In this document: positions 1 to 64,000 of the stretch, piece by piece
Position numbering within the stretch: position 1 is the first letter of the stretch
Layout: every line of letters starts with the position of its first letter
NCBI RefSeq assembly: GCF_001598915.1
Contig: NZ_BDAP01000005.1
Coordinates: forward strand, 62,001-126,000
Direction of reading: 5' to 3'
DNA: 64,000 bases
DNA from: Williamsia muralis NBRC 105860
Lineage (GTDB): Bacteria; Actinomycetota; Actinomycetes; Mycobacteriales; Mycobacteriaceae
Position numbers and translations under genes: made by a program
The notes under the pieces: model-generated
What the model saw: the letters and a program-made list of their open reading frames with translations, nothing else
Told to the model about the DNA's origin: nothing
The model's database searches: none

Positions 1-762
1 TGCTGCGCGAGCGGCAAAACGGGATGCCTGGAACTCCATCAACGCCACGAGCGAGTGCACTTCGGGTTCGCCGGGAACAAGTCCTGCCAGGATCCGGCCG
101 AGCCGCAACGCCTCGTCGCACAACTCGGTTCGGATCCACCGATCGCCGGACGACGCCGCGTAACCCTCGTTGAACACCAGGTAGATCACACTGAGCACGG
201 CGGAGAGCCGGCGCGGATAGTCCTCGCGGGGCGGCACCTCGAACGGCACCCGAGCCGCGCTGAGCGTCTTCTTCGCGCGCACGATGCGCTGCTGAACGGT
301 GGACGTGGACACGAGGAACGCCTTGGCGATCTCTTCGGCAGTGAGACCACCGACAACTCTCAACGTCAGAGCGATCTGCCCCTCCCGCGACAGCACCGGG
401 TGGGCGGAGACGAAGACCAGTCGCAACACGTCGTCGTCGATGTGGTCGGGGTCCCACTCGAGGTCGGCATCCGGTCTGGAGTCCAGGTCGCGGGCCATCT
501 CCACATACTTCGCGTCGAGACGTTCCTGCCGACGCCAGCCATCAACTGCCCTGCGCTTGGCCACGGTGGTGAGCCAGGCGCCCGGATTTCGCGGGACACC
601 CGAGTCCGACCACTGCGTCAGCGCCTGGATCAGCGCCTCCTGCGCCAGGTCCTCGGCGACACCGACATCACCCACCATCCGTGCCAGGGTGGCGATGATC
701 TTGGCTGCCTCCATACGCCACACCGCGTCGACGATGCGGTGGATGGCTTCCGGCGAACTCAC
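1..762 (-). CDS. ECF RNA polymerase sigma factor, ECF42/DUF6596 type (partial, 3' end outside window)
   Basis: Reading the minus strand from GTG at 762 gives an open frame to the window edge with sigma region 2 (EDLAQEALIQAL, then WLTTVAKRRAVDGWRR) and region 4 (LTLRVVGGLTAEEIAKAFLV, STVQQRIVRAKK). A C-terminal extension begins RLSAVLSVIYLVFNEGYAAS, the signature of sigma-70 proteins with a DUF6596/TPR-like tail. That tail and the adjacent DGPF/YCII gene are the established hallmark of the ECF42 group, which lacks a classical anti-sigma factor. An in-frame TGA three codons upstream makes GTG 762 the earliest start. The YCII stop is 11 nt upstream, so the two are probably co-transcribed. The C-terminus is not visible. 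Confidence 0.85.
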   Translation of the reverse strand, partial: MSSPEAIHRIVDAVWRMEAAKIIATLARMVGDVGVAEDLAQEALIQALTQWSDSGVPRNPGAWLTTVAKRRAVDGWRRQERLDAKYVEMARDLDSRPDADLEWDPDHIDDDVLRLVFVSAHPVLSREGQIALTLRVVGGLTAEEIAKAFLVSTSTVQQRIVRAKKTLSAARVPFEVPPREDYPRRLSAVLSVIYLVFNEGYAASSGDRWIRTELCDEALRLGRILAGLVPGEPEVHSLVALMEFQASRFAARAA

Positions 763-773
763 CTGCGCTCAGA

Positions 774-1196
774 TCAGCTGGTGCGCTGATCGAGCTCCTC
801 GCGCCACTTCTCTTCCTTCTGAATCCACTCGTTGTCGGCCGGGAAGTCCTCGACCTCGGTGACGCGGCGCACCTCGAGCTTCACACCCGGACCCAGCGGG
901 CACCGCGAAGCCCATTGCGCCGCTTCCTCTTTGCTCGCGACCTGCAGGATCCAGAAGCCGCTGAAGAGTTCTTTCGCCTCGGCGTACGGGCCGTCGGTGA
1001 CCACGGGCGGGTCGGAGTCGAAGTCCACCACGAAGCCTTCTTCTGCGCCCGAGAGGCCTTCACCGGCGAGTAGTACCCCCGCCTTCATCAGCGACTCGTT
1101 GTACGCCCCCATGGCGGCGATGATCTCCTCGAAGTCCATCGACTTGCTCGCCTCGATGGCTTCCTCAGTGGTCCGCATGATCAGCATGTAGCGCAT
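774..1196 (-). CDS. YCII/DGPF-domain protein
   Basis: A 140-residue protein beginning MRYMLIMRTTEEA and containing DGPYAEAKELFSGFWIL, the DGPF motif region of the YCII-related family (ferredoxin-like fold). Proteins of this kind are the usual operon partners and predicted targets of ECF42 sigma factors, and the sigma gene follows after 11 nt. The biochemical role is unknown; they have been proposed to work in stress or metabolite detoxification. Length is normal for the family. The upstream region 1197-1328 separates it from the polA stop and should hold the operon promoter. Confidence 0.85.
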   Translation of the reverse strand: MRYMLIMRTTEEAIEASKSMDFEEIIAAMGAYNESLMKAGVLLAGEGLSGAEEGFVVDFDSDPPVVTDGPYAEAKELFSGFWILQVASKEEAAQWASRCPLGPGVKLEVRRVTEVEDFPADNEWIQKEEKWREELDQRTS

Positions 1197-1328
1197 TGTG
1201 TTCTCCCTGTTCCGTGTGACCGCAGGGTGTCCCTGCGAGAGTTCCGTTCGAGGTTCTCAGCCATACGTCGAACGACGATCCGTCAGATCGACACGGATCC
1301 GAAAAAACTTCGGGCGGTCCACTGATCG

Positions 1329-4070
1329 TCAGTGCGCGGCCTCGTCCCATGACCGGCCGTAGCCGATCGATACGTCCAACGGCACCGACAACTCGATCGC
1401 CCCACCCATCTTTGCGCGCACGAGCGACTCCAGTTGCTCTTTCTCACCCGGCGCGACCTCGAACACCAACTCGTCGTGCACCTGCAGCAACATGCGCGAC
1501 GTCAGGTTCTGTTCTGCGAGCGCTCGTTGCACATCGATCATGGCGACCTTGATGATGTCGGCCGCCGTGCCCTGGATGGGCGCGTTGAGCGCCGCTCGCT
1601 CGGCGACGTCGCGCCGTTGCCGGTTGTCGCTGTTGAGGTCGGGCAGGTAGCGACGGCGACCGAACAAGGTGGACGTGTACTCGTTGCGGCGGGCCTCTTC
1701 GACGGTTTCGTGCAGGTAGTCGCGCACCCCGCCGAACCGGGTGAAGTAGGCCTCCATCTGTTCTTTGGCTTCGCTCGTGCTGATCTTGAGCTGCGCCGAC
1801 AAGCCGAAGGCACTCAGGCCGTACGCAAGCCCGTAACTCATCGCCTTGACCCGTCGGCGCATGTCGGGGGTGACCTCGTCGATCGGCACGCCGAAAGCAC
1901 GAGATCCGACGAAGCTGTGCAGGTCCTCACCGGTGTTGAAGGCCTCGATCAATCCGGCGTCGCCGGACAGATGTGCCATGATCCGCATCTCGATCTGGCT
2001 GTAGTCGGCGGTCATCAACGTCTCGAAACCCGAACCCACGACAAATCCTTGGCGGATCTGACGGCCGGCATCGGTACGGACCGGGATGTTCTGGAGGTTC
2101 GGCTCGGTGGACGACAACCGTCCGGTCGCCGCGATGGTCTGGTTGAAGGTGGTGTGCACCCGTCCGTCGTCCGAGACGGACTTCAGCAGTCCGTCCACCG
2201 TGACCTTGAGCCGTGTGGCGTCGCGGTGCGCCAGAAGATGTTCCAGGAACGGGTGCCCCGTCTTCTCGAACATCGCGAGCAGCGCATCGGCGTCGGTGGT
2301 GTACCCGGTCTTGGTCTTCTTGGTCTTGGGCATCTCGAGTTTGTCGAACAGTACGACCTGCAATTGCTTGGGCGATCCCAGGTTGATCTGCTCGCCGATC
2401 ACCTCGTAGGCCGCTTCCGCGGATTGGCGCACCCGCGCAGCGAATCCTGACTCGAGATCCTCGAGATGTGCTGAATCGATGGCGATGCCGGCTGCTTCGA
2501 GTTCGGCCAGGACAAAGAGCAGTGGCAGCTCCATGTCCGTCAGGAGCGAGGCCGAGTCGATCTTCGCCAACTCCTCGTCGAAGCGGTCGGCCAGCTCACC
2601 GACGGCTTGGGCCTGCAGCATCGCCTGGTCGGCCGCGGCCTGTGCGCCGGAGTCCTCGTCGAGCAACGAGAGCTGACCGTCGTCGGGGGCCGCATCCGCG
2701 CGCAGTTCACGCCGGAGGTACCGCAGGGCGAGGTCATCGAGGTTGAACGATCGTTGCCCGGGACGAACCAGATAGGCAGCGAGCGACGTGTCACTGGTGA
2801 CCCCGCCGAGACGCCAGCCCCGACCCCGAAGTGCGTGGAACGCCCACTTGGCCTCGTGGATGGCTTTGGCGGCGTTGGTATCGGCCAGCCAGTCGGCGAT
2901 CGCGTCTTCGTCTGCCGGCCCGATCTCGGCAGGATCGAGGTAGGCCGACTCGCCATCGGCCGCAGCGATCGCGATGCCTGTGACGTCCGACCCGTAGACC
3001 TGCCGGGGCCCGACAATCGTGAGGCCTGCCCGGCCGGTGCCGGGCGCCGCGTGCGCGGCGAGCCAATCCGCAACCTGGCCCGCGCCGAGCTGGCTGCCCC
3101 GAAGATCGAAACCCGACTCGGCCTCAGGCTCTGCCGAGGTGAGGGTGGTGAACAACCGGTCGCGCAGCACCCGGAACTCGAGGTCGTCGAACAGCTGGTG
3201 AATCTGGTTGCGGTCCCACGGTGCCAGCTGCAGGTCGTCGGGACCGATCGGGAGGTCCATGTCACGGACCAGCTCAGTGAGCTGGCGGTTCATCTGAACA
3301 CTGGCCACGTGGGCGCGAAAGGCGTCGCCCACTTTGCCTTTCACCTTGTCTGCGTTCTCCACCAGACCTGAGAGCGATCCGTACTCCCGGATCCACTTCG
3401 ACGCGGTCTTCTCCCCCACACCGGGAATGCCGGGGAGATTGTCCGACGGGTCTCCGCGCAGCGCGGCGAAGTCCGGGTACTGCGACGGCGTCAGTCCGTA
3501 CTTCTTCTCCACCTCTTCCGGGGTGAACCGCGTCAACTCTGAGACGCCGCGTTTGGGGTAGAGAACGGTGACGTTGTCGGTCACCAGTTGCAGCGCGTCG
3601 CGGTCACCGGTGACCACCAGAACGCGGAAACCCTGCTCCGCTGCCTGGGTGGTCAACGTGGCGATGATGTCGTCGGCTTCGTAACCCTCCCGGGCCAGAA
3701 CCGGGATGCCCATCGCCCCCAGGACGTCCTTGGTGAGGTCGATCTGGCCACGGAATTCGTCAGGCGCCGAGCTGCGCTGCGCCTTGTATTCGGGGAACAC
3801 CTCTGCACGGAACGTCTGCCGCGACACGTCGAAGGCCGCTGCGATGTGGCTCGGGTTCTCGTCGCGCAGCAGGTTGATCAGCATCGAGGTGAACCCGTAC
3901 ACGGCGTTGGTGGTCTGACCTGATGCGGTCTTGAAGTTCTCGGCGGGTAGCGCGAAAAATGCGCGGAACGCCAACGAGTGACCATCGAGCAGCATCAAGG
4001 TCGGCTGCTGCGCCTTGGACGCTGATTTCGCCGATGTACGGCCGGGTTTGCTGATCTGGGCAGGACTCAC
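1329..4070 (-). CDS. polA: DNA polymerase I
   Basis: A 913-residue family A DNA polymerase for Okazaki-fragment processing and repair. The N-terminal 5' nuclease domain (MLLDGHSLAFRAFFALP; EGYEADDIIATL; GDPSDNLPGIPGVGEKTA) is complete. The polymerase domain has motif A (DYSQIEMRIMAHLSG, about residue 687), motif B (RRRVKAMSYGLAYG, about 737) and motif C (QVHDELVFEV, about 864). In the middle 3'-5' exonuclease-like domain I cannot find the DxE metal pair at the expected place, consistent with proofreading-deficient actinobacterial Pol I. GTG 4070 (peptide start VSPAQISKPG) is preferred over an ATG 57 nt upstream, because the extra 19 residues do not resemble the family. The gene stands alone on its strand. 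Confidence 0.95.
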   Translation of the reverse strand: MSPAQISKPGRTSAKSASKAQQPTLMLLDGHSLAFRAFFALPAENFKTASGQTTNAVYGFTSMLINLLRDENPSHIAAAFDVSRQTFRAEVFPEYKAQRSSAPDEFRGQIDLTKDVLGAMGIPVLAREGYEADDIIATLTTQAAEQGFRVLVVTGDRDALQLVTDNVTVLYPKRGVSELTRFTPEEVEKKYGLTPSQYPDFAALRGDPSDNLPGIPGVGEKTASKWIREYGSLSGLVENADKVKGKVGDAFRAHVASVQMNRQLTELVRDMDLPIGPDDLQLAPWDRNQIHQLFDDLEFRVLRDRLFTTLTSAEPEAESGFDLRGSQLGAGQVADWLAAHAAPGTGRAGLTIVGPRQVYGSDVTGIAIAAADGESAYLDPAEIGPADEDAIADWLADTNAAKAIHEAKWAFHALRGRGWRLGGVTSDTSLAAYLVRPGQRSFNLDDLALRYLRRELRADAAPDDGQLSLLDEDSGAQAAADQAMLQAQAVGELADRFDEELAKIDSASLLTDMELPLLFVLAELEAAGIAIDSAHLEDLESGFAARVRQSAEAAYEVIGEQINLGSPKQLQVVLFDKLEMPKTKKTKTGYTTDADALLAMFEKTGHPFLEHLLAHRDATRLKVTVDGLLKSVSDDGRVHTTFNQTIAATGRLSSTEPNLQNIPVRTDAGRQIRQGFVVGSGFETLMTADYSQIEMRIMAHLSGDAGLIEAFNTGEDLHSFVGSRAFGVPIDEVTPDMRRRVKAMSYGLAYGLSAFGLSAQLKISTSEAKEQMEAYFTRFGGVRDYLHETVEEARRNEYTSTLFGRRRYLPDLNSDNRQRRDVAERAALNAPIQGTAADIIKVAMIDVQRALAEQNLTSRMLLQVHDELVFEVAPGEKEQLESLVRAKMGGAIELSVPLDVSIGYGRSWDEAAH

Positions 4071-4288
4071 GACGCAAGTGTATGGAGCTTCGCCGACAGT
4101 CCCGGCAAGACGCCTCACCAAAACCAATTTTCTCGGCGTCGAACCAGCTCACAAAGGCGAGTTACTCAACAGTAACTCGGGGGAAACATAGAAACCCTGC
4201 CGCGAGTCCTCGGTGGTTATAGGGTCGCCAAACGAGATGTTCGCGCGGCAAAGTGCCGCGCGCCGACCACCTTCGGGAGGATTCACGC
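4071..4288. promoter_or_regulatory. polA/liv divergent region with two perfect inverted repeats
   Basis: Intergenic space between divergent polA and the liv operon. It contains GAGTTACT-CAAC-AGTAACTC (4159-4178), an 8-bp perfect inverted repeat of operator size, and GCGCGGCA-AAG-TGCCGCGC (4243-4261), a strong hairpin just before the livH ribosome site GGGAGG (4275-4280). The first could bind a regulator; the second would lie in the 5' leader of the transporter mRNA. No cognate regulator gene is adjacent, so function is inferred. Confidence 0.45.
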
Positions 4289-5614
4289 GTGATGCCCCGT
4301 CATGCTCAGCGAGCACGGGTCTTGGGAGCCAAGTTAGGGGCAGGCGCTCTCCTGACCTTGCTGGCATCGCTTCTACTTGCCGGGATAGTCGGCACCGGAA
4401 GCGCTGTCGCCACCCCAGCTCCATCTTCAGACGACACCGTCCGGGTGTTCGGAACGCTGCGAAATGGTTCCGATCCCGTCGCAGAAGTGAAAGTCGACGC
4501 CAAAGACCAGGCCGGCGCCGTGGTCCAATCGTCCACCTCCTCCGATACCGGGGCGTGGACGATGAACCTGCCGCCCGGCACCTATTCGGTGGTGATCGAC
4601 AAGTCGACCATCCCGAGTGGGGTCGAGGTACAGAAAGACACCGTCGCGGTCACGGTCACCGCCGGCTCTCCACGGCCGGTGATCTTCCTCTTCGGTGAGG
4701 AGCGCACCGCCACGGAGATCGGCGCCGCCGAGGAACTCACGCGGCTGGCGATCGACGGTCTGAGATTCGGTCTCATCATCGCGATCACCGGTGTCGGCCT
4801 GAGTCTCATCTTCGGCACCACCGGGCTGACCAACTTCGCCCACGGCGAGCTGGTGACCCTGGGTGCGGTGGTGGCCTGGGCGATCAACGTCAAACTCGGT
4901 GTCCAGCTGATACCGGCGACCATCCTGGCGATCATCGTCGGCATAGGTGTCGGAATACTCAACGAACTCGGCATATGGCGACCGCTGCGGCGCCGCCGAT
5001 CCGGACTCATCGCGATGCTGGTGGTGTCGATCGGATTGGCGCTCATCATGCGCTACGGGATCCTGATCTTCTTCTCCGACCGCGCCGAACCTTTCGACGA
5101 CTACCAGGTGCAAACGCAGATCGGTTCCGGCGCCTTCGCGATCACCCCGGTCAACCTGTGGTGCATCATCATCAGCCTCGTGGTGCTGCTGCTGGTGGCG
5201 CTGATGCTGCAGAAGACACGGATCGGCAAGGCCATGCGAGCCGTCGCCGACAACCGCGACCTCGCCGCATCGTCCGGCATCAACGTGGACCGCGTCATTT
5301 TGTTCGTCTGGGCCTTGTCAGGCGGTCTCGCAACCCTCGGCGGCGTTCTCTTCGCGATGTCCGAACTCGGTGGCCGTGTCCAATGGGAGATGGGTTTCAA
5401 ATTGCTTCTGCTCATGTTCGCCGGCATCACCCTCGGCGGACTCGGAACGGCCTACGGCGCGCTGCTGGGCTGTGTGATCGTGGGCCTTCTGGTCCAGGTT
5501 TCCACCTACTGGATCAACCCCGACCTCAAGTACATCGGTGGCCTTCTCGTTCTCATCGTCATTCTCACCATCAGACCCCAGGGCATCCTCGGGTCCAGAG
5601 CGAGGATCGGCTGA
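4289..5614 (+). CDS. livH: Branched-chain amino-acid-type ABC permease LivH with N-terminal extracytoplasmic domain
   Basis: A 441-residue membrane protein. Residues about 5-40 form a signal-like hydrophobic segment. About 45-145 form an extracytoplasmic carboxypeptidase-regulatory-like beta domain (VRVFGTLRNGSDPVAEVKVD, TGAWTMNLPPGTYSV). From about 150 comes a standard LivH permease: GLIIAITGVGLSLIFGTTGL, NFAHGELVTLGA, IGKAMRAVADNRDLA, GLGTAYGALLG. It would form the channel with LivM for amino acids or similar amides. GTG 4289 is 8 nt after GGGAGG (4275-4280); ATG 4292 is the alternative. livM follows after 3 nt. The beta domain is not part of the basic LivH family and may assist substrate capture (inference). 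Confidence 0.9.
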   Translation: MMPRHAQRARVLGAKLGAGALLTLLASLLLAGIVGTGSAVATPAPSSDDTVRVFGTLRNGSDPVAEVKVDAKDQAGAVVQSSTSSDTGAWTMNLPPGTYSVVIDKSTIPSGVEVQKDTVAVTVTAGSPRPVIFLFGEERTATEIGAAEELTRLAIDGLRFGLIIAITGVGLSLIFGTTGLTNFAHGELVTLGAVVAWAINVKLGVQLIPATILAIIVGIGVGILNELGIWRPLRRRRSGLIAMLVVSIGLALIMRYGILIFFSDRAEPFDDYQVQTQIGSGAFAITPVNLWCIIISLVVLLLVALMLQKTRIGKAMRAVADNRDLAASSGINVDRVILFVWALSGGLATLGGVLFAMSELGGRVQWEMGFKLLLLMFAGITLGGLGTAYGALLGCVIVGLLVQVSTYWINPDLKYIGGLLVLIVILTIRPQGILGSRARIG

Positions 5615-5617
5615 CTC

Positions 5618-6607
5618 ATGGATCTCATCTCTGCACTTCAGACCTCGTTTGCCCAATTGATCGGTCCTTCAGCGGTTTTCTATGCGCTGCTGGCGATCGG
5701 GCTGAACCTGCACTTCGGCTACGCCGGGTTGCTCAACTTCGGTCAGATCGGCTTCGCCCTGCTCGGCGCCTACGGCGTCGGCATCATGGCCGACAACTAC
5801 GACCAGCCGCTGTGGGTGGGTGCGATCGTCGGCATCGTCGCCGCCGCGATCTTGGCCCTTGTGCTCGGTTTGCCCACGCTTCGATTACGGGCCGACTATC
5901 TGGCCATCGTGACGATCGCGGCGTCGGAGATCTTGCGACTGGTCTTCCGGTCCACCGCCTCCGACGACCTGACGCACTCGACCAACGGCATCTTCGGATA
6001 CGCGGACGGGTTCTTCGACTACAGCCCGTTCGACAACGGCAAGCAGTACTCGTTCTTCGGCGTCAAGTTCCAGGGCACCGACCTCTGGGCGATGGTGGTC
6101 GGCTGGGCGATCGTGCTGTTGCTCTGTCTCCTGGTGTGGCTGCTCGTGCGCAGTCCCTGGGGTCGCGTCCTCAAGGCTGTTCGTGAGGACGAGGACGCCG
6201 CCCGGTCGCTGGGTAAGAATGCCTACTTCTACAAGATGCAGGCCCTGGTGCTCGGTGGTTGCATCGGTGGCGTGGCGGGTGTGTACAACGCGCTGCAGAC
6301 CCAGTCGATCAACCCCGACTTCTACTCCACGGCGCAGACCTTCTTCGCCTACGGAGCTTTGATTCTCGGCGGCGCCGCCACGGTATTCGGGCCGGTTGTC
6401 GGCGCGATGCTGTTCTGGTTCCTGCTGGCCATCCCCGACGCCTTGCTGCGTCAGGTCACGTCCGGCCCCGACCCCTGGTTCGAGATGACGCAGCAGCAGG
6501 TCGGCGCCACCCGTTACGTCTTGTTGGGATTGGCGATAGCCCTGATGATGGTCTTCAGACCGCAAGGAATCCTCGGTAACAAGCGAGAGGTCCAGCTCGA
6601 TGCCTGA
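5618..6607 (+). CDS. livM: Branched-chain amino-acid-type ABC permease LivM
   Basis: A 329-residue polytopic protein with LivM hallmarks: FYALLAIGLNLHFGYAGLLN, FGQIGFALLGAYG, LRADYLAIVTIAASEILRLV, WGRVLKAVREDEDAARSLGK, and the terminal RPQGILG. It pairs with LivH to form the transmembrane pore. It lies 3 nt after livH and its last 8 nt overlap the start of livG, so translation of the operon is coupled. Length is normal for actinobacterial LivM. Confidence 0.93.
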   Translation: MDLISALQTSFAQLIGPSAVFYALLAIGLNLHFGYAGLLNFGQIGFALLGAYGVGIMADNYDQPLWVGAIVGIVAAAILALVLGLPTLRLRADYLAIVTIAASEILRLVFRSTASDDLTHSTNGIFGYADGFFDYSPFDNGKQYSFFGVKFQGTDLWAMVVGWAIVLLLCLLVWLLVRSPWGRVLKAVREDEDAARSLGKNAYFYKMQALVLGGCIGGVAGVYNALQTQSINPDFYSTAQTFFAYGALILGGAATVFGPVVGAMLFWFLLAIPDALLRQVTSGPDPWFEMTQQQVGATRYVLLGLAIALMMVFRPQGILGNKREVQLDA

Positions 6608-7721
6608 CGGACGTCACACACAGCCCCCCGGTCCCGACGGTCCCGGATCGGCCTCCGAACCCGGCATCGGGGTGGATGCCTCGACCCTGGTGACCGAGGC
6701 TGCCCCGGCCACTCTTGCCGAGTTGAAGGCGTTCAGCGCGGCCGAGCGTGCCGAACTCTTCGCTGGTGTCACCGCCGAACCAGGTTCGGCCAAACCCGAC
6801 CCGATCATCTCGGTGGACAACATCACCCGGACATTCGGTGGCCTCAAAGCCGTCGATGTGAAGCACCTGGAGATCCAACGCGGATGCATCACAGGTCTGA
6901 TCGGTCCCAACGGGGCGGGCAAGACCACGTTCTTCAACTTGATCACCGGGTTCGACAAGCCCGACACGGGTAGCTGGTCGCTCAACGGCAAGCACATGGG
7001 AAGGGTTGTGCCGCACCGGGTTGCCCGCAACGGCATGGTGCGTACCTTCCAGCTCACCAAGGCGCTGTCCAAATTGTCGGTACTCGACAATGTGCGGCTC
7101 GGTGCTCGTCACCAGAGCGGCGAGCACATGCTGCAGGCGTTGGCGCCGTGGACGTGGCGCAAGCAGGAGGCCGAAACCACCGAGCGTGCATACGAATTAC
7201 TCAAGCGGTTCAAGCTCGATGCCAAGGCCGACGACTACGCGGGCTCGCTGTCGGGTGGTCAGCGCAAGTTGCTGGAGATGGCACGCGCGTTGATGACCAA
7301 TCCCGAGGTCGTCATGCTCGACGAGCCGATGGCCGGGGTGAACCCGGCGTTGACCCAGAGCCTGCTCGAACACATCAAGGCGTTGCGCGATGAGGGTATG
7401 ACCGTGGTGTTCGTCGAACACGACATGGACGTCATCCGCGACATCAGTGACTGGGTGGTGGTGATGGCACAGGGCAAGGTGATCGCCGAGTCACTCCCCG
7501 GCCGCCTCGGCGACAACCCGGCGGTGGTCGATGCGTATCTGGGCGGCCACCACGATCAAGCGCTCGAGTTCGACGAGGACGGTAACCCGGTCGGCGAAAC
7601 CGCCGTGCTGGCAGAGCAGGTCGAGGCCGCGATCGAAGAAACCCTCCAAGCCGGCGGAGACCTGTCGCAGCCCGACCCCATCACTCCGTCCACCTCGCAC
7701 GGAAAAAAGGACAAACCATGA
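6600..7721 (+). CDS. livG: Branched-chain amino-acid-type ABC transporter ATPase LivG
   Basis: A 373-residue ATPase that is longer than the usual LivG (about 255). Residues 1-64 are a low-complexity extension. The ABC domain runs from about 65 with Walker A GPNGAGKTT (about 101), signature LSGGQRK (about 216), Walker B VVMLDEP (about 236) and the H-loop FVEHDMDVI. After LGDNPAVVDAYLGG an acidic tail of about 60 residues follows. It energises LivHM as partner of LivF. Start ATG 6600 overlaps livM by 8 nt, and its end overlaps livF by 4 nt. The N-terminal extension could be shorter if an internal start is used. Confidence 0.92.
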   Translation: MPDGRHTQPPGPDGPGSASEPGIGVDASTLVTEAAPATLAELKAFSAAERAELFAGVTAEPGSAKPDPIISVDNITRTFGGLKAVDVKHLEIQRGCITGLIGPNGAGKTTFFNLITGFDKPDTGSWSLNGKHMGRVVPHRVARNGMVRTFQLTKALSKLSVLDNVRLGARHQSGEHMLQALAPWTWRKQEAETTERAYELLKRFKLDAKADDYAGSLSGGQRKLLEMARALMTNPEVVMLDEPMAGVNPALTQSLLEHIKALRDEGMTVVFVEHDMDVIRDISDWVVVMAQGKVIAESLPGRLGDNPAVVDAYLGGHHDQALEFDEDGNPVGETAVLAEQVEAAIEETLQAGGDLSQPDPITPSTSHGKKDKP

Positions 7722-8566
7722 GTGGACCGGACCTCTCGAAATCGCCCACCTCATCGGGCGCAACCGCGGCGCCAGGCGGGCTCAGCCACGCTGAATTGGC
7801 CGCCACGCCTGAGGAACACCGCAAGCTGGCCGCCAACGCACTGCTGCGCGCCGATGACATCACCGCCGGCTATCTACCGGGTATCAACATCCTCGAGGAG
7901 TGCAACTTCTACCTCGACGACGGTGAGATCGTCGGGATCATCGGGCCCAACGGCGCCGGTAAATCGACGTTGCTCAAGACCCTGTTCGGGCTGATCCCGG
8001 TGCGGGTCGGAGCGGTGACGCTCCGCGGAGACAACATCACCTCGGCCAAGGCGCACGTGCTGGTCACCAAGGGTGTGGGTTACGTCCCGCAGACCCAGAA
8101 CGTCTTCCCTGCCCTCACCATCGAAGAGAACCTCGAGATGGGAATCTATCTGCGTCCCAAGAAGTTCAACGAGCGCTTCGCCTTCGTGTCCGAACTGTTC
8201 CCCTTGCTCTCCGAACGCCGCAAGGTGAAGGCCGGAGCGCTGTCCGGTGGCGAACGTCAGATGGTGGCCATGGGCCGGGCTCTGATGATGGAACCTTCGG
8301 TACTGCTGCTCGACGAGCCGTCGGCCGGATTGTCCCCGATGTTCCAGGACGAGGTGTTCATCCGGATCAAGAAGATCAACGCCACCGGCGTCTCGGTGAT
8401 CCTCGTGGAGCAGAACGCCCGACGTTGCCTGCAGATCTGCGATCGTGGCTACGTGCTCGATCAGGGACGCAACGCCTATACCGACACCGGCACCAACCTC
8501 GCGAACGATCCGAAGATCATCGAGCTGTATCTCGGGACGCTGGCAGGAAGCGCCGAAAAGAAGTAG
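7718..8566 (+). CDS. livF: Branched-chain amino-acid-type ABC transporter ATPase LivF
   Basis: A 282-residue ABC ATPase with Walker A GPNGAGKST (about 76), a Q-loop in YVPQTQNVFPALTIEENLEM, signature LSGGERQ (about 174), Walker B LLLDEPSAGLSP (about 196) and H-loop-region VEQNARR, where LivF proteins normally lack the histidine. About 45 N-terminal residues precede the core. ATGA overlap with livG shows coupling. It is the last gene of livHMGF and is followed directly by a hairpin terminator at 8588-8621. Confidence 0.93.
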   Translation: MSGPDLSKSPTSSGATAAPGGLSHAELAATPEEHRKLAANALLRADDITAGYLPGINILEECNFYLDDGEIVGIIGPNGAGKSTLLKTLFGLIPVRVGAVTLRGDNITSAKAHVLVTKGVGYVPQTQNVFPALTIEENLEMGIYLRPKKFNERFAFVSELFPLLSERRKVKAGALSGGERQMVAMGRALMMEPSVLLLDEPSAGLSPMFQDEVFIRIKKINATGVSVILVEQNARRCLQICDRGYVLDQGRNAYTDTGTNLANDPKIIELYLGTLAGSAEKK

Positions 8567-8587
8567 CTCGACTCAGAGGCTTCACGC

Positions 8588-8621
8588 AACGATCCGCTCC
8601 GGTTGACCGGGGCGGATCGTT
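8588..8621 (+). terminator. Hairpin terminator after livF
   Basis: AACGATCCGCTCCGG-TTGA-CCGGGGCGGATCGTT forms a 15-bp stem with a single G-U-type wobble and a 4-nt loop, 21 nt after the livF stop. No long T tract follows on the plus strand, as is common in actinobacteria. Confidence 0.7.
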
Positions 8622-8685
8622 CTGGTTTCGGCGAAATACGTTGTCTGCGTGGCGTGCGGACCGGGTCTCATCAATCAGCGCAAGC

Positions 8686-8719
8686 AGAAAGGCCCGGGTC
8701 TCGCGACCCGGGCCTTTCT
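8686..8719. terminator. Bidirectional hairpin terminator between livF and livK
   Basis: AGAAAGGCCCGGGTC-TCGC-GACCCGGGCCTTTCT is a perfect 15-bp stem with a 4-nt loop and A/T-rich outer arms, so it can act in both directions. It lies 31 nt past the livK stop on the minus strand and backs up the livF terminator on the plus strand. Confidence 0.8.
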
Positions 8720-8749
8720 CAGTGTTGTGCATTCACCTCTGCGAGGTGA

Positions 8750-10099
8750 TCAGTTGCCCTTGACGACCTTGTAGTCGGCGACAGGGGTGATCAACTTGTT
8801 GCTGCCATCGAACTCGAGTACACCGTACGAACCAACCGACGGCTCACCGGCGGTGACGAAGGCCAATTCGCCTGTGACACCGTCGTAGTCGAGGTCGGTA
8901 CCGGCCTTGGCCAGCGGGAGGCATTCCTGGAACGTCTTGCACTTGGTGCCACCCTCGGTCACGGCGTTGATGTTCGCTGCGATCGAACGGCCGTTGGTCG
9001 ACTTCGCCACTTCGGCGGCGAGCGCGGAGATGACCACCGCGTCGTAACTCTCACCGGCGTAGTTGAAGTCGATCAGTGCCGGGTCGGCGGACTTCAGACG
9101 GGCCTCGAACTGCGGGCCGACGTTGGTCAGCGGCGTGGTGCCCTTCATCCCCTCGAGGATGCCTGGACCGACCGACTCACCCAGGGCGTTGCCCATGTTG
9201 CCGTCGACACCGAAGACGAGCTTGTCCTTCGGTCCGATCTTCACCTCGTTCATGCGGGTGATGATCTTGGCGCTCTCCTCGAATCCGATGACGGCGATGC
9301 CGTCAGGATTGAAGTTCTTGACCTGGTCGACCTCGGCGTTGAACGACTGCGCGTTGGGGTCGTAGATGATCGTCTTGATCTGGTCGGCCGGGATGCCCGC
9401 GGCCTCGAGATCGGAGACGGTGTTCTTGGCCAGACCGGTGCCGTACGGGTCGTTCATCGCCAGGATGGCGACACGCTGCACGCCGCCCTCGGCCATGACC
9501 TGTGCAAGCGCCTGGGCCTGCAGGGTGTCGGCAGGAGCGGTACGGAAGTACTGACCCTTGTCTGCGTAGCAGGTGAACTCATCGGATGTGTTGGCCGGCG
9601 AGAACATTACTGCCCCGGCGTTGCTGATCTTGTCGATGACCTTCAGCGACACCGACGAGGATGCAGCGCCGACGATCACCTGGGTGCCGGCTGCGAGCTC
9701 GCGGTCCACGGTGGCGTTGGCGGTGTCGGTCGTGGTGTCTCCGGAGTCACCGTCAATTTGCTGAACCGGCTGGTCGAGTACGCCGCCTGCCGTATTCACG
9801 TCCTGCACGGCGAGCTTGACGCCTGCGAACTCAGGCGGTCCGAGGAACGCCAGGCTTCCCGTGGCGGGAAGCAGCGTGCCGATCTTCAGGGGGGCCGTGC
9901 TGACCGGTCCTGGCGTCGCCTTGTCGGCGTTCTCACCACAGTCGGTGTTGGTTGTTGCCTCCGTGGACGAAGACGCGGATGCACCGGTCGCGCCTCCGGT
10001 CGTCGCCGTGTCGTCAGAATCGTCTGAACTACAGCCGGCAATTGCCATGACGGAAACCGCCGCGGCAATCGTTCCCCTCAAGAGATATCTGTGGGACAT
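8750..10099 (-). CDS. livK: ABC transporter substrate-binding lipoprotein (LivK/Peripla_BP_6 family)
   Basis: A 449-residue lipoprotein. Signal SHRYLLRGTIAAAVSVMAIA ends in lipobox AIAGC (Cys about 23), then a Ser/Thr/Asp-rich linker and a type I periplasmic fold (PLKIGTLLPATGSLAFLGPP, NDPYGTGLAKNTVSDLEAAG, SYDAVVISALA). It should capture substrate outside the membrane for LivHMGF. The start at 10099 is chosen because GAGGAG lies 7 nt before it; the ATG at 10105 sits only about 1 nt from that site. It is convergent with livHMGF instead of co-transcribed, so binding protein and transporter can be expressed in different ratios. The true ligand is not evident. Confidence 0.92.
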   Translation of the reverse strand: MSHRYLLRGTIAAAVSVMAIAGCSSDDSDDTATTGGATGASASSSTEATTNTDCGENADKATPGPVSTAPLKIGTLLPATGSLAFLGPPEFAGVKLAVQDVNTAGGVLDQPVQQIDGDSGDTTTDTANATVDRELAAGTQVIVGAASSSVSLKVIDKISNAGAVMFSPANTSDEFTCYADKGQYFRTAPADTLQAQALAQVMAEGGVQRVAILAMNDPYGTGLAKNTVSDLEAAGIPADQIKTIIYDPNAQSFNAEVDQVKNFNPDGIAVIGFEESAKIITRMNEVKIGPKDKLVFGVDGNMGNALGESVGPGILEGMKGTTPLTNVGPQFEARLKSADPALIDFNYAGESYDAVVISALAAEVAKSTNGRSIAANINAVTEGGTKCKTFQECLPLAKAGTDLDYDGVTGELAFVTAGEPSVGSYGVLEFDGSNKLITPVADYKVVKGN

Positions 10100-10342
10100 C
10101 AACATTCTCCTCGCGGTAAACCACCGAGCGCGGCGCGTCTTCTACGACGCATACGACCGCCACTCGCTTGGGTAAAGCTAGCGCCATCGTGTTGCCCGCG
10201 AGTAACGTTCGTGAAACTGGAGAGCACCTGCAGCCTGGCCGTGACCGATTTGAAACACGGTTGTCCGGCCGGCGCTTCGGCGCGTCTGCACCGGCGGGGC
10301 ACCGAACCGTCTCGGCCGCGACGGAAACGCCTGACAGAGCGC

Positions 10343-10972
10343 TTATTTGGCCTTGTTGCCGAGGGTTTCGATGACCACTTCGGCCACTGCTTTCATCGTG
10401 GTGCGGCGATCCATGGCCGCACGCTGAATCCACTTGAATGCATCAGGCTCGCTGAACGAATGCGACTCCATCAAGATGCCCTTTGCGCGTTCCACCAATT
10501 TGCGAATCTCAAGACGTTCGGTGAGGTCGGCGACATCGCGTTCGAGGACGTTGAGTTCGGTGTACCGGCTCACCGCGACCTCGATAGTCGGCACCAGGTC
10601 GGCTTTGGTGAAGGGTTTTACCAGATACGCCATCGCGCCGGCGTCCCGGGCTTTTTCCACGAAATCTCGCTGACTGAAGGCGGTCAGCATGACGACGGCC
10701 GCCAGCCGTTTGCTGGCGATCTCCGCTGCCGCGTCGATACCGTCGCGGACGGGCATCTTCACGTCCATGATGACGAGGTCGGGCCGCAACTCCTCGGTGA
10801 GCTCTACGGCCACCTGACCGTTGGGAGCCTCCCCCACCACGTCGTAGCCCTCTTCGCGCAACATCTCGATGAGGTCCATCCGGATCAAGGAATCGTCTTC
10901 GGCGACCAGGACACGGCGGACCGTTGCTGCCGGCTCCTTGGCCTGAGCTGCACTTGCGTCCGTCGTTGCCAT
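10343..10972 (-). CDS. pdtaR: ANTAR-domain response regulator PdtaR
   Basis: A 209-residue two-domain regulator. The receiver domain starts RRVLVAEDDSLIRMDLIEML, with phospho-acceptor in LVIMDVKMP, switch Thr/Ser in VVMLTAFSQ and Lys in YLVKPF. The C-terminal ANTAR domain (LEIRKLVERAKGILMESHSF, WIQRAAMDRRTTMKAVAEVV) binds RNA hairpins to antiterminate or block translation. It matches Mycobacterium PdtaR (Rv1626), the partner of kinase PdtaS; no kinase is adjacent here, as is usual. ATG 10972 is preceded by GGAGGTGGG and begins MATTDAS; the open frame extends 32 codons further upstream but without homology. Confidence 0.93.
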   Translation of the reverse strand: MATTDASAAQAKEPAATVRRVLVAEDDSLIRMDLIEMLREEGYDVVGEAPNGQVAVELTEELRPDLVIMDVKMPVRDGIDAAAEIASKRLAAVVMLTAFSQRDFVEKARDAGAMAYLVKPFTKADLVPTIEVAVSRYTELNVLERDVADLTERLEIRKLVERAKGILMESHSFSEPDAFKWIQRAAMDRRTTMKAVAEVVIETLGNKAK

Positions 10973-11089
10973 CGGTCCCACCTCCACATTGAAATCGCCG
11001 TCCCGTGCGCAGTCGAGCGCCGTGATGTGGTGCAACAGTACCGGTTGGATCGGCGCCCGGCCCGTCATCTAAAGTGTGGTCTGCGACGC

Positions 11090-11163
11090 GCCCCCGTAGC
11101 CCAATTGGCAGAGGCAACGGATTCAAAACCCGTCCAGTGTCAGTTCGAGTCTGACCGGGGGCA
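11090..11163 (+). tRNA. tRNA with anticodon CAA (formally tRNA-Leu) but a class I fold
   Basis: The acceptor stem GCCCCCG pairs with CGGGGGC. A D-arm with GG in the loop, an anticodon loop UUCAAAA (anticodon CAA), a perfect T-stem GUCAG/CUGAC with loop UUCGAGU, and an encoded CCA (11164-11166) follow. The variable region is only 5 nt (CCAGU). CAA decodes the Leu codon UUG, yet bacterial tRNA-Leu normally has a long variable arm. The anticodon stem has one A-C mismatch (positions 31/39). Its 3' half is the left attachment site of the adjacent island. Confidence 0.8.
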
Positions 11164-11171
11164 CCACGCAG
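11122..11171 (+). repeat. Left direct repeat (attL) in tRNA 3' half
   Basis: From TTCAAAACCCGT to ACCACGCAG; 49 of 50 positions match 16689-16738. The single difference is A (11154) versus G (16721), which falls in the T stem. Confidence 0.9.
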
Positions 11172-11437
11172 CCGCTGAAAGCTTTGCGCAGGACTTGCTA
11201 GTAGACCCCGGTATGAAGTGGGTATCCAGAAGATTTGACGAGAGCCCGTTTCGGGCGGCCAAATCACCCACAGTTCGCAGCGCGACGCATCGACACACGC
11301 AACAGCAACTTCGAGCACTAGTACGCAGCTGCGCAGGCAATATCTCACCCCGTAGGCACCGCGGACGCCAGCTACCTTTCGAGAGTCCTAGCTTCGTAGG
11401 TATCCGGAGCAATGCCGCCCTCGGCCGTGACAGGCTG

Positions 11438-12037
11438 ATGGGAATGGATCGTCCACCAGACGCAACAAAGGCACGGGTGGTTGCCGATGCGTGCGCAGCA
11501 CTGAGCAACGACGACCCGTCCCGCGCAAGCGCGACCCTGCGCGCCGGGTCCCCGTTCGTACCGACGACGAAGGTGGCGCGGAGATACACCGAGCGCAAAA
11601 GTTTGCGGGTGTTCTATCGAGATGGATTCATCGACCGGTACAGCGGCGCCCAGCTCGTCCACCCCGGGCGCGCTACGGTCGCTGTCCATCTTGCTACCCA
11701 ATGACTTTCCAGCTCATCCAAATTGGGACATGAGCAAAAGTTACTTCGATTCTGCGAGGTGTTCCCGCCTATCACCACCTTGTGCCTGTCGCCCGCAGCG
11801 GTATCGACGACGACTCGAACTGGGTCACCACCTCGAAGCTCCGCAACTCGGCCAAAGCCCAGTGGGCGTTTGAGCAGCTAGGCGGCCATTGCTCGCCGCC
11901 GGCACATCGCTGTATGGGATGGGCTGGCGAACTGGTACGTCAACTCTCTTGTTGACCGACCACAGCTCCGCCAGGAGCACCCGTACTTACGACGGTGGTT
12001 CACTGCGACAGTCGCAGTGCAGTCAGAGTTGCGTTGA
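11438..12037 (+). pseudogene. HNH endonuclease, disrupted by multiple single-base indels
   Basis: Conceptual joining of all three frames gives a full HNH protein. MGMDRPPDATKARVVADACA through VFYRDGFIDRYSGAQLVHPG is in frame 1, then LRSLSILLPNDFPAHPNWDM in frame 2, then HHLVPVARSGIDDDSNWVTT in frame 3, then AVWDGLANWYVNSLVDRPQL and a natural TGA at 12037. The DH-x-VPVA, N-W-VTTS and R-N-x-x-K elements of the HNH core are all visible. Lesions I can place are an extra C in CCACCCC (about 11663), a lost T near 11755, a lost base near 11773 and two losses near 11882-11905. No in-frame nonsense mutation is needed, so recent decay or sequencing error both fit. Probably the island's former nuclease. 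Confidence 0.75.
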
Positions 12038-12732
12038 TCCGACTGCACGTTCACGGATTTCAGAACCTCACCAGCCTTGGCGGTGCACCTACACAATGCA
12101 CTGAGTTGCTACTTGCAGGAATACCCACGTCTCCACACGGGACATCGCTAGTGGAAGTTGCGGACCGATGACCGCGGACGCTTAGTCGGCGGTCACGTCG
12201 TTCACCGGGGAGCGAGCAAGCCATGCGCCATGTGGACAATGCCCTGCGGCACATCGAGATTGCACAGATCACCAGAGATGGAGCTGGGCATAGCAATGGG
12301 AAACAATCCCCCGGACTGCGGAACCCGCTGCGCCGGTACCGTCCGTTACATCGCCGGGATTGCCCCCCCCTTTTTGCTGACTGCACGAGCCCAATCCACC
12401 GATTCAGGCCCTCAACGTCACCCAACTTCCCTTCGTCAGCCGCCTCGACACCACCGCAACTGCCAGGCTGCAACGCTTCCCTGCCTTGACTAGGTCTTGC
12501 TCAACGCTTCGCGTCGACCGCGCGATTGAGCGTTCACGGAGAGGATCGGCATCCAACATGGCATTAGCCCACGCGCATTCCTCCCAAGTACCTCGAACGA
12601 ATGAACCCGAGTGATTCATGCGTACTGCCAGTCGATTTCGGTACGATCTGTACCGGCACCCCGGGATCCAGACGCACGGAGCAATCCCGCCCTACTTTGC
12701 AAAGTAAGCCGCAGGACGAATTCGGAGGATCC
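12038..12732. other. Island spacer without a supported gene
   Basis: About 700 bp between the HNH remnant and the giant NTPase gene. Open frames here are short and none shows a convincing domain. A C8T5 homopolymer lies near 12364-12376. The promoter of the downstream gene should lie toward the right end; its ribosome site is at 12724-12728. Confidence 0.5.
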
Positions 12733-15700
12733 ATGGAGATCGACGGCGTTGACGTTCTGTTGCTCTGCGCTGTCCAGGTCGAATGGGAGTGCCTGAAGTC
12801 GTTGTTAGTCGACGCGACCCCAGATGCACGCCACAGCGATCCGGCGATTCGAGGACGAATTGAGGTCGACGGACGCAGCCTAAGTTCAGCACTCGTTGAG
12901 GTCGGCATGGGGCTGACCATTTCGGCCATGGCCACCCTCAAGGCTGTCGAAACCTATCAGCCCGCCCTCGTAGTCTTCGTCGGAATCGCCGGTGGAATTA
13001 AGGATGTAAGGATAGGAGACGTCGTAGTCGTTGACAAAGTCTACCCGTATGAGATTGGAAAGGTCGCAGACGGACAGTTTCAAGCGAGACCCGACACTCG
13101 CACCATACCGTCGAAACTCCTAAGCATCGCTCGAAAGCTCCGGGCGAACTTCTCCCCCAGTGAATATCGCCTTTTCATTGGGGCACTCGCAAGCGGCGAC
13201 AAGGTAGTAGCCGACATTAATTCCATTGAACTTGAGCGGATTCGCGCTCTCGGGGGCGATTCACTCGCCGTCGAGATGGAAGGGGCAGCGGTTCTCAGTG
13301 CCATCGACCGCGCCGATGTTACAGCCGATCACTTCGTAGTCCGCGGCATCTCCGACCTCATTTCCAACAAGTCCGAGACCGATGCCGAAGGCGGGCAGGA
13401 ACGTGCCATCGAGCATGCTCGCGAGACCACGGTTCGACTCATCGAGGCTTGGAATGCCGTCGCGCAAGCCGGGGTACCCGTCGAGGATCTGACGTCGGAT
13501 CTCCTGGCTGCTGGACTTCCGCTGCCTTCTCCCACCGAGTGCTATATCTTGATCGCGGTCCCAGCTTCGGCCCACGCAGAAGCAGTGGTCGCCAGTGGGC
13601 TGCCGATCTCGCTGGTCATCGATCTCAATCCCAGGTCCGACGAGGGAGGGCTTCTCGCGAGAACACGTTCTGACCTTGAGACTCGTAGGGCCGTTCACCT
13701 GGGTTCCCCGGAAAACCCGCCCCCGTTCGGTACAAGCTCGTCTGCTTGGGTGAGTGTGCAAGGTCTAGACCACCCGATAACAGATCTCCATAAGTGGACT
13801 CGCAACGTCCGTCGAACATGGCGAACGTGCCTTGCCACATTCGCCTCCGCTATCGGCGGACGCCGTATCACGATTCTCGTAACGGACGACAATGACGGCA
13901 CGTGGGACGGGTGGTGCGGTGCGCTGGTGGACGACCTGCTGACGGAGTTCGGGGAACGCGCATACGTCGGGATGCTCGGAACCGGCCGGTCTGTCGAATC
14001 GGACTTCCGACTCGCACTGCGCCCAGCCGAATTGGCAACAGCTCTATCCGCGATCATCCCTCTCGACCGGGCGTCGACCGCTCGCATGCTCCCCGGCGCC
14101 GGCGGGCTTGTTGAAATATCTGCGGTCGACGCAAGCTGGATCGAGGAGGACATAGCCATTTACTGGACCGCCGAGCCAGGCGGTACCGGTGCGGAAGCCG
14201 GGACTCTCGACTTCCTCAGAGGGGGCGAAATCACGCTCGCAGCGCTTGGCGCTAATGCGGACGTGAGCCGCGCCCAGGCGGCGTCGATCCAGAAACAGCT
14301 ACTCGGCATGCTCGGTGGCCGCCGGACATTACGCCTCAACCTGTTTCATGCGCCGGGCGCAGGCGGATCGACGCTTGCACGAAGGATAGGATTCAACATC
14401 CGTACCCAGTTCCCAGTCGTATTCCTGCGCCGATTCAGAGAAGCGGAAACGATCCGGCGAATCGAGTCGTTGAGTCGTCAAACTAAACACGCCGTCTTGG
14501 TCGTAGCCGAAGCCCCAGACGTTCGCGATGACCAAATCGCCGCGTTTATGAACGAGCTCCACTCGGTCTCGCTGCCCGCAGTCGTACTAGCCGTATCCCG
14601 CGCCTACAGCCCACCCTCAGCAGCGTCCTCCTCACCCTATATCGCAGAGGTTCTCAGTGATACCGAGGCGCAGGATTTCGTAGACAAGTACAGCGCAAAG
14701 AATTTCGCTGCACTAAAGACCTTACAAACAATCGCCGGCTACAACGACCATCGGCGAAATGCGTTCTACTTCGGTCTCGCGGCTTTCGAAGAGAACTTCC
14801 AGGGAATCGAACCCTTCGTCCGAGGTCGATTGGCAGGCGTAGAGGGTGCACAGCGCGAAGTCATGCTGGTATGCAGCATCGCCTACTATTTCGGACAATC
14901 CCCGGTTCCTGAATACGCGCTCGCCCGCATCGTCGGGCTTCCGCCATCCCGTTCGGGTGGCTTCGCGCGCATTCTTGCCCCTGAACTGCGCGGGCTGCTC
15001 TGGCGGTCAGAAGAAGGTCAGTGGCGGACGACCCATCCGCTCGTGGCAGAAGAGATCCTCCGCCAGCTAGGCGGCGGTCACAATCTCTGGACGCAGGCGT
15101 TGTCGGGGTGGGGTCGTGTCTTCGCGGACTTCTGTCTCGACGGAGATGATGATGACGCAATGCATCAGCTCATCGCAAGCGTCTTTACTGAGCGTGACGA
15201 CGACGCCGCACAACCCGGGGTGAACCGGGAGAGTTTCGCCCGCCTTATCGAGAAAATTCCGTCGAGAGATGGAGCTTCCGAGCTATTGAAGTACCTCGCG
15301 GATCGTCAACCAGACAATCCGCACGTGTGGGCACACACGGCCCGTTACTACGCCTTTCGCATGGCACATTTCCAGACAGCAGAGACATACGCGAAACGTG
15401 CGAGTGCTCTCTCTCCAGATAGCTCCACGTTGCACCACATCCTGGGCATGGTTTACCGGTCACGAGTTTACGACGGCCTCGGGAGGAATGTGTCGCTAGA
15501 TGAGCTGTCGCCGTGGGTCGATGACGCCTCAAGGGAGTTCGAAATTTCCCGAGACCTGGCAGCGAGCACTAAAGATCACGGCTTCGTTAGCGAGATCCAA
15601 ATGAGAGTCAAGATAGTCGAGCACGCGATACGAGAGAGTTCTCTATCTAGCTATCTCAGGAACGCTCCGCACCAGCTCGTCGTTTCAAGCGTGGAAAAAG

Positions 15701-16536
15701 CCGAAGACCTAATGTCGACGCTGCGCTATCGAGGCGACCCGAGAAAGCCGAGCGGCTTCGAGCAGACGGAGCGCGCCAAGCTTAAACGCATGTATGGCGA
15801 CTTCTCAAAATCACTCCAACTCTTAGACTCTCTGCTTCAGAAGGGAACCGTCCCACTAGCGATCGTCCGTCGCCAACTGGTTTGGACCTACCTCGCACGT
15901 GTAGACCGAAATTGGCGAGCACTGCCTGCCAAGGACGTTAACCGTGTGGTCGCACTACTCGATGAGAATCTCACAGTAGACGGTTACACCTCATCCGATG
16001 CGTTAGCGTGGTGGCGCGCGGTCCGACTGAAAAACCCAGCCGTGTCCCACGAGCGAGTTAAGGAAGTCCTCGCGTACTGGCGGGAGTCGAACCCTTGCCT
16101 GGATGCCGAGTACTGCTCGTTCGTCGCCTACTCGCTCGATGTGCTCGCTGGACTACCCACCTCAGTTGCGAACGCCGCTAAGCACGCCCGCAGGAGTGCG
16201 GAGTTGGCGAGGAGCGAAGGCACTCGAACACGGTCAGTCGACTGGTACGGCGATGGGATGGGCATGGCGTCGCTTGTGCACCATTCTGAGCTAGGCCAAT
16301 GGGACCCAGCTCTCGATTTCTGGGCAGACACGTCGCGGCTCCGAATTGTCGAGGCGCGCATTAAGAAGATACGCGGGCCTCAGGCAGGTACTGCGGAGGT
16401 TTCCGGGGTGGATGCCTTTTTCGTTCCCCAGCGCGCCGGAGTTGTCCGCGGCCGTCACGAGAACGAACGCATACGAGGCTACCTAGCCTTTACACACGAC
16501 GGACTGCGGATTTGGGAGCCGACCCTAGTCGAATAG
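12733..16536 (+). CDS. MTAN/nucleoside phosphorylase - STAND-like NTPase - TPR - OB-like protein, candidate antiphage effector
   Basis: A 1267-residue protein. Residues 1-235 form a nucleoside-phosphorylase/MTA-SAH-nucleosidase domain with VFVGIAGGIKDVRIGDVVVV, EMEGAA (about 180) and RGISD (about 205), so the glycosidase site looks complete. After a linker comes a P-loop-like segment LFHAPGAGGSTLARR (about 540) in which the Walker A lysine is replaced by glycine, a strand ending AVLVVAEA (about 588), a helical/winged-helix part ending THPLVAEEIL, TPR-like helices (NPHVWAHTARYYAF, about 862) and a C-terminal module GVDAFFVPQRAGVVRG (about 1225). The order resembles SAMD9-like STAND proteins and fungal PNP-NACHT-type receptors. 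PNP-family effectors that destroy ATP are known in CBASS, Avs and Detocs; a similar role is inferred. Start: ATG 12733 after GGAGG (12724-12728), beginning MEIDGVDVLLLCA. Confidence 0.85.
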   Translation: MEIDGVDVLLLCAVQVEWECLKSLLVDATPDARHSDPAIRGRIEVDGRSLSSALVEVGMGLTISAMATLKAVETYQPALVVFVGIAGGIKDVRIGDVVVVDKVYPYEIGKVADGQFQARPDTRTIPSKLLSIARKLRANFSPSEYRLFIGALASGDKVVADINSIELERIRALGGDSLAVEMEGAAVLSAIDRADVTADHFVVRGISDLISNKSETDAEGGQERAIEHARETTVRLIEAWNAVAQAGVPVEDLTSDLLAAGLPLPSPTECYILIAVPASAHAEAVVASGLPISLVIDLNPRSDEGGLLARTRSDLETRRAVHLGSPENPPPFGTSSSAWVSVQGLDHPITDLHKWTRNVRRTWRTCLATFASAIGGRRITILVTDDNDGTWDGWCGALVDDLLTEFGERAYVGMLGTGRSVESDFRLALRPAELATALSAIIPLDRASTARMLPGAGGLVEISAVDASWIEEDIAIYWTAEPGGTGAEAGTLDFLRGGEITLAALGANADVSRAQAASIQKQLLGMLGGRRTLRLNLFHAPGAGGSTLARRIGFNIRTQFPVVFLRRFREAETIRRIESLSRQTKHAVLVVAEAPDVRDDQIAAFMNELHSVSLPAVVLAVSRAYSPPSAASSSPYIAEVLSDTEAQDFVDKYSAKNFAALKTLQTIAGYNDHRRNAFYFGLAAFEENFQGIEPFVRGRLAGVEGAQREVMLVCSIAYYFGQSPVPEYALARIVGLPPSRSGGFARILAPELRGLLWRSEEGQWRTTHPLVAEEILRQLGGGHNLWTQALSGWGRVFADFCLDGDDDDAMHQLIASVFTERDDDAAQPGVNRESFARLIEKIPSRDGASELLKYLADRQPDNPHVWAHTARYYAFRMAHFQTAETYAKRASALSPDSSTLHHILGMVYRSRVYDGLGRNVSLDELSPWVDDASREFEISRDLAASTKDHGFVSEIQMRVKIVEHAIRESSLSSYLRNAPHQLVVSSVEKAEDLMSTLRYRGDPRKPSGFEQTERAKLKRMYGDFSKSLQLLDSLLQKGTVPLAIVRRQLVWTYLARVDRNWRALPAKDVNRVVALLDENLTVDGYTSSDALAWWRAVRLKNPAVSHERVKEVLAYWRESNPCLDAEYCSFVAYSLDVLAGLPTSVANAAKHARRSAELARSEGTRTRSVDWYGDGMGMASLVHHSELGQWDPALDFWADTSRLRIVEARIKKIRGPQAGTAEVSGVDAFFVPQRAGVVRGRHENERIRGYLAFTHDGLRIWEPTLVE

Positions 16537-16915
16537 GAACGGAGGATCGATCGGGTGTGCAGAGGGTATGCAGGCACCGTGAACACAGTCACATACGACC
16601 ACCACCAGTAAACACTAATACCGCTCCCCACTTAATAATTCACAACCGCCAACAACACCACCAGCTAGCAACCTTCCGCTCCCGCAAGTTCAAAACCCGT
16701 CCAGTGTCAGTTCGAGTCTGGCCGGGGGCACCACGCAGCAAGGTACTTGTCGAAGATTGCTACCCGCGCTCCCATGGAGCTTCGTACGCTCAGGTCTAAG
16801 CAAGCGACTGGAACGTGCCGGCGGATGTCAGCAGTCTCGGCCGAGCCGAGAACCTCCCCGACTCCGGCCGTGCCACCGGCCGAGCCGTCACCGATGCGGG
16901 TAGTGTCCATGCATC
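16537..16915. other. Right end of island and spacer to the MarR gene
   Basis: Non-coding by inspection. It holds an A/T-rich stretch (about 16600-16680), the right repeat (16689-16738) and the promoter region of the MarR gene. No separate gene is supported. Confidence 0.5.
16689..16738 (+). repeat. Right direct repeat (attR), partial tRNA copy
   Basis: This copy keeps the anticodon loop, 3' anticodon strand, T arm, 3' acceptor strand and CCA. The upstream DNA (CTCCCGCAAG) does not complete a tRNA, so it is not a second gene. Confidence 0.9.
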
Positions 16916-16921
16916 ATGGAC
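16905..16921. promoter_or_regulatory. Palindrome over the MarR gene start, possible autoregulatory site
   Basis: GTCCATG-CAT-CATGGAC is a perfect 7-bp inverted repeat spanning the end of a -10-like TAGTGT (16901-16906) and the ATG at 16916. It could let a dimeric repressor block its own, perhaps leaderless, mRNA. Short palindromes also occur by chance. Confidence 0.35.
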
Positions 16922-17440
16922 GGAGTCGATGTCATCGTGTCGCACTGGGCGATTGCCCGCCCGGAACTCGATGTTTCGGCGCTGAAGGTTTTCGGTCGAC
17001 TCCACCGGAGCTTCCTCATCTACAAGAGCGAGATCTCCGAGACCTTCGACAAACACCACATCACCGACTCCGGTTTCGATGTACTGGCGTGCCTGAGGCG
17101 TTCGGTGCCACATCACCGATTGACCGCGGGTCAACTCGCAGAACAGACGCTGGTCACCACGGGCGGGTTGTCGCTTCGGGTCAAACGGCTCGAGGATGCC
17201 GGCTTGGTCACTCGTTCCAAAGACGCCGGCGACGCCCGGGTCGTGTACGTCGAACTCACACCGGCGGGAGCCGCCCTCGTCGACAGGGTTGCCGAGGAAC
17301 ACTTCGCCAAACTCCATTCCATGCTTGGTCAGCTCACCGAGGACGAAGCCTCCACGTTGGCCTCACTCCTGACCAAACTCGAGACCTCGGCCCGCTCGGT
17401 GGCGCACGACGACAGCGCGGATTCTGGTTTTCCCGGCTGA
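16916..17440 (+). CDS. MarR-family transcriptional regulator
   Basis: A 174-residue winged-helix regulator: recognition helix region LTAGQLAEQTLVTTGGLSLR, then KRLEDAGLVTRSKDAGDAR, and wing VYVELTPAGAALV, as in MarR. It is transcribed toward a large catabolic operon whose promoter carries tandem palindromes (17586-17629), so it is the obvious candidate repressor, relieved by a pathway substrate. It lies just outside the right repeat of the tRNA island and is not part of it. The ligand cannot be deduced. Confidence 0.88.
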   Translation: MDGVDVIVSHWAIARPELDVSALKVFGRLHRSFLIYKSEISETFDKHHITDSGFDVLACLRRSVPHHRLTAGQLAEQTLVTTGGLSLRVKRLEDAGLVTRSKDAGDARVVYVELTPAGAALVDRVAEEHFAKLHSMLGQLTEDEASTLASLLTKLETSARSVAHDDSADSGFPG

Positions 17441-17578
17441 TTCAAGCCCCGTCTGACGAACTTTCTCAAACTTTTTTCGCGACCAAGTGATCGCCACCAC
17501 ACCCCGTGTGACCTGCGTCTCGCTGATTTCGGGCGTGTAAATCTGCCGCTACAAAGCCCTACGCTGGGCGTTCTGGCG

Positions 17579-17607
17579 TTGACCTCTTAGCGCTAAGGGA
17601 TTACAAC
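17579..17607 (+). promoter_or_regulatory. Promoter of the catabolic operon
   Basis: TTGACC (17579-17584) and TACAAC (17602-17607) are separated by 17 bp. The first operator palindrome sits in the spacer and the second overlaps the -10 and start region. The leader to ATG 17681 would be about 65 nt. Confidence 0.55.
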
Positions 17608-17629
17608 TATCTTAGCGCAAAGATAGTTG
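17586..17629. promoter_or_regulatory. Tandem operator, probable MarR binding sites
   Basis: Site 1 is the perfect 12-bp palindrome CTTAGCGCTAAG (17586-17597). Site 2 repeats it as CTTAGCGCAAAG (17611-17622), 25 bp further on, inside a longer perfect inverted repeat CAACTATCTT-AGCGCA-AAGATAGTTG (17604-17629). The spacing of about 2.5 helical turns and overlap with the promoter are typical of repression. Confidence 0.65.
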
Positions 17630-17680
17630 CGCATACGGCGCACACGCGCCGGACGTCTAACCCGTCGGAACGGACACCGC

Positions 17681-19228
17681 ATGACACTCGCAGTGAGCGC
17701 CCCGCGCAACCCGGCACCTGCCGCCCACGATCCCGCACCTGATCTCATCGACCGGATCTACGTCGCCGGTAAGTGGGAGCGCGGACAAGGCGAACTGATC
17801 CAGTCGGTAGACCCGGCGACCGGCAGGGTGTTCGCAACCCTGCACGCAGCAACCACCGATACCGTTGATGTCGCAGTCCGCGAGGGTCTTTCAGCAGCGC
17901 GCACGAGCGGTTGGTCGACCATGCTCCCGCACGAGCGGGCGGCCGTCTTGCACCGGATCGGCAACGCAATCGACGACGCCCGCGAACGGATCGCTGCGTT
18001 GCAGACGCTCGACACCGGCAAGACATTGACCGAGACGCGAGCACTTGCAACCAGTGCTGCCAACACTTTTCGATATATGGCCGCGGCGCTGGAAACCATG
18101 GACGGCGCGCTGACGACGCCCCGTGGGCCGTGGCTGACGATGTCGATCCATCGGCCGATGGGCGTGGTCGGAGCGATCACGCCATGGAACTCACCGATTG
18201 CCTCAGACGCGCAGAAGTTTGCGCCCGCTCTGGCCGCCGGTAACGCCGTCATCAGCAAGCCGCCGGTGTGGGCACCCTGGGTGACGCTGCTCCTGGCGCG
18301 CCTGTGCGAGGAAGCCGGACTACCTCCCGGCGTGCTGTCGGTGCTTCCGGGCCCCGGACGGACCGTCGGCGAAGCGCTGGTGCGCCACCCGGACGTGGCG
18401 AAAGTGAGCTTCACGGGTGGAACTTCGACGGGACGGCACCTGGCCCACATCGCCGCCGACAAGCTCATGCCCATCACCCTCGAACTCGGCGGCAAATCAC
18501 CCACCATCGTCTTCGAGGACGCCGACACCGAACGGGCGATCCAGGGAGTGCTGTTCGGCATCTTCTCCTCCAGCGGCCAGAGTTGCATTGCCGGATCCCG
18601 AGTCTTCGTGCAGCGCAGCATTTTCGATTCTTTCACAGACAAACTCGTCGAACGGGCGGCACAGTTGCGCCTCGGCCCCGGAACGGATCCGAACACCGCC
18701 GTTGCACCGATGATCTCGGCGCAGCACCGCGACTCGGTCGCGTCGATGGTCGATGCTGCCGTCGCGGCCGGCGCCCGTGTACGTCTGGGCGGTGCGCCGC
18801 CCCAAGACGATCGGCTTGAGCACGGCTGCTACTACCCACCCACCATCCTCACCGACGTCACCAACGCGGACGCCATCTGCCAGGAGGAAGTCTTCGGCCC
18901 CGTGGCCGCGATCATGCCGTTCGACGACGAGGCCGACGTCACCACCCAAGCCAACGACACCGTTTACGGGCTCGCCTGCGGTATCTGGACCGAGAACTAC
19001 CGCCGTGCGTTGCGGATCGGTGACGCGATCAACGCCGGCACGGTCTGGGTGAACACCTACAAACAGTTCTCCATCTCCACCCCGTTCACCGGACTTCGTG
19101 ACAGCGGACTGGGCGTCGAGAAGGGACGCGACGCCATTCGCCACTACTCCGATCAGAAAAGCATCTATCTGGACCTCACCGACGCTCCCCTCGCTTGGGG
19201 CGCTCCGATTGAAAGGGCTCGTTCATGA
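17681..19228 (+). CDS. NAD(P)-dependent aldehyde dehydrogenase
   Basis: A 515-residue ALDH-superfamily enzyme: cofactor/active-site Asn segment GAITPWNSPIA, general base Glu in LELGGKSP (about 267), nucleophile Cys in SSGQSCIAGSR (about 301), and EEVFGPVAAIMPF. It oxidises an aldehyde to the acid; as first gene of an operon with an extradiol dioxygenase it could act on a ring-cleavage semialdehyde (inference). ATG 17681 is chosen over an in-frame upstream start at 17627 because that would place the start inside the operator. It overlaps the next gene by 4 nt. Confidence 0.93.
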   Translation: MTLAVSAPRNPAPAAHDPAPDLIDRIYVAGKWERGQGELIQSVDPATGRVFATLHAATTDTVDVAVREGLSAARTSGWSTMLPHERAAVLHRIGNAIDDARERIAALQTLDTGKTLTETRALATSAANTFRYMAAALETMDGALTTPRGPWLTMSIHRPMGVVGAITPWNSPIASDAQKFAPALAAGNAVISKPPVWAPWVTLLLARLCEEAGLPPGVLSVLPGPGRTVGEALVRHPDVAKVSFTGGTSTGRHLAHIAADKLMPITLELGGKSPTIVFEDADTERAIQGVLFGIFSSSGQSCIAGSRVFVQRSIFDSFTDKLVERAAQLRLGPGTDPNTAVAPMISAQHRDSVASMVDAAVAAGARVRLGGAPPQDDRLEHGCYYPPTILTDVTNADAICQEEVFGPVAAIMPFDDEADVTTQANDTVYGLACGIWTENYRRALRIGDAINAGTVWVNTYKQFSISTPFTGLRDSGLGVEKGRDAIRHYSDQKSIYLDLTDAPLAWGAPIERARS

Positions 19229-19593
19229 CCACCTCAACCCAGACCGGCACCGGTTCGGCGCACCCGTACAGTCCGGCTTTCGCCGTCGCCGGTTTCGGAT
19301 TCGTCTCGGGCGCACTGTCCGTCGACGAGAACGGGCGCGCGGTTGCCGGCGTGGAGCCCGCACTCGACGCCGCCGTCGCCAGACTGTCCGAACGACTCGC
19401 AACCATCGACATGACGCTCGACGACGTGGTCAAGACCACCTACTTCGTGACAGACGTGTCTCTGCGGGATGCCGCAAATCTCCACTACGAGAACATCTTC
19501 GATGCGCCGCGCCCGGCCCGGTCATTCGTCGAGGTCGCTGCGTTGCCCTACGGCGCCACGGTCGAGATCGAAGCCATCGCACACCGCTCCTGA
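19225..19593 (+). CDS. RidA family deaminase (with catalytic arginine)
   Basis: A 122-residue RidA/YjgF/UK114 protein with FVSGALSVDENGRAVAG, LDDVVKTTYFVTD and ARSFVEVAALPYGATVEIEA. The Arg in ARSFVEV corresponds to the residue needed for enamine/imine hydrolysis in RidA. Some relatives deaminate 2-aminomuconate in aminophenol catabolism, a tempting role next to a semialdehyde dehydrogenase. ATGA overlap couples it to the dehydrogenase gene. Confidence 0.9.
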   Translation: MTTSTQTGTGSAHPYSPAFAVAGFGFVSGALSVDENGRAVAGVEPALDAAVARLSERLATIDMTLDDVVKTTYFVTDVSLRDAANLHYENIFDAPRPARSFVEVAALPYGATVEIEAIAHRS

Positions 19594-19637
19594 GCCCTAC
19601 CGAAACCCCTTGTCTACACCCACCGAAAGGACACATC

Positions 19638-20156
19638 ATGTCTGCCCCTGAAAAGACCATCTCCGATCTCGACCAGCAGATCGACTCCTGCATTGCGAGC
19701 CGCGACACCCGATACGAAGACTGGGACACCCTCGGGTTCCAGGCAGCCAAGGGCGGGGATCGCTTCAAGCGTGCCCAGATTCGATACATCGGTTCTGGCG
19801 CGACCGGCAATCACGACGGCGACAATCGCACGCTGCCGTCCGAACATTTCACGTTCTCCAACATGCGCCTGCCCGCCGGGGCAGTTGGCCCTGAACACAC
19901 CCACCACGATGTCGAAGAGGTCTTCTTTGTCCTCGAGGGTGAGCTCGAGGTCGCGGTGCATGACGTCGAAGACGGCACCAAGAAGGCCGTGCGACGGCTG
20001 GGCTACCGGGACCTGATCCGGGTCCCCGCCGGTGTGCCCCGCAGCCTTGCCAATGTCGGCGACACGGACGCGTTGTTCTGCGTGATCATCGGCGCTCCCA
20101 AGCCGCAGTTGCCCACCTATCCCCCGAGCTCGGAGATGTTCGGCGTCACCCGCTGA
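19638..20156 (+). CDS. Cupin-domain protein
   Basis: A 172-residue single-cupin protein. Cupin motif 1 is GPEHTHHDVEEVFFVLEGEL, with His and Glu metal ligands. Motif 2 is VPAGVPRSLANVG, where the usual His after VPAGVP is Arg, so the metal site may be altered. It could be a small dioxygenase, isomerase or binding protein in the pathway; I cannot choose. ATG 19638 follows GAAAGGA (19625-19631) and begins MSAPEKTISDLDQQI. The gap to the RidA gene is 44 nt. Confidence 0.85.
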   Translation: MSAPEKTISDLDQQIDSCIASRDTRYEDWDTLGFQAAKGGDRFKRAQIRYIGSGATGNHDGDNRTLPSEHFTFSNMRLPAGAVGPEHTHHDVEEVFFVLEGELEVAVHDVEDGTKKAVRRLGYRDLIRVPAGVPRSLANVGDTDALFCVIIGAPKPQLPTYPPSSEMFGVTR

Positions 20157-20211
20157 CACCGAGTAGCCACACCGACCACCCCACCGACCAACGACACCGA
20201 GAGGAACGGCG

Positions 20212-21165
20212 ATGCACGAACCGACGTCGCGAGTGCTACGCGTACACCAGAAGACCTGGGAAGCCGACGGGGTCACCAGCATCACGCTCGTCGACCCGGC
20301 TGGTGCATCGCTGCCCTCTTGGGAACCGGGTGCACACATCGCCCTGCATCTGCCCGGCGGTCTCGTTCGCGAGTATTCCCTGTGCTCTGATCCCGCAGAC
20401 ACAACGCTGTGGACAGTCGCCGTCCTGCGCGCCGAACAGTCAAGGGGCGGAAGCACTCTCGTTCATGATCAGCTGTCCGTAGGTGCATTGATCGAGGTCG
20501 ACGGCCCCCGCAACGCTTTCGAGCTCGACCCCGATGCGCAAGAACACCTGCTGGTGGCAGGAGGCGTCGGCATCACCCCGATCGTTGCAATGATGCGCAG
20601 GCTGAACAACGACGGCAGTGCGTGGAAAATGCTCTACGCGGGCCGCTCCAGGACCTCCATGGCTTTTGTCGACGAGGTGGCGGGTCACGTGGGGCAGTCG
20701 ATCGTTCATGCGGACGACGAGAACGGCGGCCTTGCGGACCTGGCGTCGTTTGTCGGGTCAGCCGGACCCGGCGCGGTGGTCTACTGCTGCGGGCCGGCAG
20801 CGCTGCTCGACGCAGTCGCAGCGGTCACGCCGACCGGTGTCACGCTGCGGACCGAGCGATTCTCCGCGCCGCCTGCCGCCGCTCCCGCTGTCGACGAATC
20901 TGCATTCGACGTTGTCCTCGAACGCAGCGGGACCCGGCTACAGGTGGGTCCCGATGTGTCCGTCCTCGATGCACTGATCGACGCAGGCGTCGATGTTCCG
21001 AGTTCCTGCACCGAAGGAATCTGCGGCACGTGCGAGGTGGGCGTTGTCAAGGGCGACGTCGACCACCGCGACTTCCTGCTCAGCGAGTCCGAACACGCCG
21101 CGAACACGACCATGTTCCCTTGCGTATCCCGCTGCCGCTCTGCCGAACTCGTACTCGACCTCTGA
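20212..21165 (+). CDS. Phthalate dioxygenase reductase-type oxidoreductase (FMN, NADH, 2Fe-2S)
   Basis: A 317-residue class IA-type reductase. The flavin-binding barrel has REYSLCSD and the NAD-binding domain begins LLVAGGVGITPIVAMMRRL. The C-terminal plant-type 2Fe-2S domain has CTEGICGTCEVG (about 265) and a fourth Cys in MFPCVSRC. The order flavin-NAD-ferredoxin is that of PDR/VanB. It would pass electrons from NADH to the Rieske oxygenase encoded at 26922-28013 in the same operon. ATG 20212 follows GAGAGGAACGGCG. Confidence 0.92.
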   Translation: MHEPTSRVLRVHQKTWEADGVTSITLVDPAGASLPSWEPGAHIALHLPGGLVREYSLCSDPADTTLWTVAVLRAEQSRGGSTLVHDQLSVGALIEVDGPRNAFELDPDAQEHLLVAGGVGITPIVAMMRRLNNDGSAWKMLYAGRSRTSMAFVDEVAGHVGQSIVHADDENGGLADLASFVGSAGPGAVVYCCGPAALLDAVAAVTPTGVTLRTERFSAPPAAAPAVDESAFDVVLERSGTRLQVGPDVSVLDALIDAGVDVPSSCTEGICGTCEVGVVKGDVDHRDFLLSESEHAANTTMFPCVSRCRSAELVLDL

Positions 21166-21176
21166 CAGGAGTGCTC

Positions 21177-22175
21177 ATGCTCTACTCCCAACTCCCGGTA
21201 ATCACCGACACGCCGGTGTGCACGTTGCGCAGTCTGCGTTCCGTCGCGCTCAGCGTTCCCGACCCCGCTGCCTCTCGCGATTTCTATCACGAGGTGTGGG
21301 GCCTGTCGACAGTGGACGAGGACGGCGACCGGTTCTGGCTACGAGCCACCGGCACAGACCATCACGTCCTCGACCTGCGACGAGGTGATTCGAATGCGCT
21401 CGGCCACATCAGCTTTGCCGTCGGCACGCCACGCGAGGTCGACGACGCCGCTCGAGCGCTCGACCGAATCGGGGTGCCGATGCTGCGCACACCGGGGCTG
21501 CTCGACGACGCGGGCGGTGGCTACGGCCTGCAATTGGTCGATCCGGAGGGACGTGTGGTGGAACTATCTGCCGACACGTTCGCCGTCTCCGCTCAGGAAC
21601 CAGCCGGCCGAAGGGCCGTCCCCCGCAAGATCGCGCACGTCGTCCTCAACACCACCGACATCGAGCGCACCGCGGCCTTCTACACCCAGGTGCTGGGGAT
21701 GCGCATCTCGGACTGGTCGGAACGCCAGATGACGTTCCTGCGATGCAACTCCGACCATCACGTCATCGCCCTCAATCAGGCACCGTGGGCTTCGCTCAAC
21801 CACATCGCCTACGAGATGCCTACCATCGACCACTTCATGAGAGGCATCGGAAGCTTGCACTCTCATGGCATTTCGCCACAGTGGGGGCCAGGCAGGCACG
21901 GCCCCGGTGACAACACGTTCTCGTACTTCACCGACCCTGCCGGCCTCGTGTGCGAGTACACCTCAGAGGTTGCGCAGATCGACGAGGATGCCTGGCTCTG
22001 CCGCACGTGGCGTCGAACTGCCGAGCTGTCCGACCAGTGGGGAACGGCGGGTCCCCCCACCGCGACCGTCCGTTCAGCGATGGCAGGAATACCGGACCCA
22101 GGCGCCCGAGCTCTGGTGACCGCCCGCGACGCCGACTATTTCTACGGCGCCTTGCAGACGGTGGGCACGTCATGA
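21177..22175 (+). CDS. Type I extradiol ring-cleavage dioxygenase (VOC superfamily)
   Basis: A 332-residue protein of two VOC modules. The N-terminal one (ALSVPDPAASRDFYHEVWGL) lacks a metal site. The C-terminal one carries the Fe(II) triad at BphC-like positions: His in KIAHVVL (about 153), His in LNHIAYE (about 208) and Glu in VCEYTSE (about 260). It also has HHVIAL and GRHGPGDNTFSYFTDPAG, the second-sphere His/Tyr signature. It should open a catechol-type ring meta to the hydroxyls. ATG 21177 follows AGGAG (21167-21171). Its end overlaps the next gene by 4 nt. The substrate is unknown. Confidence 0.88.
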   Translation: MLYSQLPVITDTPVCTLRSLRSVALSVPDPAASRDFYHEVWGLSTVDEDGDRFWLRATGTDHHVLDLRRGDSNALGHISFAVGTPREVDDAARALDRIGVPMLRTPGLLDDAGGGYGLQLVDPEGRVVELSADTFAVSAQEPAGRRAVPRKIAHVVLNTTDIERTAAFYTQVLGMRISDWSERQMTFLRCNSDHHVIALNQAPWASLNHIAYEMPTIDHFMRGIGSLHSHGISPQWGPGRHGPGDNTFSYFTDPAGLVCEYTSEVAQIDEDAWLCRTWRRTAELSDQWGTAGPPTATVRSAMAGIPDPGARALVTARDADYFYGALQTVGTS

Positions 22176-22969
22176 CCACCGCATCGGCGGTCCGCGAGCG
22201 CCTGCACGCTGTCGAACGCTCCGCAGAACTCCCGCTCGACGCTCCGCGGACCCTGTTGTTGCACGGGATCGGTGGATCGGCCCGATCATGCGAACCCGTC
22301 GCCGAAAACTTGGCAGCACAGGGATTCTCATCGTGGTGCCTCGATGCGCCGGGATACGGGGAGTCTGCCGATCCGTCGGTCGGCGAAGACCTGGTGGCGA
22401 CAGTCATCGAGTTTCTCGAGGCGGTCTCACCAACGCTCCCCGTCGTGCTGCTCGGCACGTCCTGGGGTGGCGTCGTCGCCACTGCGGTGGCCCTTCGTAG
22501 GCCGGACCGGGCCGCGGGGCTTGTCCTGATCGACAGCACCCGGGGCTCGGGCACCACGCCGGAGAAGGCCGCCGCGATGTTGAGCCGCATTGACGAATTC
22601 GTGGCGGTCGGCGGCGCGACGGTTGCGTTGCAAAGAGCGCCACGGTTGACCGCACCCGGTGCGGATCCCGCAATCGTCACCAAGGTTCACGACTCGATGG
22701 CAGCCCTGCGGCTACCCGGGTTCCGGGCGGCAGCCGAGTACATGGCAGCAACCGACCACGGGCCGTACCTGCAGAACATTTCCTGCCCCACACTCATTCT
22801 CGTTGGTGAGCACGACGTCGTCACCGGAGTGGACGAGTCACGATTGCTGGCCGAGCGCATCCCAGGCGCACTGCTGCGCATCTTGCCCGACGCCGGTCAC
22901 GTCGCCATCCAGGAACAGCCGGAAAACGTCGCCGACATGGTCGCAGAGTTCATCAGGACGCTGCCGTGA
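22172..22969 (+). CDS. Alpha/beta hydrolase, probable meta-cleavage-product hydrolase
   Basis: A 265-residue alpha/beta-hydrolase with oxyanion region LLLHGIGGSARSCEP, nucleophile elbow GTSWGG, acid residue in GEHDVVT and catalytic His in DAGHVAIQE. Directly after an extradiol dioxygenase it most simply hydrolyses the C-C bond of the ring-fission product. Esterase or amidase activity is possible. ATGA overlap with the dioxygenase and with the following SDR. Confidence 0.88.
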   Translation: MTTASAVRERLHAVERSAELPLDAPRTLLLHGIGGSARSCEPVAENLAAQGFSSWCLDAPGYGESADPSVGEDLVATVIEFLEAVSPTLPVVLLGTSWGGVVATAVALRRPDRAAGLVLIDSTRGSGTTPEKAAAMLSRIDEFVAVGGATVALQRAPRLTAPGADPAIVTKVHDSMAALRLPGFRAAAEYMAATDHGPYLQNISCPTLILVGEHDVVTGVDESRLLAERIPGALLRILPDAGHVAIQEQPENVADMVAEFIRTLP

Positions 22970-23709
22970 ACGCCGGGACCGTGGTGGTCACCGGCGGCGG
23001 ACGCGGACTGGGGCGAGCCATTGCCGGACGGCTCTGCGGCGAGGGCCATCACGTGGTGATCGCCGAACGTGATCCCGACACCGCGCATGCCGCAGCCGAA
23101 GACCTCGTCGCCGCCGGGGGCCTCGCGACGGCCGTCGTCACCGACATCGGAGATGTCGAGTCCGTCCGCGCCCTGGCCGACGAGCTGGAGCGTCTCGACT
23201 CTCACCTGGTTGGCCTGGTGAACAATGCCGCGATCGCCGACGGTGTCGGAGGTGCGACCTTCTTCGAGCTGGCCGACGACGAGTTCGACCGGGTCACCGA
23301 CGTCAACGTTCGAGGTACCTGGTCGGTGACCAAATACCTGTGGCCGCAACTGCTTGCCGCTCGCGGCGCCGTCGTGAACATCGCCTCTGACGTAGCCATG
23401 TACGGCTCGCCGCGTCTGGTGCACTACGTGTCGTCAAAGGCGGCGGTGATCGGCATGACGCGATCCATGGCCCGCGACGCCGGCGAGTACGGAGTACGAG
23501 TCAACGCAGTGGCCCCCGGACTGATTCGTATCGAGGCGACGGAAACCGTTCCCGACGAGCGGTACCGGACCTATGCCGACGGTCGCGCGCTCTCACGCGA
23601 GCAAACACCCGACGATGTCGCCGGCGTCGTGCGCTTCCTGCTGTCAGACGACGCCGCGTTCGTCACCGGACAAACCATCGTCGTCGACGGCGGATTCATC
23701 TTTCGCTGA
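22966..23709 (+). CDS. Short-chain dehydrogenase/reductase, classical
   Basis: A 247-residue SDR with cofactor loop TGGGRGLGRA, VNNAA, catalytic Ser in VNIASDV, and intact YVSSK. C-terminal FVTGQTIVVDGGF is standard. In a Rieske dioxygenase pathway an SDR often dehydrogenates a cis-dihydrodiol; that assignment is plausible but unproven, since a second SDR follows. It overlaps the hydrolase by 4 nt. Confidence 0.9.
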   Translation: MNAGTVVVTGGGRGLGRAIAGRLCGEGHHVVIAERDPDTAHAAAEDLVAAGGLATAVVTDIGDVESVRALADELERLDSHLVGLVNNAAIADGVGGATFFELADDEFDRVTDVNVRGTWSVTKYLWPQLLAARGAVVNIASDVAMYGSPRLVHYVSSKAAVIGMTRSMARDAGEYGVRVNAVAPGLIRIEATETVPDERYRTYADGRALSREQTPDDVAGVVRFLLSDDAAFVTGQTIVVDGGFIFR

Positions 23710-23747
23710 CGCCGGCAACACGAACAAATACGCCACAAGGAGAACCG

Positions 23748-24530
23748 ATGGACCTGCAGTTGAAGGGACGCCGCATTCTGATCACCGGTGCCAGCTCCGG
23801 CATCGGGCTTGCGACGGCACGACTGCTTGCGGCAGAAGGTGCGACGCTCGCCCTGTGTGCACGCGACGAATCCCGGTTACGCACCGCGACAGCCGAACTG
23901 GCGGCGATTACCGATGTCGTCACGGCGGCCTGCGATGTCACCGACAGAGGGTCGGTGAACACCTTCGTCAGCCGCGCCATCGATTCACTCGGTGGAATCG
24001 ACGGTGTTGTGTGTAATGCCGGCAAGTCGTTGATGCGCACCCTCGACGAGACCACCGACGACGAGGTCCGAGACGAGTTCGACCTCAAGATCTTCGGGGC
24101 TCTCAACGTGGTCCGCGCGGCACGAAAGGCGTTGGCGGCGTCCGACGCGGGTTCGATCGTGATGGTCAACGCCATCTTGTCGCGTCAGCCCGAATTGCGG
24201 CTCGCCGTCACCGCAGCTGCCCGAGCCGCGCTGCTCAACCTGTCACGTTCCCTCGCAGACGATCTCGCGCCCGAAGGCATCCGGGTCAACTCGGTTCTGC
24301 TGGGCCTGGTCGACACCGGGCAGTGGCAACGTCGATTTCAGGAGAACGGTTCGGGTGTCGACTTCGACACCTGGAGCGCTGACATAGCGCAGGACCGGAG
24401 GATCGCGCTCGGTCGTTTCGGAACCGCCGACGAACTCGCTTTTCCCATCTCCACACTGCTCTCACCGCGCAACAGCTACATGACCGGAGCATCCCTCGAC
24501 GTCGGTGGCGGAGTCCACCGCTACGTCTGA
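23748..24530 (+). CDS. SDR-fold protein lacking the YxxxK motif
   Basis: A 260-residue SDR with a good NAD(P) loop TGASSGIGLATA and VCNAGKS. Where YxxxK should be the sequence reads VTAAARAALLNLSRSL: both Tyr and Lys are absent. The fold and cofactor site are kept (GIRVNSVLLGLVDT). Similar Tyr/Lys-lacking SDRs exist near ThDP enzymes, but I cannot name a reaction. It may bind cofactor or substrate without classical reductase chemistry. ATG 23748 follows AAGGAGAACCG. The SDR before it has a normal motif, so one catalytic dehydrogenase is present anyway. Confidence 0.85.
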   Translation: MDLQLKGRRILITGASSGIGLATARLLAAEGATLALCARDESRLRTATAELAAITDVVTAACDVTDRGSVNTFVSRAIDSLGGIDGVVCNAGKSLMRTLDETTDDEVRDEFDLKIFGALNVVRAARKALAASDAGSIVMVNAILSRQPELRLAVTAAARAALLNLSRSLADDLAPEGIRVNSVLLGLVDTGQWQRRFQENGSGVDFDTWSADIAQDRRIALGRFGTADELAFPISTLLSPRNSYMTGASLDVGGGVHRYV

Positions 24531-24558
24531 CGCATTCACCGAACATCAGGAGAAGACG

Positions 24559-26238
24559 ATGAATCCAGCACCCGAGACCCCGCGCCGCACCGGCGGTGAC
24601 GTACTGGTCGAGGTGATGCGCCGGCATGGCATCACCACCGCGTTCGGTGTGATCAGCATCCACAACCTTCCGCTCGTCGAGGCCGTCGACCGGGACCTGA
24701 AATTTGTCGAGATGCGGCATGAGGCTGCCGCCGTCAATGCTGCCGATGCGTTTGCTCGTGCGTCGGGCGGTATCGGAGTCGCGTTGACCAGCACCGGAAC
24801 CGGCGCGGGTAACGCCGCAGGCTCGATGGTCGAGGCGCTGACCGCCGGTAGTCGTGTTCTGCACATCACCGGACAGATCGAGAGCGAGTACCTCGCCCCT
24901 GGGCGACCTGCCGCGAGTCGAGGGGTGATCCACGAGTTCCCGGCGCAACCGCAGATGCTCGAGGCGGTGTCAGCACACGCCTCGACCATCACCGACGCCA
25001 AGGAGGCCGACGCCGAACTCGAATCCGCGATAGCTCACATTCAGTCGGCACCGACCGGGCCGGCCAGCGTCGAATGGCCTACTGATCTGCAGTATCTCGC
25101 TTCGCCAGACCGGCAGCGACCCGCGGAGTGCTCGCCACGCGTCGTCGCGGCCGCTGACCCCGACTCTGTTGCCCGTGCCGCCGACCTCTTGGCACACGCG
25201 AAGAGCCCACTCATCTGGCTTGGCGGCGGCGCTGCCGGCGCGGGCGACGCCGTGTCCGCGTTGGCGCATCGACTCGGTGCGGGCATCTTCACCAGCAACT
25301 CGGGCCGCGGAATCGTCTCCGAGGCCGATCCCCTGGTGATCGGCAACTTCGCGACCACCCCCGCAGCCCGTGAGCTCATCGCCGATGCCGATGTCATGCT
25401 CGCGGTGGGCACACATTTTCGCTCGAATGAGACAGCCTCGTACACACTCTCGCTCCCGGCGACACTCATCCAGGTCGACGTCGAGCCCGCCACCCTCGGC
25501 CGGGTGTATCCCGCCGACGTCGCGCTCGCCGGTGATGCCCTGCGCACCGTCACCGCACTTGCCGAGGCCATCGAAAGCCCTTCCGGCACTGACGGCTGGC
25601 GAGGGCGGGTCGAGGACCTTCGTCACCGTGTTCGTGCCGACCTGTCCGACTACATCGGCGGTTACGCCGAAATCTGCGCCGCTATTCGGTCGGCCCTGCC
25701 GGCCCGCGCGGTGATCGCACGCGATGTGACCATTCCGAGCAGCCAGTGGGGCAATCGTCTCCTCCCAGTCTATGAGCGTGCCACCAACATCTTTCCCCTC
25801 GGCGGCGGTATCGGGCAGGGCCTGGCGATGGGCATCGGCGCCGCGCACGCCCGACCCGAAGTCCCCACGCTTGTCATGGTCGGCGACGGCGGACTGGCAG
25901 TCCACCTCGGCGAACTGGCATCGCTCGCCGGATCCGGAGCACATGTCATCGTGATGGTCTTCAACGACGGCGGATACGGCGTGCTTCGAAACATGCAGGA
26001 AAAGAACGGGTTCCGACGCTCCGGTGTCGATCTGCACACTCCACGCTTCGATCTGCTCGCCGCCTCGATGGACATGCCCTACCGACTCATCCAGGGTCCC
26101 GGCAGCATCGCCGACGCGCTCGCCGACGCCGTACACAGGCCAGGCCCGACGATGATCGAAGTGGACGTCACGGCACTCGACCCGACACCGGGTGCCTTTG
26201 TTCCCCCTGTCCACGTGCCGACGGAGGCCCAGTCGTGA
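24559..26238 (+). CDS. Thiamine diphosphate-dependent enzyme (acetolactate synthase/benzoylformate decarboxylase family)
   Basis: A 559-residue ThDP enzyme. The N-terminal Pyr domain has the activating Glu in FVEMRHEAAAVNAADAFAR; the middle domain has SPLIWLGGGAAGAG; the C-terminal PP domain has the GDG...N metal motif (VMVGDGGLAVHLGEL to FNDGGYGV). It probably decarboxylates or lyses a 2-oxo acid or diketone produced after ring cleavage. The usual FAD-binding pattern of acetolactate synthase is not obvious. ATG 24559 follows CAGGAGAAG. It overlaps the next gene by 4 nt. Confidence 0.88.
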   Translation: MNPAPETPRRTGGDVLVEVMRRHGITTAFGVISIHNLPLVEAVDRDLKFVEMRHEAAAVNAADAFARASGGIGVALTSTGTGAGNAAGSMVEALTAGSRVLHITGQIESEYLAPGRPAASRGVIHEFPAQPQMLEAVSAHASTITDAKEADAELESAIAHIQSAPTGPASVEWPTDLQYLASPDRQRPAECSPRVVAAADPDSVARAADLLAHAKSPLIWLGGGAAGAGDAVSALAHRLGAGIFTSNSGRGIVSEADPLVIGNFATTPAARELIADADVMLAVGTHFRSNETASYTLSLPATLIQVDVEPATLGRVYPADVALAGDALRTVTALAEAIESPSGTDGWRGRVEDLRHRVRADLSDYIGGYAEICAAIRSALPARAVIARDVTIPSSQWGNRLLPVYERATNIFPLGGGIGQGLAMGIGAAHARPEVPTLVMVGDGGLAVHLGELASLAGSGAHVIVMVFNDGGYGVLRNMQEKNGFRRSGVDLHTPRFDLLAASMDMPYRLIQGPGSIADALADAVHRPGPTMIEVDVTALDPTPGAFVPPVHVPTEAQS

Positions 26239-26690
26239 ACGCCTGCACGCTGTGGTGGGACGACGGGGCCCTGGCTGCGGTGGAGGCCGGCGAACGGACA
26301 CATGTGTTCGCGGCAGGTGCCGATGCCGTCAAGGCAGTCCGGCTCGCCATCCGGTGTCCCGACGTCGTGCTGAGCCTCGTTCTGGCTGATCCTGTTACGC
26401 CGGAGGAAGATTCGTCCTCCTTGCTCCCGCGGGTATCGGTTCCCACACTCGTCGTCGCATCGGCACCGCACCCTGATACCGATCTGACGGCCGCCCAACT
26501 CTTCGCGGGCGACATCGACAACGCGGTGTTTGTGGTCGTGGACGGATCTGCCCAACCGGTCCACACCGCGAGTCGTTCGTCGTTCACAGAGTGGAGTTCG
26601 TCTTTCGTCGCCATCGCCGAAGGACTGGCCGCCCGCGAAGGCAGGCTCCCCATCCCACCAACCCCCCTCGTCGAAGGAGTCCTCCGATGA
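26235..26690 (+). CDS. Degenerate alpha/beta-hydrolase-like protein
   Basis: A 151-residue protein. HVFAAGADAVKAVRLAIRCP aligns with a nucleophile elbow but has Asp/Ala where GxSxG is expected. VLSLVLADP and VSVPTLVVAS resemble core strands of the fold. It is about half the normal length and lacks the lid. Translationally coupled on both sides (ATGA overlaps), so it is likely expressed and may be a non-catalytic or binding subunit. Function unknown. Confidence 0.65.
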   Translation: MNACTLWWDDGALAAVEAGERTHVFAAGADAVKAVRLAIRCPDVVLSLVLADPVTPEEDSSSLLPRVSVPTLVVASAPHPDTDLTAAQLFAGDIDNAVFVVVDGSAQPVHTASRSSFTEWSSSFVAIAEGLAAREGRLPIPPTPLVEGVLR

Positions 26691-26920
26691 CAACTCGCAC
26701 AGCCCGCGAGCCCTATCTCGAAGTCCACCAAACCCACCCGGAGCCGATCACGCCCTACGAGACCAAGCTCGCGGGCTCTATCTCAGAGGTGTTCACCGGC
26801 GGCGCAACAACTCTCGCCGAGGTCGTCGCGGGTCTCAATGACCTGGGACTCCACAGTCCCGGCGGCGATCGGTGGACCGACGACAGCTTCCGCGCCGAGA
26901 TGCGCAGATTGGGAAAGTGA
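26687..26920 (+). CDS. Small recombinase-like helix-turn-helix protein
   Basis: A 77-residue protein beginning MTTRTAREPYLEVHQ. Its C-terminal half, TTLAEVVAGLNDLGLHSPGG followed by RWTDDSFRAEMRRL, resembles the DNA-binding tail of large serine recombinases (LN..G..T..G..W). Tiny proteins of this kind lie beside Rieske oxygenase genes elsewhere; their role is not established. ATGA overlap upstream and only 1 nt before the oxygenase gene suggest strict co-expression with it. Confidence 0.7.
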   Translation: MTTRTAREPYLEVHQTHPEPITPYETKLAGSISEVFTGGATTLAEVVAGLNDLGLHSPGGDRWTDDSFRAEMRRLGK

Positions 26921-26921
26921 T

Positions 26922-28013
26922 ATGACCACCGAAACAGTCAGCAATACAAGACAAACCGCCCGAAATCGCGGCCCCACTTTCGCTGTGGGGACACGACGAC
27001 ACCTCGATGCCGACGAGATCGCGGCAACGGGTCTGCGCGATCGGTGGTACCCGATCCTCCCCTCGCACATGGTCGAGCCAGGTGCGATGGTGCCGGTTCG
27101 CCGGCTCGAGGTGGACTGGGTGCTGTTCCGCGACGCGCAAGGCGTCGTCCACATGCTCGAAGATCGGTGCCCTCATCGCAGCGCCCCGCTGTCGGTCGGA
27201 CAACACCTCGGCGACCGGATCGCCTGCCTCTACCACGGGGTCCAGGTGGACGGCAGCGGCACTGTCGTCTCGGTTCCCGGCATGCCGGGATGTGCTCTCG
27301 AAGGTCGGCGAGCAACCGTGTCACTGAGCGTGGTCGAAGCGGCCGACACGATCTTTGCGTACGTGCCTCTCACCGCAGAATCCGTGCCGACACCGTTTGT
27401 GCTCCCCGACCGCCTCGCCGACCCCGAGGTGTCGTGGTTCCCCAACTACGCCGAGTGGGCCGGTCCTTGGCGGTTCTACATGGACAACGTGCTCGACCCG
27501 ATGCACGGCGCGTTCCTTCACCGCAATTCGCACTCGATGTTCGGCGGCGACATCTCGGCCCGGTTCCGTATCCGCGAGACCGACCGTGGGTTCTTCTTCG
27601 AGAAGACCGATCAACGCGGCGTGAATTTCGACTGGGTCGAATTCGTCCGGGGATCCATGGATTTTGTTGATCTCGAAATCCCTTACGGCCCAGCGGCCGG
27701 CCCCGGCGGCGTGTTCGGCATCGTCGGTATGAGCACCCCGATCGACCGCGAGACGTCCGCGATCTTCCACTGGCGCACCCGGCGGGTGAGCGGCTGGGAA
27801 CGTGAGACCTGGCGGTTCCTCTACCGGACGCGACTCGAAGAGAAGCACTGGGAGGTCCTCGAACAAGACCGGGCAGTCCTCGAAGCCCTCGCCGGTGACG
27901 CAGACCGCGAAGAGCACCTGTATCAGCACGATCTGGGGGTATCCCGCATCCGGCGGTTGTACCGCGCCGACGCCGTCGCGCAGGCCAAAGTTCTCGCGGC
28001 GGCGAACGCCTGA
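26922..28013 (+). CDS. Rieske non-heme iron oxygenase, catalytic subunit
   Basis: A 363-residue oxygenase alpha subunit. The Rieske 2Fe-2S centre uses CPHRSAPL (about 83) and CLYHG (about 102). The mononuclear iron site uses DNVLDPMHGAFLHRNSH (about 191-207) and the later acid in EQDRAVLEAL. Length and the lack of a beta subunit gene fit the phthalate/vanillate-type (O-demethylase or monooxygenase) group more than the benzene-type dioxygenases. Electrons should come from the reductase at 20212-21165. ATG 26922 gives MTTETVSNT. The stop overlaps the next start (TGATG). Confidence 0.92.
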   Translation: MTTETVSNTRQTARNRGPTFAVGTRRHLDADEIAATGLRDRWYPILPSHMVEPGAMVPVRRLEVDWVLFRDAQGVVHMLEDRCPHRSAPLSVGQHLGDRIACLYHGVQVDGSGTVVSVPGMPGCALEGRRATVSLSVVEAADTIFAYVPLTAESVPTPFVLPDRLADPEVSWFPNYAEWAGPWRFYMDNVLDPMHGAFLHRNSHSMFGGDISARFRIRETDRGFFFEKTDQRGVNFDWVEFVRGSMDFVDLEIPYGPAAGPGGVFGIVGMSTPIDRETSAIFHWRTRRVSGWERETWRFLYRTRLEEKHWEVLEQDRAVLEALAGDADREEHLYQHDLGVSRIRRLYRADAVAQAKVLAAANA

Positions 28014-28345
28014 TGAGCGATGCCACCATGATGCTGACGATCTTCCTGCGCCACGACCAGGGTCAAAATCTGGACCAGCTGCAGGCTCGTCTCGACGAGA
28101 ACGACTGGTGGCATGAGTTCCCCCCGGAGGGTTGCGAGGTGGTCTCCTGGGTTGTTGCGATGGGTATCGGACAAATCGTGACGCTCCGGCTGGCTCCTGA
28201 CCGTCTGCCCGCTGTGAACGTCGAACTCGAACGACGGGCCTGGGGCACGTTCCGGACAGACTTCTACCCCACCTACGACTTCCGCGAGGTGCGCGCCCGC
28301 CTCACAGAGGAGTCCGATGCGCGCCGCGAGGTGTCGGGCCGATGA
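28013..28345 (+). CDS. Conserved small protein next to Rieske oxygenase, unknown function
   Basis: A 110-residue soluble protein beginning MSDATMMLTIFLRHDQGQNL. It has a ferredoxin-like ring of short strands and helices (LTIFLRH, CEVVSWVVAMGIGQIVTLRL) that recalls dimeric muconolactone-isomerase/YCII-like folds. I do not recognise a family. It overlaps the oxygenase by 1 nt and the RidA gene by 4 nt, so it is a fixed part of the operon, perhaps an isomerase or carrier. Confidence 0.7.
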   Translation: MSDATMMLTIFLRHDQGQNLDQLQARLDENDWWHEFPPEGCEVVSWVVAMGIGQIVTLRLAPDRLPAVNVELERRAWGTFRTDFYPTYDFREVRARLTEESDARREVSGR

Positions 28346-28734
28346 CCTCGGTCGGTCACCCCGGCGTCCCGGAACCGCCACGGCCGGGCATGTTCAGCAA
28401 TGCCCGGGTCGTCGGAGGTCAGTTCTTCCTGTCCGGAATGCACGCGGGTACCCCACACGGACCTGTCGGCGGCGACGACACCTACGCGCAGGCAGTCGAG
28501 GCCTTCCGGCGGACCCGGGCACTTGCTGAAGCGTGCGGTGCGGGGATCGACGACATCGTCACCCTGCGCATCTACGTCACCGACATCGCGGAGAAGGCAG
28601 CGGTCGGTCGCGCCCGAAGTGCCGCCTTCTCCGCACCTCTGCCCTGCTCGACACTGGTCGAAGTGTCGGCGCTGGTGGAACCCGGCCTCACCGTCGAGGT
28701 CGAAGCCCAAGGCTTTCTCCCGAACGTCCGATAG
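28342..28734 (+). CDS. RidA family protein, catalytic arginine not conserved
   Basis: A 130-residue RidA homologue (FFLSGMHAGTPHGPVGG, IDDIVTLRIYVTD, LPCSTLVEVSALV). Where canonical RidA and the first copy in this operon have Arg before the V-E-V strand (ARSFVEV), this one reads CSTLVEV. It may therefore act on another substrate or bind without deamination, as in the non-canonical Rid subgroups. Coupled by ATGA to the preceding gene. Confidence 0.85.
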   Translation: MTSVGHPGVPEPPRPGMFSNARVVGGQFFLSGMHAGTPHGPVGGDDTYAQAVEAFRRTRALAEACGAGIDDIVTLRIYVTDIAEKAAVGRARSAAFSAPLPCSTLVEVSALVEPGLTVEVEAQGFLPNVR

Positions 28735-28794
28735 CCGGACGACTAACATCAGCCGAACCGGCGCTCACGCGCCGACAACCACAAGGACGCCATC

Positions 28795-30060
28795 ATGAGC
28801 GGACCGACCATGACCCAGCCGGCCACCACAGCCGAGATCTCCAGACCGAACTGGCCTGTGCTCGCTCTCGCATTCATCGCCGTCGTACTCGACGGCTACG
28901 ACACCATTGCGCTCGGGTTGTCGGTACCCGCCCTGGCCGACGACTGGGACGTGCCCACCTCACACTTCACCCCGGCGCTATCCCTGACCAGCCTCGGAGT
29001 CGCGTTGGGCTACATAGCGGTCGGGCGGCTGACAGCGCGCTTCGGTTGCCGCAACGTCATCCTCGCCGCCGTCGTCGCATTCACCATCGGATCATTCCTT
29101 ACCGCTTGGAGTGGATCCATCATCGAGCTCAGCGCGCTCCGGTTGATCACCGGGTTCGGACTCGGCGCAGTGATGCCCGCGGCCGTTGCCCAGGCCACCG
29201 CACTGAACCCGGCGCGTCATCGTCAGTCGATAGCGGTGTTCGTCACCACGGGCATCTCACTCGGTGCGCTCATCGCCGGACTCGTGGGCTCCCAGATCGT
29301 CGGCGCATTCGGGTGGGAATGGGTCTTCATCCTCGGCGCCGCGGCATCGACGCTGCTGCTTCCTTTCCTGTGGCGATGGCTTCCCGACGAACGAGGCATG
29401 ACAGGTCTCACCGTGGCATCGCCTCATGCCAAACACGGCGCATCGGTCGCCCGCCTTTTCGAGCCCGGGGTGCGGACTCGCACGATTTTGCTGTGGGTCT
29501 TCGCATTCCTGGTGTTCTCGGTCTTTTACATCTTCTCCTCGTGGCTGCCGACGCTGTTGACCAGCTACGGCTTCACCAAGGGACTCGCCCCACTCGGATC
29601 AGCGGCGCTGGGAGTCGGCAGCATCATCGGAGCAGGCGTATTGATCTTGGCGGCCAGGCGATTTCGGATGACCTCGGTTCTCGCGGGCACCACGGCGGTC
29701 GCGATCGTCTTTCTGGTCCTGTCTGCGTTCCTGGGCGCAGACAAGGCTCTCCTGCTGCTGGTGTTCGGCGGGGTGGGCCTCGGTCTACAGGCCGGCATGA
29801 TCGGGCAAGCCGCCGTGGCCGTGTCGTTGTACCCGCAGGCCACCGCGGCAACCGGCGTCGGCTGGGCGAGTTCGATGGGGCGATTGGGATCAGTCGTCGG
29901 ACCCATCGTCGGCGGAGCGCTCATCGGGCTCGGTGTATCCACCAGCTGGATCGTTCTCATTGCCTGCCTACCCGTGGCGGCTGCGCTGGTGGTCGTTCTG
30001 GCGCTCGGCAAGGTTCAGTCGCGCTACTCCGACGGTGTCACGGGCCAGGCTGGTCAGTGA
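28795..30060 (+). CDS. MFS transporter, aromatic acid:H+ symporter type
   Basis: A 421-residue, 12-helix MFS protein. The first helix carries the DGYD motif (VVLDGYDTIALGLSVPAL) typical of the AAHS (PcaK/BenK) group, followed by the loop GRLTARFGCRNVI. It probably imports the substrate of the operon; this is the main hint that the compound is an aromatic or similar organic acid. It ends the operon, 60 nt after the RidA gene, and faces the convergent ArsR gene. Confidence 0.9.
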   Translation: MSGPTMTQPATTAEISRPNWPVLALAFIAVVLDGYDTIALGLSVPALADDWDVPTSHFTPALSLTSLGVALGYIAVGRLTARFGCRNVILAAVVAFTIGSFLTAWSGSIIELSALRLITGFGLGAVMPAAVAQATALNPARHRQSIAVFVTTGISLGALIAGLVGSQIVGAFGWEWVFILGAAASTLLLPFLWRWLPDERGMTGLTVASPHAKHGASVARLFEPGVRTRTILLWVFAFLVFSVFYIFSSWLPTLLTSYGFTKGLAPLGSAALGVGSIIGAGVLILAARRFRMTSVLAGTTAVAIVFLVLSAFLGADKALLLLVFGGVGLGLQAGMIGQAAVAVSLYPQATAATGVGWASSMGRLGSVVGPIVGGALIGLGVSTSWIVLIACLPVAAALVVVLALGKVQSRYSDGVTGQAGQ

Positions 30061-30201
30061 CTTCCGACGACACACGCCGTCACAACCAGTGAAGACCGGC
30101 GCGGTTAAGAGTCGCGAAACGTGCTCTGAGGCAACTAATTTCCGCAATCTCCCGATGCTAGAGATGCGATCGTTATCCGCCGTCGCTCGCACACGGGCCG
30201 A

Positions 30202-30549
30202 TCAGGACGCCCCAGCCAGCATCGCGCCAAGCCGGGACATGGCGTCCTCGTCCCGCTTGTAGTGGGTCCATTTGCCGATCCGCGTGGACTGCACGAGGCC
30301 GGCACGCTCCAGGGTCGCCATGTAGGACGAGATGGTCGACTGAGCCAGCCCCGATTTCGCTTGCAGATGACTGACGCAGACTCCGAACTCTTGCCGGTCG
30401 GCGATCGGTTCCCACTGAGCGAACTCGCCGTCGGGGTCGCCAAGCCAGTTCATGATCTGCAATCTGGCGGGGTTTGCCAGGGCCTTCAGAGCCTCGACTG
30501 CGTCATCGAGGTCGCCCGGACCGTCGGCGGTGTTGCGTTGACGTGCCAC
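30202..30549 (-). CDS. ArsR-family transcriptional regulator
   Basis: A 115-residue winged-helix repressor: VEALKALANPARLQIMNWL, then VSHLQAKSGLAQSTISSYMA and wing STRIGKWTHYKRDE. No clear metal-binding CVC motif, so a non-metal inducer is likely. GTG 30549 is preferred because GGGGAGG lies 5 nt upstream; an earlier GTG at 30555 overlaps that site. It is divergent from the NmrA-like gene and probably controls it through the operator at 30622-30645. Confidence 0.88.
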   Translation of the reverse strand: MARQRNTADGPGDLDDAVEALKALANPARLQIMNWLGDPDGEFAQWEPIADRQEFGVCVSHLQAKSGLAQSTISSYMATLERAGLVQSTRIGKWTHYKRDEDAMSRLGAMLAGAS

Positions 30550-30570
30550 GTTCACCTCCCCTCACTCAAG

Positions 30571-30645
30571 ACATATCACTGTATCTCGATGTGACAGGTT
30601 CAGCACCTAGTCAACACATTGACATATCGAGGTATTACGATATGT
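30571..30645. promoter_or_regulatory. Operator region between arsR-type and NmrA-like genes
   Basis: ACATATCG-AGGTATTA-CGATATGT (30622-30645) is a perfect 8-bp inverted repeat. A related half-site, ACATATCACTGTATC, starts at 30571. Both lie between the divergent genes, fitting an ArsR dimer that controls both. Confidence 0.55.
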
Positions 30646-30724
30646 TTCGGGCGGCCAAGTGAACTGCTGCGGCTCCGTCCTCAACAGGTTGCGGAGAGTC
30701 CGGCCGAAACGAATGGAGCGTGTT

Positions 30725-31678
30725 GTGTCAGATACGAGTAAGCCACTGATCGTTGTCGCGGGAGCAACCAGCAAGCAAGGCAGAAGCGTCACCACTTCCC
30801 TGCTCGGCAGTGGCAAGTTCCGGGTGCGCGCCCTGACGCGAGACACCGCCTCGGCCCAGGCCCGGCACTTGGCGGCGTTGGGCGCCGAGATCAGCACCGG
30901 CGCCCTGACTCCGGATCATTGGCGTGGGTTCGAAGATGCGTTTCGCTCGGCACAAGGAGCGTTCCTCATGATGCCATCGGTCGCGCCGCCGTCAACCGAG
31001 GAGTTCATCCTCGGCTGCCGGCTCGCCGAGGCAGCGGTCGAAGCCGGTGTGGAGCATCTCGTCTTCAGCACCCTCGAGAATGTCGAACAACGAACAGGCG
31101 GAACCAAATACGCTCCGCACTTCACCGACAAAGCCCGCGTCGCTGACCACATCCGCACCCTGCCCGTGGCGCACACCTTTGTCATGCTGTCGTTCATCTA
31201 CACCAACGTCCTGGAGTACTACCCACCTCGCATCGAGGGCGACACGACGTTGATACCCTTCTATCTGCCCGAGGACTTTCGCGCCCCGTTCGTGGATCCG
31301 ACCACTGCCACCGGACCAGCTGTGCTCGAGGTGTTCTCAAACCCCGACCCCTACCTGGGTGCATCCCTGCCGATCATTGGCGAGTTCATCTCCCCTGGCG
31401 AGATGGTCGACGCCTTCTCCCGCGTCACCGGCCTGAAAGCCGAGTATCGCAGTGCCTACTCACGAGACGGATTACTCACCTACTTTCCGGAGTTGGGCGA
31501 AAACTCCCTCTTGGTGGACGAAGTACTCGGTATGGCCGAGTACGCGGTGCAGTTCGGCTACTTCGGCTACGACCGCGACATGCGCTGGAGCCGAACCATT
31601 GATCCCGAAACTCTGAGCTGGGAACGATTTCTGAGCGTTACCAAGTGGCGTGGTGGTCGGGTGTCCTTCGCCGGCTGA
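30725..31678 (+). CDS. NmrA-like NAD(P)-binding protein
   Basis: A 317-residue atypical SDR of the NmrA/HSCARG type: VVAGATSKQGRSVTTSLLGS is the dinucleotide loop, followed by VRALTRD and LVFSTLENVEQ. Such proteins act as redox sensors or as quinone/isoflavone-type reductases. GTG 30725 (MSDTSKPLIVVAGA) has GGAG 6 nt upstream and is preferred to ATG 30713. Divergent from an ArsR repressor, so probably inducible. It belongs to no wider operon. Confidence 0.85.
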   Translation: MSDTSKPLIVVAGATSKQGRSVTTSLLGSGKFRVRALTRDTASAQARHLAALGAEISTGALTPDHWRGFEDAFRSAQGAFLMMPSVAPPSTEEFILGCRLAEAAVEAGVEHLVFSTLENVEQRTGGTKYAPHFTDKARVADHIRTLPVAHTFVMLSFIYTNVLEYYPPRIEGDTTLIPFYLPEDFRAPFVDPTTATGPAVLEVFSNPDPYLGASLPIIGEFISPGEMVDAFSRVTGLKAEYRSAYSRDGLLTYFPELGENSLLVDEVLGMAEYAVQFGYFGYDRDMRWSRTIDPETLSWERFLSVTKWRGGRVSFAG

Positions 31679-31710
31679 GTGGTGCGGTTTCAGGCTCCGA
31701 GGACGGGCGT

Positions 31711-32340
31711 TCAGCATTCACCGTCGGTGATCTCCTCAGGGAGTTCGCCGATCATGTCGATGCCGGACCCGTTCCACCGGTAGGCGACGTTCACCTCGCC
31801 CTGCGGGGCGGCATTGGGTTCGTCGGCGACAATGTAGCGGTACCGAACGTCGATCTGATCGTCGGCCGCGCCAGTGATCATCTGGTAGCTCAGGTTGCAG
31901 GCGGTACCGGTACCGAGAAAGTCGCCGCCACGGAAGAGCAACAGCTGATTCGGCGACGAGCCCGTACCACCCTGGGTATGAAGGGCCACGAAAACCAGCA
32001 ACGAACAAGTGCCGGCGTTGCTCTCGCCCCTCACCCAATTCACACCTGGCATCGGGGGCGCGATCTGCGCGATTGCATCATCGATCATCGTCGCATCGAC
32101 CTGTGACCCGCAGGGCGCTTCCTCCACATCAGACTCGGTCGCCGGCACGTCCATTGCGGCCGGCGGCGGAGAGGTGATGGCAGGGTCTGCGGTGCGTGTC
32201 TCGGTCAACGTGGTCGTGACGGGGGCAGAGCTTTCCGTAGTGTCGTCTGCACATCCCGTCATGAGCGCCACAGCCGCGAAGGCGGTGAGCGCCGTACCGG
32301 CTGCTGACTTCGAAATCCGAGCACTGACAATACTTTTCAT
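31711..32340 (-). CDS. LppP/LprE-type lipoprotein
   Basis: A 209-residue exported lipoprotein. Signal peptide with lipobox region AAVALMTGCADD (Cys about 30), then a Thr/Pro-rich linker and a C-terminal domain with cysteines in EEAPCGSQVD, AGTCSLLVF and TACNLSYQ, and WVRGESNAGTCSLL, as in actinobacterial LppP/LprE proteins. It sits on the outer face of the membrane; function unknown. Convergent with the NmrA-like gene and divergent from the ABC exporter operon. Confidence 0.85.
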   Translation of the reverse strand: MKSIVSARISKSAAGTALTAFAAVALMTGCADDTTESSAPVTTTLTETRTADPAITSPPPAAMDVPATESDVEEAPCGSQVDATMIDDAIAQIAPPMPGVNWVRGESNAGTCSLLVFVALHTQGGTGSSPNQLLLFRGGDFLGTGTACNLSYQMITGAADDQIDVRYRYIVADEPNAAPQGEVNVAYRWNGSGIDMIGELPEEITDGEC

Positions 32341-32678
32341 TGAGCAGATCCTTTCGTTGCCGACCCACTCCTACCGTCGCAATCAGCGTCGAAAGAGTTA
32401 GTCACGGAAAGGTGTCGATGACCGGCGGCCGGCGTCGTTGCAGCTCAGGGAGGGCGGCGTCGGCCGGCCGAACGACAGTCAGACAGGGGCTGTCGTCGAG
32501 GTCAGAACTCACAGCAGGGATATACCCGGCGGAGACCGGGACCCGATCACCGCTGTGGCATCGCGATCAGGCGTCCAGGGTTGGAGCACGCTTGACCTTG
32601 ACGCTGGGTCAACCATTCATCCTTACTTCCACGAGCTGCTGCCCGACCAGCGGGACAGCTTCACTGGAGAGGTAGTAA
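32341..32678. other. Leader/promoter region of ABC exporter operon
   Basis: Between divergent genes. It contains the MerR-type operator-promoter at 32592-32623. An open frame continues upstream of the ATPase through this region, but it lacks ABC homology and a ribosome site, so I read it as non-coding. Confidence 0.5.
32592..32623 (+). promoter_or_regulatory. MerR-type operator-promoter
   Basis: TTGACC-TTGACGCTG-GGTCAA (32592-32612) is a perfect 6-bp inverted repeat whose left arm is a -35 element. A weak -10 (CATCCT, 32618-32623) would lie about 20 bp away, the long spacing that MerR activators correct by twisting DNA. The MerR gene at 34379 ends the operon. Confidence 0.55.
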
Positions 32679-32789
32679 ATGACTGGAGAAGTGATGAAGA
32701 ACGATCGTGGTGGGCCATCCGCGACCCGTGCCGGGGTGGTCTCGGCGCGCGATACCGTGGCGGCACTTACTTTGTGGACACACCCGTGA
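32679..32789 (+). CDS. Small leader ORF (36 aa) coupled to the ABC ATPase
   Basis: ATG 32679 lies 6 nt after GGAGAGG (32666-32672), the best ribosome site in the region. The peptide starts MTGEVMKNDRGG and ends LWTHP. Its TGA (32787-32789) overlaps the GTG (32786) of the ATPase in GTGA, and the ATPase start lacks a good site of its own. This suggests translational coupling. The peptide has no recognised domain. Confidence 0.45.
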   Translation: MTGEVMKNDRGGPSATRAGVVSARDTVAALTLWTHP

Positions 32790-33598
32790 ACCAACTACGT
32801 GATGGTGAGCCGGCCGTTCGCGTCGAGGGACTTCGAAAGTCGTTCGGTCAGCTCGAGGTGCTTCGCGGCGTAGATTTCGATGTGGCGCGAGGCAGCATTT
32901 TCGCGCTTCTCGGCTCGAACGGGGCGGGCAAGACCACCGCCGTGAAGATCTTGTCGACGTTGCTGCGACCCGACGGAGGTTCGGCCGTCGTCAATGGTTT
33001 CGACGTCACTACGCGACCCGGTGACGTGCGCGAGTCGATCAGCCTCACCGGACAGTTCGCCGCGGTGGATGAGATCTTGACCGCGCGGGAGAACCTGGTC
33101 CTCATTGCAAAGCTCCGGCACCTACCAGACCCTGCGGGCACCGCAGATGCCCTCTTGGAGCAGTTTTCGCTGGCCGACGCGGCTTCTCGGAGAGTGTCGA
33201 CGTATTCAGGTGGGATGCGCCGTCGTCTGGACATTGCCATGAGTCTCATCGGAGATCCGCCGGTGATCTTCTTGGACGAGCCGACGACCGGGCTTGACCC
33301 TGAGGCGCGCGTCGAGGTGTGGCGGACCGTGAAAGAGCTCGCCGGGCGCGGTACAACCGTTTTGCTGACCACGCAATATTTGGAGGAGGCGGAACATCTC
33401 GCGGACAGGATCGCCATACTCCATCGTGGTCGGATCATCGTGAACGGTTCACTCGATGACCTCAAACAGCACCTTCCTCCCACAAAGGTTGAGTACGTGG
33501 AGAAGCAGCCGACACTCGAAGACGTGTTCTTCGCCATCGTCGGTGACAAGTCAGACACGACACGGGCTGCAGAGCCTCGACCGACGACCAAGGATTGA
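32786..33598 (+). CDS. Daunorubicin-resistance-type ABC exporter ATPase (DrrA family)
   Basis: A 270-residue ATPase: Walker A GSNGAGKTT (about 43), signature YSGGMRRRLD (about 141), Walker B PVIFLDEPTTGLDP, H-loop region LLTTQYLEEAEHLADRI, and the DrrA-type C-terminal motif PTLEDVFF. It powers the ABC-2 permease encoded 3 nt downstream to export a drug or lipid. It is shorter than DrrA (about 320 aa) because the C-terminal regulatory part is reduced. GTG 32786 is chosen from the GTGA overlap with the leader ORF; GTG 32774 is the alternative. Confidence 0.9.
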   Translation: MNQLRDGEPAVRVEGLRKSFGQLEVLRGVDFDVARGSIFALLGSNGAGKTTAVKILSTLLRPDGGSAVVNGFDVTTRPGDVRESISLTGQFAAVDEILTARENLVLIAKLRHLPDPAGTADALLEQFSLADAASRRVSTYSGGMRRRLDIAMSLIGDPPVIFLDEPTTGLDPEARVEVWRTVKELAGRGTTVLLTTQYLEEAEHLADRIAILHRGRIIVNGSLDDLKQHLPPTKVEYVEKQPTLEDVFFAIVGDKSDTTRAAEPRPTTKD

Positions 33599-33601
33599 CT
33601 C

Positions 33602-34363
33602 ATGGCCATTCAGTCTCTAGGGGACACCGCTGTCCTCACCGGACGCACATTGCGTCACGTCACGCGCAGTGTGGACACCATCATCACCACCGCGCTCATG
33701 CCGATTGCCATGATGCTCATGTTCGTCTACGTGTTCGGAGGCGCAATCGACACCGGCGCAGTCGAATACATCGACTACATGCTGCCCGGCATTCTGCTCA
33801 TCACGGTCGCCTCTGGCACCTCCTACACTGCATTTCGACTCTTTCAGGACGTGCAGGGCGGCATCTTCGAGCGTTTCCGTTCTATGCCGATCGGCCGATC
33901 AGGGGTGCTGTGGGCACACGTGCTGACCTCACTGGTCTCCAACATCATCTCGTTGGTGATCGTCGTTGTGGTGGCTCTGCTCATGGGATTTCGTTCCGCC
34001 GCGGGGATGCCGGCCTGGCTCGGAGTTGTCGCGATCCTGCTGTTGTTCACGCTTGCGCTGACCTGGATCGCGGTGATTCCCGGGCTCACCGCGACATCGG
34101 TGGAAGGGGCGAGCGTGTTCGCCTACCCACTCATCTTCCTGCCCTTCGTCAGCTCAGCATTTGTGCCCACCGAGACCATGCCCGGCCCGGTGCGATGGTT
34201 TGCCGAGAATCAGCCTGCGACGTCGATCGTCAACGCGATCCGAGAACTTCTGACCGGTCAGGCTGCGGCCTCGGACACGTGGATCGCGGTGGCGTGGTGT
34301 GCCGGCATCTTCGTCATCGCATACGGTTTCGCCGCAATCACCTACCGGCGGAAGATCGGCTGA
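33602..34363 (+). CDS. ABC-2 type exporter permease (DrrB family)
   Basis: A 253-residue membrane protein with about six helices. It has LMPIAMMLMFVYVFGGAI, the central DYMLPGILLITVASGTSYTA, FERFRSMPIGRSGVLWAHVL, and FLPFVSSAFVPTETMPGPVR with ENQPATSIVNAIRELL, as in DrrB. It forms the channel for the preceding ATPase. The gene starts 3 nt after it, and the MerR gene follows 15 nt downstream. Confidence 0.9.
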   Translation: MAIQSLGDTAVLTGRTLRHVTRSVDTIITTALMPIAMMLMFVYVFGGAIDTGAVEYIDYMLPGILLITVASGTSYTAFRLFQDVQGGIFERFRSMPIGRSGVLWAHVLTSLVSNIISLVIVVVVALLMGFRSAAGMPAWLGVVAILLLFTLALTWIAVIPGLTATSVEGASVFAYPLIFLPFVSSAFVPTETMPGPVRWFAENQPATSIVNAIRELLTGQAAASDTWIAVAWCAGIFVIAYGFAAITYRRKIG

Positions 34364-34378
34364 GGCAGTCTGAGACCC

Positions 34379-35167
34379 ATGCTCACCATCAGTCAATTGG
34401 CCACCTACGCGGGCGTGACTGTGCGGGCCATCCGGCACTATCACAAGATCGGGCTGCTGGCCGAGCCCGTGCGCGACCACTCCGGGTATCGAAGCTATGA
34501 CGCAGCGGCGGTTGTCAGGCTGATCCGAATCCGCACTTTGGCCGACGCAGGTGTGCCACTTGCCCGGGTGGAAGAGTTACTCGACGCAGAACCCGACGAG
34601 TTCGCCGAGGGGCTGACTGAGATCGACAGAAAACTACGCGCCGAGATCCGCCGACTGCAAGACACTCGCAAACGGCTGACCCGTCTCGCCGCAGGGGATC
34701 ACTTGGCCCTCCCGCAGAGCGTGGTCGAATATCTGGATCGGCTGCGCGGTCTCGACGTCGAGGAACGCTACATCGAGATGGAACGCGACGCGTGGATCAT
34801 GATCGCCGCCCAAGTACCAGACCAGATCGACGACATAATCGTGTCGAAGCACAGGCAGCTGGACGACCCGGATACCTTACGGCTCTATAGTCTGCTGAGC
34901 GATGCGTTCGATTGGGCCGTCGATGATCCACGAGTCGATGAGGCGGCCGAGATCATCGAGCGCCAGATGATCGCGGCTGTGCAGGCAGGCGAGATCGAAG
35001 TCGACGGACTCGACGACCCGTTCATCAATTTATTGGACTCCACCACTTTTGATGCTGCGCCGGTCATGAAAGCCATTTTTGCGAACCTCGAGAAACGAGG
35101 ATGGAAAGGGTGGACGCGCATCGAACGGGTACCAGCCGACAGACTCGACATGACACCTTCGTCGTAG
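34379..35167 (+). CDS. MerR-family transcriptional regulator
   Basis: A 262-residue regulator. The N-terminal MerR domain (LTISQLATYAGVTVRAIRHY, GLLAEPVRDHSGYRSYDAAA, LADAGVPLARVEELL) is followed by a coiled-coil and an effector domain of about 150 residues without the Cys pattern of metal sensors. This is typical of multidrug-responsive regulators. As third gene of the exporter operon it likely activates the promoter at 32592-32623, forming a feedback loop. Confidence 0.9.
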   Translation: MLTISQLATYAGVTVRAIRHYHKIGLLAEPVRDHSGYRSYDAAAVVRLIRIRTLADAGVPLARVEELLDAEPDEFAEGLTEIDRKLRAEIRRLQDTRKRLTRLAAGDHLALPQSVVEYLDRLRGLDVEERYIEMERDAWIMIAAQVPDQIDDIIVSKHRQLDDPDTLRLYSLLSDAFDWAVDDPRVDEAAEIIERQMIAAVQAGEIEVDGLDDPFINLLDSTTFDAAPVMKAIFANLEKRGWKGWTRIERVPADRLDMTPSS

Positions 35168-35726
35168 CGCTCGGGTCTTGCCGGTGTCGGGCGCGATGTC
35201 GGAGCCCCGATGGCCATCCAGACGTGGATCACCATACGTATCTTCATCTACGCACCGTGCGCCTCAACCGAATACGTTCGGCACCCCTCCCGACACCGCC
35301 TGCGGAAAGTCGGGTACCCGCTTCTCGAGAAACGCAGCGACAGCCTCGAACATCGTCGGACGCCCCTCTCACGTAAATTGCCTCGGACTCTGCCCGATGC
35401 GCCAACTTCCGGGGTCAGAGCACCGAGCATCTGCCACACCGGAGAGGTACCGGCAACGAGATCGGATGCCACCGCGATCGCACGCTCGAGTGCCTGCGGT
35501 GAACCCGGCAACCTGCACAGCAGAGTGTTTGCAGTCCACCGACGAACGGGGATAGCCGACCACTCCTCGATCCGCGGGCGCGTTCAGCAGTGCTGACGAA
35601 ACCGACACCCCGACCTGAACCTCACACCAGCCAGAGATCAAACGTCAGGCTTCTGGGCGCACTCCCCCGTGAACGACACCTTTGAGGCCACGCCCGCAAA
35701 ACATCGGCGGGCGCGGTTAGGGTCCG
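35168..35726. other. Spacer with a crotonase remnant
   Basis: The 559 bp between the MerR and PucR genes carry no intact gene. The only recognisable content is the minus-strand enoyl-CoA hydratase remnant at 35264-35600. Confidence 0.5.
35264..35600 (-). pseudogene. Enoyl-CoA hydratase/isomerase, 3' remnant with frameshifts
   Basis: Joining frames on the minus strand gives the C-terminal third of a crotonase: EEWSAIPVRRWTANTLLCR, PGSPQALERAIAVASDLVAG, then after a shift LAHRAESEAIYVRGASDDVR, and after a loss of 2 nt AVAAFLEKRVPDFP with a stop at 35264-35266. The phrase AVAAFLEKR.P.F is the usual crotonase C-terminus. The 5' two thirds, with the oxyanion hole, are missing. A decayed fatty- or aromatic-acid catabolism gene. 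Confidence 0.65.
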
Positions 35727-36968
35727 ATGATGGAAGACGAACAGTCCGGCGAGATGGCGCGCGCTGGGGTGGTGGCCACGAGACTTCTGGCCGACATCAC
35801 CCCGTTCGCCGACGAGATGCTTGCCTATCTCGCTGAGCGAATCCCGGAGGCCGTGGTCGACGACGAGTTGCGCGGGCTCACCCTCGGATCCTGCTCGTCG
35901 AATATCGAATCAGTGCTGTCGATGGTGCGCCATGGCATCGACGTGTCGGCCGCCGAGGCCCCGGTCACTGCGCTGGAGCATGCGCGAGGAATGGCAGCGC
36001 GCGGTTACGACGTCGACGTGATGCTGCGCTTCTATCGGCTCGGGTACGAGTTTTTTCTCGGCAAGCTGGGCGACGCAATTCCGGCCTGGATCGATGATCC
36101 GTCGGTGGCCTTGAGTACATTCATTGCGCTCCAGCGGTACGGAATTCGCTACATCGACCGAATCTCCAACGCCGTGGCGGTCGAGTATCTCGCCGAACTC
36201 AGACGTCGGCAGAACCAGGCCCGTGCCGAACGCGGCGAGGTTGTCCGTGCACTGTTGGCGGGCGAAGCGGTTGGCAGAGCAGCGGCCGAACGCACTCTGG
36301 GGCACCGCCTCACGGGGATCCAAGTCGGCTTCATCTGCTGGTCGCACGACCGCGACGTCGACCTCGAAAAGGTGGCTCGGCGAGTGGCGCTATTGCTGGG
36401 TTCGCCCCATCCTCTGGTCCTCATCGACGGGCCAGAGGCTGTGCAGGGTTGGGTGTCGATCTCGAGCAAGGCAGCGACCGGCCAACCCACGATCACGTCC
36501 TCCGCGGTCGGATCGAACGCGCACGTGGCAGTAGGTTCGCCGCACCCGGGTCCGGCCGGCTTCCGGCGTTCGCACGACGAGGCGCGACGTGCACGGCGGG
36601 TCGCCGAGATGTCGGTGCGCGCCACTGCGTCGATCACCCGATTCGCCGACGTGGCGTTGGTCGATGTGATCACTCGCGATCTCGAGGCAGCAAAGTCCTT
36701 TGTCGCAGACGAGCTCGGCGACCTCGCGTCTGACGATCCGCGCAAGGCCGACGAACGAGCTGCGCTGCTTGCTGTGCTCGACGCACAGGGCAGCCTGGCC
36801 GGCGCCGCAAGCTACCTGGGGGTACACCGCAACACCGTCCTGCAGCGGGTCCGGCGCGCCGAGCACAGTCGCGGTCTCCCGGCCTCCGAGCGGGTAGCCG
36901 AGTTACACGCTGCTTTACGTGTCTGCGACGCGATAGGTCCCACCGTTCTCGCGTCGTCCCAGGCCTGA
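35727..36968 (+). CDS. PucR/CdaR-family transcriptional regulator
   Basis: A 413-residue regulator. The N-terminal helical region (residues about 10-170) includes HARGMAARGYDVDVMLRFYR. A GGDEF-like middle segment follows. The C-terminal PucR HTH_30 domain reads LLAVLDAQGSLAGAASYLGV, then HRNTVLQRVRRAE. Regulators of this group often activate neighbouring catabolic genes. The fusion desaturase gene starts 154 nt downstream in the same direction, so it is the probable target. No inducer is evident. Confidence 0.88.
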   Translation: MMEDEQSGEMARAGVVATRLLADITPFADEMLAYLAERIPEAVVDDELRGLTLGSCSSNIESVLSMVRHGIDVSAAEAPVTALEHARGMAARGYDVDVMLRFYRLGYEFFLGKLGDAIPAWIDDPSVALSTFIALQRYGIRYIDRISNAVAVEYLAELRRRQNQARAERGEVVRALLAGEAVGRAAAERTLGHRLTGIQVGFICWSHDRDVDLEKVARRVALLLGSPHPLVLIDGPEAVQGWVSISSKAATGQPTITSSAVGSNAHVAVGSPHPGPAGFRRSHDEARRARRVAEMSVRATASITRFADVALVDVITRDLEAAKSFVADELGDLASDDPRKADERAALLAVLDAQGSLAGAASYLGVHRNTVLQRVRRAEHSRGLPASERVAELHAALRVCDAIGPTVLASSQA

Positions 36969-37122
36969 CCGCGACGCGGCACCCCTCTCGACCCACCGCC
37001 AGCACACCTGCCGCCAGAGAGTGTGCGCACAGCACATGACGGTGGGCGCAAAGGCCTTGTTGACGAAGAGCGAAACTTCTTAGCCTCGAGATGTCCTGAT
37101 ATCCCGAGCCGGAGGCATACCT

Positions 37123-39141
37123 GTGTCGACAATGACCGAGCAACCGTCGTTTGCGGCGCCAGATTCGACTCTTCCCTTGCCTGACCCCGGTGAGCGGGTG
37201 CCCACCCTGTCGTGGCCCATCGTCGGGATCTTCACCCTGTCGCTTGCCGTGTTCGCCGGGGCCAGCGTTGCTGCCGTCAATCACGCGGTTCCCGCCACCG
37301 CGACCATCGCAGCCAGCAGCGTCGCTATCTTCATGATGTTCACCGTCCTGCACGACGCGTCGCACTACTCGATCAGCTCACACAGATGGGTCAACGTTGC
37401 TTTCGGTCGGGGGGCGATGCTCTTCGTATCTCCCCTGATCTCGTTCTCTGCGTTCGCCTTCATCCACATCGAGCATCACCGGAACACCAACGACGACGAT
37501 TCCGATCCCGATCATTTTGTCAGCGCCGCGACCTACTGGCAGCTACCCTTCCGGTTTCCCATCATGGACCTCCCCTACCTCAGCTGCCTGGCGCGAAACA
37601 TCAAGCGGCGGCCTCGCTCCGAGATAGCGGAGACGGCGTTCCTGATGTCGGCAACGGTCATTGCAATCGCAGCCGCCGCAGTCTCCGGGCACCTGTGGAT
37701 GTTCGCAGTCGTGTACCTCATCCCATCGCGGGTCGCCATGTTCGTTCTCGCCTGGTGGTTCGATTGGCTTCCGCACCACGATCTCGACGACACCCCACGC
37801 GAAAACCGCTATCGCACCACCCGCAACCGAATGGGGTCGGAATGGATACTGACCCCGCTGTTGCTGTCGCAGAACTACCACCTGGTCCACCACCTGCATC
37901 CCTCCATACCCTTCTACCGATATGTCGCGGCGTGGCGGCGCAACGAAGATGCCTACCTCGAGCGGGGCGCAGCCATCGGGACCGTGTTCGGCCAGCAACT
38001 CGACCCGCAGGAGTACCGGGAGTGGAAGCAGCTCAACGGCAAGACAATCCCTCTATTGCCGATCCGGCGAATCCACACCACCGGCGCGGGCACCCGCACC
38101 ACTCACCCACTCACGGTGAGCGGGATCGAGCAGCTCACGTACAACAGCGTCCGTGTGACTTTCGAGATCCCTGACAGCTTGCGCGAGGAGTTCCGCTTTA
38201 AGCCGGGTCAGCACATCACGATTCACCATCGCGTCGACGGACAACCGGTCCGCCGCAACTATTCGATCTGCACGTCTACAACCTCGGGCGTGCTCGCCAT
38301 CGGGATCCGCAAGGTCGACGGCGGCACCTTCTCCACCTACGCCGTCGATAATTTACGTGTCGGGGACATCCTCGAAGTGGAGCCACCAGCCGGGACATTC
38401 GGCGCACCTCGTGAGTCCGTCACCTCTGACCACCATGTCGCAGTCGCTGCCGGCAGCGGCATCACCCCGATCCTGTCGCTCGTGGCAACGACGCTGGAGA
38501 CCACACCGAACAGCCGATTCAGGCTCTTCTACGGCAACCGCTCTGCCGAATCGACCATGTTCGCAACCGAACTCTACGAGCTCGCGACGCGCTACCCGGA
38601 GCGGTTGCGAGTTTTCCATATCCGCTCGAAGCAACCGGACCACCCCGAGGGCCTCAGCGGCCGGATCAACACACCGCTCATCGTCAAGTTGCTCGACGCC
38701 GACGTGACCGCGATAGGCACGTGGTATCTCTGCGGTCCCACCGATCTGATCACATCGGTGCGCTCTGACCTTCTCGCAAACGGTGTCCCATCCGAGCAGG
38801 TACACGTAGAACTGTTCGGTGGAGCTACCCGTGCGGCGAAGGCCGGCGACGAGCTCGAGTCCACCGTCAGCATCAAACTGTCGGGAGCCGATCATCAACT
38901 GACGTCGACGCGGGGTTCGAGTGTTCTCGAAGCTGCACTGGCCAACAAGATCAACGTCCCCTACAGCTGCCTCGGCGGTGCGTGTGGCACGTGCCGCGCG
39001 AAGGTCACGTCCGGATCGGTCTCGATGGATCAGAACCTCGCACTCAGCGAGACCGAGGTCAAACAAGGGTTCGTCCTGACGTGCCAATCGCACCCGATAA
39101 CCGACACTGTCGCAGTCGATTACGACAGCCGACCCACCTAG
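37123..39141 (+). CDS. Fused membrane di-iron desaturase/hydroxylase and ferredoxin reductase
   Basis: A 672-residue single-chain oxidoreductase. Residues about 30-310 form a membrane fatty-acid-desaturase/hydroxylase domain with the three His boxes HDASH (about 76), HIEHH (about 114) and HLVHH (about 253). Residues about 330-570 are a flavin/NAD reductase (RRNYSICTS; VAVAAGSGITPILSLVATTL; WYLCGPTDLI). The C-terminus is a plant-type 2Fe-2S ferredoxin (CLGGACGTC, about 614; TCQSH). The whole electron path from NAD(P)H to the di-iron centre is thus in one polypeptide. The substrate could be a lipid, terpenoid or alkane-like molecule. GTG 37123 follows GGAGG by 7 nt. Confidence 0.88.
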   Translation: MSTMTEQPSFAAPDSTLPLPDPGERVPTLSWPIVGIFTLSLAVFAGASVAAVNHAVPATATIAASSVAIFMMFTVLHDASHYSISSHRWVNVAFGRGAMLFVSPLISFSAFAFIHIEHHRNTNDDDSDPDHFVSAATYWQLPFRFPIMDLPYLSCLARNIKRRPRSEIAETAFLMSATVIAIAAAAVSGHLWMFAVVYLIPSRVAMFVLAWWFDWLPHHDLDDTPRENRYRTTRNRMGSEWILTPLLLSQNYHLVHHLHPSIPFYRYVAAWRRNEDAYLERGAAIGTVFGQQLDPQEYREWKQLNGKTIPLLPIRRIHTTGAGTRTTHPLTVSGIEQLTYNSVRVTFEIPDSLREEFRFKPGQHITIHHRVDGQPVRRNYSICTSTTSGVLAIGIRKVDGGTFSTYAVDNLRVGDILEVEPPAGTFGAPRESVTSDHHVAVAAGSGITPILSLVATTLETTPNSRFRLFYGNRSAESTMFATELYELATRYPERLRVFHIRSKQPDHPEGLSGRINTPLIVKLLDADVTAIGTWYLCGPTDLITSVRSDLLANGVPSEQVHVELFGGATRAAKAGDELESTVSIKLSGADHQLTSTRGSSVLEAALANKINVPYSCLGGACGTCRAKVTSGSVSMDQNLALSETEVKQGFVLTCQSHPITDTVAVDYDSRPT

Positions 39142-39212
39142 ATCCAGAACACAGATCGGCGAGCTCGCGCCGCGACCGCAACATCACCCGCATCTACGAA
39201 GGACGAACCCCC

Positions 39213-40007
39213 GTGGACATCAACAAAAGCTTGATCGTGGTGACCGGCGCGTCGTCGGGTATCGGCGCTCAGACCGCACGTTTGCTGGCGCACGCCGGTT
39301 CCCACGTGGTACTCGTCGCCCGCAACGCTGAGGCCATCGAATCAATAGCAATCGAATTGCGAGAACAGGGTTTGCAAGCGACCGCAGTCGCTGCCGATCT
39401 CGGACGCCACGAAGATGCGGCGCGAATGGCTCAGTACGTGCTCGAACGAATCGGGGTCCCGGACGCAATCGTCAACAACGCCGGCGCCGGCCGGTTTCTG
39501 CGCATCGAGGAAACCGATCCGGCGGAGGCCGAGGAAATGATGGCTGCGCCCTATTTCGCAGCATTCTTCACCACGCGCGTGTTCATCGAGCCGATGCTGG
39601 TCCGTGGCACAGGCGTTGTCCTGATGGTGAATTCGCCGGTGTCAACCATGCCGTGGCCCGGCGCCGTCGGGTATGCATCGGCCCGATTCGCACTGAAGGG
39701 ATTCACCGAAGCTCTTCGTCAGGACCTTCGCGGAACCGGTCTCGTCGTGAGCTCGGTGACTCCCACACGGGTCAACAGTCCCTACTTCGACAACAACCCG
39801 GGGGCAGCCGAGAAGATCCCGAAAGCCGAAGCGCTGCTGGGCTCCACCACGCCCGACGCCGTTGCCCACAGCATCCTGTCGACCCTCGAACGTGAACGCC
39901 GTGACGTCCATCTCCCGTGGCGGTGGGCGATGATGGCACCCATCGCCCGCGCCTTCCCCCGGCCGGTGGCTTACGTGACCGCACGCACTGGCGCCCAACG
40001 ACCCTGA
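39213..40007 (+). CDS. Short-chain dehydrogenase with YxxxR
   Basis: A 264-residue SDR with cofactor loop TGASSGIGAQTA, VNNAGAG and Ser in MVNSPVSTM. The active-site motif reads YASAR, so the usual Lys is replaced by Arg. The C-terminal extension PWRWAMMAPIARAFPRP fits membrane-associated SDRs acting on lipids. GTG 39213 lies 8 nt after GAAGGACG. It follows the fusion hydroxylase by 71 nt and may oxidise the alcohol that enzyme makes (inference). Confidence 0.85.
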   Translation: MDINKSLIVVTGASSGIGAQTARLLAHAGSHVVLVARNAEAIESIAIELREQGLQATAVAADLGRHEDAARMAQYVLERIGVPDAIVNNAGAGRFLRIEETDPAEAEEMMAAPYFAAFFTTRVFIEPMLVRGTGVVLMVNSPVSTMPWPGAVGYASARFALKGFTEALRQDLRGTGLVVSSVTPTRVNSPYFDNNPGAAEKIPKAEALLGSTTPDAVAHSILSTLERERRDVHLPWRWAMMAPIARAFPRPVAYVTARTGAQRP

Positions 40008-40479
40008 CCGACCCTTCGGGCGCCATCTGTGATGAGAGCACTGGGAACAGACGGCCGCGGGTTCCGACGCCGTTGGTATGAGCTCCGGCTTGGTTAAGGC
40101 GCATGGTACCGGGTTCGTCAGCGATGACCGGTCCTTGACCGATACCAATCGATCCGATCTGAAACGTCGCCGCTAACAGTGGGATTCGGAAGCGAGATAG
40201 GACCGCCACGGCTATCTGAACCTTCGGTGGAACGCATCACACCGCGGGAGCGCCGCGGGAGGCCGAATCCGCTTGCGCGGTAGTCCGCCCGTGGACTCCC
40301 ACCCGGAGAGGCGCTCATTGTCGCCGGTCCCAACCACTTCTGCGATCGATGACGGCCTGCCGGTCGCGGGCAACATCGATACGCACGCGATGCCATTCGG
40401 CCGAAGTAGTTGAACGAAACTGCAACGCTTGCAGAGTCAACCCTGCCGACTGGGGTGGGCTGCGCAGCACTTGCCGTGC
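40008..40479. other. Intergenic stretch, nothing recognised
   Basis: 472 bp between convergent genes. No open frame shows domain similarity or a good ribosome site, and I saw no strong hairpin. Confidence 0.5.
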
Positions 40480-40833
40480 TTACTCTCCCGGATGTCCGAC
40501 GAAGAACGGACGAACCTCAACTCGGCCATCGTGCAGTAACACAGGACATCCCCTGACGTGCTCAACCGCGGCGTCCAAAGACTCGGCTTTGATCTTGAGG
40601 TAGCCGCGGGCGACATCATCACGGTCCACCAATGGGCCGTTTGTGATGTGGCCGTCCGCGTGAATCACCCGGCCGTCGGTCTGCAAAGCTCCACTAGCAT
40701 CGAGCAACCACCCGTCGCGATGTCCCTCGGCCCAGAACTGTTCCCACTTGCGGTTGAACCGCTGGATCTCACCATTCGACAATGTGTCGAAGGTGTTCGC
40801 GTGGCTCCGAAACACCGCTAGATACTCGCCCAT
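40480..40833 (-). CDS. YCII-like small protein
   Basis: A 117-residue protein beginning MGEYLAVFRSHANTFDTLSN. FNRKWEQFWAEGH, VARGYLKIKAESLDAAVEHV and RGCPVLLHDGRVEVRPFFVG follow the pattern of YCII/DGPF-superfamily dimeric alpha-beta proteins. Function unknown. ATG 40833 is preceded by GAGGGCAA. Monocistronic. Confidence 0.7.
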   Translation of the reverse strand: MGEYLAVFRSHANTFDTLSNGEIQRFNRKWEQFWAEGHRDGWLLDASGALQTDGRVIHADGHITNGPLVDRDDVARGYLKIKAESLDAAVEHVRGCPVLLHDGRVEVRPFFVGHPGE

Positions 40834-40960
40834 TTGCCCTCGATCTCCTCAGTAGTGTGGTTACGCGACACTTCGACGTCGCATGATCATCCTGAAACTT
40901 GAACTGGACTTGAAGTCAAGTAGGCGTGTGCGCGAACCGCCCCGGCCCGATCTGGCGTCA

Positions 40961-41153
40961 CTAGCTCTGTTCGGCAAACCGACGTCGTAGCGCGTCGATC
41001 TGGACGGGCAACACCATGAAACTCTTGGCGACGCCGTGTCGCCTCGAGGTGGCCACCCGTTAGGCGTTCGAGGGTGTCGATCTTATCGACGAGAGTACCG
41101 GCGACCCGTTCGAGCTCGACGATGAGGTATCGAGCCTGCAGCACATCAGACAC
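40961..41153 (-). pseudogene. Small hypothetical gene with frameshift
   Basis: One minus-strand frame gives ARYLIVELERVAGTLVDKID to about 41060. A second continues RHGVAKSFMVLPVQIDALRR, then RFAEQS and TAG at 40961-40963. Both segments look like real coding sequence, so a small gene of about 65-75 codons with one frameshift is likely. No family is recognised. Confidence 0.35.
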
Positions 41154-41259
41154 CCCGCCATGCCCAGTCGACGGGACAAAGGTCGTCAGTGTTCAAGAGC
41201 CGTGCCGTCGAGATCATCGAAGTACTGGAATTTTCTTCTCGGCGATGAGTCGATCCAGG

Positions 41260-42018
41260 TCACGTACCGGTCGGCGACGACGCCCGGCGGGCGGCATTTG
41301 GGGATTGGCTGTCGATGACGGGTCCTTGCTCGACGAGCTGCGCACTGATGTGAGCGACCGGCGTGTTGGAATCCTGCGACAGTTTTGTCAGCAACGCGAA
41401 TGCTTGTACGGCGTCGATGCCGAACCGTTCCATGATCATGCCCTTGGCTTGCCCGATGAGGTCACGGCTGGCCAACGCCGATTCGAATTGCGTTCTGTTG
41501 GTGACGAGTTGGAGCGCGACAGCCCCATTGGTGGCCAACATCAACCCGATCTCCTCGTCCCGGTCGGAGAAGGCGCTCACTGCCTTGCCGAAGATGTTCA
41601 GGGCGCCGATGACCCCCGGCGCGGTATAGAGCTTGAACGACAACATGCTGGTGACGCCCATCTCGGCCGCTGCCTGACAGAACTGTGGCCATCTGGTTTC
41701 GGTGCTGAAGTCATCGACCCGGACCATCGTTGCACCGGTGGCCGCCTCGATGCAGGGGCCCTGGCCGAACTGTTCCTGCAGGTCGTCCATCTTCCTCGGC
41801 AAGGAACTGGTGGCCGCATGCGAACGGAACTGCTTTTTCCGCCGGGAGATGACCAGGATGTCGGCGCAATCGGCTCCGTCGAGCAGATCGGTGGCGGCCG
41901 TCGTGACGGCCGACAGCGCATCGTCGACGTTGCGGGAGGTGGTGACACCTTGGGCGAGAGAAGCCAGCGCTGCGGCCAGGTCTCGGTGGTCCATGCCTTC
42001 AAAATCAGTGTGCGACAT
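41260..42018 (-). CDS. GAF-ANTAR transcription antitermination regulator
   Basis: A 252-residue protein. The GAF sensor domain (ADILVISRRKKQFRSHAATS, FGQGPCIEAATGATMVRVDD, SMLSFKLYTAPGVIGALNIF) is followed by an ANTAR RNA-binding domain (LASRDLIGQAKGMIMERFGI, DAVQAFALLTKLSQDSN). It lacks a receiver domain, so it senses a small molecule or light/redox instead of a kinase. ATG 42018 (MSHTDFEGMDHRDLAAAL) is chosen; the 20 codons upstream have no similarity. Confidence 0.9.
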   Translation of the reverse strand: MSHTDFEGMDHRDLAAALASLAQGVTTSRNVDDALSAVTTAATDLLDGADCADILVISRRKKQFRSHAATSSLPRKMDDLQEQFGQGPCIEAATGATMVRVDDFSTETRWPQFCQAAAEMGVTSMLSFKLYTAPGVIGALNIFGKAVSAFSDRDEEIGLMLATNGAVALQLVTNRTQFESALASRDLIGQAKGMIMERFGIDAVQAFALLTKLSQDSNTPVAHISAQLVEQGPVIDSQSPNAARRASSPTGT

Positions 42019-42207
42019 CGTTGTTTGCTCTCTCAATTCTGAGTAGCGATGCAAACACCTATTCCGTCGACATCTCACACGCGGGCGTGAAGTGCTGCTA
42101 ACTGAACCTTACGCGCATTAACCGGGCGTGGGGTGTCAGTGGAGGCATCACGCGATGGCGACGTCGCCCGCGCGGCACTGTGGTGGCATCGCGTATCGAG
42201 GTCTGTG

Positions 42208-42939
42208 GTGAGCCATCACATAAGGCCGTTCGTGGCCGCTGTCCATACCGTGGGGCGTATGCGCCCTTTGTTCGATTCTCATGCCCGTCTGTCCTGGGTT
42301 CTGGCTGCGCTCGCGGGCCTGGTAGGTGCTGCCGCGCTCACGAACACCGCCGGCTACTTCGTGACGTTCATGACCGGTAACACTGAACGCGCAGCCGTGG
42401 GGTTCCTCCGCGATGAGACCACGATGGCAGCTGCAGCGCTGTTGCTGATCGTCATTTTTGTTGCGGGAGTGGTCATTGCGTCACTGTGCCGACGCCACCT
42501 GTGGCGGGACCACCCCCACGGAGCCACCGTCCTGACCACCGTCGCCCTGGCAGGCGCGTCGGTGGTGGACGTGGTGATGGCAGGATGGAGCGCCCCACAA
42601 GTTCAGTTTGTTCCCATCTTGTTCATCTCGTTCGCCATGGGCGCACTCAACACCTCGTTCGTCAAGAACGGTGAAGTGTCGATCCCGCTGAGCTACGTCA
42701 CAGGCACATTGGTCAAGATGGGCCAAGGCATCGAACGGCATGTCAGCGGCGGGTCGGCACGAGACTGGCTCGAATACTTTCTCCTGTACGCAGCCTTTAT
42801 CAGCGGAGCAGTCCTTGGAGGCGTCATGAGCCTGGCCATCACCGGTCCGCAAATCTTGATCGCAGCAACCATTGTTTGCGCGGTGACCACCTTGTACACC
42901 TACCGCCGCACCGAAGAGAACTCGACCATCCTCGGATGA
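42208..42939 (+). CDS. DUF1275/YoaK-family membrane protein
   Basis: A 243-residue protein with about six helices. SWVLAALAGLVGAAALTNTA, FVTFMTGNTERAAVG and TSFVKNGEVSIPLSYVTGTL, then KMGQGIERHVSG, define the YoaK/DUF1275 family, of unknown transport role. GTG 42208 has GAGG 8 nt upstream; ATG 42259 (MRPLFDSHARLS) is the alternative and matches the core better. Stands alone. Confidence 0.85.
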   Translation: MSHHIRPFVAAVHTVGRMRPLFDSHARLSWVLAALAGLVGAAALTNTAGYFVTFMTGNTERAAVGFLRDETTMAAAALLLIVIFVAGVVIASLCRRHLWRDHPHGATVLTTVALAGASVVDVVMAGWSAPQVQFVPILFISFAMGALNTSFVKNGEVSIPLSYVTGTLVKMGQGIERHVSGGSARDWLEYFLLYAAFISGAVLGGVMSLAITGPQILIAATIVCAVTTLYTYRRTEENSTILG

Positions 42940-43414
42940 CGCATCCCACAATCGACGACTCCGGTTCACGCTAACCCAACCCGATAGACGGATCGAACCG
43001 ACGAGCCACGTCATCACCTGACGAGGACCTGGTGCCAGCAGATGCCAGCCCGAGGATGCCACATGCGGCCCGCCGCATGACGCCTGGGCCAGCCACCTTG
43101 TGTCACGGACTGGCGTACCAATGACGTCGAAATACATCCCGCTGCAGTGCAATTGACTCTTCTGCCGAGCAATGGGGGATCCCTAGTACCCATCAGCTCT
43201 TCTCGGCATGCTTCGGAGTTCAGGTAGAGTTCCACTACATATCTGTTGGTTCGCACGACTACAAGGCAATCCTGACCCGATCAGTGTCGGTTGGTGTACC
43301 CGCCAATTCGGTCGACGTTCGGGGGTGATCGGAGGTACCGCTGTTGCTACGCAAGGATCTCTGCGTCAACAGGTTTGAGGTAGTGGTGAGAACGCGAAAC
43401 CGGGCCGGGCAACT
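42940..43414. other. Intergenic stretch, nothing recognised
   Basis: 475 bp before the GtrA gene. Only short frames without similarity; no convincing repeat or RNA structure. Confidence 0.5.
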
Positions 43415-43813
43415 GTGATCGGCAAGTATATGCGCAGCGAACTGTTTCGGTTCTATCTCGTTGGCGGTGCCAGCGCGCTGGCGTACGTCGTGTTGTTTCT
43501 TCTTCTCCGCACCTCGCTGTCGCCGCAGGTCTCGAATGTGTTGGCGCTGTTGATCTCAGCGGTGGCCAACACGGCGGCCAACCGGAGATTCACCTTCGGT
43601 ATCCGAGGGGCAGATGCGATCGTTCGGCAGTACCTTCAGGGGTTCGTTGTGTTTCTACTCGGTCTGGCAGTGACCAGTGGAGCCTTGTGGCTTCTTCATC
43701 TGGGAGTACCGAACTCGTCGCGGGCTCTGGAGGTGGCTGTGTTGGTGGCCGCGAATCTCGTGGCCACCGTGCTGCGTTTTTTGGGGCTCCGCCGGGTGTT
43801 CAGGGCGACTTGA
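43415..43813 (+). CDS. GtrA-family membrane protein
   Basis: A 132-residue, four-helix protein: FRFYLVGGASALAYVVLFLL, ANTAANRRFTFGIRG, and LRFLGLRRVFRA, the GtrA pattern. GtrA-like proteins help move polyprenyl-linked sugars across the membrane for wall or arabinogalactan modification. GTG 43415 gives MIGKYMRSELFRF. No glycosyltransferase is adjacent. Confidence 0.88.
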   Translation: MIGKYMRSELFRFYLVGGASALAYVVLFLLLRTSLSPQVSNVLALLISAVANTAANRRFTFGIRGADAIVRQYLQGFVVFLLGLAVTSGALWLLHLGVPNSSRALEVAVLVAANLVATVLRFLGLRRVFRAT

Positions 43814-43864
43814 GGTAAACCAGCAGTCAACAGGCGGTCGAGCCAGGCGTACGTGCGGCGCCGG

Positions 43865-44317
43865 CTAGAGCGAGGTGCCGTCGCCGGTGGTTGTAGGTGC
43901 CGACCGCGTGACGCGCTGCTGGGTCATGACGATCGCGGCCGTCAGTACCCAAATGATGGCTAGCGTTATCACAACGCTTGTCCCGTAGGGACGGTCAAGA
44001 ATGGTGGCATTGTCGGGGTACTTGTCTGAAGGCCGGGGAAGCAGGACCGGCAATGACAGAATGAGGACGATCAGGCTCGCCGCAAGAGCCAACAATGTTG
44101 GGATCCACCATCGTTGCGGCAGCACTCTTCGCGCGCTCAGCCCGAGCGCAATGCATAAGGGAGCAAAGAGAGCGTCGTGGGCGATGAGCCCGCCGACGAG
44201 CCAGAACACGATGGAGAGTTGGTCTCGACCGGGCATTGCCCACACCAACGAGATCCCGTAGCCACCCAGCGCCAAAGCAGACAGGATCAGCACAAGCCGA
44301 ACTATGCGCAGTGTCAT
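43865..44317 (-). CDS. Small membrane protein coupled to the molybdoenzyme
   Basis: A 150-residue protein with four predicted helices (VRLVLILSALALGGYGISLV; IVFWLVGGLIAHDALFAPL; IPTLLALAASLIVLILSLPV; VVITLAIIWVLTAAIVM). No family recognised. Its ATG at 44317 overlaps the stop of the molybdopterin gene (ATGA), so it is made with it and may be an accessory or anchor subunit. Confidence 0.75.
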   Translation of the reverse strand: MTLRIVRLVLILSALALGGYGISLVWAMPGRDQLSIVFWLVGGLIAHDALFAPLCIALGLSARRVLPQRWWIPTLLALAASLIVLILSLPVLLPRPSDKYPDNATILDRPYGTSVVITLAIIWVLTAAIVMTQQRVTRSAPTTTGDGTSL

Positions 44318-45588
44318 AGTATTTCTATCCTGCTGAGCCACTTTGTCTGTAGTACACCGGGCCGATTCGGAGCGATGAGGCGGCAAGGGTATCCGTGGTC
44401 AAGGGTCAATTGTTCGTCGTGCAGTTGGAGCGCGATGAGCGAGAGTGGGTCGTTGGCGATGTTCGCGGGCAGTGTGCTGATTCCGTACAGTCCCGCCTCG
44501 AGCGAGGTGAAGCGGATGTCGCGGCTGGGGTCGCCGCCGATGAATGCGACCAGGTCGCACACACGGACGCCTTGCCACGTGCCGCGGGCACTCCACCCTT
44601 CAACACAGGCGATCGGGAGTTCGCTGGTGTGTTGTGGCATTGCCCGCAGCTGATCGATGGTGAGTTCCTGTGTGCGGGGCCCATTGGTGATGGTCAGTCG
44701 GTAGTCGGGGCGTTGGGCAGACTCGACAACGTTGGCCGCGGATGCGGTGCGATTGATCGGAATCCCCTGCGGTCCTTCGCCTGAGCGTGGAGCGAGGAAG
44801 GCAAGCCAACGGAGAAAGGGGACGCTTTGGCCGGCAAACGCCAACGCCGACAGCACGCTGAGAGCGACAGTGCCTTGTAAGACCATGCGCCGCGACAGCA
44901 CCCGTTTGTCTGATCCAGAGGGGCTGGACGCGGAAACTTCATCCTGCCGCTTGGGCGGGGTGCGGTGATCGGCGGTGCCGGTCGACCCTGCGTTGCCTGG
45001 TGTCTGCTCGACCAGCGGTGCAGGCTGCCTCGGTGGCAAGGAGTGCGAGGTGTCGTGGTCGAGCGAGTCGGTGGCCGCCAGTGGGCTGCTCAAGGCGCGC
45101 TGGATGACAGGGAGTTTGACGGCAATGTGCACCAGGATCGACGCCACCACGAGAAACGACATGGCGTAGTGCGTGGTGGTGAAGAAGAACGCCCACGGAT
45201 ACCACTGCGCGGTGTTCAGCAAACCAGTCAGGAGCTGGAAGATTGTTGAACTGACCAGTACTGCGATCGAGGCTCGTTCTATCGCGCGTGCGGGGCTGCC
45301 GACGATGGGCCGCGCAAACAGCTTCGGGTAGACAAGTTGCAGTTTGACCAGGAGCAGCGGAATCGTCACGACGCCGGTGATCACGTGCAGCCCCTGAGTG
45401 AATTGGTAGCCCCACACCGGGCGGGACGGCCAGTAAAACCAGCCGGGAGGATGCTGAATCCAGTGACTGAGCATCCCGGTAACAAAACAGACGGTGATCG
45501 ATACCCCGAGGAGCATTCCCACCCGCGCGGTGAGTCGTGGACTTCGCACGCCGGTTTCACGGGCCGCGGTGTCACTGATTGTGTTCAT
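44314..45588 (-). CDS. Cytochrome-b-type membrane domain fused to molybdopterin oxidoreductase
   Basis: A 424-residue fusion. Residues about 20-155 form a four-helix cytochrome b-like unit with His pairs (LSHWIQHPP, GLHVITG, TTHYAMS, LVHIAVK). A Pro-rich linker and a fifth helix (about 230) follow. The C-terminal sulfite-oxidase-family molybdopterin domain has the Mo-ligand Cys in LPIACVEGWSARGTW and LPANIANDPLSL. It resembles MsrP/MsrQ joined in one chain, suggesting quinone-linked reduction or oxidation at the outer face. ATG 45588 (MNTISDTAARETG) is chosen; ATG 45660 is possible. Confidence 0.85.
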   Translation of the reverse strand: MNTISDTAARETGVRSPRLTARVGMLLGVSITVCFVTGMLSHWIQHPPGWFYWPSRPVWGYQFTQGLHVITGVVTIPLLLVKLQLVYPKLFARPIVGSPARAIERASIAVLVSSTIFQLLTGLLNTAQWYPWAFFFTTTHYAMSFLVVASILVHIAVKLPVIQRALSSPLAATDSLDHDTSHSLPPRQPAPLVEQTPGNAGSTGTADHRTPPKRQDEVSASSPSGSDKRVLSRRMVLQGTVALSVLSALAFAGQSVPFLRWLAFLAPRSGEGPQGIPINRTASAANVVESAQRPDYRLTITNGPRTQELTIDQLRAMPQHTSELPIACVEGWSARGTWQGVRVCDLVAFIGGDPSRDIRFTSLEAGLYGISTLPANIANDPLSLIALQLHDEQLTLDHGYPCRLIAPNRPGVLQTKWLSRIEIL

Positions 45589-45986
45589 CAACCCACCAGC
45601 CTTCTGCCTGGCAGAGTTCCGCCACCGGTTGACAGTAGCGCGCCGCAATCCAGACATATCAGTTATTCGTAACCGGGGCCCCGTTCGGCTTGGTCGCGGC
45701 CACTGCCTATTTTGCGCGGTGACCGCGTGCGCGAGCCTGGGTCCTGCTCGCAAAACCAGAAATGCCCAATTGCGCCCGCGGTTGCAGACCACCGAACCGA
45801 AAAGACCGAACAATTTCTCATTCGCGATCGGCTGAATACCGTTGTGTCGCAATCGGTTTGTTGTCATTACCGTTCAGTTCGTTGCAATTCTTCAGGCATC
45901 CCTCGCGGGTGACCCATCCGAACGGGGCCAGGGCTGCGAATAGGCAATAACACACACGATGCCTTCGGGCAGACGGGAACAATAAA
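45589..45986. other. Divergent intergenic region
   Basis: About 400 bp between the molybdoenzyme and the lipoprotein gene; presumably both promoters. No gene recognised. Confidence 0.5.
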
Positions 45987-46688
45987 ATGTTTACTGCTCG
46001 GAAAGTATTTGCCAGCACAGCAATCACCGCGATCGCCGTTCTCGGCGTAGCGGCTTGTTCTGAAGATGATTCTTCGGGAGGAGGAACCTCGAGTTCACCG
46101 GCCACGTCTGCGCAGTCGGCCGCCCCCACGAGTGAGCAGGCCGCCCCCGCCCCAGTTGCGGTGGTGCCCAACTTGACCGGACGAACCACGGCGGTGGCGT
46201 TGGACAAGGGGTTCACGGACGCGCTCACCACTCTGATGCTCACCCCCGGCGTCGTGGGTGGGGCCACAATGGAGGGCGGCTCGGTGGTCTTTCCCATCAC
46301 CGGCGGCAATGTCACCTACTACACACCCGGCAGCATCCAGCCGTACGTGCAAGGCATCATCAACCACCAGGGCAGTGGATTATCCCTGACAGCCGGCGAG
46401 ACCGTTGTCGAACTCACCAACTTCAACATCGACCCCGGCACATCAAAGCTGATGGGTGACGTCACCGTCAACGGCACCGTTGCTGCTCCGCAGGCCGTCA
46501 TCTTCGACCTCGACGGCAGCACCCTGCAGCCGCTGCAGTCCAATCCGGACGGCACCGCCGTGCTGACCGGGACCACCGTCAAGATGTCCGCCGACGCGGC
46601 AGGGCTGTTGAACAAGACGTTCAACACCGACGCGGTCAAGGCCGGCCTGGTGGTAGGCGTTGCGACCATCACCATCAACACCCAGTAG
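45987..46688 (+). CDS. Secreted lipoprotein with beta-rich domain
   Basis: A 233-residue lipoprotein: signal ending VLGVAACSED (Cys about 24), Ser/Ala/Pro linker, then a beta-strand-rich domain with repeated phrases (VVFPITGGNVTYYTPGSIQP, INHQGSGLSLTAGETVVEL, LMGDVTVNGTV, VIFDLDGSTLQPL). The pattern recalls HtaA-like or similar surface domains, but I do not assign a ligand. Followed by a hairpin terminator. Gene stands alone. Confidence 0.8.
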   Translation: MFTARKVFASTAITAIAVLGVAACSEDDSSGGGTSSSPATSAQSAAPTSEQAAPAPVAVVPNLTGRTTAVALDKGFTDALTTLMLTPGVVGGATMEGGSVVFPITGGNVTYYTPGSIQPYVQGIINHQGSGLSLTAGETVVELTNFNIDPGTSKLMGDVTVNGTVAAPQAVIFDLDGSTLQPLQSNPDGTAVLTGTTVKMSADAAGLLNKTFNTDAVKAGLVVGVATITINTQ

Positions 46689-46705
46689 CTCTCGCTGTCA
46701 GAGGT

Positions 46706-46741
46706 AGCTGTGGCCAGGACCGAGAGGTCCTGGTCACAGCT
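46706..46741 (+). terminator. Hairpin terminator after lipoprotein gene
   Basis: AGCTGTGGCCAGGACC-GAGA-GGTCCTGGTCACAGCT forms a 16-bp stem with one wobble, 17 nt after the stop codon. Confidence 0.75.
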
Positions 46742-46775
46742 ATGGATGCAGGCCAAAGCACATGGAGGAGATGCG

Positions 46776-47054
46776 ATGAGCAGACGTGAACTCATTCTCG
46801 ATCAGCTGACGCTGGCCCGGAACGATCCCGCCTTGGCGTCGATGCGCGACAGCGGACTCTTCACTGACTTGGCCGCACTCGAGGCGAGATCTCATGGCGA
46901 GAGGGTGTGCGGGGCGGTGTCAGCCGAGTGGGTAGGACCGACCACCGTGCGTATTTGCTACGAGGTGGACGACTGGTGTGTGGCCGACGGTGCACAGGAA
47001 ACCGGGTTACGACCGATGGGGGTAGACGCGGCCGGCCGTGTGGGTCACAGCTGA
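46776..47054 (+). CDS. Small hypothetical protein
   Basis: A 92-residue protein starting MSRRELILDQLTLARNDPAL. ATG 46776 lies 5 nt after GGAGGAG (46764-46770), a strong site, so the gene is probably real. It ends with TVRICYEVDDWCVADGAQE and a short tail. No domain recognised. Convergent with the methyltransferase gene. Confidence 0.6.
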   Translation: MSRRELILDQLTLARNDPALASMRDSGLFTDLAALEARSHGERVCGAVSAEWVGPTTVRICYEVDDWCVADGAQETGLRPMGVDAAGRVGHS

Positions 47055-47057
47055 CCG

Positions 47058-47723
47058 TCACCGCAGGGTGAGTTCAGCCAGCGTTCGCCCGGCGATGACT
47101 TCGGAACGACAGCACAGTCCCGTGTGATCGGCGAGTTCGGCTATGTAATCGACTCCGACTCGCGCCCAGGGAAACCATGCGCCGTGCGCGTGTGCCGTTT
47201 CGACACGGGCAGCGCCTCGCCACAGCCCGGGGAGGACAGAATCAATCTCGACGATGATCGACCCCCGTGCTCCGACCAGTTCGCGAACCCGTCGTGTGAG
47301 GCGTTCGGGGTCGCCACCGATGCCGATGTTCCCGTCCAGCAACAACGCGTGCCGCCATCGGCCCTCACCCGGAAGGCGATCGAACAGGCTTCGGCGAATG
47401 GCTACTCCGCCCAGCGCGCGCGTCATGGTCACTGCCTGCTCGCTGTTGTCGACGCCCAATGCTGCGATGCCATTGCCCAGCAGGCGGTGAACCAACCGTC
47501 CCGGCCCGCACCCGAGATCCACTGTGGGCCCGAAACATTTGCCTGCCACCCGGCTGTCGAACTCGGAATCTGAACTGACCGAGCTCGTTCCGAGCCATCG
47601 GTCGACGGGCAACACGTCGCGCGTGCCATCTGCCTGACGAAGCCACGTCCGTTCGCCGGCAACGCCTTCAGAAACAGCGCTGTCAAAACACTGTGTGTCA
47701 GCGGTGTCGTCGGCGACCGTCAT
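47058..47723 (-). CDS. SAM-dependent methyltransferase, class I
   Basis: A 221-residue protein with motif I VDLGCGPGRLVHRLLGNG, motif II-like LGVDNSEQAV and an acidic strand HALLLDGNIGIGGD. The substrate is unknown. ATG 47723 overlaps the stop of the DUF2064 gene (ATGA), which makes it the third gene of a unit with the glycosyltransferase and DUF2064 genes, so a sugar- or lipid-linked substrate is likely. Confidence 0.85.
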   Translation of the reverse strand: MTVADDTADTQCFDSAVSEGVAGERTWLRQADGTRDVLPVDRWLGTSSVSSDSEFDSRVAGKCFGPTVDLGCGPGRLVHRLLGNGIAALGVDNSEQAVTMTRALGGVAIRRSLFDRLPGEGRWRHALLLDGNIGIGGDPERLTRRVRELVGARGSIIVEIDSVLPGLWRGAARVETAHAHGAWFPWARVGVDYIAELADHTGLCCRSEVIAGRTLAELTLR

Positions 47724-48391
47724 GAGGAGGGCTCCAGCACTGCTGCCGCGGCGGCGAATCTGCTTCCGGGGGCGCAACGCCGGGCGACGACGTCAATGTC
47801 TTCGGCATGATCGACGTCGGTGAGCATCGCCAGTTCACGCACTCGTAGACCGCAGCCTTCAAGCGCGGCGCGGGTCGCTGCGCCGGTGTGTGCTGATGAC
47901 ATGGGCACGTCGCGCAGAGTGTCTGCGCCCCGGGCATTGTGCAGACCAAGTCCCCACCACCCACCGTCAGCGGCGGGACCGAGAACCGAGTCGGTGGCCG
48001 ACAGCGTGGTCAGCGCGGTCCTGAACTGCACGGGGGTGATCTGTGGTGTGTCCATCCCTACCTGGAACACCGCACCGTTCAGCACGTGAACGGCATCGTG
48101 GTGTGCGTTTTGTAGGCGCTCGCCAAAAGTGCTGCCCCGCTGTGCGAGCACGGTCGCGTGACGTAGGTATGTTCCGATGTCCGCCCTGCGCATCGCGGCC
48201 TCGAGCCTGCCGGTCATCGCAACCACCACAGAGCACACCGACAGGGCGGTTTCCAGGGTGTCCAAGAACGCGGCCGCAGCCAGATCAGCAGCCGCGACTT
48301 CCGAAATCGAGGTTGTCAGGCGAGTTTTCACCTGGCCGGGGACTGGCGCCTTGGCGACGATCAAGATCCCGTGGGGAGTGTCAGTGAGCAA
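47720..48391 (-). CDS. DUF2064/TIGR04282-type glycosyltransferase
   Basis: A 223-residue nucleotide-sugar-transferase-like protein: GILIVAKAPVPGQVKTRLTT is the N-terminal nucleotide-binding motif, with VGMDTPQITPVQ and LGPAADGGWWGLGLH, as in the DUF2064 family related to Rv0540. It overlaps the GT2 gene by 11 nt and the methyltransferase by 4 nt. Likely part of a cell-envelope glycoconjugate route. Confidence 0.88.
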   Translation of the reverse strand: MLTDTPHGILIVAKAPVPGQVKTRLTTSISEVAAADLAAAAFLDTLETALSVCSVVVAMTGRLEAAMRRADIGTYLRHATVLAQRGSTFGERLQNAHHDAVHVLNGAVFQVGMDTPQITPVQFRTALTTLSATDSVLGPAADGGWWGLGLHNARGADTLRDVPMSSAHTGAATRAALEGCGLRVRELAMLTDVDHAEDIDVVARRCAPGSRFAAAAAVLEPSS

Positions 48392-49076
48392 CGTGCTTCT
48401 CCATCTGGCGCAGAACCTTCAGGAAGTCGTGGGCGGCCCGCCACGTTCCTTTCAGTGATCCCGACACTTTGGACGTACCCCCGGCCCGTGCTCGATAGGT
48501 GGTGTCCACTTCGACGACATGCCACCCTGCGGCCCCCGCCCGGGCCAACAATTCGACGGGATAACCGAATCGGCGGTCGGTGATGCCGAGGCCGAGTAGG
48601 TCATCTCGTCGAGCTGCTCGCAGCGGGCCGATGTCATGAATGGGTAGTCGATATCGCTGCCGTAGTCGGCGAGCGATCCATTGGGTGCCCAGGCGTGAAT
48701 GCAGGGGCCAACTGCGCCGATCGACGGGCCTACGCCGGCCCACAGCAAGGTCGGCCCCAGCGACCACCGCCTCGACCAATCGCGTCAGATCGGCCGGATC
48801 CATCGAACCGTCACCGTCGATAGTGCAGACGATTTCCGTCTTCGACGCTGCGATCCCCGCGTTGACAGCTGACCCATAGCCCGGGATCGGCTGGTGGACA
48901 ACGGTGCAGCCCAGGCTGGCAGCAATTCCTGCGGTGCCGTCGGTGCTGCCGTTGTCGACAACCAAGGGATGCAGGTCTTCGGGCAGAGCACGGACGAGCG
49001 CGGGCAACGACTCGGCCTCGTCACGACACGGGATCACGACAGTGGCACGGATGTGCGACATGCGTTGGTTGCCCAT
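48381..49076 (-). CDS. Family 2 glycosyltransferase (dolichyl-phosphate-sugar synthase type)
   Basis: A 231-residue GT2 enzyme: ATVVIPCRDEAESLPALV, VVDNGSTDGTAGIA, catalytic DxD-like VCTIDGDGSMDPADL and HDIGPLRAARRDDLLGL. The short, soluble form and context fit polyprenyl-phosphate sugar synthases (compare Rv0539). It should load a sugar on a lipid carrier for the membrane protein encoded divergently. ATG 49076 or ATG 49061 (MSHIRATVV) could start it. Confidence 0.88.
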   Translation of the reverse strand: MGNQRMSHIRATVVIPCRDEAESLPALVRALPEDLHPLVVDNGSTDGTAGIAASLGCTVVHQPIPGYGSAVNAGIAASKTEIVCTIDGDGSMDPADLTRLVEAVVAGADLAVGRRRPVDRRSWPLHSRLGTQWIARRLRQRYRLPIHDIGPLRAARRDDLLGLGITDRRFGYPVELLARAGAAGWHVVEVDTTYRARAGGTSKVSGSLKGTWRAAHDFLKVLRQMEKHVAH

Positions 49077-49177
49077 GTCTTCGACGGTATGAGGGCGGGG
49101 CGTGCAGGGCCAGCATTATCCGGTGACGGAACTGTGACGTCTGCGCCGTCTGACTCTGCAAACAGGCGGCCAGCGCC

Positions 49178-49183
49178 TACCTT
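49178..49183 (+). promoter_or_regulatory. -10 element for a probable leaderless mRNA
   Basis: TACCTT followed after 6 nt by the GTG at 49190, without a Shine-Dalgarno sequence; this spacing puts the transcript start at or next to the start codon. Confidence 0.4.
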
Positions 49184-49189
49184 GTAACA

Positions 49190-50557
49190 GTGACCACCTC
49201 TCTGGACACCCCGGCCGGATACGACGAGTTGGACCGGCGGCGCTGGATCAGCCGAGGTGATGTCGTATCCCTTGCGACGGCAACCACATTGCTGCTCGCT
49301 GCGGTCGTCGCGCCCCTGGTCGGCGATCGCCAGTGGCGTATCAACATCTTCGCGCTGGCGCCGCCGCTGTTCGGTGAATGGGGTCCCCACGTCGGGTATG
49401 GGACGCTCCCTGCTGTTCTCATTGCGGTTGGTGTCATCGTCTACGGCCCAGCTCTGTCCGTCCGATTATCCTGGCGCCCATTGATTGTGGGCAGTATGGC
49501 GGCGTGCACCGCGTGGACGTTCGCGCTCGCGATGATCGACGGGTGGGATCGCGGTTTCGCCGGCCGACTGGTTCGTCCCGATGAGTACCTTGCCGAAGTG
49601 CCCGGCGTCTCGAGCATCACGGGAATGCTTGACGAGTTCTCCAGTCGCATCCTTGATTACCAACCCGACTCGTGGACTACGCACGTGTCCGGGCACCCAC
49701 CAGGGTCGTTGCTCACGTTTGTTCTGCTCGACCGCATCGGGCTCGGTGGCGGCGCCTGGGCCGCAGTGCTTGTCGTGCTCGTCGGCTGCAGCGCTGCCGG
49801 CGCTCTACTGGTCACCACCGCGCGTCTCGGCGGCGAGCTGGCGGCTCGGCGCATCGCTCCGTTTGTTGCACTCACTCCGGCCGCGGTGTGGATGGGGGTA
49901 TCAGCGGATGGCTACTACATGGGTGTCGCCGCATGGGGAATCGCCCTGCTGGCCATCGCCGCGACAACGACCGGCGCACGGGCGGTCGCCGCCGGCGTCG
50001 GCAGCGGCCTTGTCCTCGGGTTCGCGATATTCCTCAACTACGGGCTGATACTCATCGGCTTGGTGGCGATCGCTGTGTTGGTCATCGCCCGCACGTATCG
50101 GCCACTCGTCTACTCGATTCCCGCCGCTCTGGCAGTAGTGGGCTGCTTCGCCGCTTTCGGCTTCTGGTGGCTCGATGGCTACCACCTGGTGGTCGACCGC
50201 TACTACCAGGGCGTGGCGACCTTGCGGCCGTTCTCCTACTGGGGGTGGGCCAACTTTGCGTCCGCCTTGTGTGCGGTCGGTCCGGCAGCTGCGGTGGGGC
50301 TGGGGCGTGCTGTGCGACCCGGCAGAATTCGCCGGCGGGAAGCCGTTGCACTGTTGGCCCTGGCCGGGTTGTTCGCGATGATCGTGGCCGACGTCAGTGC
50401 ACTCAGCAAAGCCGAGGTCGAACGGATCTGGCTGCCGTTCAGCGTGTGGCTTCTGGTGGCCACCGCGTTGCTACCGCGAACGTCGCAGCGCTTCTGGCTC
50501 GCCGGGCAGGCAATCACTGCACTACTGATCAACCATCTCGTATGGACCTATTGGTGA
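49190..50557 (+). CDS. Polytopic membrane protein, putative lipid-linked sugar transferase
   Basis: A 455-residue protein with about 11-12 helices. A large outer loop after helix 3 ends SWTTHVSGHPPGSLLTFVLL and GVSADGYYMGVAAWGIALL follows, typical of GT-C-like proteins; it resembles the conserved membrane protein of the Rv0541c type. Divergent from the GT2 gene. GTG 49190 has no ribosome site but TACCTT lies 6 nt before it, so the mRNA may be leaderless. The response regulator gene follows 5 nt downstream. Confidence 0.8.
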   Translation: MTTSLDTPAGYDELDRRRWISRGDVVSLATATTLLLAAVVAPLVGDRQWRINIFALAPPLFGEWGPHVGYGTLPAVLIAVGVIVYGPALSVRLSWRPLIVGSMAACTAWTFALAMIDGWDRGFAGRLVRPDEYLAEVPGVSSITGMLDEFSSRILDYQPDSWTTHVSGHPPGSLLTFVLLDRIGLGGGAWAAVLVVLVGCSAAGALLVTTARLGGELAARRIAPFVALTPAAVWMGVSADGYYMGVAAWGIALLAIAATTTGARAVAAGVGSGLVLGFAIFLNYGLILIGLVAIAVLVIARTYRPLVYSIPAALAVVGCFAAFGFWWLDGYHLVVDRYYQGVATLRPFSYWGWANFASALCAVGPAAAVGLGRAVRPGRIRRREAVALLALAGLFAMIVADVSALSKAEVERIWLPFSVWLLVATALLPRTSQRFWLAGQAITALLINHLVWTYW

Positions 50558-50562
50558 ATGCG

Positions 50563-51279
50563 ATGTTTGCTGGAGGAGTGCGCGTTCTGCTGGCCGACGA
50601 CGATCCTATCGTCAGTGACGTCGTCCGCCGCTATCTCGAACGCGACGGACTGCAGGTCACCCTGGTCGGTGCCGGCGATGCAGCGCTGGAACATCTCGAG
50701 AACCATCAGGTCGATCTCGTGATCCTCGATGTGATGATGCCCGGACGCGGCGGCATCGAGGTGTTGACCGAGATCCGGCGCGGACCCCGGGCGGGGATGC
50801 CCGTGATCTTGTTGACCGCCTCCGGGGAAGAGGAAGACCGATTGGTCGGGTTGGAGGCCGGTGCCGACGACTACGTGATCAAACCGTTCAGCCCCCGCGA
50901 ATTGGTCCTGCGCGTGCAGTCGGTGCTGCGCCGCAGCGTCGCCACCTGGTCCGGGCCGGCTGCTGCGTCCGACCTCAGCGACGGCAACATTGTCATGGAC
51001 GCCGAAGCACGAACCGTCACGGTGGCAGGTGAGCTCATCAACACCACAAAACGTGAGTTCGATCTACTGCGTTTCTTTCTCTCGCACCGCGACGCCGTCT
51101 TCAGCCGAGAACAGTTGCTGTCACTCGTCTGGGGCTGGTCGTTCGGCGACCTGTCCACCGTAACCGTGCACGTCAAACGCTTACGTGCCAAGCTCGGCGA
51201 CTGCGATTCGCTGGAAACCGTTTGGGGACAGGGCTACCGATGGGGCTCCGAACCGGCCAGCCGGCAAGAGACGACGTGA
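50563..51279 (+). CDS. OmpR-family response regulator
   Basis: A 238-residue regulator. The receiver domain has acidic pocket [13 protein letters not shown], phospho-Asp in [13 protein letters not shown], Thr in ILLTASG and Lys in YVIKPFSP. The C-terminal winged helix has [20 protein letters not shown] and [16 protein letters not shown]. It pairs with the kinase encoded next (TGATG overlap). ATG 50563 is chosen by position after GGTGA; ATG 50542 overlaps the membrane-protein gene. Confidence 0.9.
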
Positions 51280-52316
51280 TGCCCACGCACATCCCACAGA
51301 TCGTGGGACTTTCACTCCTGTGGTCGGCGCCGACGGTGCTCCTCGGAACCGTTGTCCTCTTGCGCCTCCCACGGATATCGCTGGTGACGAGCACCGTCAT
51401 CCTGACACTGATCCCGCCGGTGGCCATCCTCATGGGAGTCGTCGGGGTCAGTGGTTTCATGTTCACCGACGACCTCAAGAGGACCGCGACGGTGCTCACC
51501 TCTGTGGCCATCATCGCCATTCCCGCAGCGGTCCTGCTCGGGCGTTTTCAAGCACGCCGCACGGTGTGGGAACGTCACGCACGAGAAAAAGAACGGGCAG
51601 CCGAGCAATCACGCCGGGAGTTGATCGCCTGGGTCAGTCACGACCTGCGCACCCCGCTGGCCGATATCCGCGCGATGGCCGAGGCCCTCGCCGACGGCGT
51701 GATCACCGATACCGAGGAAATCGCGACGTTCGCCCGCCAAATCGACACTGATGCGGCCCGACTGTCCGCGATGGTCGATGACCTTTTCGAAATGTCGAAA
51801 ATCAACGCCGGCGCCATGCGACTCGAACGGGAACACTTAGACCTTCGTGAGGTAGTAGACGAAGTCGTCGCTGGTTGCGGAGCAACGGCTGCACGCAACG
51901 ACGTGCGCCTGCAACCCGCCCTTCCCGACTCCCCGGTGATCGTCGACGCCGATGGCAGAGCCGTCTCACGGGTGTTGACCAATCTGATAATCAACGCCAT
52001 CGCGCACACCCCGGCCGGCAGCCCGGTTGTGATCGCGGTCGGCCGAGACGATGCTCACGCCTACCTCCGAGTCGATGATGCCGGCCCAGGAATTGCCGAG
52101 CACGAACTGACTCGTATTTTCGACATCGCATACCGCGGCACGTCCGCACGCACACCCCGCCGCGACAACGGCCTGCCCGTCGGCTCGGGAATGGGCCTCG
52201 CCATCGCCGAAGGACTCGTCGTCGCCCACGGCGGCCGGATCACCGTCTCCAACCGCGAACCGGGCAGTCGCTTCGAAGTGCGTCTACCCATGTCGACCAA
52301 GGAACAAGGTGCATGA
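51279..52316 (+). CDS. Two-component sensor histidine kinase
   Basis: A 345-residue kinase with two or three N-terminal helices (residues about 8-85) and almost no extracytoplasmic loop. HisKA is [20 protein letters not shown], and the ATPase domain has N-box [12 protein letters not shown]1 [17 protein letters not shown] and G2 [11 protein letters not shown]. The short sensor part suggests an intramembrane or partner-sensed signal, perhaps from the membrane protein two genes upstream (inference). Overlaps the regulator gene by 1 nt. Confidence 0.9.
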
Positions 52317-52318
52317 AG

Positions 52319-53359
52319 CTAACGCAGCGGCGCCGTTGCGAACTCACGAAGGCCGCGCTCAGGCATGATCGTCGCTTGAAATCCGAGAACTGCTGCCGCT
52401 CGCGCTGGATCGGCGACGATGTGGCGGACGTCGCCCGGCCGGTACTGCCCTGTGGTCACCGGTGGCGAGCCCTCGATGCCGGCGGTCAAGGCACTGGCAA
52501 CTTCTTTGATCGATACAGGGCGTCCTGAACACACGTTGAATGCTTCGAACGCACCCGAGCCGTCGGCATCTGCTCCGAGCCGTTCGATGGCCGCGAGATT
52601 GGCTGCGGCGATATCGGCCACATGGACGAAATCACGCATTTGGCCCCCGTCCTCGAACACCGAGGGCGGCTCGCCTGCCTCGAGCTGGGACCGGAAGATG
52701 GCAGCAACCCCCGCATAGGGGGTGTCACGGGGCATGTGCGGGCCGTAGACATTGTGATAACGCAGCGCCGTCACAGCTCCACCGGTCTCGAGCGACCAAG
52801 CACGGCAATATGATTCCTGCGCGGCCTTGCTCGCGGCATAGTAACTACGCGGCGCAATCGGCGCGTCCTCTGAGGTCAGTGCCCATTGAGCTGGCTCACC
52901 GTCGGCCAGATACCTCTCGAACCTCCCTGACTCGAGATCGACAACCGAACGCGGCGGTGGAGTGACCACCGCGCCGGCCTGATCGCGATAGGTGCCGTCC
53001 CCGTACACCACCATCGACGAGGCAAGAACCAATCGCTTGCAACCGATTTCGAACATCGCCGACAGCAGTCGTGCGGTGACGAGATCATTGTCGGCGGCAT
53101 AGTCAGGCGCATCGCGCGCATCGACACCTGCGCCGACCCGGGCTGCTTGATGGCAGACCACGTCAACGCCCTCCAGTAGCTCGGTGAAGGACGCCGTCCG
53201 GAGTTCGGCCACCCGCACACCGTCGGGGGCGATGGCGCCATGTCCGTGCGCTGCCGCCAGCATACCGTCAACCGCGACCACCTCGTGGCCGCCCGCGATC
53301 AGGGAGGACATGATGTGGGAACCGATGAAACCTGCGGCCCCCGTGAGCAGAACTCGCAT
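52319..53359 (-). CDS. NAD-dependent sugar epimerase/dehydratase
   Basis: A 346-residue extended SDR: LLTGAAGFIGSHIMSSLIAG, active-site Ser region LVLASSMVVYGDGTY, YYAASK motif, RYHNVYGPHMPRDTPYAG, and MRDFVHVADIA. It resembles the GalE-like Rv0536. It likely makes a nucleotide sugar for the nearby glycosyltransferases. ATG 53359 overlaps the MTA phosphorylase stop (TGATG); GTG 53362 is possible. Convergent with the kinase gene, 2 nt apart. Confidence 0.9.
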   Translation of the reverse strand: MRVLLTGAAGFIGSHIMSSLIAGGHEVVAVDGMLAAAHGHGAIAPDGVRVAELRTASFTELLEGVDVVCHQAARVGAGVDARDAPDYAADNDLVTARLLSAMFEIGCKRLVLASSMVVYGDGTYRDQAGAVVTPPPRSVVDLESGRFERYLADGEPAQWALTSEDAPIAPRSYYAASKAAQESYCRAWSLETGGAVTALRYHNVYGPHMPRDTPYAGVAAIFRSQLEAGEPPSVFEDGGQMRDFVHVADIAAANLAAIERLGADADGSGAFEAFNVCSGRPVSIKEVASALTAGIEGSPPVTTGQYRPGDVRHIVADPARAAAVLGFQATIMPERGLREFATAPLR

Positions 53360-54162
53360 CACGAATCGACCTTCATCACCGACGAGATGTCGTGTTCACC
53401 TTTCGCACAGGAACATTCAGGTTGCGACGCGGCCCCGGCAATCGCCGCCACGAGGACTTCGCGCAGACGCTCGAGTCCGCGTTCGAAGACCGCGAACACT
53501 TCAGAGGTGGTGACACCTTCCCCCTCCACCAAGCCGGCATCGGTGTCGGTGACCAAAGCGATGGCGGCGTAACACATTTTCAGTTCGCGGGCCAAGACTG
53601 CCTCGGGATGTCCGGTCATGTTCACCAGCGCCCAACCCTGCCGGGCATACCACTGGCTTTCCGCACGGGTCGAGAACCTCGGCCCCTCCACGACCACCAT
53701 CGTTCCCTCGTCGACGGCCTCCGGTGCGGCGCTCCCGGCAACACGGCGCAAGGTCGGACAGTACGGGTCGGCGAATCCGACGTGGACGGCCGAGCCGTCG
53801 AAAAACGATTGAACACGAGTGGTCGTGCGGTCCACGAGCTGGTCAGGAATGACCATCGTGCCCGGTGCAAGCTCGGTGCTCAACCCACCGACCGCGCACG
53901 GCGCAAACACCTGCCTCACCCCCACCGACCGCAGAGCCCACGCATTCGCGCGGTAAGGAACGGTGTGGGGTGCGAACTCATGTGCCATTCCATGCCGGGG
54001 CAAGAAAGCCACCGACACTCCACCGACGTCGCCGATAGTGATCGCGGCACTCGGCTTGCCATACGGGGTCTGTACTTCGACCTGCTCGGTTCCGGCGCCG
54101 AAAAACGAATAGAAGCCGGTACCGCCGATCACACCGATGCTGGGACGCGGATAAGAGCTCAT
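53359..54162 (-). CDS. mtnP: S-methyl-5'-thioadenosine phosphorylase
   Basis: A 267-residue trimeric-type PNP/MTAP: IGVIGGTGFYSFFGAGTEQ, phosphate site FLPRHG, VGGLSTELAPGTMVIPDQLV, TMVVVEGPRFSTRAESQWYA and NMTGHPEAVLARELKMCYAA, ending in DTDAG. The NMTG...E stretch favours methylthioadenosine over plain purine nucleosides. It recycles MTA from polyamine or other SAM-dependent routes. ATG 54162 (MSSYPRPSIGVIGG) is chosen over an ATG 21 nt upstream. It forms an operon with the epimerase as in M. tuberculosis Rv0535-Rv0536. Confidence 0.92.
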   Translation of the reverse strand: MSSYPRPSIGVIGGTGFYSFFGAGTEQVEVQTPYGKPSAAITIGDVGGVSVAFLPRHGMAHEFAPHTVPYRANAWALRSVGVRQVFAPCAVGGLSTELAPGTMVIPDQLVDRTTTRVQSFFDGSAVHVGFADPYCPTLRRVAGSAAPEAVDEGTMVVVEGPRFSTRAESQWYARQGWALVNMTGHPEAVLARELKMCYAAIALVTDTDAGLVEGEGVTTSEVFAVFERGLERLREVLVAAIAGAASQPECSCAKGEHDISSVMKVDS

Positions 54163-54404
54163 GGCACCAGCCTGCATCACCACATGCGGTCGGGCACCCC
54201 CCAGAGCGCCAACGTCACAAATCCGTCATCACGAAGGATGCCGATGATCTACCAGGACCCCTGGTGCTCGTGCACATCGCCCGAACCGATGATCACAAGT
54301 GTCTATGCGTTGCGGTCGAGTTCGGCACACTGGCTTCAATCAAGGCGATCCCAGTGTCGGTTTCGGAGGTATGACATCACGAATAGCCGAGTCAAGCGCT
54401 GGTG

Positions 54405-55871
54405 TCAGTGATCGGCGCCGCCGGTGGCGCGTGAGTTGGTGAGCATGAGCGCGCCGCCCGCAGCGATCAGCCCGACGACGACAGCTAGCACTCCATACGT
54501 GATCCGCTCACCATGGAAGAAGGAGCCCATGAGGCTGCTGGTCCATGGACCAACGGGCAGTTGAGTGGTGACCAGGGCCGCGATGAGAGTTCCGACCAGC
54601 GCGGTACCGACACTGGTGCCGACTTCTTGCGCGGTGTCGTTCAGGGCTGTGCCTATCGAGGTGCGGTTGGCCGGCATCGCCTCGACGAGGGCGACAGCAC
54701 AGATCGTCATCACCGTGCGTAGTCCAATTGTCATCACAACCAAGCAGGCAGCGATGGCGGCATACCCGTGCTCGACGCCCCACGACAGACCAGCCAGGGA
54801 CCCGCCGAGACATAGGGCGCCGATGAGGCACGCGATCCGGTGGCCGAATCGGGCGCCGAGCCACTCTGAAAGCGGTGTTGCCGCAATCATTGTCACGATG
54901 ATCGGCAGGTTCGCGAGACCGGCCTTCATCGGGCTCCAGCCATAGGCGTACTGGAAATGCAGGATGAGCCCGAACATCACGCTGGCCATCGCGATCGACG
55001 TCCCGATCTGGGCAATAGCGGCGCCTCTGACGGTGCCGACTGAGAACAGTCGGAGATCGAGCATGGGTGAGGCACTGCGACGTTCATGCCAGATGAAGGC
55101 GGCGCCGGCGGCCGCTGCGCCGAGAACCGACATCACCGTGAGCGCGGAGAGCCAACCGTGGTCGACACCGCTGGTCAGCGCCCAGCAGGCAAGACCGATC
55201 GTCGCGATACTCAGGACGGCACCGGGCAGGTCGAGCGGGTCGTTCGTCAAGTCCTGGCGCCGGTCGGCCGAAACCCCGAGCCAAACGCCGATGCCTGCGA
55301 GCAGAGCGATCGGCGCATTGGCGACGAGCAACCATTCCCATCGGAAATGGGTCAACACGGTTCCACCGAGCACCGGGCCGAGAACGAACCCGGACATCCC
55401 GACGACGATCATCACCGTCATGGCACGCATACGCAGCGTCTTGTCGTCGAACAGGCGGAACACCAGCGAGTTCGTGATGGGGGCCATGGCGGCGGCAGCA
55501 AGACCGAGGGCTGCACGTAGCGCAATGAGTTCGCCCGTGGAGCTCACGGCCAGGACGAGCAAGCTCAACGCGCCGAACACGGCGAGCCCGATCAGCAAGA
55601 CCCGTCGGCGGCCGAATCTGTCAGCGACCGACCCGGCAGTCAGCAGTAGGCCTCCGAAAGTCAACGAGTATGCGCCGGTCACCCACTGAAGTGCTGTGGT
55701 GCCGCCGCCGAGGTCGCGACCGATGGTCGGAAGCGCGATGGACAGCAGTGTGTTGTCGACCATTTCGACGAAGAACGCCAAACACAGTGCGGCAAGGGGT
55801 ATCCACGCCGCAGCGAGGGATGTGTATGTGCGCGAGGGTGCCGCAATCGCAATGGTTTTGGTGGGGTTCAC
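54405..55871 (-). CDS. MFS drug exporter, DHA2 (14-helix) family
   Basis: A 488-residue transporter of the EmrB/QacA type: motif A-like GSVADRFGRRRVLLIGLAVF, motif D1 LCLAFFVEMVDNTLLSIALP, ALQWVTGAYSLTFGGLLL, and motif C GMSGFVLGPVLGGTVL. It probably exports drugs by proton exchange. GTG 55871 is preceded by AGGAGAT. Two 17-bp direct repeats upstream (55921-55968) look like regulator sites, but no regulator gene is adjacent. Confidence 0.9.
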   Translation of the reverse strand: MNPTKTIAIAAPSRTYTSLAAAWIPLAALCLAFFVEMVDNTLLSIALPTIGRDLGGGTTALQWVTGAYSLTFGGLLLTAGSVADRFGRRRVLLIGLAVFGALSLLVLAVSSTGELIALRAALGLAAAAMAPITNSLVFRLFDDKTLRMRAMTVMIVVGMSGFVLGPVLGGTVLTHFRWEWLLVANAPIALLAGIGVWLGVSADRRQDLTNDPLDLPGAVLSIATIGLACWALTSGVDHGWLSALTVMSVLGAAAAGAAFIWHERRSASPMLDLRLFSVGTVRGAAIAQIGTSIAMASVMFGLILHFQYAYGWSPMKAGLANLPIIVTMIAATPLSEWLGARFGHRIACLIGALCLGGSLAGLSWGVEHGYAAIAACLVVMTIGLRTVMTICAVALVEAMPANRTSIGTALNDTAQEVGTSVGTALVGTLIAALVTTQLPVGPWTSSLMGSFFHGERITYGVLAVVVGLIAAGGALMLTNSRATGGADH

Positions 55872-55920
55872 GCGAATCTCCTAGGCCGGGTCATGTCGGA
55901 CCTGACGCTAGGAGCTGGTA

Positions 55921-55968
55921 CTTACATCAGCCTGTCACGCGCTGTCGCCTGCTTACATCGGGCTGACA
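55921..55968. promoter_or_regulatory. Two direct operator-like repeats upstream of the exporter
   Basis: CTTACATCAGCCTGTCA (55921-55937) and CTTACATCGGGCTGACA (55952-55968) share 14 of 17 positions and start 31 bp apart, i.e. about three helical turns. On the minus strand they read as two TGTAAG-ending sites before the exporter promoter, fitting a TetR- or MarR-like regulator encoded elsewhere. Confidence 0.5.
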
Positions 55969-56200
55969 GACGGGCATGACCGGCCCCGCAGGTAGCGGTA
56001 CACACCGCCGTCGGTGTGTAGGTCGTCGCATCGGCGATGTGTATGACTTCTTGTCAAGGCGGCGGCCTGTTGGGCACCGGCGCCGGCCAGGACTGTCTCA
56101 GGCACCCGCCACTCGATACGAGATTGACCACCCCAAGACGGCAAGACGGACAATGCACCCACGCGCCATCAAGCAACGGACGCGCCTGTTTCGCATTCGT

Positions 56201-56221
56201 CCTGCGCTAACTGGTTTTAGC
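56201..56221 (+). repeat. Left 21-bp flanking repeat of second island
   Basis: CCTGCGCTAACTGGTTTTAGC; 19 of 21 positions match 61226-61246, and a shared GTCCCC follows both copies within 13 nt. Confidence 0.5.
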
Positions 56222-56705
56222 AGCGTCCCCTAATGAGTCAACGTAATCACCGATAAGCCGCCCTTATGTCAGGTAGTCCGGTTCCCATCAGGCGCACGTT
56301 CCCGATAGTTTCGCACCCCACTCGACGAAGGCCGCGAGACCGCACGGGTCACGCGAGAACTGATACGTCACGACATTGTCGGCGCAAACAGTTGCGGTGC
56401 ACGACAGCCCCGCAACCGGCGACGAAGAGCAGCCTGATCGCAAGCAGATGACGCGGACTATCCGACAGTTCAGTGCTGACGGCGAACCAACGTCTCGTAT
56501 TGCCCAACTACGCGGGCTTTGAACGTCCGCGAGGATGCGGAGCGTCACGGGCGCCGAGGCTTGGGAGGTCTCTTGGCACCCTGCTGCGGTGACACGGGCG
56601 CAGGCTTGTCGATCAGGCTGGGTGTCTCCAGGTTGAATGGAGGCAAGGATCGATTCCCGACGGCGGTACCGGCACGATCGGGTTGAGCGAGAAGGAGCGA
56701 GCCCG

Positions 56706-59700
56706 TTGCCCGAGAGCCGTCACCGCTACCTCTACGAACGTCTCGGAGACCACGACTTTCAACAGCTCGTCAGCGCGCTGCTTGCGAGCCAGTTCCCGGA
56801 CTATCTCCCTATGGCGCTTCGCCAAACTGACGGCGGCATCGACGGTTTGCGCAACATCGACCCCGAAACGCTGCTCATCTACCAGGTCAAGTGGTCAGCC
56901 AGCGGTACGAATAAGAACCCAATTAGCTGGCTGGACGGGGTCGTCAGGAAGGAATTGGACAACCTGCGCCGATTGGCCGAGGAGGGCGTTCGTCACTACG
57001 TCCTGGTAACCAACGTGGCGAGCACGGCTAAGCCCGAAACCGGCACCTTCGTCCAGGTCGACAGCAAACTCAAGGCGTACGCGAAAGACCTCGGCTACGA
57101 CCAGATGACCTGCATCTGGCGCGAGGCGCTCAACCCTTGGGTCGACAACGCACCGACTGAGACCAAATGGGCCTATGCAGAGATGCTCGCGGGATGGGAT
57201 CTCATCCGGTTCCTGGTCGCTGATCAGGTCGGAGCGACCAAGAACCGAGCGGATCGCAAGCTAATCCGGCAGGTCGCCGCAGCGCAGTGGGACGACGACC
57301 AGCGGGTCAAGTTCAGCCAAGCTGAGGTGGACCGGGAGAGAATGGTGGACCTCTTCGTTGACGTGACCGCCGACCTGATTCACTCGCCGCCGAGCATCCG
57401 GCTGCGATCCTCCCTCCATACGTCTTCCCTCGGCGGGGCGGCCGCGCACTTACTGAATGCGCCGACACCGTTCACATTGGTCCGCGGCGCTCCCGGGCAG
57501 GGGAAGTCGACGCTCAGCCAATACGTCTGCCAGGTGCACCGCGCCGCATTCGTACCAGGGGCGGAGCGGACCGAAACCTTGCCTATCTTGGAGAATCCTC
57601 GGTTCCCGATCCGACTGGACTTGAGCGACTACGCACTGTGGCTTGCCGGCAATAACATCTGGGACCACTCAGACGACCGCAAGTCAAGGAGGGGGAAAGC
57701 CCCAAAGGGCGAGCAGGCGACGATCGAGTGCTTCCTTGCCGATCTAATGACACACGAGAGTGGTGGTATCACCACCACCGTCGGAGTGGTCCAGGACATC
57801 TTTGAGCGAGTTCCCAGTCTCGTCGTTCTCGACGGACTCGACGAGGTCGGCAGCGTGAGTATTCGGCGCAAGGTGGTCAAGGAGATCGACGCGTTCGCCG
57901 GCCGGGCGAGGACCTATACCGTCCCACTTAAAATGGTTGTGACTACGCGCCCCAGCGCCGGTGAGCTTCCGGAGCCGGCGTCGGACAAGTTCGAGATCAT
58001 CGCCCTAAACCAACTGACGGGCGAGCAGCAGGCTGATTACTTGCGCAAGTGGTGCGCGGTCCGGGGAATCCGAAGTGGGGACGGCCGAGCGTTGCGGAGG
58101 AGCTTCAACGAGAAGAGCCGCGAGCCGTACATCCGCGAGCTTGCCGGAAACCCTATGCAGCTCACGATCCTGTTGGACCTCCTGCATCGGCAAGGGGCAG
58201 CCACACCCACGCAGCGGACTGACCTTTACGACGCGTATGTCGATTTGCTCCTGGCCCGGGAGGCGAACAAGCACCCTAAAGCCGTTCGCGACCACAAGGA
58301 CGAACTCCTCGAAATCATCCCGTTCCTTGGTTGGTATCTCCAAGCCCACACCGAGGAATCCCAGATCAACGGCCGCATGACTGTAGATGAGTTGAAAGCG
58401 GCCATGCGCCACTTCCAAACCACCTACGGCAACCGCGAGTCGATCGTGGATGAGCTCTTCGAGGGCGTCAGCGACCGCCTGTGGGCACTCACCAGCCAGG
58501 TGGAGGGCACCTATGAGTTCGAGGTTCTGTCGTTGCGAGAGTATTTCGCTGCCCGGTTCCTCTACCGTAACGCCGGCGAGGACAACCCCCACTTCGACAA
58601 CACGACGGTACTTCGAGAACTCCTACGTCGCCCGTACTGGCTCAACACCGCCCGGTTCTACGGGGGTAACGCGAAGGGCAGTGATTTATACGTTCTGGCG
58701 GCCGGGATCGATCAGGAACTGGCAACTGCTTCTGTTCCGGCGCCCTACCTCGCCTCCTGGGCCTTGTTAACCGACGGCGTCTTCCAGCGCCGGCCGCACG
58801 AAGCACGCAAGGTGCTAACGGCACTCTGCTCAGATGTAGGTATCGCGTTCCTGCTGTCCGCGCTGGACCGTCGCGACATCGTCGCCTTGCCCGAACTGCC
58901 TAGCCCCACCGACGGCGATGGCGATCCCACCTGGACGCGCCTGACGATGTTGATTAGGGCAGATCCCGAGGACCCGGCGAACCCACAGCGTGTGCGCGTT
59001 CTTCGGGAGCTACTCAACCAGGGCACCGAGTTCACAACATGGTGGCACGAGCAGCTCTCCGCAGCGATCGGCACCGCACACCAGAACGCGTGGCTCGCCA
59101 TAGGGGCCTGCTGCGAGGCCGGCGCAGGGATTGCCGCAAACTTCGAGAACATGGACCTCTCAGGCGACGGCGCCGAACTCTTCCTCAGCACGGGGCTCAT
59201 CCCGGAGGCCGAAAGCCCCATCGAGACAGCCCTGCTCAACGCAGTGCTCAACGGAGAGTGCCCCTGCGTAACTTCCATCCGTTCCATGCCGGCGCAGGTC
59301 GCGGCCACCCTCGCCCCCGGAGAGTTCCTGACCACCTCCGATGCCGGGTTCATATCTGGCGACGATAGGGCCAAACGCCGCAGGAACGAAGCGATCAACC
59401 AGCTACGAAAGGCCCACTCACCGTGGGAGCAGATCGGCAAAAAGCGTGCATTCAGTACTGGCCACAGGGGCAGTACGTTCCCTTGGACAAATACCGCCGC
59501 GGCGGTGCATGAGCACACCGGTGGCTGCTGGATCGCCTCGGAGATCGCAATCATCGGTGCTGCGTCGCCATTCCGACCCGGATACGCAAAGAGGCCTGAG
59601 GTCAACGCATTCGGGCGCGGTGCCCATCCATCGGTACTCCATGCTCAAGTTCGCACGAACGAGAGCAATGTGAGCTGGTGGCGTGAGCAGCTGAACACCA

Positions 59701-60065
59701 TCGACGACGAACTTGGCCGCGCACAGTGGGCGCTCGCCCTGTGGTGTGTCGCATCGGGGTCAGTCGTCACCGAACTGCTGCCTGAACTCGCACAGGTTCT
59801 GGAACAACTTCCGCTCTCGCGGCGACGGATCGTTCTGCGCGCAGCAGAACAGATCGCGCTATTCGGATGGTTACAGCGGCGGCCAGTCACCGCCGAAGCC
59901 CCCGACGCCGCCCTGTCCGAGCTCAACAAACTGCGCACGCTGAACTCACCGATCGAGCCAGAAGCCCGCTTCATCGCGGGCGATCACACGCCATCGGCAG
60001 CGCTTCTCAGCGTCGCTCGCTCCCAGCGATGGCTGAAGGTCGACACCGCCGCTACCTACCGGTGA
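56706..60065 (+). CDS. Mrr-like nuclease - NACHT NTPase, bacterial NLR-type antiphage candidate
   Basis: A 1119-residue protein. The N-terminus is an Mrr-type PD-(D/E)xK restriction nuclease: HDFQQLVSALLASQFPDY, DGGIDGL (about 41) and IYQVKW (about 59), with the QxK variant usual for Mrr. A NACHT-type STAND NTPase follows: Walker A RGAPGQGKSTLS (about 260) and Walker B SLVVLDGLDEVG (about 371). A winged-helix/helical region follows (ELAGNPMQLTILLDLLHRQ; FEVLSLREYFAARFLY). Residues about 620-1119 are an unassigned sensor-like region. Nuclease-NACHT proteins are known phage-defence systems; DNA cleavage on sensing is inferred. TTG 56706 is 8 nt after GGAG (56694-56697); ATG 56637 is an alternative without a good site. 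Confidence 0.85.
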   Translation: MPESRHRYLYERLGDHDFQQLVSALLASQFPDYLPMALRQTDGGIDGLRNIDPETLLIYQVKWSASGTNKNPISWLDGVVRKELDNLRRLAEEGVRHYVLVTNVASTAKPETGTFVQVDSKLKAYAKDLGYDQMTCIWREALNPWVDNAPTETKWAYAEMLAGWDLIRFLVADQVGATKNRADRKLIRQVAAAQWDDDQRVKFSQAEVDRERMVDLFVDVTADLIHSPPSIRLRSSLHTSSLGGAAAHLLNAPTPFTLVRGAPGQGKSTLSQYVCQVHRAAFVPGAERTETLPILENPRFPIRLDLSDYALWLAGNNIWDHSDDRKSRRGKAPKGEQATIECFLADLMTHESGGITTTVGVVQDIFERVPSLVVLDGLDEVGSVSIRRKVVKEIDAFAGRARTYTVPLKMVVTTRPSAGELPEPASDKFEIIALNQLTGEQQADYLRKWCAVRGIRSGDGRALRRSFNEKSREPYIRELAGNPMQLTILLDLLHRQGAATPTQRTDLYDAYVDLLLAREANKHPKAVRDHKDELLEIIPFLGWYLQAHTEESQINGRMTVDELKAAMRHFQTTYGNRESIVDELFEGVSDRLWALTSQVEGTYEFEVLSLREYFAARFLYRNAGEDNPHFDNTTVLRELLRRPYWLNTARFYGGNAKGSDLYVLAAGIDQELATASVPAPYLASWALLTDGVFQRRPHEARKVLTALCSDVGIAFLLSALDRRDIVALPELPSPTDGDGDPTWTRLTMLIRADPEDPANPQRVRVLRELLNQGTEFTTWWHEQLSAAIGTAHQNAWLAIGACCEAGAGIAANFENMDLSGDGAELFLSTGLIPEAESPIETALLNAVLNGECPCVTSIRSMPAQVAATLAPGEFLTTSDAGFISGDDRAKRRRNEAINQLRKAHSPWEQIGKKRAFSTGHRGSTFPWTNTAAAVHEHTGGCWIASEIAIIGAASPFRPGYAKRPEVNAFGRGAHPSVLHAQVRTNESNVSWWREQLNTIDDELGRAQWALALWCVASGSVVTELLPELAQVLEQLPLSRRRIVLRAAEQIALFGWLQRRPVTAEAPDAALSELNKLRTLNSPIEPEARFIAGDHTPSAALLSVARSQRWLKVDTAATYR

Positions 60066-60754
60066 CATACGCACGCACATGGTTAGTCCCCGCCGGCAAG
60101 GCTTCTTGTACCCGGCGCCTTCTTTGATCAATCTTGGACTTGCGGACCTCGATGATCCAACCGTCACCGGCCCGGCGGACGTCCCCCACAGTGAGAGCGA
60201 CGATTTCCGAGCGGCGCATCCCCCCGCCCACCCGAGCACGGCCGCGGTGTCGCGGCACTCCGGCAACCTCGTGCGCCACGACGTCGCCGGCTCGCGGGCG
60301 GTAGGCACCGCAGGTCACAAGATCAAACAGGGTTCCTCGAGGCGCGGCCGCGCGCCGCGGCGACGGATCGCCGACAACGTCCCCGACACCACGGGGCTCA
60401 GCCACCACCAGGCCTGCTCCTCCACCGTATCCAGACTGCCGGAGGATTCTTGAGCACGGAGGGTGTGGGGTTTGTGGACGACCTTGATCGCCGACATCGA
60501 ATATGCGCCGTGCCATCAGCTTTGACCGTGTTCTCCAAGGCGAGGATCTAGTCAGCCACCACAAGCGGGAGCGCCGGCAACGCCTGATACCCCTGCTGGC
60601 GGTAAGTAGATGTCGAACGCCGTCCACGCCCGCGTGTAATTACGGCGGGTGGACTCGGCGTGAGTATCGAGCGGGAGCTTTCGACCCGGCGCCGCAGATC
60701 CTCAGGCACCAGGGCAGGACCGAGCACCGCGGGCAGTGCGAGCTCCTCTGTCAC
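60066..60754 (-). pseudogene. Tyrosine recombinase/integrase, truncated and frameshifted
   Basis: GTG 60754 begins an integrase-like N-terminus: ALPAVLGPALVPEDLRRRVE and YRQQGYQALPALPLVVAD, then TAG where a Tyr codon is expected, continuing ILALENTVKADGTA. Other frames carry YSMSAIKVVHKPHTLRAQE, TAAVLGWAGG and MRRSEIVALTVGDVRRAG, then DGWIIEVRKSKIDQ, the core-binding and first catalytic-Arg (MRRSE) segments. The C-terminal HxxR and Tyr segments are missing where the NACHT gene ends. At least one stop and several frameshifts rule out function. Confidence 0.75.
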
Positions 60755-61142
60755 AACGCGGACGGGTCCGACGCAAGCGTGTGGGGTAGGAGTGTGGCAG
60801 CGGTCGCGACCAGCACCACGCTGCCCACCGATCCACGACTACTGCTTATCGCGGCCTCGAGCATCGCGGTGATCGACAGCGCGTCGTCGGCCCCGGCATA
60901 CCGACAGACCAGCCACGGCCCTCGTTGTCCGAACGAGCACCGATGGTGGTGGTCGATGGCCGCACCGACCGCGTCAGAATGCGTGGCGATCCAAACCTAG
61001 TCCTCGTCGGTCGCAACGCAAGACGCGGCATCCGCACATGCGGCGAGACCACGTCCGGATCCATGTCCGCGAAGGCGCCCGCGACCCAGGACGCGGGCCC
61101 GCCGTGCGGTCACGCGAACGACGGGCTCGAATGCTGCGTCAT
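60751..61142 (-). pseudogene. Broken gene preceding the integrase remnant
   Basis: Reading from ATG 61142 gives MTQHSSPSFA, an in-frame TGA, then WVAGAFADMDPDVVSPHVRM. After a shift IDHHHRCSFGQRGPWLVCRY and GSVGSVVLVATAATLLPH follow, ending at TGA 60751-60753, which overlaps the integrase GTG (GTGA). Two good coding-like blocks in different frames with a stop show decay. The family is not recognised; the coupling suggests an accessory protein of the recombinase. Confidence 0.5.
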
Positions 61143-61202
61143 GGTCACAGTGACGCCCTTCTCCGCAGCTCAGGCACCTCAAGATTGCGTCAATTTCGCC
61201 AT

Positions 61203-61251
61203 TAGTGCAGGCATCTCGCGGTGTTCCTGCGCTAATTGGATTTAGCGCAGG
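61203..61251. repeat. Right repeat and palindrome cluster of second island
   Basis: 61226-61246 matches the left repeat. CCTGCGCTAA-TTGGAT-TTAGCGCAGG is a perfect 10-bp inverted repeat, and an upstream ATTAGTGCAGG is a further inverted copy with one mismatch. Three arms of one half-site next to a recombinase gene resemble core and arm sites, though a terminator or operator is also possible. Confidence 0.5.
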
Positions 61252-61332
61252 ATGTCCCCATCCGGGCCGCGGCTGGGGCGGGCCAGTTCTTCGGCACGGC
61301 CAGCCCGATTTACCGCAGGCCATGATGGTGGC

Positions 61333-61947
61333 ATGGCTGCTACCCACTCTTCGCCCCAGTTCGAGTCAAAGAGCGAGCGGCTCGAACACCCACATGTTGC
61401 GACGTTGAACGCAATGGTGAACCAGTGGCGAGAAGGCCCCGGTAGTCCAGTGGTCCCGTGGTTCGATCCCGATGACGCGGGAGCAGCGGCGAGAGTCCTG
61501 ATCTTGATGGAATCACCTGCCCCTGCTACTGCTGAAATGGGCGCGGCAGCATTTTGCTCTTTGGACAACGACGATCGCTCGAACCGCACCATGCGGTCGA
61601 TGATGGCCGAGGTCGGCTTGGCCCGATCTGCATGTGTGAAATGGAACGTCGTTCCGTCGGTTTTGCCCACTCGGGCACCTACTTTCGCCGACATCGATGC
61701 CGCACGACCCATGTTGATCCCCGTGCTCGCCCAGCTCCCCGCGCTTGAGGTCGTTGTGGCCGTAGGTAGGCCCGCGCTGCACGGACTCACCCGCGCGTTG
61801 TGGGCGGGTGAGTTGCCAGGCCTCTATCGCCTGGTGTCCACACCCCACCCGTCACAACGCACTGCGCTCGCCGCAATCGCCGCCGCGGACCGCCTTCGTT
61901 CCACGCTGACTCGTGTCGCTGAACACATCGCCACCGCCGAGGGTTAG
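61333..61947 (+). CDS. Uracil-DNA glycosylase superfamily protein
   Basis: A 204-residue protein with UDG-fold motifs: VLILMESPAPATAEMGAAAF in motif A position, CVKWNVVPSVLP, VVVAVGRPALHGL, and VSTPHPSQR as the His-containing motif B. The classical GQDPYH/GEAPG motif is replaced by MESPAPA, so activity on uracil is uncertain; many such actinobacterial members are uncharacterised. ATG 61333 begins MAATHSSPQFESKSERL. It lies just outside the second island's right repeat. It may act in base repair. Confidence 0.75.
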   Translation: MAATHSSPQFESKSERLEHPHVATLNAMVNQWREGPGSPVVPWFDPDDAGAAARVLILMESPAPATAEMGAAAFCSLDNDDRSNRTMRSMMAEVGLARSACVKWNVVPSVLPTRAPTFADIDAARPMLIPVLAQLPALEVVVAVGRPALHGLTRALWAGELPGLYRLVSTPHPSQRTALAAIAAADRLRSTLTRVAEHIATAEG

Positions 61948-62068
61948 TGGCCGTACCCGACGCCCCTGAGCCCGACAGGCATTAAAACGCCGGCGCCGTG
62001 GCCGAACTCTTTCAGTGAGCCGACGGCTGTCGGTTTCGGACCTTGATCCTGGATCTACGATTGCGCTC

Positions 62069-63016
62069 ATGACAAAGGCAGTAGTCGCGAGCTCGTATGG
62101 CGGTCCGGAAGTCCTCCAGGTCAAAGATCTCGACCTCGGTAACCCAGGGCCGGGAGAAGTGCTGATCGACGTCAAGGCGGCGGGCGTCAACCCCGTCGAC
62201 CTCAAGCTCTACAGCGGCGCCTTCGGTACCGACCCGAGCAAGCTCCCTTTGCATTTGGGCATGGAGGTGTCGGGTGTGATCGCCGCCGTCGGACCCGATG
62301 CCGCGGGCATCTCAGGTCCACTGTCCGTCGGCGACGAGGTGATCGCCTTCCGGGTCAAAGGTGGCTATGCAGAGCAGGTGCTGACGTCGGCCTCCAACGT
62401 GGTGACCAAGCCCGCCACGATCTCGTTCGAACAAGCGGCGGGTCTGATGCTCGTCGGTGCGACCGCAGTTCATCTACTCGAGACCGTTCACCCTGTGGCG
62501 GGCGAAACGGTACTGATCCACGGTGGCGCCGGCGGTGTTGGGCTCAGCGCCGTGCAACTGGCAGTGCAGCGTGGATCCACGGTGATCGCCACCGCCAGCC
62601 ACCGTAGACACGGGGTTCTGACCGAATCGGGTGCTGTGCCTGTCCTTTACGGGTCGGGCCTGGCCGACCGCGTCCGTTCCCTCGCACCGGAGGGCGTCGA
62701 CGCCGCCATTGACACCGTGGGCACGGACGAAGCAATATCGGTATCGCTCGAGTTGGTCTCGGATCAAAGCCGGATCGCGACCATCGCGGGCTTCGGCAAA
62801 ACTGACGGGACCGGGATCAGACTCCTCGGTAACGGGCCCGGGGCCGACCCCGGCACCGCCATTCGTGATGCCGCACGCGCCGACCTCGCGCGCTTGGCCG
62901 GCGACGGCAGCCTGCGGGTCGAGATCGACCGGACCTATCCGCTCGACCACGCTGCGGACGCCCACCGATACCTGCAAGACGGTCACGCCGCCGGCAAGGT
63001 GATCTTGCTACCCTGA
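62069..63016 (+). CDS. NADP-dependent quinone oxidoreductase-like MDR protein
   Basis: A 315-residue medium-chain reductase of the zinc-free QOR type: AVVASSYGGPEVLQVKDLDL, AAGVNPVDLKLYSGAFG, VSGVIAAVGPDAAG and the NADP loop IHGGAGGVGLSAVQLA; C-terminal YLQDGHAAGKVIL. It likely reduces quinones or enones. ATG 62069 lacks a ribosome site, but TACGAT (62056-62061) is 7 nt before it, so a leaderless mRNA is likely. Confidence 0.9.
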   Translation: MTKAVVASSYGGPEVLQVKDLDLGNPGPGEVLIDVKAAGVNPVDLKLYSGAFGTDPSKLPLHLGMEVSGVIAAVGPDAAGISGPLSVGDEVIAFRVKGGYAEQVLTSASNVVTKPATISFEQAAGLMLVGATAVHLLETVHPVAGETVLIHGGAGGVGLSAVQLAVQRGSTVIATASHRRHGVLTESGAVPVLYGSGLADRVRSLAPEGVDAAIDTVGTDEAISVSLELVSDQSRIATIAGFGKTDGTGIRLLGNGPGADPGTAIRDAARADLARLAGDGSLRVEIDRTYPLDHAADAHRYLQDGHAAGKVILLP

Positions 63017-63024
63017 CCCCAGCG

Positions 63025-64000
63025 CTACCAACTCAACAACGGGTCATCCTCGGCGACAACGATTCCGACACTTCCGGACTCGACGCGTCGGACGCCGAAC
63101 AACATCTCGATCAGCTCCGCGGTGGTCAGCCCTGCTTCTTCCGACCATCGTCGTGACCTGTGTAGCGCACGCGACGACCACGTCGTCACCGACGCCGAGT
63201 ACCCAGAACCGAATTCGACATCCACCTGCCCGGCCGCACCGGGCGCCACCTCGGCAGTGAGGCAAGCGATGCTGTCGGCGGAGACGACGACGCGACCGGT
63301 CACCGCGACGACGAACCGGCACCGCGACAGCACCTTCGGGTCCGGCTCACCGAGACGGACACGGGAGTCATGAATACCCAGTTCACGCAACAGAGTGCCG
63401 GCGTCGAGTCCGGTCAACCACACCGCAGCGTCGACGCCTCTGAGCACGCTGGACACCGTGTGCAGCAACGACGGCGCAGTATGACCATCAGTCGAGACCA
63501 CGACGGCCACGTCCGGAATCAAGTACTGCAGACCGGTGGCTCTCGCGGCAGGATCGGTGAGCAACGGCGCCAGGGCCAGTGCTTCGGCGTTCTTTTCCGC
63601 CGCTCGGTCCGTCACCGGGCGCTCCGCCCAGTCAGGCCCGTCGTGCCAGGCCACCGCTGCAGGTTCATGCGCGAATACGGCGCCCATCATGAAGGCCCGG
63701 TTCGCCAGTTCCCAGTCCTCTCCCCCGTACTGCACAAACGACTGGTCAAAACCCCCGATGGCTTCGAACAGTCCACGGCTGCATGTCATCACAGCACTGA
63801 GTATGTACTTGTACCCATCCCAACCGGGCGTGAGAAGGTCGCGGGTGCGGTCGTATCCGTCCACCAACCATTGCGGTTCGTGGTGGTGCGTTTGTTCCGT
63901 GTGCGCGTTGTCCGACAACCAGCTGACGACCGACTCCGCAGTGACCTGCGCGAGGTCCGCGTGCTTACGCCTTCCGACGACGACGGTGTCCGGGGCCACC
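63025..64000 (-). CDS. Glycosyltransferase, GT2/GT7C-like (partial, 5' end outside window)
   Basis: The C-terminal about 325 residues of a larger protein. A catalytic-domain end is visible as GFDQSFVQYGGEDWELANRA, the C-terminal galactosyltransferase-type motif (GG.D.F..YG.ED.E), and WHDGPDW. A second domain without assignment (VAVVVSTDGHTAPSLLHTVS) follows. The frame is open to the window edge and the true start lies beyond. It is convergent with the QOR gene. Probably makes a cell-wall or secreted polysaccharide. Confidence 0.8.
   Translation of the reverse strand, partial: VAPDTVVVGRRKHADLAQVTAESVVSWLSDNAHTEQTHHHEPQWLVDGYDRTRDLLTPGWDGYKYILSAVMTCSRGLFEAIGGFDQSFVQYGGEDWELANRAFMMGAVFAHEPAAVAWHDGPDWAERPVTDRAAEKNAEALALAPLLTDPAARATGLQYLIPDVAVVVSTDGHTAPSLLHTVSSVLRGVDAAVWLTGLDAGTLLRELGIHDSRVRLGEPDPKVLSRCRFVVAVTGRVVVSADSIACLTAEVAPGAAGQVDVEFGSGYSASVTTWSSRALHRSRRWSEEAGLTTAELIEMLFGVRRVESGSVGIVVAEDDPLLSW

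Follow-up and report, generated by a model that had tools for sequence, protein, structure and literature searches.

A nucleosidase joined to a SAMD9-type core on a tRNA-Leu-inserted element of Williamsia muralis, a candidate one-protein immune sensor

The window (the whole stretch of 64,000 nucleotides that was analysed) contains a gene for a 1267-aa protein, which is the cargo of a small element inserted at tRNA-Leu. The element is framed by two 51-bp direct repeats (Table 1), 98% identical and spaced by 5567 nucleotides, and the corresponding site is empty in a sister genome. Its 5.57 kb hold a single ORF of more than 200 aa, and neither a recognisable integrase nor a partner gene for the window protein was seen there. 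The ORF (12601-16536, forward strand) is uninterrupted and yields the 1267 residues from an ATG at 12733 with a Shine-Dalgarno sequence upstream (GGAGGA, 12724-12729), in agreement with the intact gene reported by the initial annotation. Among ten neighbour ORFs scanned with Pfam, nine have transport, metabolic, DNA-polymerase or MarR matches and one has no match. The gene is sporadic, being found in one of nine genomes of the genus, and is island-borne, with the repeats at the tRNA; this is the non-housekeeping distribution on which the initial annotation had depended.

Table 1. Positions in the window of the gene, its encoded domains and motifs, and the element that carries it.
Feature	Position	Strand	Details
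tRNA-Leu (anticodon CAA), insertion site	11090..11166	+	ARAGORN
Left 51-bp direct repeat, att-like	11122..11172	+	Overlaps 3' part of tRNA-Leu; repeat search
Probable remnant of a disrupted HNH-endonuclease-like gene	11590..11960	+	By eye; frames interrupted by stops
1267-aa gene, intact	12733..16536	+	MTAN/PNP - SIR2-like - lysine-less STAND - helical/winged helix - TPR - OB-like
MTAN/PNP-type nucleosidase domain	12763..13443	+	Residues 11-237; PF01048, 7.9e-19
SIR2-like alpha/beta domain	13528..14112	+	Residues ~266-460; A3 profile to SAMD9, model against SAMD9 and EfAvs5 SIR2-STAND
FLRGG motif	14212..14226	+	Residues 494-498; R496-G497 opposite human SAMD9 R685-G686
STAND NTPase and helical/winged-helix region	14260..15222	+	Residues ~510-830; R623 opposite human SAMD9 R837
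Lysine-less P-loop HAPGAGGST	14347..14373	+	Residues 539-547, first is H539; GAGGST is 542-547
TPR-type helical repeats	15235..16218	+	Residues ~835-1162; model helices, TPR chains in fold matches, weak TPR_14
Beta-rich C-terminal OB-like domain	16225..16533	+	Residues ~1165-1267; model strands, structural match reaching SAMD9 1589
Right 51-bp direct repeat, att-like	16689..16739	+	End of 5.57-kb element

The initial annotation, made from the sequence alone, had described a nucleosidase domain joined to a STAND-like middle, TPRs and an OB-like end, and these parts were recovered, the putative OB-like end as a beta-rich C-terminus. The N-terminus matches PF01048 over residues 11-237 (68.4 bits against a cut-off of 25.1), with MTAN structures among its matches, which is a PNP-family match, and the nucleosidase motifs EMEGAA and RGISD lie at residues 181-186 and 204-208. 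STAND-like profile and structural matches were found for the middle, where Pfam gave nSTAND_NTPase5 over residues 493-623 at 1.3e-4 (22.3 bits, below its cut-off of 34), and TPR_14 was matched weakly. A structure model of the core, with a mean pLDDT of 82.6, places the TPR helices at core residues 587-912; this model and its match to human SAMD9 sustain the STAND and TPR layout and are consistent with a putative C-terminal OB-like part, for which the second stretch of the SAMD9 profile alignment is weak (i-Evalue 19). The architecture is not a chance assembly, since colinear homologues over ~1000 aa occur in several phyla. A GGDEF_2 match at residues 347-435 (Pfam, E 0.0027, below cut-off) falls inside the SIR2-like part and was taken as chance.

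The core of the window protein is specifically SAMD9-like, so that a resemblance remarked on in passing by the initial annotation becomes our central result. Human SAMD9 was matched at 1.3e-6 by the protein itself in phmmer, at 1.3e-13 by a profile of two rows and at 9e-43 by one of fifteen, and it is also the best structural match of the core model, with residues 5-1016 of 1017 aligned end to end with SAMD9 389-1589. The profile match starts in the SIR2-like region, which precedes the NTPase, and model helices together with fold and profile matches place the TPR array downstream of the NTPase, as in the SAMD9 family. The P-loop GAGGST, at residues 542-547, is present as first read but is not an oddity, for passages of PMC5445408 describe a STAND-like NTPase with GG[TS] rather than GK[TS] as a signature of the SAMD9 family. 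Besides this lysine loss as a family signature, that first reading lacked the SAMD9-specific core and the tRNA-Leu element. In the 14 rows of the A3 alignment that hold the P-loop, the upstream histidine (H539) is always H, and the lysine slot is occupied by G in 13, by A in one and by K in none; the column of R623 holds R in 13 rows and K in one. The equivalents of R623 and R496-G497 in human SAMD9, R837 and R685-G686, are named in the titles of loss-of-function SAMD9 structures (the latter in PDB 9zjz), and column counts show that the R496 arginine is not kept in AlbA_2-headed kin.

The domain that this core carries is a nucleosidase with its catalytic residues intact. E17, E181/M182/E183, R204 and D208 are retained in alignment with MTAN structures, and E17, E183 and D208 are invariant in all eight aligned PNP domains; by the aligned motifs, we take these three to be MTAN E12, E174 and D197. 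That the head cleaves MTA/SAH, NAD-related or signalling nucleotides, with sensor and defensive role the same, seems to us unlikely, even though MTA/SAH nucleosidases are its nearest relatives of solved structure and its best NCBIfam models, and futalosine hydrolase is matched as well. The scores lie far under the equivalog cut-offs (70.2 bits against 169 and 51.5 against 73.8 for MTAN, 46 against 124.7 for futalosine hydrolase), and we rejected a housekeeping MTA/SAH nucleosidase identity on that ground. Further, a YExGK stretch is common to the window head and to two PNP domains borne on STAND/AAA proteins (L039 and L040) and is missing from the three MTAN alignments compared, and the same genome already has separate PNP, MTAP, uridine-phosphorylase-like and nucleosidase genes. 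Nor does the head derive from duplication of a host PNP gene, as BLAST gave no match for three of the four host genes and chance-level matches for the fourth locus. On plasmids, PF01048 domains were also found at the N-terminal side of NB-ARC-TPR and AAA proteins, and PMC10952713 tabulates PF01048, with (d)ATP degradation as its activity, among the effectors of CBASS, Detocs, pAgo, DRT8 and NLR-like systems. These observations favour (d)ATP, an assignment that rests on sequence because the PNP domain, when its structure was predicted from the single sequence, reached a mean pLDDT of only 33.6.

Among its kin, the same core bears different head domains. Passages of PMC5445408 describe the loss of the AlbA_2 head in some SAMD9-family members; it is missing from the window protein, where PF01048 occupies its place, and is present in two relatives, L046 and L095 (PF04326 at 9.2e-8 and 3e-8). 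TCAD9/APH kinase-like models are matched by all 10 that were scanned of the 12 other cores, in five cases below the TCAD9 cut-off. In a tree, the window core groups with L046 and L047 (100/100 support), and the kinase-type bacterial SAMD9 proteins form a separate branch (100/100). The pairing of PNP with SAMD9 was met once in everything searched. Neither this pairing nor a bacterial SAMD9 defence system is named in the titles and abstract openings of the open-access matches listed; an earlier report elsewhere is possible. The main text of PMC5445408 names AlbA_2 and kinase heads and nowhere PNP, phosphorylase, nucleosidase or MTAN.

Genome searches, whose counts are lower bounds (genomes were sampled and few candidates scored in each, so that misses are possible), matched the protein query in three of 396 genomes of the phylum, two of them PNP-only, and profile A1 in one of 396, its own. 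Across the family, four of 201 genomes matched, with the core in its own genome and G523 and PNP alone in the other two; profile A5 found two of 348 genomes in the order (its own and G1322) and, in the phylum of G928, one of 235, G928 itself. No relative was detected in viral contigs with profiles A1, A2 and A4 or in genome contigs with the single protein, PHROGs gave no match at E<=0.01, and tblastn returned PNP-domain matches only, in seven plasmid records and one phage record. PF25199 matched 380 of 394 genomes and 14 of 14 controls (45 of 394 and 0 of 14 above cut-off); these counts were set aside because, all controls being positive, the matches mostly reflect P-loops. Thirty PF25199 loci contained one core relative by BLAST, L021.

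We compared the protein with known systems. With human SAMD9 (PDB 9zjr and related; described in part in PMC5445408) it has in common the SIR2-like domain, the lysine-less P-loop with upstream histidine, the TPRs and apparently the OB-like end, but it is without the SAM and AlbA_2 tRNase domains and has MTAN/PNP in the effector slot. The PNP effectors of Detocs, CBASS (Cap17), pAgo, DRT8 and NLR-like systems share the PF01048 domain and, according to passages of PMC11249213 and PMC10952713, cleave (d)ATP, whereas the window PNP is fused to a SAMD9-type core. The SIR2-STAND protein Avs5 (EfAvs5, 9jap; PaAvs5) aligns from model residues 5-781 to chain residues 17-849 at 10% identity, and since this match starts near its N-terminus, Avs5 lacks an extra head comparable to the PNP. 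Kinase-type bacterial SAMD9 proteins (Gordonia soli L051, Streptomyces L053 and others) have the same core (22-26% identity in A3) and P-loop type; their head is TCAD9/APH kinase-like rather than a nucleosidase, and several have a C-terminal extension. At E<=1 the PADLOC matches of the window protein were limited to PDC-M60C and PN-superfamily Effector, with no Avs model among them. The three-gene two-component set of Detocs is not at the locus, as the element has one ORF above 200 aa and the scanned neighbours include no two-component gene, and no CBASS cyclase (CD-NTase) was found as a second ORF of that size in the element or among the nine named of the 10 neighbour ORFs. By the features tested, the window protein is not itself CBASS, Avs or Detocs. 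Around two of its kin, L046 and L054, 10 neighbour ORFs yielded a single PADLOC match, for a protein near L046 that resembles a DISARM/type IIG methylase.

We infer, as the initial annotation did, antiphage action through C-terminal sensing and nucleotide depletion, and consider it probable that this is a one-protein immune sensor with a SAMD9-family core and a nucleosidase output, most likely on (d)ATP. The TPR/OB-like C-terminal part would sense infection or damage, and the SIR2-like/lysine-less STAND core would relay the signal by changing conformation or assembly state, possibly through oligomerisation. The N-terminal MTAN/PNP domain, once on, would cleave the N-glycosidic bond of a purine nucleotide, and growth arrest or death of the cell would follow before phage matures.

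It is improbable that the protein is instead a phage-unrelated regulator, such as a stress or developmental switch. MalT is a transcription activator. As a STAND protein with a TPR sensor (PMC6468293) it lends this role some support, as does the signal transduction inferred in 2017 by Mekhedov et al. for kinase-type bacterial members (PMC5445408, in part), but we found no DNA-binding output domain in the window protein, its head is a catalytic nucleosidase, it is sporadic and mobile, and animal SAMD9 kin are antiviral (PMC13245274, in part). Least probable is that the element is a recent insertion that is not expressed or not active: the lack of a recognised integrase and the apparently broken HNH gene would suit a relic, but 3.8 kb stay open behind a Shine-Dalgarno sequence with catalytic and switch residues kept. 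A frameshifted relic was also considered and rejected.

Returning to the immune-sensor reading, our results suggest that the usual RNA-cutting head of SAMD9 has been replaced by a nucleotide-cutting enzyme, as would befit an antiviral alarm assembled from interchangeable modules. We propose more tentatively, as an idea that could equally fail, that bacterial SAMD9-core proteins are a family of immune receptors with exchangeable heads, in which a tRNase, nucleosidase or kinase is mounted on one lysine-less STAND-TPR-OB sensor; the virus-sensing core, as in animal SAMD9, might then be independent of the toxic head that it drives, and the human AlbA_2 tRNase head might be one member of a more ancient set of prokaryotic heads. 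SAMD9 and SAMD9L have important roles in the antiviral immunity of humans and in inherited disease, and little is understood of how their sensor half is switched. With the lysine-less switch in common and a different head that is easy to assay, the bacterial core lends itself to study of what it senses, of switching in the absence of the P-loop lysine, and of whether any head can be driven by it.

The initial annotation had claimed an intact gene here, and this was borne out: the ORF at 12601-16536 on the + strand is uninterrupted, and its start ATG at 12733, preceded by GGAGGA at 12724-12729, gives a product of 1267 aa. Judged by its sequence, the N-terminal domain is an MTAN/PNP-type nucleosidase. 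Pfam places PF01048 on residues 11-237 (7.9e-19), and the top PDB matches of the domain are MTA/SAH nucleosidases (best 9.3e-12). PADLOC matches it to PDC-M60C (9.7e-17) and to the PN-superfamily 'Effector' (3e-12), with no further match on the protein at E<=1; nSTAND5 and TPR matches are weaker, each below its own Pfam cut-off. The MTAN equivalog scores of the domain (70.2 and 51.5 bits) fall far short of the cut-offs of 169 and 73.8 bits, and the futalosine hydrolase equivalog gives 46 against 124.7 bits.

In an alignment of the domain and seven further PNP domains, A13, E17, E181-M182-E183, R204-G205 and D208 were invariant (8/8). We take the invariant residues to occupy the positions of Glu12, Glu172-Met173-Glu174, Arg193 and Asp197 of E. 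coli MTAN. A YExGK stretch (106-110) is common to the head and to three PNP domains of the L039 and L040 proteins, in which PNP domains are followed by NB-ARC-TPR and AAA_16, respectively; its last position is K or R in 6/8 of the aligned domains, and the stretch differs in three MTAN alignments compared. The host genome encodes PNP, MTAP, uridine-phosphorylase-like and nucleosidase proteins separately, and none of these genes shows meaningful BLAST similarity to the head.

Other PF01048 proteins came to light. A second gene in the window (53359-54183) scores above the cut-off as an S-methyl-5'-thioadenosine phosphorylase. On a Leptolyngbya plasmid, L040 (5923-8883) carries two tandem PNP domains before an AAA_16 NTPase and adjoins genes annotated as TPR proteins, and L039 (5968-8814), on a Streptomyces anthocyanicus plasmid, has the order PNP, NB-ARC, TPR and is annotated only as a TPR protein. 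In genome G201, L044 (6872-10072) joins a PNP domain and a long Gly-rich linker to a part that looks solute-binding/vWA-like by eye.

The remainder of the protein resembles the SAMD9 family, whose described features are GG[TS] replacing GK[TS] along with a His conserved upstream, with members in bacteria, actinomycetes in particular, many bearing an N-terminal kinase domain (Mekhedov, Makarova and Koonin 2017, PMC5445408). We counted columns in an alignment of fifteen SAMD9-type cores, leaving out the partial fifteenth row (L047). The upstream His is H in 14/14 rows with a P-loop, and the lysine slot holds G in 13, A in 1 (L054) and lysine in 0/14. The P-loop of L054, from Mycolicibacterium chubuense, reads GAGATT, so that the second glycine is lost too. 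L095, outside this alignment, has HIPGAGGT.

Two solved SAMD9 entries are titled 'loss-of-function mutant R837A' (9zjw) and 'loss-of-function mutant R685Q/G686C/I968C' (9zjz). In profile alignments, with a numbering offset of 139 deduced from a chain length of 1450 and entry numbering ending at 1589, R837 aligns with R623 of our protein and R685-G686 with R496-G497. Of the 14 rows, 13 keep the arginine at R623 (the other has K), all keep the glycine at G497, and 12 keep the arginine at R496, the exceptions being L046 with N and L051 with K. L095 has T at this last position, and since two AlbA_2-headed relatives (L046, L095) thus lack the arginine, R496 should not be over-read.

A profile search of genome contigs gave 14 loci with a core. 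We scanned by Pfam the heads of ten of them, plus that of L051 (Gordonia soli) on L005, another handle for that gene; the scan left out L053, whose protein was read, and L058, which the tree shows as a near-copy of L052. The closest full-length core, L046 from a Deltaproteobacteria MAG (33% over 1058 aa), has a SLFN_AlbA_2 head (9.2e-8). The Anaerolineae core L047 is interrupted by a contig end, and L095, located at a different contig end in that genome, matches SLFN_AlbA_2 at 3e-8; from their adjoining profile ranges (30-476 and 465-1023), L095 is probably the other half of the L047 gene. The ten other scanned heads match TCAD9 (6.9e-7 to 1.2e-16; 5/10 below the Pfam cut-off of 40 bits), some matching APH as well. 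A tree of the 15 cores groups the window protein with L046 and L047 at 100/100, separately from the other 12, and does not fix the branching order among these three; the window branch is long (1.87), and its exact position is therefore unsure. The nucleosidase thus sits in the slot that AlbA_2 fills in its nearest kin and in human SAMD9.

Among these relatives, the kinase-type L051 and L053 (Streptomyces) have a ~150-aa extension past the OB-like end, which resembles a small winged-helix domain by eye and which the window protein lacks. About 2 kb upstream of the L046 core gene lies a 1390-aa ORF (2981-7150) matching DrmMI (2.7e-61) and type IIG restriction-modification models. On L054, within 281-20126, the core has five long flanking ORFs (743-1112 aa), with no PADLOC match at E<=1e-5.

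The lysine-less core, bacterial SAMD9 proteins, PNP effectors and PNP in NLR-like systems are already known. We found no report of an MTAN/PNP head on a SAMD9-type core in the open-access literature searched (titles, abstract starts and passages), and the exact fusion turned up once in all that was searched. SAMD9 is described as acting against viruses: tRNA-Phe is cut by its N-terminal AlbA_2-type domain, for which the C-terminal half is believed to be an autoinhibitor (PMC13245274). PF01048 domains are listed as (d)ATP-degrading effectors of several defence systems (PMC10952713, PMC11249213) and serve as effectors of fungal NLRs (PMC9815663, PMC10197012), and NOD-sensor contacts are described as holding off STAND proteins with TPR sensors (PMC6468293). 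From this background, the best supported reading is a sensor made of a single protein, where switching on the SAMD9-type core would unleash purine nucleotide cleavage and growth arrest; its trigger, its oligomerisation, its substrate and any protection from phage are what we infer.

Motifs of the protein and features bounding the element that carries its gene
Feature	Position	Remark
EMEGAA	residues E181-A186	motif in window protein
RGISD	residues R204-D208	motif in window protein
HAPGAGGST (P-loop)	residues H539-T547	motif in window protein
tRNA-Leu(CAA)	11090-11166	
51-bp direct repeat, 98%	11122-11172 and 16689-16739	spacing 5567 bp; left copy overlaps tRNA-Leu(CAA)

The gene is the sole ORF >200 aa wholly within the element, and its GC3 is 0.645 versus 0.749-0.852 in nine other window ORFs. 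No integrase was recognised in the element, and ~0.4 kb of it looks by eye like a broken HNH gene. In the sister genome G005, flanks of ~2.5 kb are 96-97% identical to the window; beside the junction, the left match (98.3% over 469 bp) and the right match (91.4% over 406 bp) abut with a 48-bp overlap, and this junction is an empty insertion site. Only W. muralis NBRC 105860 has the gene (1/9 genus genomes). All 9 contain the tRNA-bearing upstream flank, which the downstream flank adjoins in the window genome and G005; in G001, G004 and G007 the downstream flank lies on another contig.

A scan of ten neighbour ORFs left one without a match; the other nine encode transport, metabolic, DNA-polymerase or MarR proteins. 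Further off, a 1142-aa ORF (56637-60065) has no PDB sequence match at E<=0.001. Ten ORFs scanned next to this tRNA-Leu in L081-L084, from four further members of the genus, gave one without a match and nine assigned to transporter, redox, chaperone, EAL, NmrA or DUF222-HNH families; we do not label the site a defence hotspot. In L084 (G007), an open DUF222-HNH gene (2613-4037) directly follows the tRNA-Leu, where the window element has the stretch that looks like a broken HNH gene.
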